NCBI GenBank assembly: GCA_016777585.1
Contig: JADHRD010000011.1
Coordinates: forward strand, 1 to 38,361
Source: Rhodospirillales bacterium
GTDB lineage: Bacteria; Pseudomonadota; Alphaproteobacteria; Rhodospirillales; UBA2165
Length of the DNA: 38,361 nucleotides
Reading direction: 5' to 3'
This document shows, piece by piece, positions 1 through 38,361 of the stretch. Numbering within the stretch: the stretch's first letter is position 1; every line of letters begins with the position of its first letter. The notes beneath the pieces are model-generated. The model had not been told where the DNA came from, ran no database searches, and worked only from the letters and a program-made list of their open reading frames with translations. The position numbers and the translations under genes are program-made.

Positions 1-299
1 CTAGCCGCATTTAAAATCCCACATAATGAATTTGCCAGTCCAACATTGACATGCACCATTGCCGCCTGAGGCTTGCCCGTTGTCAGGTAATAGCCATGCG
101 CCATTGCTACAACTGCCGTTTCGTGGGGTACAACTAAAGGCTTCGGAAAGGGCATTTCTTCCTCTGACCCGCGAACATAACCTTCAATGATTGAGGCAAA
201 ATCGGTTCCGGCGTTTGCAAATAAATAGTCAACCCCATGGAGTTTAAGCCGCATTAGCAAAGCTTCGGCAGCCGTTCTTGGCGTTGGATATTTTTTCAT
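1..299 (-). CDS. ThDP-dependent enzyme, acetolactate synthase-like (N-terminal part)
   Basis: Only the first 99 codons are in the window; the gene runs off the left edge. The visible part is the N-terminal pyrimidine-binding domain of a thiamine-diphosphate enzyme of the acetolactate synthase / benzoylformate decarboxylase / oxalyl-CoA decarboxylase superfamily. It shows FANAGTDFASIIEG near residues 27-40 and PHETAVVAMAHGYY near 58-71; Glu60 is where the family has the Glu that activates the ThDP aminopyrimidine. The ATG at 299 follows AAGGA at about 8 bases. It lies 75 bases downstream of the GST-like gene on the same strand, so it may be the distal gene of the dehydrogenase-GST operon under the 2228-2243 operator. 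The reaction (decarboxylase or synthase) cannot be told without the C-terminal domain. Confidence 0.85.
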   Translation of the reverse strand, partial: MKKYPTPRTAAEALLMRLKLHGVDYLFANAGTDFASIIEGYVRGSEEEMPFPKPLVVPHETAVVAMAHGYYLTTGKPQAAMVHVNVGLANSLCGILNAA

Positions 300-374
300 C
301 TCAAATTTCCTTAATTTATAAATTTATTTTGTATAATGGTTTTATCGAAAATACCGTTTATCTCTCGGATCAAT

Positions 375-1184
375 TCACCTCAATGATTTTAAATAATCAT
401 TATATCGATCTTGCATTCTATTCTTTATGCCTAAGCCATGTACTAACATTGCCTCATACTCATCTTCCATAATTAAACTACTAATTCCAGCCTTGAAACT
501 GGGCAAATCTTGAGAGCGCAACCACCAAGATTTTATACTAGGACGATCCTCTATCCAAATATCTAAAAGGCTGAGATAACTTAAACGGGCTACATAAGGC
601 ATAAGATTTATATCAGCCAAAGTATAATTATCGCCCAAGACCCAATTCCGTCCATCCGACAACGTTTCATCTAAACGCTTAAATGCCTTTTCGTAAGCTG
701 CGATCGCATGTAGTACAAACATTGAATCTGGTCCGTCATTATAGGTTGAAAAAAATCTGTCTTTTCTCCTAGGATCTCCAATATTTTTAAAACGCAGTTG
801 CCTCTTTTCTTCTGTTAAATTTTTCATTTTATGTCGGAACATAGCAGAAAAACTGATCTCTGTTGTTCCTTCATGCAACCCTTCATCAACCATTTTACTC
901 CAAAGTCGCATTTGATAACATTTGTAAGGGTCTTTGGGCACCAGTTCTGGTTTAGGAAACATTGAATCCAGGTATTCACAAATCAGAGTGGACTCATTGA
1001 TAGCACGCCCATCATGCACCAGAGTTGGAACAACGCCTTTAGGATTTAGCTTTAAATACTCTGGAGAATATTGCTCGCTCTTAAATAGATCTACTTCTCG
1101 AGCTTCCCAATCAAGTCCTTTCTCTGCTAGGGTAATCCTTACTTTTTGCGCACATACTGAATTTCCAAATTGATATAAAATCAT
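375..1184 (-). CDS. Glutathione S-transferase family protein
   Basis: 269 residues, somewhat long for a GST (usually 200-230). The N-terminal thioredoxin-fold domain (about 1-80) shows SVCAQKVRITLAEKGL, where Ser9 or Cys11 is the likely thiol-activating residue. The cis-Pro loop is GVVPTLVHDG and INESTLICEYLD carries the gamma-glutamyl-binding Glu-Ser pair. The helical C-terminal domain includes WVLGDNYTLADINLMPYVAR, typical of GST domain 2. There is an insertion of about 40 residues around 110-150. ATG at 1184 is preceded by GGGAGG at 7 bases. It lies between a beta-hydroxyacid dehydrogenase and a ThDP enzyme with 75-base gaps on both sides. The likely role is conjugation or isomerisation of an electrophilic intermediate of that pathway; the substrate is unknown. 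A decayed relative lies at 10548-11056. Confidence 0.9.
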   Translation of the reverse strand: MILYQFGNSVCAQKVRITLAEKGLDWEAREVDLFKSEQYSPEYLKLNPKGVVPTLVHDGRAINESTLICEYLDSMFPKPELVPKDPYKCYQMRLWSKMVDEGLHEGTTEISFSAMFRHKMKNLTEEKRQLRFKNIGDPRRKDRFFSTYNDGPDSMFVLHAIAAYEKAFKRLDETLSDGRNWVLGDNYTLADINLMPYVARLSYLSLLDIWIEDRPSIKSWWLRSQDLPSFKAGISSLIMEDEYEAMLVHGLGIKNRMQDRYNDYLKSLR

Positions 1185-1259
1185 TTAAGCCTCCCAAATC
1201 GGCAATACACTATTTTATAAAATAGACGCCCAAAACAAAAGGATTTTATAATCTCAATA

Positions 1260-2195
1260 TTACAAACCCGTGCCTACTTCTTTTTCCTCAGATTCGATTT
1301 GATAACCAGAATTTTTTGCTTGCATCTCAATCAACGCGGCAAAGTCACATTCTGTATAACCTTGTCCAATTAAATTCTGAATAATTTCTTTAGTCATAGA
1401 TGCAACCGGCATAGGTACATCCAGATTACGCGCCGCCGACAGACCTAATTCCATATCTTTGCGGAGTAAAAGAGGTGTAAATGTTGGTGTAAAATCAAGA
1501 TTTACAAGGGATGGCGTCTTATAGGTGGAAAACATTGACCCCATAGCGCTTTTATTTATAAAATCCATAAACGCGTGACGTGGGACGCCACCTTTCTCTG
1601 CTAAAACAGTTATTTCAACAAGAGACTGAATAACAACACCCAAAAATACGTTGTGGCAGATTTTTACCATTCTCGCGAGCTCGCCCTCACCAACATAACT
1701 CACGCCTTCTGCAATCACATCTAAAAATGGACTGGCTTCATCAAAAGCCTCTTTCGACCCAGATGCAACAACACTTAATTTGCCAGCTTTAACAACCTTG
1801 GCATTACCACTAACAGGCGCGTCTAACATAGACGTTCCTACATCATTAGCGAATGCCCTAACTTCCCGAGAAGCTTCCTCAGAGATTGAAGTACAATCAA
1901 CCAGAAGACCAGGCACATTGGCGCCCTGAGTTAAAACCCCGTTCTCTCCCTTGGTGACTTCAATAAAATCGGCAGGCCCACCCACCATAGTAAAAACAAT
2001 ATCTTTCGAAGCGAGGTCAGAGGGACTGTCTACAATTTGCGCACCCAATTCTGCTAATGGCTCAGCTTTTTCACGAGTTCTATTCCAAACAGAGACATCT
2101 ACGCCAGCTTTTAATAGGCGTTCTGCCATTGCATACCCCATTCGACCTGCGCCAATCCAACCAACTTTTTTCTCTGAGAGTTTTCCACTTACCAT
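1260..2195 (-). CDS. NAD(P)-dependent beta-hydroxyacid dehydrogenase (3-hydroxyisobutyrate dehydrogenase family)
   Basis: 311 residues, close to the family norm of about 290-300. The Rossmann motif GAGRMGYAMA is at 15-24 and the second strand ends in WNRT (37-40), an Arg often linked with NADP preference. The substrate-binding signature DAPVSGNAKVVKAGKLSV (125-142) departs slightly from the usual DAPVSGG. Lys178 in MVKICHN is the family's catalytic lysine. Members oxidise 3-hydroxyisobutyrate, tartronate semialdehyde-type or succinic semialdehyde-type substrates reversibly; the exact substrate cannot be read here. ATG at 2195 follows AAGGA at about 6 bases. The gene is divergent from the LacI-type regulator, and the palindrome 2228-2243 lies 33 bases upstream of its start next to a TATGAT hexamer, so repression by that regulator is likely. 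Confidence 0.88.
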   Translation of the reverse strand: MVSGKLSEKKVGWIGAGRMGYAMAERLLKAGVDVSVWNRTREKAEPLAELGAQIVDSPSDLASKDIVFTMVGGPADFIEVTKGENGVLTQGANVPGLLVDCTSISEEASREVRAFANDVGTSMLDAPVSGNAKVVKAGKLSVVASGSKEAFDEASPFLDVIAEGVSYVGEGELARMVKICHNVFLGVVIQSLVEITVLAEKGGVPRHAFMDFINKSAMGSMFSTYKTPSLVNLDFTPTFTPLLLRKDMELGLSAARNLDVPMPVASMTKEIIQNLIGQGYTECDFAALIEMQAKNSGYQIESEEKEVGTGL

Positions 2196-2227
2196 TTTTT
2201 TTCCTTTTTTCTAAAAATTTAATATTC

Positions 2228-2243
2228 ATGCAATCGATTGCAT
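2228..2243. promoter_or_regulatory. LacI-family operator, copy 1
   Basis: ATGCAATCGATTGCAT is a perfect 16-bp palindrome in the gap between the dehydrogenase and the divergent LacI-type gene. It fits the LacI/GalR-family consensus TGNAANCGNTTNCA at every fixed base. On the minus strand, TATGAT at 2251-2246 is a plausible -10 element, with the operator two bases downstream, over the expected transcription start. A copy differing by one base lies at 6646-6661. Assignment to this regulator is inferred from location and repetition. Confidence 0.8.
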
Positions 2244-2301
2244 TTATCATAGCATTTAGCTAAAAGAAGAAAAAGCTCTTTGTCTGTGGAAAATCATCAC
2301 C

Positions 2302-3327
2302 ATGTCTAAACCACGAATTACGCTAAAAGATATTGCTACTAAGGCCGGAGTTCACTCATCAACAGTTTCACGAGTTATAAACCCCAAAACACGGGATATG
2401 GTTACAAAAAAAGTTGCAGATAAAATTTTATCATTAATAAAAAAATGTAATTACAGGCCAAATACTTTTGCGCAAAGTCTAAAAACCAACCGATCGTTTA
2501 CGATAGGTATTATTGTTCCAGATCTTACAAATCCAGCGTTTAGCACCATAATAAAAGGTGCCGAAAATATGTTAGAGACCCATGGTTTTAGTGTTATGAT
2601 TTCCAACACATACAATTCGTCTGAAAAACAACTTAGTACTTATGAGAAATTTATGGATCGCCACGTTGATGGATTAATAATTGCTAGCTCAAAAATCGAA
2701 GACCCTTTTATCAAAAAATATAAGCAAGATGAAATTCCTTTTGTACAAGCTGTTAGGGCATCTAATGATAAAGGTGTTTCTTCTGTCGTTAGCGATGAAA
2801 TTAGTGGCGGTATTATGGTAATTTCCCATTTGAAAACTCTTGGTCATAATCAAATAGCGTATATCTCTGGTCCACAATTTATTTCAACCGGCAAAGAGAG
2901 GTATCAAGGCTTTATACAGGGTATGAAATTAGCTGAGTTAAAAATTAATAATAAATTGGTGATTTTTTGTAATTCATTTTCAGAAGAAGAAGGAAGAAAT
3001 GCCGCAAAAAAGTTGCTCGCAGCCAAGACCAATTTTACAGCTATTTTTACTGGAAATGATATTATGGCGCTTGGTGTATATTCTGAGTTAAAAAAAAATC
3101 GCATTAAATGTGGAAAAGATATCTCAGTAGTTGGTTTTGACGATATGCCCTTTGCGGATAAATTTAATCCACCATTGACAACAGTTCACACGCCCCTAAT
3201 TGATGTGGGCAAGGAAGCCGCTCGACTACTTCTGGACAAAATAGAAAACAGTGGAATAAAAGCATCAAAAATAAAATTGGAGCCAGACTTAATTATCAGA
3301 GCCTCGACAAAATACAAGAAACTCTAA
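2302..3327 (+). CDS. LacI/GalR-family transcriptional regulator
   Basis: 341 residues, the standard family length. The N-terminal helix-turn-helix ITLKDIATKAGVHSSTVSRV (about 6-25) is followed by the hinge region and by NRSFTIGIIVPDLTNPAFSTI, the start of the periplasmic-binding-protein-like effector domain. Further family landmarks are IFTGNDIMALGVYSEL, VVGFDDMPFADKFNPPLTTV and a C-terminal EPDLIIRAST. Such proteins usually repress catabolic genes until a sugar or other small effector binds. The gene is convergent with the E2 gene (18-base gap) and divergent from the dehydrogenase. The operator 2228-2243 lies 58 bases upstream of the ATG, so it probably controls itself too. The Shine-Dalgarno is weak (GTGGA). 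Confidence 0.93.
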   Translation: MSKPRITLKDIATKAGVHSSTVSRVINPKTRDMVTKKVADKILSLIKKCNYRPNTFAQSLKTNRSFTIGIIVPDLTNPAFSTIIKGAENMLETHGFSVMISNTYNSSEKQLSTYEKFMDRHVDGLIIASSKIEDPFIKKYKQDEIPFVQAVRASNDKGVSSVVSDEISGGIMVISHLKTLGHNQIAYISGPQFISTGKERYQGFIQGMKLAELKINNKLVIFCNSFSEEEGRNAAKKLLAAKTNFTAIFTGNDIMALGVYSELKKNRIKCGKDISVVGFDDMPFADKFNPPLTTVHTPLIDVGKEAARLLLDKIENSGIKASKIKLEPDLIIRASTKYKKL

Positions 3328-3345
3328 TTAAGGCACTATATTAGA

Positions 3346-4584
3346 TCAGCTAACAATTTCGGCCCAATTACGCGTCTCTAAAATTTCTTTTAGTCTTCGC
3401 ATAAATGCGCCAGAATAAGAACCATCAATAGCTCTATGATCAAAACTTTGAGCTAAAATTCCAATTGGCCTTATGGCAATTAAATCTTCCCCATCTTTTT
3501 CAATCACCGTCGCCCGTTTAGAAACACCATCAGTGGAAAGAATCGCAACCTGAGGCTGATTAATTATAGGTGCAGTAATTAAAGTACCGAAGGAACCATT
3601 ATTTGACACCGTATAGGTTGCATTTAAATAATCATCCGCCGTTAATTTTTCAGCCCTAGCTCGAATGGCCAATTCATTTATCGCTCTAGCTATTTCCGTC
3701 ACACCTTTAAGATCAGCGTCCTTAATAATAGGAGCAACTAATCCCTCGAAGTCTAAATCAATAGCTACCGCAAGATTGACACGATCAAAAACTACAAGTT
3801 TTTCTTCCTCAATATGTCCATTTAATTTTGGGAAATCTTTGATAGCTGAACACAACGCTCTGGCAATAAATGGCAAATACGTAAGCGAATAGCCTTCTCT
3901 TTTTTTCCAATCTGGTCCCAACTGATAGCGAGCTTTCTCTACTTTAGAAAAATCGATCTCGACTGCTTGAAGGACATGAGGGCTTGTCGCTTTTGATCTA
4001 ACCATGTGCTCTGCTGTCATCTTGCGTCGATGATTAAAGGGAATAATCGTCTTATCATTGAATTCAGCAACTCTGGAGGAAGTATCGGGCAAGTATTGTT
4101 TGTTGGACTTATTATCTTCCAAATAACTCAAAACGTCCGAACGTTTTAGCCTACCATTTCTCCCCGTGCCCTTAATATCATTATGAGTTAAATTATTTTC
4201 TGCTAATAATTTTCTAACTACGGGCGATAGTTTCATTGAGCGATCAATTCTGTCCCTTTTTGAAATATTTGTTTGAGCAATAATATCAGTACTTTTCTTA
4301 GTATCAATTATTTGATTTTCCACATAAGTTTCTTCAATAGATTCTTTAATCCCTTCTTCTTCGATAACAGCTAACTTAGTCCCAACTAAAACTGTTTCTC
4401 CAGCTTCAACACAGATTTCTTTAACAACTCCATCTGCAAGAGCTGGAACCTCCATTTCTACCTTATCTGTCCCAATTTCAAAAAGGATATCTGACGAACT
4501 GACAGTATCTCCAACACTTTTGTGCCAAACTGTTAACGTCCCTTCAGCAACTGTTTCACCCATCTGCGGCATCAGTACATCCAT
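3346..4584 (-). CDS. Dihydrolipoamide acyltransferase (E2) of a 2-oxoacid dehydrogenase complex
   Basis: 412 residues with the classic E2 layout. The lipoyl domain (1-75) has the lipoylated lysine Lys41 in IGTDKVEMEVPA. A linker follows, then a peripheral subunit-binding domain (about 118-155) with LSPVVRKLLAENNL and GTGRNGRLKRSDVL. The catalytic acyltransferase domain (about 180-412) ends in SFDHRAIDGSYSG, with catalytic His383 and Asp387. It passes the acyl group from E1 to CoA in the cytosol. The single lipoyl domain and short linker suit acetoin-type or branched-chain-type complexes. Its ATG overlaps the E1 beta stop as TGATG. No E3 (dihydrolipoamide dehydrogenase) gene is adjacent, so it probably shares a housekeeping E3. 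Confidence 0.93.
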   Translation of the reverse strand: MDVLMPQMGETVAEGTLTVWHKSVGDTVSSSDILFEIGTDKVEMEVPALADGVVKEICVEAGETVLVGTKLAVIEEEGIKESIEETYVENQIIDTKKSTDIIAQTNISKRDRIDRSMKLSPVVRKLLAENNLTHNDIKGTGRNGRLKRSDVLSYLEDNKSNKQYLPDTSSRVAEFNDKTIIPFNHRRKMTAEHMVRSKATSPHVLQAVEIDFSKVEKARYQLGPDWKKREGYSLTYLPFIARALCSAIKDFPKLNGHIEEEKLVVFDRVNLAVAIDLDFEGLVAPIIKDADLKGVTEIARAINELAIRARAEKLTADDYLNATYTVSNNGSFGTLITAPIINQPQVAILSTDGVSKRATVIEKDGEDLIAIRPIGILAQSFDHRAIDGSYSGAFMRRLKEILETRNWAEIVS

Positions 4585-5561
4585 CAGTCAACCTCCCGGC
4601 TTATTGTATCAAAAATACGGCTAACTGAGGGTATCATTAAATCTTCGAGTTCGTCAGCGGAGGCTAGGGGAATGTGCGGTGTTGTAATGCGCACAATCGG
4701 CATATCAAGATCATAAAAACATTCTTCAGCAATAATCGATGAAATCTCTGCGCCCCAACCGCATAGGCGAGGGTTTTCTTCGACCGTAACAACTCTGCCT
4801 GTCTTTATAACTTCAGAGAGTATCGTTTTTGTATCAAGGGGAACAAGACTTCTTATGTCGACTACTGTAGCTGATATCCCCCTTTCTAACTGAAGCCGTT
4901 CAGCAGCTTCGAGAGCCCGTGGCACCATTAAAGCTAATGCTAAAATAGTAACGTCATCGCCATTCCTAAGAACCTTAGCCTTACCTATTTCATCTACGTG
5001 TTCTCCATCTGGCACCATACCTTTAGTCGCATATAAAGATTTTTGCTCAAAAAAGATTACTGGATCTGGATCACGAATAGCGGCAGCAAGTAGACCTTTG
5101 ACATCAGCAGGAGAGGATGGAGCGACTACTTTAATACCGGGTATCATCATAGCCCAATTTTCAACACTTTGGGAATGCTGAGCTCCAAACCTAGCTCCCC
5201 CACCATTAGCGGTTCTAATGACTAGGGGCATATCCACTTGCCCCCCTGTCATATATCGTGATTTGGCAATTTGATTACACACAATATCCCAACAAACAGC
5301 CAAAAAATCTGAAAACATAATTTCCGCAATAGGCTTCAACCCTGTCATAGCAGCCCCCATCGCCGCGCCTAATATTGCTTGTTCAGAAATTGGAGTGTCT
5401 CTAACTCGCAAGTCACCAAATTCCTCCCAAAGACCAACTGTTGATTTAAAAACACCGCCGGCTTTAGCAATATCCTCGCCTAAAAATACAACACTGTCAT
5501 CACGACGCATTTCTTGCGCGATAGCTTCAGCTACCGCTTCTCTATAAGTTAGTTCCGCCAT
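4584..5561 (-). CDS. 2-oxoacid dehydrogenase E1 component, beta subunit
   Basis: 325 residues from the preferred start. Family motifs in order: AELTYREAVAEAIAQEM, VVFLGEDIAKAGGVFK, RVRDTPISEQAILGAAMGAA, IRTANGGGARFGAQHSQSVE and the C-terminal-domain VVTVEENPRLCGWGAEI and ITTPHIPLASA. The beta subunit binds the ThDP pyrimidine end and forms an alpha2-beta2 E1 with its upstream neighbour. I place the start at ATG 5561, where GGAGG lies 6 bases upstream; a longer frame from 5582 adds seven non-conserved residues and would start inside the alpha subunit gene without such a site. The chosen start still overlaps the alpha gene by 13 bases, a sign of translational coupling. Confidence 0.93.
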   Translation of the reverse strand: MAELTYREAVAEAIAQEMRRDDSVVFLGEDIAKAGGVFKSTVGLWEEFGDLRVRDTPISEQAILGAAMGAAMTGLKPIAEIMFSDFLAVCWDIVCNQIAKSRYMTGGQVDMPLVIRTANGGGARFGAQHSQSVENWAMMIPGIKVVAPSSPADVKGLLAAAIRDPDPVIFFEQKSLYATKGMVPDGEHVDEIGKAKVLRNGDDVTILALALMVPRALEAAERLQLERGISATVVDIRSLVPLDTKTILSEVIKTGRVVTVEENPRLCGWGAEISSIIAEECFYDLDMPIVRITTPHIPLASADELEDLMIPSVSRIFDTISREVD

Positions 5562-6589
5562 GATGAACCTCCATCTGCCCACACATCTGTAAATGCATAA
5601 TCAACCGGCGGCGGCGGTGAGGCTTTAGCTGCCTCTGTCGCCTCGTCCACTGCCTGAATAACCGAATCTTCTATGTTCTTAACAATACTCTCTTTTACAC
5701 CAAAATCGATCAGCCTTTGTCGGTACATGGGTATTGGGTCTTTCTTTAACCACGCTTCCAGTTCACCTTTCGGCCGGTACGAGGCAGGGTCTGCCCGAGA
5801 ATGGCCTGAGTGTCGATATGTCTTAGCTTCAATTAAAGAAGGCCCTCCACCCTCTCTGGCTTTATCGAACGCAGTCACTGCTATTCGATAAACTGCATCG
5901 GCATCATTACCATCCACTATAATAGAGTCTAATCCATATGCGCTTGCTCGATCAGCAGCGGGATGTTCAACCGCAGTTACGTCTGAAATGGGCGTGTATT
6001 CCATATAAAGATTATTTTCGCAAACGAAGACTACAGGTAATTTCCATATTGCAGCAAAATTTAAGGCCTCGTGAAAGGCACCAATATTTGTTGTGCCGTC
6101 GCCAAAAAAACAAACAGCAACTTGGCCAGTTTTGTTATATTGTGCCTGCCATGCAGCCCCAGCAGCAATCGGCAAATGAGCACCAATAATTGCATATGAA
6201 CCCATGGCTCCTTTCTCAACATCGGTTAGGTGCATTGATCCACCTTTACCTTGCAACATACCACACTCTTTGCCCATTAATTCTCCCAACATCCCTGTCA
6301 TGGAGGTACCCCTCACCAAAGTATGCGCGTGCCCTCTATATGTGCAGAATGTATAATCGTTTGGGCGCAGTGCAGCGCCAAATCCAGAAGCGATAGCTTC
6401 CTGACCTAAGGCTAAGTGGCTCGTACCTTTTATCAAATTCTGAAAAAATAGGTCATGTGCTCGCTGCTCCAAATGCCGAATCTCTAGTTGTAATCGATAC
6501 ATTGTCAGGCGTGTTTCCTCACCAATATCATCATTCAAACGAGCTTGCTTCGCCGATGCCTTCTTTTTTGTTTGAGCCCTCTTGACCAT
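5549..6589 (-). CDS. 2-oxoacid dehydrogenase E1 component, alpha subunit
   Basis: 346 residues. The ThDP pyrophosphate/Mg motif is FFGDGTTNIGAFHEALNFAA (GDG at 163-165) closing with CENN at 189-192. Other E1-alpha landmarks are THLALGQE-like TSHLALGQEAI, TYRGHAHTLVRG (83-94) and RHSGHSRADPASYRP in the loop that is phosphorylated in eukaryotic relatives. ENNLYMEYTP resembles acetoin-dehydrogenase-type rather than classical pyruvate E1; this is a family impression, and the substrate (pyruvate, acetoin or a branched oxoacid) stays open. The basic N-terminus (KRAQTKKKASAK) is an extension. ATG 6589 is favoured: AGGGAG sits 8 bases upstream, while the alternative GTG at 6598 overlaps that site. 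First gene of E1 alpha-E1 beta-E2, behind operator 6646-6661. Confidence 0.93.
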   Translation of the reverse strand: MVKRAQTKKKASAKQARLNDDIGEETRLTMYRLQLEIRHLEQRAHDLFFQNLIKGTSHLALGQEAIASGFGAALRPNDYTFCTYRGHAHTLVRGTSMTGMLGELMGKECGMLQGKGGSMHLTDVEKGAMGSYAIIGAHLPIAAGAAWQAQYNKTGQVAVCFFGDGTTNIGAFHEALNFAAIWKLPVVFVCENNLYMEYTPISDVTAVEHPAADRASAYGLDSIIVDGNDADAVYRIAVTAFDKAREGGGPSLIEAKTYRHSGHSRADPASYRPKGELEAWLKKDPIPMYRQRLIDFGVKESIVKNIEDSVIQAVDEATEAAKASPPPPVDYAFTDVWADGGSSWRN

Positions 6590-6645
6590 TTTTACCACTC
6601 CCTTTCTTCACAAATACAATCTTACCTTGCAGTGGATCAACATAT

Positions 6646-6661
6646 ATGCAATCGTTTGCAT
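6646..6661. promoter_or_regulatory. LacI-family operator, copy 2
   Basis: ATGCAATCGTTTGCAT differs from the palindrome at 2228-2243 by one base and again fits TGNAANCGNTTNCA. It lies 57 bases upstream of E1 alpha and 176 bases upstream of the divergent M24 gene. On the minus strand TATAAT at 6670-6665 precedes it by three bases, the same arrangement as copy 1 (TATGAT, two bases). This implies that the E1-E2 operon, and perhaps the M24 operon, are repressed by the regulator at 2302-3327. Confidence 0.78.
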
Positions 6662-6837
6662 AATATTATAAATATATCCTCATGAAACAATTTTTGTCAA
6701 CAAATCGCTTCAATTTAGAGGAATTAAAAACTACTAAATTTCATAGATCGAGATTTTACATTTTTCATGTTTTAAAAGGGAAAACAAACCGTTATGGTTA
6801 GAAATAAATTCAAGATGGTTATTTAGGGAGCTTAGTT

Positions 6838-8091
6838 ATGTTTTATACACGTCCACATTCAACCGCGACTTGGGGCACACAAGCAAAAGATTGGGAAGCT
6901 GGTGTTGATTTTAAGAAATTAGTTCATGATCGAACTGAACGGGCGAGACAAGCTATAACTGATGCAGGGTTGGCAGCCGTCATTTGCTTTAATTTTGACA
7001 ATATTCGTTATATCACGGCAACACATATAGGTGAATGGGGACGAGATAAATTTGACCGATATTGTTTACTTGGTCAAGAAGGAAGTCCTTTTCTTTGGGA
7101 CCCCGCAGCGCCCGCAAAGCGAAAAAGCTCACCCTGGATGGGTAATAATGTTGCCGCCCCAGTTTCTACCATGCAGGGGGCATTACCGCCTGGTCTAGGA
7201 ATTGAAAAGATTTTTGCCAAACAAATTAAAGAAAAGCTAGTTGATATGGGAATACAAAATGAACCCATTGGTATCGACGTAATGGAATTGCCGATGATGC
7301 GTGCCCTTGAAGCAGAGGGGGTCCAACTTGTAGATGGTCAACAAGCCCTTATGGATGCCCGTGAAATCAAAACAGATGAGGAAATAGAAATTCTGAAACA
7401 GGCCGCAGCTATGGTTGACGGTGTGTATCTTGATATTGCTAAAGCAATTCGCCCAGGAGCTCGCGAGAGCGATCTTGTGGCTATTGCAAACGAACAACTT
7501 TATTCGATGGGATCTGAGCGTGTTGAATGTGTTAATTCAGTAGCTGGTCCACGCGGAGCCCCGCATTCCCACACTTTTTCTGATAGAATGATACAACCTG
7601 GTGATATGATATTTTTAGATATAATGCATAGTCTCAATGGGTATCACACATGTTATTACAGAACATTTATCTGCGGTATACCTAACCAAGCGCAAAAAGA
7701 TGCATATGAACAATGTTCGCAATGGGTAAATTCAGCGCTTGAAGCGATCAAACCAGGTGCCCTATTAGACGATGTATCAAGAGCATGGCCAAAAGCCGAA
7801 GAATTCGGTTATGCAAATGAAGATGAGGCTTTTCTGCTTCAATTTGGGCATGGTATAGGGCTAAGTTTATGGGAAAGACCTATAATTTCTCGAAGATACA
7901 TGGAACAAGGAACTGTTCTCAAAAAGGGTATGGTTTTTGCTGTTGAGTGCTGGAAAGGTGCCGCGGATGGTTCTGGAGCGGCGCGTATTGAGGAAGAGGT
8001 TGTGGTAACAGATGATGGTTGTGATATCATAACAAATTTTCCAAGTGATCATCTTATTTCTTGCGGCCTGCCCGGTTGCGAAATTTATTAG
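6838..8091 (+). CDS. M24-family (pita-bread fold) metallohydrolase-like protein with altered metal site
   Basis: 417 residues. The N-terminal creatinase-like domain includes FNFDNIRYITATHIGEWGRD; the C-terminal pita-bread domain starts near 175 (DEEIEILKQAAAMVDG). M24 enzymes use five metal ligands (Asp, Asp, His, Glu, Glu). Here I place them at Asp261 (FLDIM), Cys272 (GYHTCYYRTF, where Asp is expected), His338 (FGHGIGLSLWE), Glu370 (AVECWKG) and Glu385 (RIEEEVVV). Relatives include Xaa-Pro peptidases, creatinase and the DMSP lyase DddP, so function is open; peptidase activity should not be assumed. ATG 6838 follows AGGGAG at 7 bases. It starts a plus-strand set with COG0523, YCII and SDR genes and may share the 6646-6661 operator. 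Confidence 0.85.
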   Translation: MFYTRPHSTATWGTQAKDWEAGVDFKKLVHDRTERARQAITDAGLAAVICFNFDNIRYITATHIGEWGRDKFDRYCLLGQEGSPFLWDPAAPAKRKSSPWMGNNVAAPVSTMQGALPPGLGIEKIFAKQIKEKLVDMGIQNEPIGIDVMELPMMRALEAEGVQLVDGQQALMDAREIKTDEEIEILKQAAAMVDGVYLDIAKAIRPGARESDLVAIANEQLYSMGSERVECVNSVAGPRGAPHSHTFSDRMIQPGDMIFLDIMHSLNGYHTCYYRTFICGIPNQAQKDAYEQCSQWVNSALEAIKPGALLDDVSRAWPKAEEFGYANEDEAFLLQFGHGIGLSLWERPIISRRYMEQGTVLKKGMVFAVECWKGAADGSGAARIEEEVVVTDDGCDIITNFPSDHLISCGLPGCEIY

Positions 8092-8107
8092 AGGTTAACT
8101 CACGGGC

Positions 8108-9244
8108 ATGGATAAAATTTGGGTTACCTTAATTACTGGTTTTTTAGGCAGTGGCAAAACAACGTTACTAAATACACTGTTAGAACACCCAGCGATGTCT
8201 CAGGCTGCCATAATCGTCAATGAATTCGGAGAAATTGGTCTAGATTATGATCTTGTTGAAAGATCAGATGAAAACGTTATTCAATTAGCTAATGGTTGCC
8301 TCTGCTGTTCGGTGAAAAGCGATCTAATTGATACATTTAGAGATTTGTACATTCAGAGGAATGCAGGAACAATACCATTTTTTGATAGGGTAATCATTGA
8401 AACAACAGGGATTGCAGATCCAGCTCCAGTTCTACAAATAATATTAACCAACCCGATGGTGTTTAATCACTTCGCTCTAGATGGTGTGGTCACTACTGTC
8501 GATACAGTAAATGGTATCTCATCATTAGATCGTTTTCCTGAATGCATAAAGCAAGCTGCAATAGCAGATCGTTTAATAATTAGTAAAATAGATTTAAGCG
8601 AAAGTGACAAGGACATAAGTGATCTGAAAAATCGATTAAGACTGCTCAATCCGGCTGCTAAGATTATTGCCACAACTACGAAAGATGCCAATCCTTCGGA
8701 TCTTTTTGGAACTGGAATATTTGATCCAGAGACAAAAGCACTAGATTTTGATAATTGGTTAAATACAGATTCTTATGAAAACCAACTTCCATTGGAACAA
8801 ATCAAGCCAAATTCCAAAGAACCTGATACAGAGGCTATGGAATATTATAAGGAACACAGCCATACACCTGAGTTGCCAGAACATCATCATGACCCTAACA
8901 TTAATTCTTTTGTCATCGTAAAAGACAAACCGATCAGTCTTAAAGTGTTGAGTATGTTTCTAGAGGGTCTGACAAAAGAGGCTGGGCCAGATTTACTAAG
9001 AGTGAAAGGGATCATAAACGTACTAGAACGTCCCGATCAGCCAGCCGTAATTCAAGGGGCTCAGCAAATTTTTCATTCTATTGATTGGATGGAAAAATGG
9101 CCAAGTGAAGATAAAAGAACTAGAATTGTTTTTATTACTCGCAATCTTAACCAAGATTATATTGAAGAAACATTAAGTCTGATAGAACGTGTAGCCAATA
9201 GAACGATTGAAGCCGCGGTTAGAACTCCGCAAAAAAGTGCGTAA
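8108..9244 (+). CDS. COG0523 (CobW/G3E family) GTPase, putative metallochaperone
   Basis: 378 residues. Walker A GFLGSGKTTLLN (11-22), the family's metal-binding CXCC as CLCC (Cys64, Cys66, Cys67), Walker B-like IIETTGIADPAP (97-108) and the base-recognition motif SKID (159-162). A His-rich linker HSHTPELPEHHHD (250-262) is typical of metal-handling members, and the CobW C-terminal domain follows (about 265-378). These GTPases load or store metals such as Zn or Co, or insert metal into partner enzymes (for example the CobW, HypB and UreG relatives). It begins 16 bases after the M24 gene, so it probably serves that metalloenzyme; that link is inference from synteny. Which metal it handles cannot be told. 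Confidence 0.9.
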   Translation: MDKIWVTLITGFLGSGKTTLLNTLLEHPAMSQAAIIVNEFGEIGLDYDLVERSDENVIQLANGCLCCSVKSDLIDTFRDLYIQRNAGTIPFFDRVIIETTGIADPAPVLQIILTNPMVFNHFALDGVVTTVDTVNGISSLDRFPECIKQAAIADRLIISKIDLSESDKDISDLKNRLRLLNPAAKIIATTTKDANPSDLFGTGIFDPETKALDFDNWLNTDSYENQLPLEQIKPNSKEPDTEAMEYYKEHSHTPELPEHHHDPNINSFVIVKDKPISLKVLSMFLEGLTKEAGPDLLRVKGIINVLERPDQPAVIQGAQQIFHSIDWMEKWPSEDKRTRIVFITRNLNQDYIEETLSLIERVANRTIEAAVRTPQKSA

Positions 9245-9320
9245 TATCAAATAAAGTTTGACGACACCTACGCTAAAATAAAAGGTACAAATCAACAAAA
9301 TTAAGAATTAAAGGGGTAAT

Positions 9321-9608
9321 ATGCTTTTTACAATTTTTTGCATCGATAAAATAGGTATGGAAGATAAAAGATCTGCGGCAATGCCAGCGCATGTTGAGTA
9401 TTTAAATAGCCTGACTAGTATCAAAAATATAATGTCTGGTCCTTTAATGGACGATAACATGAAAAATATTATTGGTAGTTTGTATATACTTGAGGCTAAG
9501 GATAGGGCCGCAATCGAAGATTTTACATCGAAAGACCCATTGGTGGCAGCGGATATTTGGAAAAGTATCGAAATTCGTGCCTTTAACAAACGCGTTGATA
9601 ATAGATAA
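9321..9608 (+). CDS. YCII-related domain protein
   Basis: 95 residues, the typical length of stand-alone YCII proteins (dimeric ferredoxin-like fold). Features that fit are the opening hydrophobic strand MLFTIFCIDK, AHVEYLNSL with the conserved His, a central MSGPL, IGSLYILEAKD and DPLVAADIWKSIEIRAFNK. YCII proteins are small cytosolic proteins; some act in ring cleavage or dehalogenation, but most are uncharacterised. AAGGGG lies just upstream of the ATG. It is 76 bases after the COG0523 gene and 33 bases before the SDR, consistent with one operon. Its function here is unknown. Confidence 0.8.
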   Translation: MLFTIFCIDKIGMEDKRSAAMPAHVEYLNSLTSIKNIMSGPLMDDNMKNIIGSLYILEAKDRAAIEDFTSKDPLVAADIWKSIEIRAFNKRVDNR

Positions 9609-9641
9609 CCATAGTTTTTAACATAAACGAGGAGAAGAAGA

Positions 9642-10427
9642 ATGGATTTAGGACTAAAAGGTAAGAATGCGGCAATATCAGGCTCTAGTCAGGGTATTGG
9701 ATATGCTATTGCAAAGTCACTTGCTGAGGAAGGGTGTAACGTCGCTTTATCAGCACGTAATCAAGAGCGACTTGACCAAGCGGTGGCAGACTTTGAGGCA
9801 AAAGGTGTTAAAGCAGTTGGCGTGCTTTGTGACCTTTCAAGCGAAGAGGGTTGCGCAAAATTTATCGAAGAGAGCGCATCTGCACTTGGTGGACTTGATA
9901 TATTAGTCAATAATGTGGGAGGCATGATCCCGGGTTCAATTGACAGTGTTACGCCAGAAATATGGGATACTATTTTAAATACAAATCTTATGTCTTTCGT
10001 TCATACAACAAAACATGCTGTTCCTCATATTAAAAAATCAAGTGCGGGTAGAATATTAAATGTTTCTGGTGTAACTGGTAAGCAGTTATTTCCTGGTGCT
10101 TTAACTACAACAATTCCAAATACAGCAATACACGGATTTGCAAAAATAATGGCCGCTGAACTCGGTCCAGATAATATTACTGTGAATACTATTTGCCCCG
10201 GTTTTACAAAAACAGAGTCATGGGGGCCCCGAGCAGATGGTATTGCCAAGGCTAAAGGGATTGAGGCTGATCAGGTTAGGGGTGGTATCTCTGCACAAAC
10301 TCTTCTTGGGCGTTGGGCTGAGACACAAGAGATTGGTGATGCTGCTGCATGGATGGTTTCTGAAAAAAATAGCTACCAAACGGGAACCGTTGTTGAAGTC
10401 TGTGGTGGGTTTAATAAATATATTTAA
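9642..10427 (+). CDS. SDR-fold oxidoreductase with replaced Tyr/Lys catalytic pair
   Basis: 261 residues, a normal classical SDR length. The cofactor motif SGSSQGIGYAIA (14-25) and DILVNNVGG (with the NNxG stabilising motif) are intact, and Ser142 in ILNVSGVTG matches the catalytic Ser. Aligning backwards from the conserved AAELGPDNITVN helix, the YxxxK positions fall on Thr156 and Asn160 (TTIPNTAIHGFAK). The standard proton-donor Tyr and Lys are therefore absent, which suggests a dehydratase, isomerase or binding role, or a relocated active site. ATG 9642 follows GAGGAG. It is the last gene of the plus-strand set and is followed by a possible terminator at 10443-10467. I am sure of the fold but not of the reaction. 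Confidence 0.85.
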   Translation: MDLGLKGKNAAISGSSQGIGYAIAKSLAEEGCNVALSARNQERLDQAVADFEAKGVKAVGVLCDLSSEEGCAKFIEESASALGGLDILVNNVGGMIPGSIDSVTPEIWDTILNTNLMSFVHTTKHAVPHIKKSSAGRILNVSGVTGKQLFPGALTTTIPNTAIHGFAKIMAAELGPDNITVNTICPGFTKTESWGPRADGIAKAKGIEADQVRGGISAQTLLGRWAETQEIGDAAAWMVSEKNSYQTGTVVEVCGGFNKYI

Positions 10428-10442
10428 AGTGATTACCAAAGT

Positions 10443-10467
10443 AGGGCAGACTATAAAAACCTGCCCT
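10443..10467 (+). terminator. Possible terminator hairpin after the SDR gene
   Basis: AGGGCAG at 10443-10449 pairs with CTGCCCT at 10461-10467 across an 11-base A-rich loop, 15 bases after the SDR stop codon. The tail (TATTGGTTAA) is a poor T-run, so intrinsic termination is only possible. Position at the end of the operon supports the call. Confidence 0.4.
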
Positions 10468-10487
10468 TATTGGTTAATCCTGCCTAA

Positions 10488-10509
10488 CCCCGTGAGTTTA
10501 ACTCAGGGG
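10488..10509. repeat. GC-capped inverted repeat
   Basis: CCCC (10488-10491), a bulged G, then the odd palindrome TGAGTTTAACTCA (10493-10505) and GGGG (10506-10509) form a strong hairpin in an otherwise AT-rich gap. No T-run follows on either strand. It lies between the plus-strand SDR gene and the remains of a minus-strand GST gene. It could be a bidirectional stop, an operator, or a leftover of a dispersed repeat. Confidence 0.4.
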
Positions 10510-10547
10510 AAATTTCAGAATACCGAAATCCATGGCAATAGGCTTTT

Positions 10548-11056
10548 TCATAAGGTATTCGGGATTCCACATTTTTTAAACCATTCTGTCATTTTGGCTA
10601 GATCACGGGTTCATACGCAATCGTAGCCTAAATTGTCCATACGATCTATTAATGGCCCTACACATATATCTGCTAAAGAATAAAATTAACTCAAAATCGA
10701 TGAACCTCCGCCGTCACTAATGACCATATTAATTCGCTCGACCGTTTGCCGAATATCATTTAAAGCATTCTCGATTTTGACATCCGTTCTCTTTCTTTTG
10801 CACCATTAGGTGTTAGTTTATCTTCCCCGAATACCTCGTCTATATACTCTATAATTACTGAGGAATCTGAGATTGGATAACCATCATGTATCAGAGTAGG
10901 AACAACTTCGTTGGGGTTTAGTTTAAGACATTCTGGCGTTAAGTGATCTGTCGCTCCTATAGTCAAGTCAAGTCAATTCAATCCCTTTTTAGACAGCGTA
11001 ATTTTAACTTTCAATCTACAGGTTGACGCTGGAAACTTGTATGATGGCATCGTCAT
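10548..11056 (-). pseudogene. Decayed glutathione S-transferase gene
   Basis: From the ATG at 11056 (AGGA upstream) the frame reads a GST N-terminal domain: TCRLKVKITLSKKGLN, a TGA at 10973-10975, then TPECLKLNPNEVVPTLIHDG and SSVIIEYIDEVFG. The same order occurs in the intact GST-like gene at 375-1184, where the TGA position corresponds to a Trp (GLDW against GLN-stop). After about 10767 the frame shifts and the middle of the protein is missing. A second block, FYSLADICVGPLIDRMDNLG, matches the GST domain-2 signature, followed by DLAKMTEWFKKCGIP near the end. Stops, frame change and internal deletion make a functional product unlikely. (AGTCA)3 at 10961-10975 overlaps the stop. The strand is shared with the downstream genes 11087-14107. 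Confidence 0.75.
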
Positions 11057-11086
11057 TATCGTTTTCCTATTACTATATTAAAACTA

Positions 11087-11998
11087 TTATTTTCTCACCA
11101 CCAAGAAAATACCTGAACAAACAAAAATAGCTCCAATAATGTGATAGAGAAATAACTCCTCGCCAAGAAAAATCATGGCCAATGCAGCACCATAAACTGG
11201 CATTAGATTGATAAAAACTGATGCTCTTTGCGGCCCAATAATTCTATTGCCATTGTTCCAAAGGGCAATTGCAGCGATCGATATTGTAATCGCAAGAATA
11301 AAAGCCCAAAATCCAGTCATAAAATTAAATGGCACAGCCTTGAAAAGAAGTGTCTCTCCAATATAAAAAGGTAAAACTGGAAACGTGCCAAAAAACAAGA
11401 TGACAAATAGTGTCGCGAACGTTCCTAGTTCTCGGGGTAATTTACGAAGATTGATGGCATACATAGAGTAAGAAGTAATTGCCATCACGACAATTAGGTC
11501 ACCCATATTAAAATCTAATTTCACTAACGCATTAAAATCAGCCTTAAAAATCATAAAAAGTACGCCAACAGAAGCTGATAATATTCCAAAATATTGTATC
11601 CCCCTAAGACGCTCTTTTAAGACAATCCAAGTTAGTAATGTAGTAAGCGCTGGTTGTGCAGTATTTACAAGAGACGCATTTATGGCAGTGGTAAAATACA
11701 ATGATGTAAAAAGAAGTGTGCCCCCACCAACCATAAAAGTCCCTTGCAATAAATATAAACGCCAGTATTTCTGTATAGTATCTTTGTTAGCCCAAACTTC
11801 TTTCCATACAAAAGGTAACAAAATAACTGCAGCTAGTAACCACCTCCAGAAAGTCAATCCTATCAGCGGGATATTATCTCCGACTCCTCTCGCAATCACT
11901 ACCCCAATCGCCCATAATAAAACTGTTATTCCAATCATTAAATAGGCTAATTTAGGGCTTGTTATGGCTCCAAGATTGAATCTCACCCGAAAGTTCAT
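11087..11998 (-). CDS. EamA/DMT-superfamily inner-membrane transporter
   Basis: 303 residues, almost entirely hydrophobic, with about ten transmembrane segments in two EamA repeats (roughly 15-150 and 165-300). Landmarks are LAYLMIGITVLLWAIGVVIA, FWRWLLAAVILLPFVWKEVW, NTAQPALTTLLTWIVLKERL and, in the second repeat, RASVFINLMPVYGAALAMIF with FLGEEL. The family exports metabolites such as amino acids, nucleosides or drugs, or takes up nutrients; the substrate cannot be deduced. Its ATG overlaps the stop of the 95-residue gene upstream (ATGA type), so the two are translated together. Confidence 0.9.
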   Translation of the reverse strand: MNFRVRFNLGAITSPKLAYLMIGITVLLWAIGVVIARGVGDNIPLIGLTFWRWLLAAVILLPFVWKEVWANKDTIQKYWRLYLLQGTFMVGGGTLLFTSLYFTTAINASLVNTAQPALTTLLTWIVLKERLRGIQYFGILSASVGVLFMIFKADFNALVKLDFNMGDLIVVMAITSYSMYAINLRKLPRELGTFATLFVILFFGTFPVLPFYIGETLLFKAVPFNFMTGFWAFILAITISIAAIALWNNGNRIIGPQRASVFINLMPVYGAALAMIFLGEELFLYHIIGAIFVCSGIFLVVRK

Positions 11999-12282
11999 TT
12001 GCTGTTATCCAACCGATCCAGATCTTTTATCGCAGACGCTAATATATTTCTCACTGGATTATTTTCAGACAATGATCTAAGCGCCGTGTCATGTGCTGAT
12101 CGAAATTTTAATAGTATTGTCTCAATACTTTGAGCTTCAGTATTCAGCAATCTGTCTCCAATTTTTTTCATTTCATCTGGTTCTAGCTCTAGATCAGGAG
12201 ATATTCTCATAGCACTTGACCACATATTACAAAGCTCAATTAGAACCGTTTCGTCTATAGGTTTATTATTTCTTAGACTCAT
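11995..12282 (-). CDS. Hypothetical protein, small alpha-helical
   Basis: 95 residues, not recognised. The protein is charged, without cysteine-pair motifs or a signal peptide, and looks all helical (ETVLIELCNMWSSAMRIS, EPDEMKKIGDRLL, IETILLKFRSAHDTALRSL, ILASAIKDLDRL). The ATG at 12282 has AAAAGG 9 bases upstream, and its stop overlaps the DMT transporter start by four bases, both good signs of a real gene. Tight coupling suggests a role tied to the transporter, but no function can be named. Confidence 0.65.
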   Translation of the reverse strand: MSLRNNKPIDETVLIELCNMWSSAMRISPDLELEPDEMKKIGDRLLNTEAQSIETILLKFRSAHDTALRSLSENNPVRNILASAIKDLDRLDNSK

Positions 12283-12354
12283 ACTTTTACCTTTTAATTA
12301 AAATCAGAGTAAAACTACTCAGAAACTTAACAATAGAGAAATTAAGGTCATTAT

Positions 12355-13038
12355 TTAATTGGAGAGATAGTCCGGGACATCTAATTGAATAACTCGGTCA
12401 ACAAAGATACCCGGTGTTATAATGGCCTCAGGGTTTAATTCACCTAAAGGCACGATTTGGTCAACCTGCACGACGGTAATATTACCCGCCATCGCCATCG
12501 AGGGACCAAAATTACGAGCTGACTTATCATAGGTCAAATTACCCCAACGATCTGCTTTCTTTGCCTTAATAAAAGAAAAATCCGCCTGTAATGGAAACTC
12601 TAAAACATAATCTTTGCCAGCTATTTGACGTGACTCTTTTCCCTCTCCTAACTTCGTTCCAAACGAAGTAGGCGTATAAAAACCCCCAATACCCGCTCCT
12701 TGAGCGCGGATTCTCTCGCTTAAAGTTCCTTGGGGAACAATTTCTAACTCTATTTCCCCAGTTTGATAAAGATCCTTTACAACTGCCTTCTTTGCTGCGG
12801 TCGGAAATGAGCAAATTACCTTATTTACGCGTTTCATGGCTATCAACTTTGCTAATCCATGATATGCTTCACCCGCATTATTTGAGATAGCCGTTAAATT
12901 TTTCGCTCCTTGCTCAATAATAGCCTCCATTAAAAGACTAGGTGCACCTGCTTCACCAAAACCACTAACCATAATGGTTGCCCCATCCTCAATTCCAGCA
13001 ACAGCCTCATTCAATGTAGAAACAATTTTATTTATCAC
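12355..13038 (-). CDS. 3-oxoacid CoA-transferase, subunit A (orphan)
   Basis: 227 residues, typical of the A subunit of succinyl-CoA:3-ketoacid CoA-transferases. It shows MINKIVSTLNEAVAGIEDGA at the N-terminus, the CoA-binding glycine stretch VSGFGEAGAPSLLMEAI, GIGGFYTPTSFGT, KAKKADRWGNLTYDKSARNF and IITPGIFVDRVIQL. GTG at 13038 is the start; no in-frame ATG precedes the conserved region. The A subunit lacks the catalytic Glu, which lies in subunit B, and no B gene is present on either side. The neighbours are a quinone oxidoreductase upstream and a small unknown gene downstream. Either B lies elsewhere or this copy is a leftover. Confidence 0.9.
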   Translation of the reverse strand: MINKIVSTLNEAVAGIEDGATIMVSGFGEAGAPSLLMEAIIEQGAKNLTAISNNAGEAYHGLAKLIAMKRVNKVICSFPTAAKKAVVKDLYQTGEIELEIVPQGTLSERIRAQGAGIGGFYTPTSFGTKLGEGKESRQIAGKDYVLEFPLQADFSFIKAKKADRWGNLTYDKSARNFGPSMAMAGNITVVQVDQIVPLGELNPEAIITPGIFVDRVIQLDVPDYLSN

Positions 13039-13096
13039 AGAACTCTAACCATATTTTTACTCAATTAAGACAAAGAATATAATAACTCATAATTAT

Positions 13097-14107
13097 TTAA
13101 ATAACCTTCAGAATGATTTTACCCATATGTTGGCTACTCTCCATTAATTCATGAGCTTTCGATGCATTTTCCAGATCAAAAACTCTAAAAATATGTGGCT
13201 TCACAATGCCTTTATTCATTAAGTCTGTAAAATCTTTACTGAACCTGGACGTTATAAGAGCTTTTTCATTGTTTGTTTGAGGCCTCAAAGTTGATCCGGA
13301 TATTGTAATTCTGTCGCGTAGAACACGACCGAAATTAATTTCCGCTTTTGAACCTCCCAAAAATGCAATAAGCGCAATCCGTCCATCTCGGGCCATAATA
13401 TTTATTTCTTTTTGGACATAATCGCCAGTAACCATATCTAAAACAACATCAATACCGTTTCCATCAGTGAAATCAAAAGCTACTTTAGGCCATTCTTCGG
13501 TTTTATAATTAATAACCTTATCTGCTCCCTGATCGAGACAAAACTGACATTTCTCATCTGAACCCGCCGTCGCAATTACCACAGCTCCCTTCGCTTTAGC
13601 CAATTGAATAGCCGCAACACCAATTCCACTACTACCGCCATGTACTAGAAAATATTCTCCTTCTAAAAGTTTAGACCGCATAAAAATATTATAATAAACA
13701 GTATAAAAGTTCTCAGGAACTGCAGCAGCCATCTCTGGTGTAAAATTTTTGGGCCATGGAAGACAATGTGAAAAATTAACTGATGAATATTCAGCATATC
13801 CTCCACCGTGTGTAAGGCCCATTACCTCGTCCCCAATATTCCAACTAACAGCTTCCCCGCCAACAGCGACAACTGTACCAGCAACTTCCAAACCAGGTAG
13901 CGGGTTCGCATCAGCTGGCACTGGGTAGTGACCCGTTCGTTGAGCTATATCAGGTCTATTTACACCGACTGCGCTATTTTTTATCAATATGTCGTCGGCT
14001 TTTAAAGTAGGAAGAGGCACCTCAGTTACCTCTAACATTTCCGGTCCTCCCGGCTCTTTTATATTAATCGCACGCATTTTAGACGGAAGATGAATTTCAT
14101 TAGACAT
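13097..14107 (-). CDS. NADPH:quinone oxidoreductase (zinc-free MDR family)
   Basis: 336 residues. The GroES-like N-terminal domain includes GVNRPDIAQRTGHYPVP, with Asn-Arg typical of quinone reductases of the PIG3 type, and PLPGLEVAGTVVAVG. There are no zinc-binding cysteines. The Rossmann domain carries HGGSSGIGVAAIQLA and ATAGSDEKCQFCLDQGADKV. The C-terminus shows the substrate lid typical of PIG3-like quinone/enal reductases (ITISGSTLRPQTNNEK). It reduces quinones or alpha,beta-unsaturated carbonyls with NADPH in the cytosol. ATG 14107 lies 84 bases after the rodA stop. A LacI-operator-like AAAACGTTTT at 14169-14178 lies in that gap. Confidence 0.92.
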   Translation of the reverse strand: MSNEIHLPSKMRAINIKEPGGPEMLEVTEVPLPTLKADDILIKNSAVGVNRPDIAQRTGHYPVPADANPLPGLEVAGTVVAVGGEAVSWNIGDEVMGLTHGGGYAEYSSVNFSHCLPWPKNFTPEMAAAVPENFYTVYYNIFMRSKLLEGEYFLVHGGSSGIGVAAIQLAKAKGAVVIATAGSDEKCQFCLDQGADKVINYKTEEWPKVAFDFTDGNGIDVVLDMVTGDYVQKEINIMARDGRIALIAFLGGSKAEINFGRVLRDRITISGSTLRPQTNNEKALITSRFSKDFTDLMNKGIVKPHIFRVFDLENASKAHELMESSQHMGKIILKVI

Positions 14108-14191
14108 AATCTATTTTCTTTCTTTAAATATATTTTTAGTCTTATTATACATAGACATTTTTTGAATGAAAACGTTTTACAATTTGAACAG

Positions 14192-15316
14192 TCATATATA
14201 TCTCCCTTCAGAATCTCCAGGGCTTATATGGGTATCACGATGAACAAAAGCGCAAAGCAACAGGCCAAAGCTGAACATCAATGTCATCATTGCAGATCCA
14301 CCGTAAGAGATTAGCGGCAAAGGCATTCCGACTATGGGTAAAATTCCCATTACCATTGAAATATTCACAAAAATATTAAGGAAAAACGATATTGAGACCC
14401 CCATACATATTAGTCTACCAAAGTGATTTCGACATCTAACTGAAATGGCAAACGCATATATTAACATTAGTAAATACAAAAAAATTAGTGCTAATCCTCC
14501 AATAAGCCCTAACTCTTCAGCTAACATTGTAAAAATAAAATCTGTGTGCTTCTCCGGCAAGAAACTTAGGTGACTTTGTGACCCCTTAAGAAATCCTTTA
14601 CCAAATATTCCACCCGATCCTAATGCAATCTTTGACTGAAGTATATGATAGCCAGCTCCTAGGGGATCTCTTCCTGGATCGAAAAATGTTAAAAGACGTG
14701 ATTTTTGGTAATCCAAGAGAACAAAATTCCATATTGGATAACATGCTATTATTGAGAGCACTAAACCAACAGCAAAAAACCAAAGTTTTACACCCACCAA
14801 GAATAACATCGTCAAACCTGTCGCTACCAATAAGATAGTCGTACCTAAATCTGGTTGACGAAGTATCAAAAGAGCGGGGAAAATAATTAGAACTAAGGGC
14901 ATACTTATATGAATAAAACTATTCACGTACACTAGTCTTCTTGCATAAAAATACCGCGCGATCGCTAGAATAATTGCAACTTTCATTATTTCTGAAGGCT
15001 GTAAATTAAATATACCAAAATTAATCCATCGTTGAGCCCCCATACCAATAATTCCACCAAACTCGACGACTAACAAAAGACCTATCGCTATAAAATAAAT
15101 AACATATGCATATTTAAGCCAAACACGAATATCCACAATAGCGACTATTAGCATAAGGGTTAAACCAATAAAAAATCTTATAATTTGGCGCGTTGCCCAA
15201 GGATCCATCCTACCATTTGACGCAGAATATAACATGAGAAAACCAACAGAAGCCGTCAAGCAGATCAGCAAGACAAACACCCAATTTATCTGTAATAATT
15301 TCTGACCAATTGTCAT
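14192..15316 (-). CDS. rodA: Peptidoglycan glycosyltransferase RodA
   Basis: 374 residues of SEDS-family membrane protein with about ten transmembrane helices. Family signatures are RWINFGIFNLQPSEIMKVA, LRQPDLGTTILLVATGL, GKGFLKGSQSHLSFLPEKHT, DFIFTMLAEELG and the C-terminal GMPLPLISYGGSAM. RodA polymerises lipid II into glycan strands during cell elongation and works with PBP2, encoded directly upstream. ATG at 15316. It is the last gene of the mreB-mreC-mreD-mrdA-rodA cluster, with a 96-base gap from mrdA. Confidence 0.97.
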   Translation of the reverse strand: MTIGQKLLQINWVFVLLICLTASVGFLMLYSASNGRMDPWATRQIIRFFIGLTLMLIVAIVDIRVWLKYAYVIYFIAIGLLLVVEFGGIIGMGAQRWINFGIFNLQPSEIMKVAIILAIARYFYARRLVYVNSFIHISMPLVLIIFPALLILRQPDLGTTILLVATGLTMLFLVGVKLWFFAVGLVLSIIACYPIWNFVLLDYQKSRLLTFFDPGRDPLGAGYHILQSKIALGSGGIFGKGFLKGSQSHLSFLPEKHTDFIFTMLAEELGLIGGLALIFLYLLMLIYAFAISVRCRNHFGRLICMGVSISFFLNIFVNISMVMGILPIVGMPLPLISYGGSAMMTLMFSFGLLLCAFVHRDTHISPGDSEGRYI

Positions 15317-15412
15317 ATCCTAGATTCCATTTAATATTTTTGTTTCATACCCACAAAACTAACCACCGAAGTTCTAAATTACGGATAATAATTCCTTTAA
15401 AATAACAGATAT

Positions 15413-17254
15413 TTAGGACTTAGTCGTCTTTTGAACTTTCAATAAGATATCACGCGCCAAAGGAGCAGCAACCGTAGACCCGCCGCCGCCATGTTCTACG
15501 ACTACTGAAACTACATAACGAGGGTTACTGAGAGGAGCATAACCAACAAACAGAGCATGATCTCTCTCATGCCACTCCAAGTCTTTATTTTTTTTAACTC
15601 CTATTTCACGCTCTTCAGCAGAAATTCGCCTTACTTGAACCGTTCCTGTCTTTCCACCAAATCTATATTTTGGATCGATGATTCTAGCTCGGAAAGCCGT
15701 GCCCTGTGGCGAATTGGTAACAAATGACATGGATTTCTTAACCAAGTCAAGATTTGTGATATTTATTCCGATATTCTTAAAATTTCCTAATTTAGAATTA
15801 TTGGACGAATCTAAATCAGACTTATTTAACGAAATACCTTTTGTTAAGCGTGGAGTAACAGCTTTTCCTCCATTAACTATGCGGGATGTCATAACAGCTA
15901 ATTGCAGAGGCGTAGCCAGAATTAATCCCTGTCCTATACCCGCTAATAAAGTCTCTCCTTGTTGCCAGGATGAATTTTTATTCTTCTTTTTCCATTCACG
16001 CGTGGGCATTAGACCTTTTGCTTCTCCTGACAACTCGATATTGAATATTTGACCCAATCCTAATCGACGAGCCATTGAAGAAATTGCATCGATTCCTAGT
16101 CTTTTGGCTACTTCATAAAAATAAACGTCGCAGGATTGTGCGATTGCAGAAATCATGTTCATTTTACCGTGTCCATTTTTCTTCCAACAGTGAAATATAG
16201 AGTCACCAAGTTCCAAACTACCAGTACAGAAATAATTACTGCGATTTGATATTATGCCTTTTTCCAATGCCGCTAAAGCCACCACCATCTTAAAAGTAGA
16301 TCCTGGCGCATATTGGCCGGAAATAGCTTTATTATTTAACGGATTCCTAGAATTATTTAAGATCTTCTGCCACTCAGACTTTGTTAAACCTCTGTTGAAT
16401 GCATTTGGATCAAAACTTGGTGTCGATACTAATGCTAATAAATCACCTTTATGAATATCCATCACAACACAAGAGGCCGACTCTCGTGCTAAACGTTGGC
16501 TCACGTATTTTTGTAACTCTAAGTCTATAGTTAACCATACGTCTTTTCCCTCTTCGCCTTCTCTCTTTTCAAGCTCTCGTATTTGCCTGCCAAACGCATT
16601 GACCTCTATCTGCTTTGAACCACTTTTCCCTCGAAGGGCAATGTCATAAAATTTTTCCATACCAGACTTACCCACCTTAAAACCCGGAATACTAAATAAA
16701 GGATCTGTCTTCTTTTGCTGATCAGTTACCTGTGAAACATACCCGCAAACCGCAGCCACCGCCGAGCCCGATGGATAAAAACGCTGCTCTCCTACATCTA
16801 TAAAAATTCCCTCGAGTTGCTCGGTATTTACTTCTATTTTAGCAATTTTATCCCACTCTAGATTTTCTTTCAAAAGGATAGGTGTAAAACTTCGATATCG
16901 TTTAATGTCACGCTTCAACCTCAATAAATCATAGCGGCTTAAATCGATTATACGCGTTAACTTTTCAAGTATTTGTTTCAGGTCATTAACGTTTTCTGGA
17001 ACCATCATTACCCTGTAATTAAGCTTGTTAATAGCCATTAAACGACCATAACGGTCAAGTATTCGACCTCGTTTTGGAGCAATTATACGATAACTAATTC
17101 TATTTTCATCAGCCAACGTTTTAAATTTTTCTGACTCAACGACCTGCAAATAGTACATTCTACCAACAAGTCCGGATAAAAGTGCTATTTGACCCCCGAA
17201 TAGAAATAAAGACCGCCGGGAGAGTGTTTTATGCCGTTCATTATCTCGAGACAT
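15413..17254 (-). CDS. mrdA: Penicillin-binding protein 2 (elongation transpeptidase)
   Basis: 613 residues. An N-terminal membrane anchor (about 14-32) is followed by the pedestal domain with NRISYRIIAPKRGRILDRYG. The transpeptidase domain has the active-site SxxK Ser319-Thr-Phe-Lys322 (APGSTFKM), SxN as Ser374-Cys-Asp376 and KTG at 535-537 (GGKTGTVQV). It crosslinks peptidoglycan during rod elongation, in complex with RodA and MreCD. ATG 17254 is preferred, with AAGG 7 bases upstream; TTG at 17257 is the only in-frame alternative nearby. Asp in place of Asn in the SxN motif is known in class B PBPs. Six bases separate this frame's upstream end from mreD. Confidence 0.97.
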   Translation of the reverse strand: MSRDNERHKTLSRRSLFLFGGQIALLSGLVGRMYYLQVVESEKFKTLADENRISYRIIAPKRGRILDRYGRLMAINKLNYRVMMVPENVNDLKQILEKLTRIIDLSRYDLLRLKRDIKRYRSFTPILLKENLEWDKIAKIEVNTEQLEGIFIDVGEQRFYPSGSAVAAVCGYVSQVTDQQKKTDPLFSIPGFKVGKSGMEKFYDIALRGKSGSKQIEVNAFGRQIRELEKREGEEGKDVWLTIDLELQKYVSQRLARESASCVVMDIHKGDLLALVSTPSFDPNAFNRGLTKSEWQKILNNSRNPLNNKAISGQYAPGSTFKMVVALAALEKGIISNRSNYFCTGSLELGDSIFHCWKKNGHGKMNMISAIAQSCDVYFYEVAKRLGIDAISSMARRLGLGQIFNIELSGEAKGLMPTREWKKKNKNSSWQQGETLLAGIGQGLILATPLQLAVMTSRIVNGGKAVTPRLTKGISLNKSDLDSSNNSKLGNFKNIGINITNLDLVKKSMSFVTNSPQGTAFRARIIDPKYRFGGKTGTVQVRRISAEEREIGVKKNKDLEWHERDHALFVGYAPLSNPRYVVSVVVEHGGGGSTVAAPLARDILLKVQKTTKS

Positions 17255-17263
17255 CAATTAACC

Positions 17264-17773
17264 TTACTGTAAAAATTTCTGTTGGAGGCGTAGTAATAAC
17301 GACGCGATCATCGGAAATACTCCAACCAGCACAGCATACTGAACAAGGTTGGCATCAAAGTTCAAAAAAGTCTCGGCCCAGATTGAGGCTAAAACCCAGC
17401 CCAATATAATGATTGCGAGGGCTGCAACCGAGAAGCCAAACCAATAAACGTGGAATGCTTTGCCGGCGAAGAAGCGTCGCTGAGCAAGAGACATCCCATA
17501 CATAGTTAAGAAGATTAGAGTATAAAAGCCTAATGGAGTGCCAATCAATAAGTCTTGCAGCAACCCAAGCAGAAAAATTGAATAAAAAGGTAGAAGATTC
17601 GACCTATAAATGGCCCAATGGTAGATTGGTATTAGTCCAAGTGCTGGACTTACGTGAATAAAATCGGGCATTCGCAACGGCAAAGCACTTAAAAAGATTG
17701 TGATTAAAGTCAGTATAAATGGCAGTGAAGATTTTGCTGAGACCGTGATCTTTTGCCAAAAGACATCATTCAT
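17264..17773 (-). CDS. mreD: Rod shape-determining protein MreD
   Basis: 169 residues with five or six hydrophobic segments (for example FILTLITIFLSALPLRMPDF, FLLGLLQDLLIGTPLGFYTL, FGFSVAALAIIILGWVLASI). The central LLQDLLIGTPLG is the most conserved MreD stretch. It is an inner-membrane protein of the elongasome linking MreC, MreB and PBP2. Its ATG lies inside the end of mreC (8-base overlap), the standard order. Confidence 0.93.
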   Translation of the reverse strand: MNDVFWQKITVSAKSSLPFILTLITIFLSALPLRMPDFIHVSPALGLIPIYHWAIYRSNLLPFYSIFLLGLLQDLLIGTPLGFYTLIFLTMYGMSLAQRRFFAGKAFHVYWFGFSVAALAIIILGWVLASIWAETFLNFDANLVQYAVLVGVFPMIASLLLRLQQKFLQ

Positions 17774-18656
17774 TATTTACCAGTCTATTTAACACTTTTT
17801 GTTCAGTTGCAAGAGACTTAAAATTTGGCCCTTCTAAACTCAAGATACTTACATATTCGAGACGTGACAAATTATTCGATAATTTTACACGAACTTTATT
17901 AACATCGACAGAATCAATCATTCCAACCAACAATCCAGGAGGAAAAACACCACCATGACCGGATGTAACAATTCTCTCTCCAATAGAAAATTTAGAGCTT
18001 TGATCAAAATGTACGAGCTGAGTTTTAGCCGAGTTCGAACCGACCATGATCGCTCTTATTCGATCTTTTTCAATTAATACTGGTATTCTTGAATTAAAGT
18101 CTGTTAACAGCGTAACACGCGACGAACCTTTTGCTACCTGAGAAATGCGACCTACTACTCCGGCATCGCCTAATACGATATTACCTTTATGAACCCCATC
18201 GACAATTCCTGCATTTAACAAAAAAGAGCTGGCTAATGGCCCTCCAGCTCCTGTAACTACGCGCGCCGATATAAATTTTCCCTTTTTTTCCTTCACGATA
18301 TTCAAAAGCTTTTGTAAAGCAAGATTTTCAATCTCCAGTTTTCGAGCGACTTGTTGCCATTGCTTTAATCTTAAGTTTTCCTGAAGAAGCATATAATTTT
18401 GTTCTCTAATGCTCATTAAATCCCGCCCACTCTGGATAGTTGAGTGAATAGTATCAATGGGCTGCGAGATGACACTCATTAAAGGGACAAAAATATCGGC
18501 TAGCTCTGCAGTTATTTTTTCTATTCTCTGACTTTCTATTTTACCGAGCAGCATTATACCAAAAGCTGCTATAAATAAGCTTAAATATAAAAATCTACTA
18601 ACCAAACTTTTCAAGGGTAGAGCTACACGCAATATTGAACTTCTACGAAATTCCAT
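17766..18656 (-). CDS. mreC: Cell shape-determining protein MreC
   Basis: 296 residues. A short cytoplasmic N-terminus and one transmembrane helix (about 20-40) are followed by a coiled-coil stretch (about 75-115, MSIREQNYMLLQENLRLKQW) and the beta-rich periplasmic domain with SSFLLNAGIVDGVHKGNIVL, GVVGRISQVAKGSSRVTLLT and VTSGHGGVFPPGLLVG. MreC organises the elongasome scaffold in the periplasm. It lies between mreB (42-base gap) and mreD (overlap). Confidence 0.96.
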   Translation of the reverse strand: MEFRRSSILRVALPLKSLVSRFLYLSLFIAAFGIMLLGKIESQRIEKITAELADIFVPLMSVISQPIDTIHSTIQSGRDLMSIREQNYMLLQENLRLKQWQQVARKLEIENLALQKLLNIVKEKKGKFISARVVTGAGGPLASSFLLNAGIVDGVHKGNIVLGDAGVVGRISQVAKGSSRVTLLTDFNSRIPVLIEKDRIRAIMVGSNSAKTQLVHFDQSSKFSIGERIVTSGHGGVFPPGLLVGMIDSVDVNKVRVKLSNNLSRLEYVSILSLEGPNFKSLATEQKVLNRLVNNE

Positions 18657-18698
18657 AATACCTCATAAATCTAACTTAACTTTTTAAATAGACTCAGT

Positions 18699-19772
<1,074 letters not shown>

Positions 19773-19885
19773 TTAAAATAAATCCTAAATTTTACGGTGA
19801 CGCTTCTCTCTATTTAAACGTTTTCACAATAAAGATCAAAGGCTATACTTAAAATTCTTTTGTTCTTATATTATATTTTGATCTA

Positions 19886-21442
19886 TTAAGCCGATAAACT
19901 GGTTGGAAGAGTCTTCTCTCGCTTTACCAATAATTTATTTAATGCATTTATGTATGCTTTTGCTGAAGCAACCATAGTATCAGGATCCGCACCCTGTCCA
20001 TTAACAGTCTTACCTTTTTCCTCTAATCGAACCGTTACTTCAGCTTGCGCATCAGTACCTTGGGTTACGGCATGAACCTGATAGAGCTGAAGCTTTGGGG
20101 CCATATTTGTTATTTCTTTTATACCTTTAAAAATTGCATCGACTGGTCCATCTCCCGACATCTGGATACTTTTACTATCTCCCTCTATGTCCAACTTGAT
20201 TGATGCTTTGGGCGGTCTATGCTCCGTTCCACATAAAACCTCCAAACCCTGTAAACTTATATTATCATATTTTCGAACAATGGCATCATCTACAATTGCC
20301 ACGATATCTTCATCATATATTTCTTTTTTTATATCCGCCAAATTTTTAAAACGCTTAAAGGCATCTTGAATCGCATTGTCCCCTAAATCATAACCTAATT
20401 CGATAAGTTTTTCCCTAAATGCATGACGCCCAGAATGCTTACCCATCACTAATTTACTTTCGGTCAAACCCACAGAGCTTGGAGTCATAATTTCGTAGGT
20501 TTGAGCATTTTTTAGCATACCATCCTGATGTATTCCGGACTCGTGGGCAAAGGCGTTGGCCCCAACAATAGCTTTGTTAGGCTGAACCGAAAAACCTGTA
20601 ATAGTTGATACTAACTTGGATGCCTTCATTATAAGTGTAGAGTCAATATTAGTTTGATATGGTAACTGATCTTGCCTCGTCTTTAAACCCATCACTATTT
20701 CTTCCATAGCAGCATTTCCAGCGCGTTCACCTAGACCATTTATGGTACATTCAACCTGCCGAGCACCCGACTGAACTGCTGCTAAAGAATTTGCAACAGC
20801 CATTCCCAAATCATTGTGACAATGAACAGATATGATTGCTTTGTCGATATTAGGTACACGGTTCATCACCATCTTAATCAAATTTGCGTATTCCGAAGGC
20901 ATTGCATAACCAACGGTATCAGGTATGTTTATTGTTGTGGCACCAGATTTAATTGCAGACTCAATGGTTTGACAGAGAAAGTCGTGGTCCGATCTTGAGC
21001 CATCTTCACAAGACCATTCTACATCATCGGTAAAGTTTCGCGCATACGTAACACTGTCAATAACAGCTTGGTGTACATCTTTTGGATCCATCTGCAACTT
21101 AAACTTCATGTGCACTGGGGAAGTTGAAATAAATGTATGTATCCTTCCTCTTTTCGCTGGCTTAACAGCTTCCGCACATCTTTCAATATCACCTTTACTT
21201 GATCTCGATAAACCACAAATAATAGAATTTTTAGATAACTTGGATATTTCATTTACGGACTCAAAGTCTCCATCTGAAGCTATTGGGAAACCGGCCTCAA
21301 TCACATCTACGCCCATATCTTCCAATACTTCGGCAATTCTAATTTTCTCAGATAAGTTCATTGAAGCGCCGGGTGATTGCTCTCCATCACGCAAGGTAGT
21401 ATCAAAAATTATTATGTCTTGTTTATTTCTATTTGTAGTCAT
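19886..21442 (-). CDS. leuA: 2-isopropylmalate synthase
   Basis: 518 residues, the normal length of bacterial LeuA with a regulatory domain. The catalytic TIM barrel starts with IFDTTLRDGEQSPGASMN (metal-binding Asp and catalytic Arg), followed by SVHCHNDLGMAVANSL (the HxH metal motif) and INGLGERAGNAAMEE. HESGIHQDGMLKN and GKHSGRHAFREKL mark the linker. The C-terminal LeuA dimer domain (about 400-505) binds leucine for feedback inhibition. It condenses acetyl-CoA with 2-oxoisovalerate in the first committed step of leucine synthesis. The ATG at 21442 has AAAGG upstream. A leucine-rich leader peptide with hairpins lies 83-136 bases upstream, so attenuation is likely in addition to feedback inhibition. 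Confidence 0.97.
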   Translation of the reverse strand: MTTNRNKQDIIIFDTTLRDGEQSPGASMNLSEKIRIAEVLEDMGVDVIEAGFPIASDGDFESVNEISKLSKNSIICGLSRSSKGDIERCAEAVKPAKRGRIHTFISTSPVHMKFKLQMDPKDVHQAVIDSVTYARNFTDDVEWSCEDGSRSDHDFLCQTIESAIKSGATTINIPDTVGYAMPSEYANLIKMVMNRVPNIDKAIISVHCHNDLGMAVANSLAAVQSGARQVECTINGLGERAGNAAMEEIVMGLKTRQDQLPYQTNIDSTLIMKASKLVSTITGFSVQPNKAIVGANAFAHESGIHQDGMLKNAQTYEIMTPSSVGLTESKLVMGKHSGRHAFREKLIELGYDLGDNAIQDAFKRFKNLADIKKEIYDEDIVAIVDDAIVRKYDNISLQGLEVLCGTEHRPPKASIKLDIEGDSKSIQMSGDGPVDAIFKGIKEITNMAPKLQLYQVHAVTQGTDAQAEVTVRLEEKGKTVNGQGADPDTMVASAKAYINALNKLLVKREKTLPTSLSA

Positions 21443-21490
21443 TTCACTGAACCTTTCTAAATAACGATTGCGTTTCCTAGGTAACTTTTC

Positions 21491-21531
21491 CCTCTGAACG
21501 CAGCGCGCTTTTCAGCTATTGCGATCAGAGG
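21491..21531 (-). promoter_or_regulatory. leuA leader hairpin with alternative pairing
   Basis: On the minus strand CCTCTGA (21531-21525) pairs with TCAGAGG (21497-21491), continued after one mismatch by CGCA (21523-21520) with TGCG (21502-21499). A smaller stem GCGAC-TTA-GTCGC (21543-21531) lies in the last codons of the leader peptide. TGCGTT (21502-21497) could pair instead with AACGCA (21474-21469), excluding the main stem. This is the logic of an attenuator. I see no U-run, so the end point may be Rho-dependent or translational. Confidence 0.55.
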
Positions 21532-21578
21532 CGACTAAGTCGCTGGGCCAGTAATAAAATCATATTGAATGTAAGCAT
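21525..21578 (-). CDS. Leucine-rich leader peptide of leuA
   Basis: A 17-codon frame on the minus strand reads MLTFNMILLLAQRLSRL and ends in TGA. Six of 17 residues are Leu, with three in a row at codons 8-10 (TTA TTA CTG) directly before the first hairpin. Such leaders make ribosomes stall when charged tRNA-Leu is scarce and so control folding of the downstream RNA. The location 82 bases before leuA and the hairpin set that starts at its end support the call. The Shine-Dalgarno is weak (GAG 7 bases upstream), and a shorter version could begin at the ATG at 21563. Confidence 0.65.
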   Translation of the reverse strand: MLTFNMILLLAQRLSRL

Positions 21579-21780
21579 TCTAACTCGCAAAAATATATTT
21601 TTCGATTTCAAGATTTCGCATACAATGCTATTAAAATCACATGAACTTATTAGTAATGTATACAAAAACTATAAAAAGACTATTAATTAAGCTATTACGT
21701 CTTTTTTAATATCAAAGTCAATAAATAAAACCCTAAGTTCTCTGAAGTATAGAGAGAATACTGGGATAAGGAAGCTTATA
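21579..21780. other. AT-rich divergent intergenic region
   Basis: With the leader this is part of a 338-base gap between leuA and the racemase-fold gene. It should hold the leuA promoter on the minus strand and the promoter of the 21781-27356 operon on the plus strand. I cannot fix either with confidence. A short inverted repeat TTCTCT (21738-21743) / AGAGAA (21753-21758) lies just before the ribosome site AAGGA of the plus-strand operon. No gene is visible. Confidence 0.5.
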
Positions 21781-22563
21781 ATGGAACCAATTCGAATAGC
21801 TTACCAAAGTTATACCAATGAAAAACAAGCTGGTAGTTATTGGAAGCATTTAAAAAAACACATAAACGAGATTGTCGATGATGGAACCGTCGTTGATATC
21901 TTAGGAATTTCACCCCCTGACTCCCATGCCCATTCGTTATCGGAATTTAGATGCGCTCGAGAAATGATTTCGAACGCAATAACTGCAGATAAAGATGGGT
22001 ATGATGGCTTTGCAATTGGTCATTTCCAAGACGCAGGATTATATGAAGCGCGAGCTTCAGTCGAAATGCCAGTCCATTCGTTAGGTGAAGCTTCAATGTT
22101 ATACGCCTGCCAATTAGGCCAGAAAATTGGAATAGTAACAATTAATCCAAAGTACATCTCATGGTTTCATCACCAGATTGGCAAATATGGCTTAAGAGAA
22201 AGAATAACCGGCGTTCATGCAATGGAATTTGAACCGGGATCTATTTTGTCGGCTTTTGATAGAAAGAATGGACTTAAAGAGACCCTAAAATTATTTGAAC
22301 AACAGTCACTGCCTCTAGTCGAACAAGGTGTTGATGTTATAATCCCAGGCGGGGGGATTCCAATGTTACTATTTAGTGGAGCATTCAATCATAATGTTGC
22401 CAAGGCGCCAGTGATCAATGGGATCCCCATTTTAGTAAAAATGACTGAAATGGCAATCAAGCTAAAACGTTTAACTGGCCTAACAGTGAGTAGAACGAAT
22501 GACTTTGCAAAACCATCTCTTGAATTAATCGAAGAATTCTTAGCAAATCCAAAAGGCTTATAA
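21781..22563 (+). CDS. Asp/Glu racemase-superfamily protein lacking both catalytic cysteines
   Basis: 260 residues. The two-fold repeat of the Asp/Glu/hydantoin racemase superfamily is visible: GFAIGHFQDAGLYEARASVE (first active-site loop), PVHSLGEASMLYACQLGQKIGIVT (written in part here: PVHSLGEASM) and GVDVIIPGGGIPMLL (second loop). In racemases each loop carries a Cys that removes or adds a proton. Here the first is His81 and the second falls on Gly190 or Gly191. A two-base racemase is therefore unlikely; decarboxylase, isomerase or lyase chemistry, as in arylmalonate decarboxylase or maleate isomerase relatives, is possible but those also keep at least one Cys. ATG 21781 follows AAGGA. First gene of the plus-strand operon. 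Confidence 0.82.
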   Translation: MEPIRIAYQSYTNEKQAGSYWKHLKKHINEIVDDGTVVDILGISPPDSHAHSLSEFRCAREMISNAITADKDGYDGFAIGHFQDAGLYEARASVEMPVHSLGEASMLYACQLGQKIGIVTINPKYISWFHHQIGKYGLRERITGVHAMEFEPGSILSAFDRKNGLKETLKLFEQQSLPLVEQGVDVIIPGGGIPMLLFSGAFNHNVAKAPVINGIPILVKMTEMAIKLKRLTGLTVSRTNDFAKPSLELIEEFLANPKGL

Positions 22564-22565
22564 AG

Positions 22566-23741
22566 TTGGATATCACGAGAAATAAATATGATGGTATCGC
22601 GGTATGTGCACCTGTTACAATTCCTTACACTAGGTATTCACTTAAGAGCTCACATTGGTTTTGCGGACAAAGTATTGCGGCCTTGATTAAGAGAGCAAAA
22701 ATAAAAAAAGAGGCTATTGATGGTTTTTGTATCTCTAGTTTTACGCTTAGTCCGGATAGTGCGGTTGGGTTAATGCAACATCTAGGTACGTCACCAAGAT
22801 GGCTAGATCATATACCAATGGGAGGAGCAAGTGGCGGCGTTGCGTTGAGGAGAGCAGCAAGAGCGGTGCAATCAGGGGATGCTGAGATAGTAGCCTGCGT
22901 GGGTGCTGACACAAATCATGTTGATACTTTTCGAAATACAATAGCAACATTCAGCCAATTTGCGAATGATGCTGTTTATCCCTACGGTTCAGGAGGCCCA
23001 AACTCTAGTTTTGCTTTCTTAACAGATTATTACATGAGAGAATTTGGCGCGAAACGAGAAGACTTTGGTAAGTTATGTATTGCTCAAAGAGAGAATGCCT
23101 TGCCGGTAAAGCACGCGATGATGAAAAAGTCACTGAACATGGATGACTATATTAATGCAAGAACAATCGCTGATCCTATTCGATTGTATGATTGCGTTAT
23201 GCCCTGTGCAGGGGCAGAAGGGTTTTTGGTCATGAGCATTGAAAGAGCAAAATTCTTAAAATTACCTTACACACAAATACTATCGACTATTGAACGCCAT
23301 AACGCCTTCCCAGATGATCCAATTCAGTATAGAGGAGGATGGGCAATTGATGTAGATGAATTTTACGAACAAGCTGGACTAGGACCAAAAGATATGGATT
23401 TAGTTCAACTTTACGATGACTATCCAGTAATCTGTTTTATGCAGATTGAGGATTTAGGATTTTGTGACAAAGGAGAGGCTTCTAAATTTATTAAAGACAA
23501 AGATTTAACCACTAAAGGCAATTTCCCCTTGAACACATCAGGTGGACAATTATCTCAAGGACAAGCTGGCGCAGGTGGTGGCTTTCTAGGTGTCGTAGAA
23601 ACAATTAGGCAACTAACAGGCGAAGTGCTTGGTTATCAGGTTGATAACGTTCAAAATGGTCTAGTATCATGCTTTGGAATGATAAACTATGACCGAGGCC
23701 TATGCACTTCAGCGGCCATCTTATCAAAAGGTGACCTATGA
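22566..23741 (+). CDS. Thiolase-fold protein without nucleophilic Cys (SCP-x/Ltp2-like)
   Basis: 391 residues from a TTG start at 22566 (AAAAGG lies 10 bases upstream; no in-frame ATG precedes conserved sequence). The first thiolase half includes HIPMGGASGGVALRRAARAV (83-102), where Gly87 takes the place of the acyl-accepting Cys. In the second half, LNTSGGQLSQGQAGAGGGF replaces the usual GHPxG His by Gln333, while Cys369 (VSCFGM) remains. QLYDDYPVICF (281-291) matches the lipid-transfer-type thiolase subgroup. Members of this subgroup pair with DUF35 proteins and cleave or form C-C bonds by retro-aldol or acyl-transfer chemistry. It starts two bases after the racemase-fold gene and overlaps the DUF35-SDR gene, so the two are very likely partners. 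Confidence 0.87.
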   Translation: MDITRNKYDGIAVCAPVTIPYTRYSLKSSHWFCGQSIAALIKRAKIKKEAIDGFCISSFTLSPDSAVGLMQHLGTSPRWLDHIPMGGASGGVALRRAARAVQSGDAEIVACVGADTNHVDTFRNTIATFSQFANDAVYPYGSGGPNSSFAFLTDYYMREFGAKREDFGKLCIAQRENALPVKHAMMKKSLNMDDYINARTIADPIRLYDCVMPCAGAEGFLVMSIERAKFLKLPYTQILSTIERHNAFPDDPIQYRGGWAIDVDEFYEQAGLGPKDMDLVQLYDDYPVICFMQIEDLGFCDKGEASKFIKDKDLTTKGNFPLNTSGGQLSQGQAGAGGGFLGVVETIRQLTGEVLGYQVDNVQNGLVSCFGMINYDRGLCTSAAILSKGDL

Positions 23742-24979
23742 CAACACCGCTTTCTAAGCCTAAGAGAAAAGATCCTACAAAGCGAACACGAATTCCGAGT
23801 TTGCCTCCAGGGAAACGTTCACGAGAGGCTCACGGTTTAACTGCCATGGCGGCAGTTGGAAGGTTTGCTCTTCAAGTATGCAATGAGTGTCAGAAAGTTC
23901 AATATCCCCCCAGACAAATATGCAGTAATTGCTTAAACGATAAGTTGTTTTGGCGAGATGTAAATAACGGGGGCAAACTTCTGGCAGAAACAAAACTTCA
24001 ACACTCAAACGATACCTATTTTCGCGACAGAATTCCGTGGAGACTCGGTATCGTGATTGCCGATGCTGGCCCTTCCATAGTGGCTCATCTGGGAGAAGAT
24101 TGTATTCGCGATCAACGTGTTAGAATGTCACTTTCTATTGATCGCGCAGGTAATGCAGTGATAACAGCAAGACCAGAGAAACCAACTCAATTGGAGGAGG
24201 ATGACGTGCAATTACGTGAAATGGCTTTCAATCCTAAAGATAGGCGAGTTTTGATTGTTGATGGTAAAACTGAATTAGGGCTTCGCATAGCGGAAAATAT
24301 GGTTGCCGCCGGCGCTCGAGATGTATTTGTAGGATCTGCAGAACCTTGGCGCTCAAGCAGTTATCTAGATAAAATAAAAGATCTAGAGCGGACCTCAATA
24401 TATTCTCTTGATGTAACAGATACAGAGTCTGTCAAAGAATTAGCATCGATGATTGGAGATAAAGTCGAAATATTAGTAAATAATAGCTACCATCTTCGTA
24501 TGGGTGGACTAGTTGATAAGTTCGATATTAATACAGCTCATGATGAGATGGAAATTCACTATCATGGTCTTATGAGGCTAGCAGCATTCTTCGGACCAAT
24601 TATGAAATTACGAAGTGCCGACGGCCCACAAGGCGCGTCGGCATGGCTTAACGTTTTATCAGCTTATGCTCTGATAAATAATCCCGATCTTGCCACGTAC
24701 TCAGCTTCCCAAGCTGCTGCGTTGTCACTTTCTCAATGCTTAAGGTCAGAAATGGCTGCAGGTGGAATTCGAGTGCTAAATGCTTTTACCGGGCCAATTG
24801 AGGATGAATGGCAACAAATTGCACCACCCCCTAAGCTCATACCAGATACAGTTGCAAAACGAATAATAAAGGGGCTCCAAGATGGCAAAGAAGATATTAT
24901 TATTGGAGCGGTAGCAGAGGAAATCTGTGCGCGTATAGCCGAGAATGCCAAGGAAATAGAGCGCACAATTAAGCTTTAG
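23738..24979 (+). CDS. DUF35 (zinc ribbon + OB fold) - SDR fusion protein
   Basis: 413 residues with two joined modules. Residues about 35-150 form a DUF35 unit: a rubredoxin-like zinc ribbon with Cys48, Cys51, Cys62 and Cys65 (CNEC, PPRQICSNC) and an OB fold (IPWRLGIVIADAGPSIVAHL). Residues about 167-395 form an SDR domain: RRVLIVDGKTELGLRIAENM with a degenerate glycine motif, ILVNNSYH, Ser308 (LNVLSAYA) and Tyr321 in YSASQ, where Gln325 replaces the usual Lys. DUF35 proteins act as obligate partners of thiolase-fold enzymes and channel CoA intermediates. The start overlaps the thiolase-fold stop (ATGA). The SDR part may reduce or oxidise the carbonyl handled by the complex, or be structural given the altered residues. 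Confidence 0.88.
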   Translation: MTTPLSKPKRKDPTKRTRIPSLPPGKRSREAHGLTAMAAVGRFALQVCNECQKVQYPPRQICSNCLNDKLFWRDVNNGGKLLAETKLQHSNDTYFRDRIPWRLGIVIADAGPSIVAHLGEDCIRDQRVRMSLSIDRAGNAVITARPEKPTQLEEDDVQLREMAFNPKDRRVLIVDGKTELGLRIAENMVAAGARDVFVGSAEPWRSSSYLDKIKDLERTSIYSLDVTDTESVKELASMIGDKVEILVNNSYHLRMGGLVDKFDINTAHDEMEIHYHGLMRLAAFFGPIMKLRSADGPQGASAWLNVLSAYALINNPDLATYSASQAAALSLSQCLRSEMAAGGIRVLNAFTGPIEDEWQQIAPPPKLIPDTVAKRIIKGLQDGKEDIIIGAVAEEICARIAENAKEIERTIKL

Positions 24980-25006
24980 TATTGAACAAGTTAATGGAAT
25001 AAATCA

Positions 25007-25804
25007 ATGCATAATGAAAATAAAAAGCCAACCCAGTTATTGGAGCTAGTGACAGCAATTACGCGAGGAAATATCAAAGTAATAGATCTTACAATGACAC
25101 TCGATCGAAAAGTTCCAACAATAGTTTTACCCCCGGAATTGGGACAATCCTGGCCGTTTAGAATGGAAGAAATCTCTAAATATAATGAAAAGGGGCCCGC
25201 TACGTATTGGAATAATTTCTCTTGTGGCGAACATACGGGAACCCACTTTGATGCTCCAATACATTGGATTTCAGGAAAAGACCTGCCTAATAATTCAACG
25301 GATACTATCGAACCAGAAAAGTTTATAGCCCATGCATGTGTTGTTGATTGTTGCAGGGAAGCAGAGAAAAACCCCGACTACCTCCTTACTATTGACGATG
25401 TATGCAGCTGGGAAAAAACGTACGGAAAGATCCCACCACGCTCTTGGTTATTAATGCGAACAGACTGGTCCATGAAGAAGACACCAGAAGAATATCTTAA
25501 TCTTGATGATGAGGGTGCGCATACGCCCGGGCCACACGAGGAATTAATACCATGGTTGATTGATGAGCGTGACGTAATCGGATTTGGTTGCGAAGACGTT
25601 GGCACCGATGCGGGACAAGCGAGCAACTTCAAAACCCCAATGCCATGCCATCATTTGATGCATGGGAGAGGAAGATTCGGCCTTCCGGCGCTTACTAATC
25701 TCGACAAACTTCCGGCACAAGGAACAGTCATAATAACCCCTCCGCTTAAAATAAGACAAGGTTCAGGAAGTCCAGTGCGCGTCCTAGCACTCATTGAAGA
25801 GTAA
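25007..25804 (+). CDS. Cyclase/kynurenine formamidase-family metal hydrolase
   Basis: 265 residues. The signature HxGTHxD is present as His76-Thr-Gly-Thr-His80-Phe-Asp82 in SCGEHTGTHFDAPIHW, with His86 following; these bind Zn or Mn. VIDLTMTLDRKVP near the N-terminus, RSWLLMRTDWSM, GFGCEDVGTDAGQ and the C-terminal SPVRVLALIEE fit the family. Known members hydrolyse N-formylkynurenine, isatin or cyclic carboxylates in the cytosol. It begins 27 bases after the DUF35-SDR gene and is followed by a CoA ligase. A role in opening a ring or hydrolysing an amide or ester before CoA activation is an inference from order. Confidence 0.9.
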   Translation: MHNENKKPTQLLELVTAITRGNIKVIDLTMTLDRKVPTIVLPPELGQSWPFRMEEISKYNEKGPATYWNNFSCGEHTGTHFDAPIHWISGKDLPNNSTDTIEPEKFIAHACVVDCCREAEKNPDYLLTIDDVCSWEKTYGKIPPRSWLLMRTDWSMKKTPEEYLNLDDEGAHTPGPHEELIPWLIDERDVIGFGCEDVGTDAGQASNFKTPMPCHHLMHGRGRFGLPALTNLDKLPAQGTVIITPPLKIRQGSGSPVRVLALIEE

Positions 25805-25814
25805 TAAATTACAG

Positions 25815-27356
25815 ATGCCAGAAATAGATAACAACAACGGACGACAACTAATCCAACAAGCGTCCAATACAAGTATTGGAGGACTTTTTACTCAGGTTGT
25901 AAAACAAAGTCCAAATTCAATAGCTATCATTAGTGGAACCCAAGAAGTCAGTTTTCACGAATTAAATTTAAGAGTTAATATACTTGCAAATGAGTTAATT
26001 AATAAGGGAATAAAGCTAGGAGACCGAGTTGCATTAATCTCAAAGAACTGTGCTGAATGCATAGAGCTTGAATTAGCATGTGCAAAGATTGGGGGTATAT
26101 TGGTGAGTCTAAATTGGCGATTGACCCCTCCCGAAATTGAGCATTGCATCGACCTCACAAATCCAAAAATAATATTTGGGTCAGAAGATTTTGTCTTAAC
26201 TCTGAACCAAAAAACAAAAGTAGAATATGTTTCTTTCGGACCCCAATATGAGAAATTATTTATTAATACAGTTCCCTCAGTTATTCCACTTATCGTCGAC
26301 TCTGAAGCTGGTTTAGTAATAATTTTTACAAGTGGCACGACTGGATTACCTAAAGGGGCACTCTTGAGTCACCGGGCTTTAATTTTCAGAGCATTAATAT
26401 TTGCCAGCGAGACAAATGCACCAATTAACGATACATTTGTTGCTTGGACACCCCTGTATCATATGGGGTCTAATGATTTTAGTATTGCAACACTTTTGCG
26501 TGGGGGCAAGGTAATCATTATCGATGGGTACAATCCTGACCAAATGATAGATGCAATCGAAAAATATTCTATACATTACTTTACGGTAGTGCCTGGAATG
26601 ATCGAGGATTTTATATCTAAATTAAAGAAAAGAAACACTAAACCAAAACCTATTGGGTTGATAGGTGCAATGGCTGACCTAGTCCCAAAGCCTCTTTTAG
26701 AAGAAATCACCAAGTTACTGAATGCTCCCTATTTTAATACTTTCGGTTCCACAGAGACTGGCAACCCACCCGCCTCCGGTAACCTTGTACCTATTGGTAA
26801 AATACCAAACGTATTATCAAAAAAACAAAATCATTTTTGTGAAATCCGCCTTGTAAATTCTGAAGGTAAAGACGTCAAAAAAGGGGAACCAGGTGAGCTC
26901 GCTATTAGAGGTCCGAGCTTATTTTCAGGATATTGGGCTAATAGTGAGGCGAACGCAGAAGCGTTTCGAGACGGTTGGTTTCATATGGGCGATGTTTTCA
27001 AGCAAACATCTGATGGCCTCCTCGATTTTGTCGACAGGGTAAAATATATGATAAAATCAGGCGCAGAGAACATTTATCCTGCAGAAATTGAAAAACATTT
27101 ATTTTCAGACCCACGAATTTTAGATGCAGCCGTGGTTCGAAAATCCGATGAAAAATGGGGTGAAGTGCCTGTAGTATTTGTAGCCAGTACGAATAAAATA
27201 AGTAGTGAACAGGTAATAAACATTTGTAAGGGAAAGATAGCAAATTATAAATTACCAAAAGAAGTTTATATGATTGATATTAACGCTTTCCCACGAAGCA
27301 CATCTGGAAAAATCCAGCGACATATTTTAGAGGCACGACTAGAAGCCCTAGGTTAA
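25815..27356 (+). CDS. Acyl-CoA synthetase (AMP-forming, ANL superfamily)
   Basis: 513 residues. Adenylation motifs occur in order: P-loop IIFTSGTTGLPKGALLSH, FVAWTPLYHMGSNDFS, FNTFGSTETGNP, GWFHMGDVFKQTSDGLLDFV, the hinge region DRVKYMIKSGAENIYPAEIE and the catalytic Lys499 in RSTSGKIQRHIL. It activates a carboxylate through an acyl-AMP to the CoA thioester. The substrate pocket does not identify chain length. I use ATG 25815; a TTG at 25794 would overlap the cyclase gene and add seven residues without conservation. It closes the plus-strand operon and ends 10 bases from the convergent TRAP permease. Confidence 0.92.
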   Translation: MPEIDNNNGRQLIQQASNTSIGGLFTQVVKQSPNSIAIISGTQEVSFHELNLRVNILANELINKGIKLGDRVALISKNCAECIELELACAKIGGILVSLNWRLTPPEIEHCIDLTNPKIIFGSEDFVLTLNQKTKVEYVSFGPQYEKLFINTVPSVIPLIVDSEAGLVIIFTSGTTGLPKGALLSHRALIFRALIFASETNAPINDTFVAWTPLYHMGSNDFSIATLLRGGKVIIIDGYNPDQMIDAIEKYSIHYFTVVPGMIEDFISKLKKRNTKPKPIGLIGAMADLVPKPLLEEITKLLNAPYFNTFGSTETGNPPASGNLVPIGKIPNVLSKKQNHFCEIRLVNSEGKDVKKGEPGELAIRGPSLFSGYWANSEANAEAFRDGWFHMGDVFKQTSDGLLDFVDRVKYMIKSGAENIYPAEIEKHLFSDPRILDAAVVRKSDEKWGEVPVVFVASTNKISSEQVINICKGKIANYKLPKEVYMIDINAFPRSTSGKIQRHILEARLEALG

Positions 27357-27366
27357 TAATTATTTA

Positions 27367-28773
27367 TTATTGCGCAATGAATGGAAGCCAAGTCGCAATT
27401 TTCGGAAAAGTAATAATTAATGCAACCACAATCATAGCACATGCCATAAATGGGATAGCCGCCAAACAAATTTCTGAAAAACGAGTTCCAGTTGGAGCAA
27501 CACCCTGCATAACGAATAGCAATAGTCCAAAAGGCGGAGTTGTAAAACTTATCTCCATTGCCAACAGCATTATAACGGCAAACCATATTACTTGTTGCTC
27601 GGGCCCCATTCCTAGATCAAAACCAGCCATAATAGGAAAAAAAATTGGCACGGTGAGCAACATCATTGCCAACTGATCCATAAACATTCCTAAGAATAAT
27701 AGTATTACGAACATCACTAATAACATGCCCAACCCTGTGATATCAAAACTGGTCACCCATTCTATTAGTTTTACGCTTGCACCAGATCCAGCAAGAACGT
27801 TCGAAAATAAACTAGATCCAAAAAGTATCATTAAAGCAATGATAGTTACCCTACTGGCTCCCCACATTGATTTCCACATTGCATGACAAAAGTTTGGCCA
27901 AAATATTTTTACTTTTTCATAATCACCTTTTATAAGAGGAATAAAGAATAAATATATAAAAGAAAGAATAATAACTCCAACAGATCCATATGCGGCCGAC
28001 TCTGATGGTGTTGCCACCCCAAACATGATTAGCAAAATTACAAGAAATATAACGGAAACCATAGGAACCACATCTACGAGTAAATACTTTAATTTAAGAG
28101 CCCAGGATATTTTTTCTACAGGATAAGTTGGCGCTAAAGATGGATTTATAGTAACCCTAATATAAATTAGCCCAGCGTACATTACTGCCAATATTAGTCC
28201 CGGAATAACCCCTGCTATAAGTAACTTACCAATATCCAACTCAGCCAGTGTACCAAGAAGAACAGCAAGAGCAGATGGCGGAATTAACATCGCCAGTCCA
28301 CCTGTCCCCAATATAGGGCCAATAGACATACTTTTATCATACCCACGCTGTTGCATTTCAGGAACCATCAACGTTCCAAGCAACGCGGTCGATCCCATTG
28401 ATGAACCAGATAATGTAGCAAAAGCAGTTCCCCCAGCAACTGTAACATAAGAGAGCCTGGCTGGCGTGCTACCCATGAGGTTTTCAATAGCGTCAAACAT
28501 CCGTTTTGCTAAACCTGAGTGAAAAAAGAGCTCTCCCATTAATAAAAACATTGGGATTGGAACAATAGCAAATATCGCCAGATTTGAGAATGTATTATCA
28601 GTGAGTTGCTCAATACTCGCTGAAACATTGGCATCAAAGGTACCAAACCGCCCGTATAAAAAAAATGCTGCTATAGAATTTACTAAAATAAAAGCGATAC
28701 CTATCGGAACTCCGACAAACATCAGAAACAGTATTGAGCCCAGCAAAACGCTTAAAATCCAATACCACTCCAT
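27367..28773 (-). CDS. TRAP transporter large permease (DctM type)
   Basis: 468 residues, about twelve transmembrane segments, the family's usual size for the larger DctM types. Landmarks are LFLMFVGVPIGIAFILVN, LFLMGELFFHSGLAKRMFDA, SMGSTALLGTLMVPEMQQRGYD, IPPSALAVLLGTLAELDIGK and GMFMDQLAMMLLTVPIFFPI. It forms the Na+-driven transport channel of a tripartite ATP-independent periplasmic uptake system. It follows the small permease with no gap and is last in the P-Q-M order. The substrate is likely a carboxylate of the neighbouring catabolic genes. Confidence 0.95.
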   Translation of the reverse strand: MEWYWILSVLLGSILFLMFVGVPIGIAFILVNSIAAFFLYGRFGTFDANVSASIEQLTDNTFSNLAIFAIVPIPMFLLMGELFFHSGLAKRMFDAIENLMGSTPARLSYVTVAGGTAFATLSGSSMGSTALLGTLMVPEMQQRGYDKSMSIGPILGTGGLAMLIPPSALAVLLGTLAELDIGKLLIAGVIPGLILAVMYAGLIYIRVTINPSLAPTYPVEKISWALKLKYLLVDVVPMVSVIFLVILLIMFGVATPSESAAYGSVGVIILSFIYLFFIPLIKGDYEKVKIFWPNFCHAMWKSMWGASRVTIIALMILFGSSLFSNVLAGSGASVKLIEWVTSFDITGLGMLLVMFVILLFLGMFMDQLAMMLLTVPIFFPIMAGFDLGMGPEQQVIWFAVIMLLAMEISFTTPPFGLLLFVMQGVAPTGTRFSEICLAAIPFMACAMIVVALIITFPKIATWLPFIAQ

Positions 28774-29340
28774 TTAACTCAATCCCTCGAGATCACGTTT
28801 GGTTTCTTCCAGCTCAATTCGATCGCTTGCGATACCGGCCAAACCAGTATGCATGGGTTCAGATGTAAATATAAAGCGAATAAATTCAATCGCCATCAAC
28901 AAAAAGCCAATCGGGAAAGGTATTGTGCTTACCCAAAGAGGTATATCCCATTGAGCGCGAAGTTCATCATATGCCATAATATCACTGAGTCGATCAAGGC
29001 ACAGTAATCCAGAATACCAAGACCATGTAAGACATAAGCATCCGGCCAATAAACAGATTAAACGAGAAATAATACGTCTCTGTGACTCACCAAGTGCCGC
29101 AGTTAACATCTCTATATAGACGTGACCACGATTTCTAATCAAATAAGGTGATCCTAGAAAGAGAATATAGATAAAACCATATTCAATAAATGGGATTGTT
29201 GTTGGAGTATAATACAATCCCAAATATCTAAACCCACTTGAGTAAACAATAGCGAGCATTATCAGGGCGATATAGACAGCAGCAATGCCCATCAATCCCC
29301 CTAATAATTTGCCCCAGATTAAATCAATTTTTTTGATCAT
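28774..29340 (-). CDS. TRAP transporter small permease (DctQ type)
   Basis: 188 residues with four transmembrane helices. LFLGSPYLIRNRGHVYIEML is the typical DctQ signature (the family's RxxxHVxxD-like segment). LWVSTIPFPIGFLLMAIEFI lies near the C-terminal helix. It is the membrane partner of the large permease, whose ATG comes directly after this stop codon. A 45-base gap separates it from the binding protein gene. Confidence 0.92.
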   Translation of the reverse strand: MIKKIDLIWGKLLGGLMGIAAVYIALIMLAIVYSSGFRYLGLYYTPTTIPFIEYGFIYILFLGSPYLIRNRGHVYIEMLTAALGESQRRIISRLICLLAGCLCLTWSWYSGLLCLDRLSDIMAYDELRAQWDIPLWVSTIPFPIGFLLMAIEFIRFIFTSEPMHTGLAGIASDRIELEETKRDLEGLS

Positions 29341-29385
29341 CTAAAGCGCTCGAATAAACATCAACTTATTAACACTGATTATTTT

Positions 29386-30399
29386 TTATTGCTGCCATGC
29401 TGCCCTAAGTTTAGCTACATGATCTGTACTTCTCTTAGCTTTCTTTAATCGCGCAATCATTCGTTGATAAGCCGAATCTACCGCGAGTTTTAGGTATTTA
29501 TCAGGGTTAGGAACCTGATGAAACTTCATTCCACCTTTTAGGAGAGCAGCTTTCTCTTCTTTATGCATTTTTGAAAGCAAATCTCTATTTGAAAGTTCAA
29601 ATTCCATAACTGTAGACTGAAGAATATTCTGTGCTTCTTTGCTCAGACCATTCCATTTTTTTAGATTCATGATCCAACCAAGATCAGTGGCATAAAAATC
29701 AGGCTCAACAGCGTGCCGAAGCATCTTATCCCATTTTAAGCCTCTCAGTCCAATAGTGGCCCAAGCCGCAGCATCAACTACACCCTTTTCCAATGCTCCG
29801 TATGTTGCAGTCGCTGGTAAACTATGCTGGGTCCCACCCATAGCCTCTATGAAAGCTCCATAAATTGGATTACCCCTAAGTTTCAGACCTTTAAAATCAA
29901 CAAGCCCATTAGAGGCAAACTTTGGAGTATCTCGCATATAAAATCTAAATTTATTTCCATCTCCAGTCCAACCCAAGTACTTTACCTTAAAATGTTTTTG
30001 CTGAAGCTTATCCAACATATCAATGCCACCCGATTTTCTAGCCTGTTCTATCGAAGAACTAGCTGTCGAAACAGCCTCTAACTCTGGAATTGCTCTCGCA
30101 TAAAAAGCAGCAGGGATACAGTTTAAGTCAACACGACCCTTGCTCACCGCCGGAGCTTGTTGAAACATTTTAATTGAGTTAAAGGGCAATACATCAATTT
30201 TGATAAGACCTTTACCTCGTTTATTTATAGCGGCTACAAGAGCCTTACAATTTTTTGTATATTGCAAAAAATCCGGAAATGGATAGACCAAAGTAAGTTT
30301 AGTCTCCGCATTTACATTTTTTGGAATGCTCGAAAAAAGAGCAGACATGCAACAGATCGTCAAAAAATATGCAAACATTGATATTTTTATTATTTTCAT
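29386..30399 (-). CDS. TRAP transporter substrate-binding protein (DctP type)
   Basis: 337 residues. The N-terminal signal peptide (basic KIIK, hydrophobic about 8-24, likely cut after VNA at 31) sends it to the periplasm. The mature part shows TLVYPFPDFLQYTKNCKALV, FKGLKLRGNPIYGAFIEAMG, with the family's carboxylate-binding Arg in KLRG, and ATYGALEKGVVDAAAWATIG. ATG 30399 has GGGAG 9 bases upstream. The DctP subfamily with this Arg binds organic acids; it probably feeds the 30550-38294 pathway. A 150-base AT-rich gap upstream may hold a separate promoter. Confidence 0.94.
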   Translation of the reverse strand: MKIIKISMFAYFLTICCMSALFSSIPKNVNAETKLTLVYPFPDFLQYTKNCKALVAAINKRGKGLIKIDVLPFNSIKMFQQAPAVSKGRVDLNCIPAAFYARAIPELEAVSTASSSIEQARKSGGIDMLDKLQQKHFKVKYLGWTGDGNKFRFYMRDTPKFASNGLVDFKGLKLRGNPIYGAFIEAMGGTQHSLPATATYGALEKGVVDAAAWATIGLRGLKWDKMLRHAVEPDFYATDLGWIMNLKKWNGLSKEAQNILQSTVMEFELSNRDLLSKMHKEEKAALLKGGMKFHQVPNPDKYLKLAVDSAYQRMIARLKKAKRSTDHVAKLRAAWQQ

Positions 30400-30549
30400 C
30401 TCATTTTACTCCCGTGTAAAAATTTATTCTAAAAATTACTTGAATTATGATTGCGTTTATCAGGTGGTTTGGCGTTAACGTCTAATAATGAATAGTATAA
30501 TATTGAATATGAATTGTAAAATATAGAAAAGATTATTTAATTTAATTAA

Positions 30550-31233
30550 TTAAATCAGTTTCTCAATAACCTCCGCCACAGTTTGGACATCCGTAAATAA
30601 ACCATAAATAGACCTTAATGAGTTCTCATGAGCCTCTGGTGTCATTGCCGCAAGAGCATCTGAAATCATAGTCGTGTTGTAATTTAACATCATCGCATCA
30701 CGAGCCGTTGCTTCGCAACACACGTTTGTCGCAACTCCGGAAATCAAGACATTATCAATCTCGTGCGATCTAAGTTGTTGATTAATATCCGACGATCCCT
30801 CTATAAATGCACTGAAACGTGTTTTTTTTACATATATATCTTCTTTTCCCAGTATAAGTTCTGGCCAGATTTGATAACCTTCATGGCTCTCAGAGAGTTC
30901 TAAATTTCTTCGTTCCCAATTTTTTTCAGAATAGAATTTTTTATATACACTCCAACCTTCGGTAGCATCGGGAGCAGCAGTAGTTTGAATCCAAACGACC
31001 TTTCCGCCTTTTGCACGTAGATTATTTGCCAGATTATTGATTTCCGGAACAATTTTTATCGCTGAAGGGCACGCGGCCAAAAAACCTGTTTTGATGAAAT
31101 AGTTCTGCATATCCACAACGACAAGTGCAGTTTTTCTGGCAACGAAAGTCTCATTGATATACTCTCGCCCAATACGAATTCTTGATTGATTGCGGAACCA
31201 CGTTCCTATTTTCCCATCCATAACTTCAGGCAT
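30550..31233 (-). CDS. Isochorismatase-fold cysteine hydrolase (putative amidase)
   Basis: 227 residues. The catalytic triad of the amidase type is complete: Asp41 (LVVVDMQNYF), Lys137 (VKKTRFSAF) and Cys172 (GVATNVCCEATARDA). Family members hydrolyse amides such as nicotinamide, maleamate, N-carbamoylsarcosine or ureidoacrylate. An N-terminal extension of about 34 residues precedes the core. It lies four bases after a second isochorismatase-fold gene and downstream of hyuA, so hydrolysis of an amide or carbamoyl product of the Hyu step is plausible; the precise substrate is unknown. Confidence 0.92.
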   Translation of the reverse strand: MPEVMDGKIGTWFRNQSRIRIGREYINETFVARKTALVVVDMQNYFIKTGFLAACPSAIKIVPEINNLANNLRAKGGKVVWIQTTAAPDATEGWSVYKKFYSEKNWERRNLELSESHEGYQIWPELILGKEDIYVKKTRFSAFIEGSSDINQQLRSHEIDNVLISGVATNVCCEATARDAMMLNYNTTMISDALAAMTPEAHENSLRSIYGLFTDVQTVAEVIEKLI

Positions 31234-31237
31234 TTAT

Positions 31238-31831
31238 TTATCCCCCTAATGAGTCGATCAATTCCGAACATGTTTTTATATTAGCGACAGTTTTTAGATC
31301 TTTAATAGCAACTTCATGAACGCTTTGATCAAAAGCTGCACAACCATCGGATAATACAGTATTTTGATAGCCGTGAACATGTGCATCGCGAACAGTCGAT
31401 GCAACCCCGCCATTTGTTACTATACCCCCAAATATTAAGTTCGTAATTCCAGCCTGTTTTAAGAGCCAATCCAAACGGCTCATATAAAATGCTGAATATG
31501 CGACCTTTTCGACAAATAGATCAGATGGAGCAAGTTCATCAATTAAATCATGACCAAAACTACCAGATAAGAAATCACCCTTAGACAGAAAAGGCCGGAG
31601 TTCTTGAAGATGTTCAGAAATAAAGGGCTCGCGATTTTTACCTGATACTAATGTGAAATGCGTAGAAACTATCCAACCGCCTGTCTCTCGAATTGTATTG
31701 GCAACTGGTTTTAATAAAGCTGGCAAAGACGAAATATATTCTGAAGTCGCTCCACCACGGGCATAAGCTCCACTCGAATGTATAAAATCATTCTGCATAT
31801 CAATTAGTACAAGTGCTGTCGTATTTATCAT
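31238..31831 (-). CDS. Isochorismatase-fold hydrolase with Gly at the catalytic Cys position
   Basis: 197 residues. Asp11 (LVLIDMQNDF) and Lys109 (VEKVAYSAFYMSRL) are conserved, but the nucleophile motif reads GGIVTNGGVASTVRDA, with Gly142 where amidases have Cys. Cys-free members such as PhzD use the Asp for vinyl-ether hydrolysis, so a non-amidase reaction is likely, or the protein pairs with its Cys-containing neighbour. The start overlaps the hyuA stop by four bases, and the second isochorismatase-fold gene follows at once, so translation of all three is coupled. Confidence 0.88.
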   Translation of the reverse strand: MINTTALVLIDMQNDFIHSSGAYARGGATSEYISSLPALLKPVANTIRETGGWIVSTHFTLVSGKNREPFISEHLQELRPFLSKGDFLSGSFGHDLIDELAPSDLFVEKVAYSAFYMSRLDWLLKQAGITNLIFGGIVTNGGVASTVRDAHVHGYQNTVLSDGCAAFDQSVHEVAIKDLKTVANIKTCSELIDSLGG

Positions 31832-33909
31832 AATAAATTTTTCCGAGAAATAATTAAATTCCCAAACTTGTCGACTCGGCCTTCAAGGTCTGGATCTAAA
31901 AAAATGGTTGTATCAGGCTGCTCGAGAAGCGCTGGACCCAGCACGCATTGGCCTTCAGGAAGACTTAAGCGATCATATATGTCCGTTTGCCACCAAGCCC
32001 CCTCAAACCAAACCTCACGGGACCCAGTTTTACTATCTTTAATTGAATCATTAGCTGAGGGGCCTAATATAGAAAGATCAAATTTTGGCCGATGGCCAAC
32101 AACTATCACTCTAAGATTTAAAACTCTCATTCCAATATCAACCAATAAACGGCCAAAAGTTTGCTTATATGTATTTTCAAATGCACTTTGAATCATATTC
32201 AGATTCAAACTACTCTCTATTGTTTCCAATCTAATTGGGAGTTTGACTGCAACTGTATGTGTTTGCCCTAAATAAAGCATATCTAACTCAATTGCAGTTT
32301 CCACTCCGTCAAACTTAACATCTGCTTCAGATAAACTTTTTTGGCCTTCATTTGCCGTCGCTTTTATTTCCGATACCAATTCGTTGATATTTAGATCTTC
32401 GAGAATGCTATTAATCGTATGCACTTTATCAAATCGCATATCAGCAATAACGCACCCCAAGGCACTTGTAACACCGGGATAACGTGGAACTAAAGCTTTT
32501 GAGAGACCAACATCTTTAATAAGAGCACCTGCGTGCAGCGCACCGCCGCCACCAAAAGGCATGGCAACAAATTTTTGAGGATCGTGTCCACGTTCTACAG
32601 ATACTAATCGAATAGCGCCAGCCATCTTTGCATTTGCGACTCTAATAATAGCTTCAGCTGCCGCCATTACCTCAATATTTAGAGGATCAGCAATATGTTT
32701 TTCTATTGAAATTTTAGCTGCTTTGACGTCCAAGCAAGCTAATTTACCTCCAATTGGCTTGTCAGCATTAATCCGGCCTAAAACAACATTTGCATCTGTT
32801 ACCGTTGGACGATCATTACCTTGACCGTAACAAACTGGACCGGGATATGATCCGGCACTCTCTGGACCAATTTGCAGCAAACCACCCCGATCAACCGAAG
32901 CAATTGAACCCCCGCCAGCGCCAATCGTAGTGATTTCAACCATTGGTGTCCTAACGACCATTCCAAAATCAACCGATGTTTGGGCCGCCAGCGAACTCTC
33001 TCCGTTTGCAACAACGGATACGTCAAAACTTGTTCCCCCCATATCACATGTGATCAGATTAGGAAAACCAGCGCTTAGCCCTATATAGGCGCCGGCAATA
33101 ACGCCAGCTGCTGGACCAGATAACGCTGTTCTAACTGGAAATGATCGAGCCATATTAACAGACATTACCCCACCATTTGATTGTACAATTAGTATTTCCC
33201 CTTCAAATCCACCTTTTCGAAGTCCTGCATCTAATCTTTCAAGATAGTTACCAATGGGAGGCTGCAAATAAGCATTTAACGTAGATGTAGAACAGCGTTC
33301 AAATTCACGAATTTCAGGGAGAATTTGAGATGAGCAACTGATGTGATCATTAGGCCAGATTTCTCTCAATACTTCATAAGCAATCTTTTCATTTAGATCA
33401 TTTGCATAACTATTCATAAAGAATATACAAACCGACTCAGCCCCCAAATCTATAAGTTTTTTTGCAGCAGTTTTTACATCAAGTGGATCTAGAGCTTTAT
33501 GAATTGTGCCATCAGCTAAAATACGTTCATCAACCTCAACTCGTAATTCACGCGATACAATCGGTTTAAAAGTTCCCCATAGACCCCACGTTTCTGGGCG
33601 GTCACGACGTCTCATTTCTAATACATCTCGGAAACCTTTAGTTGTAATAATACCTGTTTTGGCACCTTTTCGTTCCAAAAGGGCATTGGTGCCAACTGTA
33701 GTACCGTGAATGATTAGAGAAACACCTGAGAGTTTTTCCTGCTGTTTTGCAATACCCTCCTGGATCCCCAGAGATTGATCATCATGTGTGGAAGGTACCT
33801 TAGCAACATTGCATGAACCATCTGCTTCATTCAGAAAAAAAACATCAGTAAACGTACCGCCCACGTCTACACCGACAACCGTTTGACGTTCTTCTTTATC
33901 ACCAATCAT
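31828..33909 (-). CDS. hyuA: Hydantoinase/oxoprolinase family, ATPase subunit HyuA
   Basis: 693 residues, the normal HyuA length. The ASKHA ATPase fold is marked by VVGVDVGGTFTDVFFL near the N-terminus, HGTTVGTNALLERKGAKTG, SNGGVMSVNMARSFPVRTAL, GPAAGVIAGAYIG, TCDMGGTSFDVSVV and ITTIGAGGGSIASVDRGG. The subunit uses ATP to activate an amide carbonyl for ring opening (5-oxoproline, hydantoin) or carboxylation (acetone, acetophenone). Together with HyuB downstream in order it forms one enzyme. One base separates it from hyuB. Confidence 0.93.
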   Translation of the reverse strand: MIGDKEERQTVVGVDVGGTFTDVFFLNEADGSCNVAKVPSTHDDQSLGIQEGIAKQQEKLSGVSLIIHGTTVGTNALLERKGAKTGIITTKGFRDVLEMRRRDRPETWGLWGTFKPIVSRELRVEVDERILADGTIHKALDPLDVKTAAKKLIDLGAESVCIFFMNSYANDLNEKIAYEVLREIWPNDHISCSSQILPEIREFERCSTSTLNAYLQPPIGNYLERLDAGLRKGGFEGEILIVQSNGGVMSVNMARSFPVRTALSGPAAGVIAGAYIGLSAGFPNLITCDMGGTSFDVSVVANGESSLAAQTSVDFGMVVRTPMVEITTIGAGGGSIASVDRGGLLQIGPESAGSYPGPVCYGQGNDRPTVTDANVVLGRINADKPIGGKLACLDVKAAKISIEKHIADPLNIEVMAAAEAIIRVANAKMAGAIRLVSVERGHDPQKFVAMPFGGGGALHAGALIKDVGLSKALVPRYPGVTSALGCVIADMRFDKVHTINSILEDLNINELVSEIKATANEGQKSLSEADVKFDGVETAIELDMLYLGQTHTVAVKLPIRLETIESSLNLNMIQSAFENTYKQTFGRLLVDIGMRVLNLRVIVVGHRPKFDLSILGPSANDSIKDSKTGSREVWFEGAWWQTDIYDRLSLPEGQCVLGPALLEQPDTTIFLDPDLEGRVDKFGNLIISRKNLL

Positions 33910-33910
33910 G

Positions 33911-35644
33911 TCAGCCCTTCCTTCTCAATAGATTGGTTTCTTTTACATTGAGAACGCCATCCTCTGATACGACACAGTTGTATTCTTTCAGAGCTGAAGC
34001 GGACGTTACATAGCCTAGGCGGGCATCATCGGCAACCAGACTTGGATCTCGTTCAAGCGCGCTCCCGTATCCACCTCCTCCTGGAGTTTCCAAACGAATT
34101 CTCTGTCCTTTATTAAGGTGTATACCAACCATCTTTGACACCATCGGCGGTGAAGTTTTATCATTCAAAGCTGATGGATAAGTAAATTTGTTTAATGCTC
34201 CTGTTTTCCCGCCATTAATTCCTGGGGGGCCAAATTTACCCCGCTCGCCAAACAAAAAAGCATCTGCCTTTTCCTCAAGTAACTCAATCTCATAGATAGC
34301 GCCACAACCACCGCGATTTTTTCCCGATCCACCACTATCGGGCCTCAGGGCCCACTCAGTAAAAAGAATTGGATATGCAGCCTCTAGGATTTCGAGGGGT
34401 GGAATTGTAGCTGTTGAAATTGGAGCATTACCATGGTTCAAACCATCACCCTCTGGGTGACCACCGTGACCTCCCCCAAAAAAAGAAAACATTACCCAGC
34501 GAGAACCATTTTTACGATAACCTGACATTGACAAGGCATTTATTGTTCCATAAGCACAGCCATTACTAATTTCTGGAGCAACCTGAGAAATACATTGAAA
34601 CATGACATCAATAACACGCAGAATAGTCTCTGTGTACCCGCCAACCGGCTTTGGCCGGCTAACACTTAAGAGGCTATCGCTTGGAATCACAAAATTGATG
34701 GGTTTTAACACTCCAGCATTTGCTGGAACTTCGCGAAATATATGCTTCAAGGCAACATAGCATGAGGCTATACATGTTGAATAAGATATGTTTACAGGTC
34801 CATCGCATGCAACAGAAGTGCGAGAGAAATCCAATGTCATCTGGTCGCCTTTGATACTGAGGTCAAGAGCAATTTTTAGGGGTTCATCAATAATGCCATC
34901 ATTATCTAACCAATCTTCGGCAGAATAGGTCCCATCGCGAAGTTCGCTGATATAACTCGCCATAAGTTTCGCAGCGCTATGATTCAACTCAACCAAAGCG
35001 GATGTCACTATGTTTTCACCATACTCTGAAAGTAAATCATTAAGCCTTAAATCGCCCAATTCCAGAGCGCTAACTTGACCATTCAAGTCTCCATAAAGAC
35101 TACCGGGCAAACGAGAATTAGATTGGAGTATCGATATAATATCACTATTGAGAACACCTTCTTTATATAAGAGAACTGGAGGGATAAGCATGCCTTCCTG
35201 ATAACATTCTGTTGCCACGGGGTTATAATTACCGGGCACATTTCCTCCTACATCGTGCCAGTGCCCAACTGATGCCAGAAAACAGAATATTTCACCGTCA
35301 TAGAAAAATGGCCTAACAAGTTTGAAATCTGACAAATGTGTCCCTCCCTCATAAGGGTCATTAAATATAAAAACATCCCCAGGCCTCAGAGTAAGCTTCT
35401 CCTTCCTAACTTTATCAATCACTAGTTTTACGGCAAAAGACATTGCACCAACAAATACAGGCAAACCCGATTTACCCTGCACTAATGTCTCACCAGTTTC
35501 AGCATGATAAAGGCCGTGACTGGCATCATGAGCTTCAGCGATTATCGGATTAAATGCACTACGGAAAAGTGTCGCATCCATCTCATCTGCGATTTGTTCT
35601 AATCTACCTTTTAGAACAGCTAGGAGAACAGGATCTAATTTCAT
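33911..35644 (-). CDS. hyuB: Hydantoinase/oxoprolinase family, subunit HyuB
   Basis: 577 residues, the usual HyuB length. Signatures include SAFNPIIAEAHDASHGLYHA, GDVFIFNDPYEGGTHLSDFK, FLASVGHWHDVGGNVPGNYN (His/Asp-rich metal site), PKPVGGYTETILRVIDVMF and the C-terminal RIRLETPGGGGYGSALERDP. It works with HyuA in ATP-dependent hydrolysis of a cyclic imide/lactam or in carboxylation. ATG 35644 lies ten bases after the lyase stop. The neighbouring amidases argue for hydrolysis rather than carboxylation; that is inference. Confidence 0.93.
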   Translation of the reverse strand: MKLDPVLLAVLKGRLEQIADEMDATLFRSAFNPIIAEAHDASHGLYHAETGETLVQGKSGLPVFVGAMSFAVKLVIDKVRKEKLTLRPGDVFIFNDPYEGGTHLSDFKLVRPFFYDGEIFCFLASVGHWHDVGGNVPGNYNPVATECYQEGMLIPPVLLYKEGVLNSDIISILQSNSRLPGSLYGDLNGQVSALELGDLRLNDLLSEYGENIVTSALVELNHSAAKLMASYISELRDGTYSAEDWLDNDGIIDEPLKIALDLSIKGDQMTLDFSRTSVACDGPVNISYSTCIASCYVALKHIFREVPANAGVLKPINFVIPSDSLLSVSRPKPVGGYTETILRVIDVMFQCISQVAPEISNGCAYGTINALSMSGYRKNGSRWVMFSFFGGGHGGHPEGDGLNHGNAPISTATIPPLEILEAAYPILFTEWALRPDSGGSGKNRGGCGAIYEIELLEEKADAFLFGERGKFGPPGINGGKTGALNKFTYPSALNDKTSPPMVSKMVGIHLNKGQRIRLETPGGGGYGSALERDPSLVADDARLGYVTSASALKEYNCVVSEDGVLNVKETNLLRRKG

Positions 35645-35653
35645 AGATTAAAT

Positions 35654-36529
35654 TTAACCTCCACCATCATATTTCTCTCCTAATTCCAACATTTTATCTG
35701 TACCGAGAAGTGCATTTAACTCATTAAAATCAAACATATTATTTTGATAATTAATCGTCGACCCATTACTTTTTAAAAATCTAAAGTATTGATCCGCAGC
35801 ATGGGCAATAACCCTCACTAAGGCTCCCGGGAATATAACAATTGAAAAACCCAGTCTCTCCAGCTTATCTGCAGGCATCAGCGGTGTTTGCCCTCCCTCA
35901 ACCATATTTACCAATTGAGGGATGTTTTTATCCAAAGTAGAAATTGCGTGTTTTATTTGTTCATTACTCTCAAATGCTTCCACAAATAAAACGTCCGCTC
36001 CCGCCTCAATATATCCGTGCGCACGATTTAAAGCTGATTCATATCCCTCAACCGCTATCGCATCTGTCCGGGCAATTATAATTGTATTATCATCGTTGCG
36101 TGCATCTAGAGCAGCTCTAATTTTGCCATTCATTTCTTGCGGACTGATAAGCGTCTTTCCTTTTAAATGTCCACATCTTTTAGGTAGAGATTGATCCTCA
36201 ATCTGAATTGCTGACGCACCATTACGCTCAAGAACTTTAACCGTACGCTGAACATTTAGAGCATTTCCAAAACCCGTATCTGCATCAACGATAAGGGGAA
36301 GTCCGGTACGCTCTCTAATTGCACCAACCACATTTGCGAGTTCTTCTGCTGTGATAAGTCCAATGTCCGGTCGACCCAATTTAGTATAGGCGATTGATGC
36401 TCCAGATAAATAGAGGGCTTCAAAACCCGCTATTTCTGCCATCATTGCCCCAAATGCATCAAAGATTCCTGGTGTAAGCAGAATATTGTCTCTAGAAATC
36501 CGTTCTCGTAAAGTTTTCTGAGCAGTCAT
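35654..36529 (-). CDS. Isocitrate lyase/PEP mutase-family C-C lyase
   Basis: 291 residues from ATG 36529 (numbering here adds one for the TTG-started frame). The TIM barrel carries VDADTGFGN (82-90), the Mg-binding Asp pair, and LPKRCGHLKG with catalytic Cys120 in the gating loop; that Cys marks lyases (2-methylisocitrate, dimethylmalate or isocitrate) rather than PEP mutase. ARTDAIAVEG is also typical. It cleaves a 2-hydroxy-dicarboxylate or tricarboxylate to a keto acid plus an acid. GGGGAA lies 5 bases before the ATG, which overlaps the upstream stop as TGATG. Directly after a dehydratase pair, it recalls the dimethylmalate dehydratase-lyase step of nicotinate breakdown. Confidence 0.92.
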   Translation of the reverse strand: MTAQKTLRERISRDNILLTPGIFDAFGAMMAEIAGFEALYLSGASIAYTKLGRPDIGLITAEELANVVGAIRERTGLPLIVDADTGFGNALNVQRTVKVLERNGASAIQIEDQSLPKRCGHLKGKTLISPQEMNGKIRAALDARNDDNTIIIARTDAIAVEGYESALNRAHGYIEAGADVLFVEAFESNEQIKHAISTLDKNIPQLVNMVEGGQTPLMPADKLERLGFSIVIFPGALVRVIAHAADQYFRFLKSNGSTINYQNNMFDFNELNALLGTDKMLELGEKYDGGG

Positions 36530-37026
36530 CAATTTTCCCCTTTAAAGATACCTAATTTAGCTTCTAGAGAAGGTACTAATCCCCCAGCCTCAATCAGCTT
36601 CATTAAATTATCAGGAACTGGTTCAGTAGTTAACTCAATGCCTCTTGTCATATTTTTTATTTTACCTAATCTTAAATCCAAGCTTATTTCATCATTTGAC
36701 TTCAAGTCATCAACGTTTTTACAACTAACCACTGGTAACCCCAGATTAAAAGCATTTCTATAAAATATTCCACCAAATGAGGTCGCTATTACTGAGGCTA
36801 CTCCAAGTATTTTTAGAACTTGCGCTGCTTGCTCTCGACTTGACCCAACACCAAAATTTTTACCCGCAACAACGATATCACCTTTTTTAATACTTTTAGA
36901 AAAATTAGGATTTACTGTTTCTAAGCAATGGGCAGCTAATTGTTCAATAGGCAGCTTTATGTATCCACCGGGCGCCAAAATATCGGTGTTAATATCGTCA
37001 CCAAGTTTCCAGATTCGACCAATCAT
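36529..37026 (-). CDS. Aconitase/isopropylmalate dehydratase-family small subunit
   Basis: 165 residues, the size of LeuD-type swivel subunits of the shorter kind (homoaconitase/dimethylmalate dehydratase branch). Motifs are WKLGDDINTDILAPGGYI, VVAGKNFGVGSSREQAAQVL (the substrate-specificity and phosphate loop) and SVIATSFGGIFYRNAFNLGL. It completes the active site of the large subunit, whose stop overlaps its ATG as TGATG. leuA lies 15 kb away in another operon, so a catabolic role is favoured over leucine synthesis. Confidence 0.92.
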   Translation of the reverse strand: MIGRIWKLGDDINTDILAPGGYIKLPIEQLAAHCLETVNPNFSKSIKKGDIVVAGKNFGVGSSREQAAQVLKILGVASVIATSFGGIFYRNAFNLGLPVVSCKNVDDLKSNDEISLDLRLGKIKNMTRGIELTTEPVPDNLMKLIEAGGLVPSLEAKLGIFKGEN

Positions 37027-38291
37027 CAATTTAGAAACTCTCGCGGGTCTTGGATATGACCTGTGATAGCACTAGCCGCAACTGTATAAGGAGATGCTAG
37101 ATAAACTTTAGAAGAATTAGCACCCATGCGTCCTTGAAAATTTCGAGCCGTTGTAGCTAGGCATACTTCTTTCTCTGCTAAAACTCCTACACCATAACCT
37201 GCGCATGCTCCACAACCTGGTGGTAACAAATTTGCACCAGCATCTAAAATAATTTCAGTAATACCCTCTTTTGTGGCATCTTTTAAAATTTGCGATGAGG
37301 CTGGAGCAACGGTTAGCCGCTTGCCCGTTGCAACTTTTTTCCCCTTTAGAATTGAAGCTACCATTTTTAAATCATTTAGTTTAGCGCCCGTGCAAGCTCC
37401 AACATAAAATTGATCAATTTCTGCTTTATCTACTTCAACAACAGATGCAGAATTTGCTGGGCTATGCGGAACCGCAACTTGAGGGTCAAGAGTATTCGCA
37501 TCAAAATTGTGAACTTTAAAATAGTTTGCACCTGGGTCACATTTAAATTTTTGTGAACAATCTAATTTCCCGCCAGCTTTTAAAACAAATTCTTCTGTTA
37601 TGATATCGGGCTCAATTAAGCCCGCCTGCGCCCCAAGTTCAGCAGCCATATTACAAAGGGTCATTCTTTCATACATGTCTAAACTTTGAATAGTACTACC
37701 CGTATATAATATTGATTGATAATCAGCGCCATCCATTCCTAGAACTGAACACATTTTCAACGCCATATCCTTTGCTGCAACCCCTTCCGTGAAAATACCA
37801 GACCAATCAATTTTAATTGTCTCGGGAACTTTTATCCATGTTTCTCCAGTCACGAGCACACCCAACATATCAGTTGCACCTATACCAAACATATAGCAAC
37901 CAAAAGCGCCTCCGGTTGGAGAATGACTGTCTCCCCCAACAGCAAACATGCCTGGATGCAAATGACCACGTTCGGGCGTTACAATGTGGCAAATACCTTG
38001 CTGATCGTAGAAATTTAATATGTTTTGCTCTTTAGCCCACTGGCGTGTTAATTCAAGAATTTCAGCACTTTCAGCATCCGTGCATGGACTAAAATGATCA
38101 GAAACCAAAACAACTTTTGTTGGGTCCCATACATTAACTCCCAATTTGTCCATAAATGGTTTAACACGGCGAGGTCCCCCGCTATCGTGTATCATCGCCA
38201 GGTCTACTTGGCATGTAACTATTTCTCCCGGCCGTACTTCCGCACGCCCCGCAGCTTTGGCTATTATTTTTTCTGCAATCGTAAGGCCCAT
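37026..38291 (-). CDS. Aconitase/isopropylmalate dehydratase-family large subunit
   Basis: 421 residues, the length of the short LeuC/homoaconitase type. The [4Fe-4S] cluster ligands are Cys300 (YVGACTGAKLNDL), Cys360 and Cys363 (LPPGCGACAGYGVGV). GGDSHSPTGGAFGCYMFGIG (119-138) and AMIHDSGGPRRVKPF are substrate-side signatures. With the small subunit it interconverts hydroxy-dicarboxylate isomers through an unsaturated intermediate. ATG 38291 follows AGGGA at 9 bases; a TTG at 38294 also exists. The start overlaps the end of another frame running in from the right edge (ATGA type), so this is not the first gene of the operon. Confidence 0.93.
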   Translation of the reverse strand: MGLTIAEKIIAKAAGRAEVRPGEIVTCQVDLAMIHDSGGPRRVKPFMDKLGVNVWDPTKVVLVSDHFSPCTDAESAEILELTRQWAKEQNILNFYDQQGICHIVTPERGHLHPGMFAVGGDSHSPTGGAFGCYMFGIGATDMLGVLVTGETWIKVPETIKIDWSGIFTEGVAAKDMALKMCSVLGMDGADYQSILYTGSTIQSLDMYERMTLCNMAAELGAQAGLIEPDIITEEFVLKAGGKLDCSQKFKCDPGANYFKVHNFDANTLDPQVAVPHSPANSASVVEVDKAEIDQFYVGACTGAKLNDLKMVASILKGKKVATGKRLTVAPASSQILKDATKEGITEIILDAGANLLPPGCGACAGYGVGVLAEKEVCLATTARNFQGRMGANSSKVYLASPYTVAASAITGHIQDPREFLN

Positions 38292-38361
38292 CAAAAATAA
38301 TTCCCTATAAATTCTTTAATCAGAGCATTCCCCAATACTGAGGTAACCAAAGTGCCAATAC
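38291..38361 (-). CDS. C-terminal fragment of an unidentified gene
   Basis: A minus-strand frame enters from the right edge and ends in TGA at 38293-38291, overlapping the ATG of the dehydratase large subunit. The visible C-terminus reads IGTLVTSVLGNALIKEFIGN and two further aromatic residues. The four-base overlap and same strand suggest an operon partner. I do not recognise the family from 22 residues. Confidence 0.45.
   Translation of the reverse strand, partial: IGTLVTSVLGNALIKEFIGNYF

Follow-up and report, generated by a model that had tools for sequence, protein, structure and literature searches.

A putative DUF35-coupled retro-aldolase with a degenerate SDR-fold domain, related to the IadG/IadH pair of bacterial auxin degradation

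Two overlapping genes in the window (the whole 38,361-nucleotide stretch of DNA analysed) encode a Cys-less thiolase-fold protein and a fusion of a DUF35 module to an SDR fold. This pair is likely to be a DUF35-coupled retro-aldolase with a pseudoenzyme SDR domain, and the corresponding step of the auxin (iad) operon would be the conversion of dioxindole-3-acetyl-CoA (DOAA-CoA) into isatin and acetyl-CoA. The proposal is based on the observed sequences, gene order, conservation, fold matches and degenerate SDR motifs, from which we infer the reaction, the residue roles and the thiolase-DUF35 complex. Root bacteria use the iad pathway to dispose of auxin, and the assignments of its middle steps come from annotation (PMC12633357); the sequences point to a redox-neutral retro-aldol reaction that yields isatin, with an isatin hydrolase acting next. 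The pair lies in a five-gene module; features of the module and of the transporter genes next to it are listed here, numbered as in the window:

21781..22563, + strand: Asp/Glu/hydantoin-racemase-fold protein, first of the five genes (PF01177, 71 bits)
22566..23741, + strand: IadG-like protein with a Cys-less thiolase fold, proposed as the retro-aldolase subunit (TTG start, 391 aa; Pfam Thiolase_C_1)
22824..22826, + strand: Gly87 codon, at the thiolase nucleophilic Cys position (aligns with Sal Gly89)
23412..23423, + strand: Tyr283-Asp284-Asp285-Tyr286 motif, counterpart by alignment of YDCY (Sal) and YDHF (Ltp2)
23562..23564, + strand: Gln333 codon, at the GHP His position, counterpart by alignment of Sal Gln352
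23738..24979, + strand: IadH-like fusion of DUF35 (zinc ribbon plus OB fold) and SDR fold (413 aa)
23846..24130, + strand: DUF35 module, residues 37-131, with zinc cysteines 48, 51, 62 and 65 (Pfam)
24227..24976, + strand: SDR-fold domain, residues 164-413, cofactor loop and catalytic residues degenerate (fold match, motifs)
24260..24262, + strand: Asp175, where the TGxxxGxG loop of SDRs has its first Gly
24698..24712, + strand: Tyr321 to Gln325 (YSASQ), replacing the SDR YxxxK motif
25007..25804, + strand: IadI-like cyclic amidohydrolase of the isatin hydrolase family, its pocket motifs changed to TYW and GLPA (isatin hydrolase 5nmp, 331 bits)
25794..27356, + strand: AMP-forming acyl-CoA ligase, in the place of IadF in the scheme (Pfam)
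27367..30399, - strand: TRAP transporter genes dctM, dctQ and dctP, a candidate uptake system transcribed convergently to the module, with the TRAP binding protein at 29386-30399 (Pfam)

The DUF35-SDR fusion and its degenerate SDR domain

The counts below draw on 14 full-length genome-search matches beyond the window's own and three partial ones (G351, G251, G260), on 10 plasmid records read from the 35 with a match (L081-L083, L093-L099), and on a further set of 17 genomes, 12 of which yielded loci (L100-L111). Duplicates were removed before counting (L002-L006, L021, L069; L100 is L084 again), short loci (L027-L035, L056-L062) were superseded by longer stretches, and an SDR-only match (G610, L092) stands outside the counts. 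L096, in which the thiolase reading frame is broken, was kept out of the 31-row alignments; partial, DUF35-only or odd-ended proteins place L074, L075, L024, L026 and L080, together with L096, outside that of the fusion.

The fusion noted in the initial annotation was borne out by Pfam, which finds the zinc ribbon, the OB fold and the SDR in one chain: zf-ChsH2 at residues 37-69 (32.3 bits, over its cut-off), OB_ChsH2_C at residues 72-131 (23.8 bits, under its cut-off of 27.1) and adh_short at residues 171-356. Each of these was matched in 31/31 family members (E up to 0.001), and the four zinc cysteines of DUF35 are kept in all 37 of 37 loci. Two frames joined by a sequencing error, named initially as a refuting case, were ruled out as the origin, the fusion being unbroken and full length in many independent genomes; among six named genome-contig loci, the match spans residues 1-411 or 1-413 in five, and residues 1-336 in the sixth, whose contig ends there. 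The initial doubt whether the architecture was already catalogued can be settled, as it was noted in print in 2010 (PMC2954200, in excerpt). The predicted model of the fusion (413 residues) has a mean pLDDT of 80.3 and a pTM of 0.79. Its best 50 fold matches are all SDRs, and the DUF35 fold was assessed by Pfam and sequence; the window's DUF35 gives weak sequence matches to solved structures (6esq_E, E 0.004; 9myr_B, E 0.68), which counts against the proposal. A PADLOC scan of the fusion gave zero matches.

The SDR fold is complete (5u4s_B, Z 30.3, rmsd 2.2, 229 residues), and its cofactor loop, TGxxxGxG in active classical SDRs, is degenerate, reading VDGKTELG in the window. The first loop Gly is Asp or Asn in 47/47 covering loci, and the Tyr and Lys of YxxxK occur together in one of 45 (Tyr alone in 19, Lys alone counted in 16). 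In control SDRs, obtained from 35 of 36 loci tried (L013 gave none), the loop Gly is present in 35/35 and Tyr plus Lys in 29/35. In addition, the eight IadJ SDRs of the same loci retain TGGxxGIG and YSxxK; the IadJ of L080 is also counted among the 35 controls, as L042. Purifying selection acts on the SDR domain, which evolves like DUF35: between the window and L077, dN/dS is 0.057/0.644 for the SDR part and 0.049/0.837 for the DUF35 part. Because the loop Gly and the Tyr/Lys pair are lost and yet purifying selection persists, the domain is probably a catalytically dead scaffold, which would be retained for structure or assembly, and the pair should therefore release a ketone and acetyl-CoA without a redox step. 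If so, a dead dehydrogenase domain has been kept fused to an aldolase subunit.

A partial parallel is found in anaerobic toluene degradation, where BbsCD and BbsAB bring pseudo-SDR subunits and a thiolase with a zinc-finger subunit into one pathway; there, however, an SDR heterotetramer has the pseudo-SDR as one of its individual chains, and cleavage by the thiolase is thiolytic (PMC10818641, in excerpt).

An active tethered SDR, reducing the ketone of a complex that makes or breaks a C-C bond (isatin to dioxindole in iad), is unlikely. The complete fold, matched to an NADP complex in 5u4s, and the purifying selection would suit such an enzyme, as would family f221, in which 11 of 12 loci keep Ser and Lys with Tyr replaced by Phe, and the remaining one, L105, carries Tyr as well as Lys and so argues against a dead SDR; across the loci, however, the loop Gly and the Tyr/Lys pair are lost at positions where the controls mostly keep them, and L080, an iad-like locus, manages with a DUF35 protein that has no SDR domain. 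The chemistry is likewise divided. C8H7NO2, the formula of dioxindole (isatin plus two H), builds up without iadI, which its authors read as reductive side-chain removal by IadFGH (PMC12633357), and the isatin proposal consequently requires a side reduction of isatin; by arithmetic, hydrolysis of dioxindole would give C8H9NO3, against the reported C8H7NO3. The hand-over of a carbonyl to a working tethered SDR, as first suggested, is thus unsupported, since the loop and Tyr/Lys motifs are degenerate, L080 is DUF35-only and the pathway balances without redox.

The thiolase-fold protein and the proposed cleavage

The DUF35 partner is encoded in the same operon as the thiolase-fold gene, and the two ORFs overlap by 4 bases. 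The Cys-less thiolase fold described initially was confirmed: Gly87 aligns with Gly89 of Sal, which the Sal authors put at the thiolase Cys position (PMC12329534), and Gln333 with Sal Gln352. Gly87, Gln328, Gln333 and YDDY are invariant in 31/31 aligned thiolase-fold proteins (Gly89, Gln347, Gln352 and YDCY in Sal), and YDDY was found in 36/36 loci. The nucleophilic Cys and the GHP His of thiolytic thiolases are thus replaced by Gly87 and Gln333.

Foldseek gave the Sal-Shy(DUF35) aldolase (9myr) as the top match (E 3.6e-30), with Ltp2-ChsH2(DUF35) (6ok1) at ranks 2-3. VIA also placed 9myr first (Z 47.1, rmsd 2.6, 374 residues); against the proposal, Ltp2 (Z 45.6) was level with the Cys-bearing thiolases 7pyt (45.0) and 7yvy (44.9). 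A 31-row profile search again put 9myr first (231 bits), and the putative thiolase 4u4e (187 bits) came above Ltp2 (182 bits). Because Ltp2 ties with Cys-bearing thiolases and is beaten by 4u4e in the profile search, the reaction cannot be deduced from the fold by itself. Of the initially proposed complex that makes or breaks a C-C bond, it is the breaking, of the Ltp2/ChsH2 kind, that these rankings favour, with Sal-Shy and Ltp2-ChsH2 as top folds and Sal as top profile match.

The bile acid retro-aldolase Sal-Shy (PMC12329534) shares with the window pair the thiolase fold, Gly for Cys, the Tyr of YDxY, both Gln residues and a DUF35 partner. It differs in that Cys304 becomes Asp285 and the oxyanion Gln161 becomes Pro145, both against the proposal; furthermore, Shy has its DUF35 fused to MaoC (PMC11321319, in excerpt), whereas the window has DUF35 fused to an SDR fold. 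Cys304 is essential in Sal and cannot be replaced by Ala, Ser or His, Asp not being among the substitutions (PMC12329534). The cholesterol retro-aldolase Ltp2-ChsH2 likewise combines a Cys-less thiolase fold with a DUF35 partner; the catalytic Tyr294 of its YDHF corresponds to Tyr283, and its second catalytic residue, Tyr344, to Gln333. The acid positions are occupied by Asp285 in the place of Sal Cys304 and Gln333 in that of Ltp2 Tyr344.

In the proposed reaction, the CoA ligase (25794-27356) would activate a beta-hydroxy acid, and the thiolase-fold subunit with its DUF35 partner would split the resulting beta-hydroxyacyl-CoA into a ketone and acetyl-CoA, with Tyr283 as the base and Asp285 as the acid. 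The ketone would sit in a ring beside an amide, and this ring would be opened by the neighbouring enzyme of the isatin hydrolase family.

C-acylation of the PhlABC/MucABC type, or another Claisen-type synthesis, is highly improbable. PhlC-type acylases do turn up in the fold search, at Z about 41.5, ranking under Sal, Ltp2 and BbsB. They were wrongly called Cys-less in the initial annotation, a PDB entry of the family being titled 'CsATase C88S'. Cys88 is catalytic in PhlC, and acylases of this type use a Cys that the window protein lacks. The context of TRAP uptake, CoA ligase and amidohydrolase also appears catabolic. PhlC does act with a DUF35 protein, PhlB (PMC2954200, in excerpt). The least probable reading, a ketothiolase, agrees with the thiolase fold and the preprint annotation (EC 2.3.1.16; PMC12633357) and was rejected on the missing Cys and His, which are Gly and Gln, respectively, in 31/31 proteins, DOAA-CoA moreover carrying a beta-hydroxyl and no beta-keto group.

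Comparison with the auxin (iad) operon

IadG and IadH of the iad operon (Variovorax paradoxus CL014; PMC12633357, PMC9613470) are homologous to the window pair; the likeness is drawn from homologous loci, with the V. paradoxus proteins themselves outside the comparison. Seven loci (L081, L082, L084, L090, L091, L093, L098) have the gene order C-D-E-F-G-H-I-J, with which the V. paradoxus gene numbers agree (PMC10374108, in excerpt), and these full-order iadCDEFGHIJ loci also carry a Cys-less thiolase and a DUF35-SDR fusion. The G-H-I order by a CoA ligase is common to iad and the window. The preprint names IadG/IadH 'ketothiolase' and 'alcohol dehydrogenase', alongside a broad-specificity amidase (PMC12633357); judged by sequence, neither of the first two names fits proteins of the IadG/IadH type.

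In the auxin loci, IadG/IadH would turn dioxindole-3-acetyl-CoA into isatin and acetyl-CoA, and IadI would be an isatin hydrolase, that of L081 matching isatin hydrolase A (5nnb) over 257/257 residues (586.7 bits). The published formulas fit this isatin route. C10H9NO4 builds up on deletion of iadF, G, H or I, and C8H7NO3 and C7H7NO are placed downstream of IadI (PMC12633357); arithmetically, DOAA equals isatin plus acetic acid, isatin plus H2O gives C8H7NO3, and loss of CO2 gives C7H7NO.

The window module differs from iad in its racemase-like gene, its distant ligase, the absence of IadC, D, E and J, and a cyclase without the isatin motifs. Neither the window nor any other stretch read of its own branch (W) gave a match to IadC, D or E, and IadJ has weak SDR matches only (e.g., 34% in L076); in genome G000, the best RHD is just 37% identical (residues 10-398 of 436). 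Identity between the window and non-W loci is 54-66% for G, 36-52% for H and 47-62% for I, and the window ligase is 23-30% identical to those of the 19 non-W loci compared. The window as an iad operon proper was ruled out on the missing IadCDE/J and isatin motifs; the IadCDE criterion calls for caution, as G679 and G794, of another layout, are without a close IadD while their cyclases (L088, L089) carry isatin motifs.

The branch that includes the window

The W branch comprises 12 loci, 11 thiolase-like proteins of which form a single group with 100/100 support. By its sequences, the window represents a sister branch of iad, with a racemase-like gene, a different ligase and no IadCDE. We propose tentatively, with confidence a little short of even, that the branch is an undescribed catabolic pathway that would activate, retro-aldol-cleave and ring-open an N-heterocyclic hydroxy acid different from dioxindole-3-acetate, with a dead but selected SDR as scaffold on the DUF35 subunit, and that this type of cleavage, yielding isatin, accounts for the unassigned side-chain step when bacteria degrade auxin. 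It would be a sister pathway in Alphaproteobacteria, including marine MAGs and Defluviicoccus.

An isatin-hydrolase-family member accompanies the fusion in 33/37 loci; three of the remaining loci are cut off by a contig end before that point, and none was found in the fourth, L095. Isatin hydrolases A and B (5nmp, 5nnb, 4j0n) carry WXW/FXW and GLQC/GLAS, following the published pocket motif definition (PMC6117287), whereas the W branch has TYW/IYW/CYW and GLPA. GLPA occurs in 10/10 W rows and 0/22 others; the first Trp of the pocket motif is missing in 10/10 W rows and also in 4/22 others (L070-L073).

The racemase-like protein has as its top PDB match 3qvk, a putative hydantoin racemase, and the window contains hydantoinase genes on the far side of its TRAP genes. 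A hydantoin-like acid as the W substrate was dropped because the W stretches compared had no hydantoinase homologue as a recurring gene. Both family cysteines are absent from the racemase-like protein, His81 and Gly191 occupying their positions, and its GHFQ is present in 18/18 aligned rows, the window among them.

Outside the five genes, no neighbour is common to all W loci compared. A few of them have recurring neighbours, namely TRAP genes, amidohydrolases and a gene of the PEP-mutase/ICL family. L022, L025 and L078 carry other TRAP genes and the shorter W stretches show none; the TRAP genes beside the module are kept in L021 and L077, at 95-98% identity.

The thiolase-fold partner and its gene setting

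The thiolase-like and DUF35-SDR fusion ORFs were found where the initial annotation had placed them, overlapping by 4 bases on the plus strand, within a five-gene run ordered as listed and followed by convergent TRAP transporter genes.

21781-22563, racemase-like gene, first in the run
22566-23741, plus strand, thiolase-like ORF (391 aa)
23738-24979, plus strand, DUF35-SDR fusion ORF (413 aa)
25007-25804, PF04199 cyclase, 3' of the fusion
25794-27356, AMP-forming ligase, last in the run
30550-38294, minus strand, genes past the TRAP transporter encoding two members of the isochorismatase family, hydantoinase A, hydantoinase B, one member of the PEP-mutase/ICL family, and the small and large aconitase parts

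The minus-strand run looks like a separate catabolic operon. The racemase-fold protein (21781-22563) lacks both family cysteines, carrying GHFQD and PGGGIP at those sites, with GHFQ invariant in 18/18 aligned rows.

Alignment confirmed the replacement of the nucleophilic Cys by Gly87 and of the GHP His by Gln333. The predicted structure of the thiolase partner (mean pLDDT 81.6, pTM 0.88) was closest in fold to Sal-Shy(DUF35) (Z 47.1), followed by Ltp2-ChsH2(DUF35) (Z 45.6), with which benzoylsuccinyl-CoA thiolase (45.0) and a thiolase from Pyrococcus (44.9) were on a par; SCP2-thiolases and PhlC ranked lower. The Ltp2/ChsH2-like character suggested initially is therefore supported, the top two matches being DUF35-coupled retro-aldolases. 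A 31-row profile ranked Sal first (231 bits), then a putative thiolase (187) and Ltp2 (182). In Sal, as described in the accessible part of its report, Tyr302 is the base and Cys304 the acid, Gly occupies the site of the thiolase Cys (Gly89 in the present alignment), and Gln347/Gln352 lie close to Cys304 (PMC12329534). Tyr302, Cys304, Gly89, Gln347 and Gln352 align with Tyr283, Asp285, Gly87, Gln328 and Gln333 of the window, where Gly87, Gln328, Gln333 and the entire YDDY motif are invariant (31/31 rows). Pro145 replaces Sal Gln161, and Asp, which replaces Cys304, is absent among the Cys304 variants in the accessible part of that report (PMC12329534).

Integrity of the fusion and state of its SDR half

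A join of two frames through sequencing error, raised initially as a refuting case, is ruled out by full-length copies in relatives, class and phylum samples and plasmids. A search of genome contigs returned six relatives (68-88% identity), five spanning residues 1-411 or 1-413 and the sixth shortened by a contig end. The fusion occurred at 69-88% in 5 of 59 other genomes in a set of 60 relatives, and besides the window's own, seven full-length fusions were found in each of the class (385 genomes) and phylum (398 genomes) samples. Furthermore, one family outside the window's class carried it full-length in 17 of 250 genomes (G781 of the phylum sample included), and a single place covered at least 80% of the query in 34 of 35 plasmid records with a match. 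All 31 of 31 members matched each of the models for zinc ribbon, OB fold and SDR (E up to 0.001). On an Agrobacterium pusense plasmid (L097:8938-10197) the fusion is annotated from 9322, losing much of the open frame's DUF35 part; in Azospirillum thermophilum (L096:939-2890) the thiolase-like gene is broken over two frames and has no feature in the gene table.

The predicted fusion contains a full SDR fold (5u4s_B, Z 30.3, 229 residues). SDR motifs were counted in 37 loci plus 11 from one further family. Asp or Asn replaces the first loop Gly (TGxxxGxG) in 47/47 covering rows, and 1 of 45 has both the Tyr and the Lys of YxxxK (19 have Tyr, 16 have Lys); before that family was added, the loop Gly was replaced in 36/36 and the pair present in 0/34. 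The added fusions retain Lys with Phe for Tyr, except L105, which has both. Control SDRs kept the first loop Gly in 35/35 and Tyr plus Lys in 29/35, and IadJ proteins from the same loci (n=8) retain the loop and YSxxK. With cofactor loop and Tyr/Lys degenerate across the family, the earlier idea of carbonyl hand-over to a working tethered SDR is not supported. Between the window and the related locus L077 (NG86), dN/dS is ~0.09 for the SDR half and ~0.06 for the DUF35 half, dS being saturated in the other 6 pairs; purifying selection thus acts on the SDR half as it does on the DUF35 half. Because its motifs are lost yet this selection persists, the SDR half has probably become a pseudoenzyme that serves a structural role. 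BbsCD is a known case of pseudo-SDR subunits (a title cited in PMC10818641). In the iad-like cluster L080, a 172-residue DUF35 frame (L080:6883-7398) lacks the SDR part, and an intact IadJ comes immediately after it.

The iad auxin pathway and a proposed reaction

A Rieske oxygenase (D/E) lies beside the module in 10 of 37 loci, seven of which show the order C-D-E-F-G-H-I-J, agreeing with the iad auxin operon as judged by the gene numbers in the accessible part of PMC10374108. According to the accessible part of a preprint, anthranilate output falls on deletion of iadCDE, F, G, H, I or J, and C10H9NO4 (dioxindole-3-acetate, DOAA) builds up without iadF, G, H or I; from annotation, its authors inferred ketothiolase function for IadG and alcohol dehydrogenase function for IadH (PMC12633357).

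The Labrenzia locus cyclase matches isatin hydrolase A end to end (5nnb, 586.7 bits). As a retro-aldolase, IadGH would convert DOAA-CoA to isatin and acetyl-CoA; isatin hydrolase would then give isatinate (C8H7NO3), and decarboxylation C7H7NO. Both formulas that would follow are reported (PMC12633357, accessible part). The main point against the retro-aldol reading is C8H7NO2 in the same source, which has no direct derivation from the proposed route. Since dioxindole, isatin and isatinic acid occur in V. paradoxus cultures (PMC9613470, accessible part), side reduction of isatin is a possible source. Indolepyruvate oxidoreductase alpha subunit-like genes, near loci L074, L080, L084, L091 and L094 and sharing the contig at a distance of 15-26 kb in genomes G632, G616, G535, G679 and G794, could serve conversion of isatinate to anthraniloyl-CoA. 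Ruegeria pomeroyi degrades IAA (PMC9613470, accessible part), and L093, on its megaplasmid, is only a candidate for the strain's IAA locus.

The DUF35-SDR architecture had been remarked on by 2010 (PMC2954200). A role for isatin hydrolase in rhizobial IAA breakdown is already published (PMC6117287, accessible part, citing 1995-1996 work). Among the papers listed in a literature search, with most subscription journals outside it, there was none naming IadG/IadH a retro-aldolase, calling IadH a DUF35 protein or calling IadI an isatin hydrolase.

The window's own branch

A tree built from 36 thiolase-like proteins places the 11 window-type members in one group (support 100/100). Racemase, G and H are common to their loci, as are cyclase and ligase where the contig extends that far. 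IadC, D and E adjoined none of these modules within the stretches read (4-38 kb, unequal), to which such absences apply. Genomes G000 (85% complete), G001 (98%), G005, G007, G245 and G338 yielded no close IadD (57% or more), and neither did G679 and G794, of another layout; G012 and G014 carry IadD elsewhere (61-62%). Isatin hydrolases are marked by WXW/FXW and GLQC/GLAS (PMC6117287, accessible part), whereas the branch cyclases carry GLPA (10/10, versus GLQC or GLAS in 22/22 others). The first Trp of the pocket motif is missing from 10/10 of them and also from 4/22 others. From these sequence comparisons, the reaction type probably carries over to the window's branch, and its substrate may differ from that of iad because IadC/D/E are absent beside the module and the isatin motifs are missing from the cyclases.

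In a third layout (L085-L089, L094 and L097), a racemase-like gene of another branch adjoins G-H-I; these loci have isatin-type cyclase motifs, and 5/7 an OsmC-family gene.
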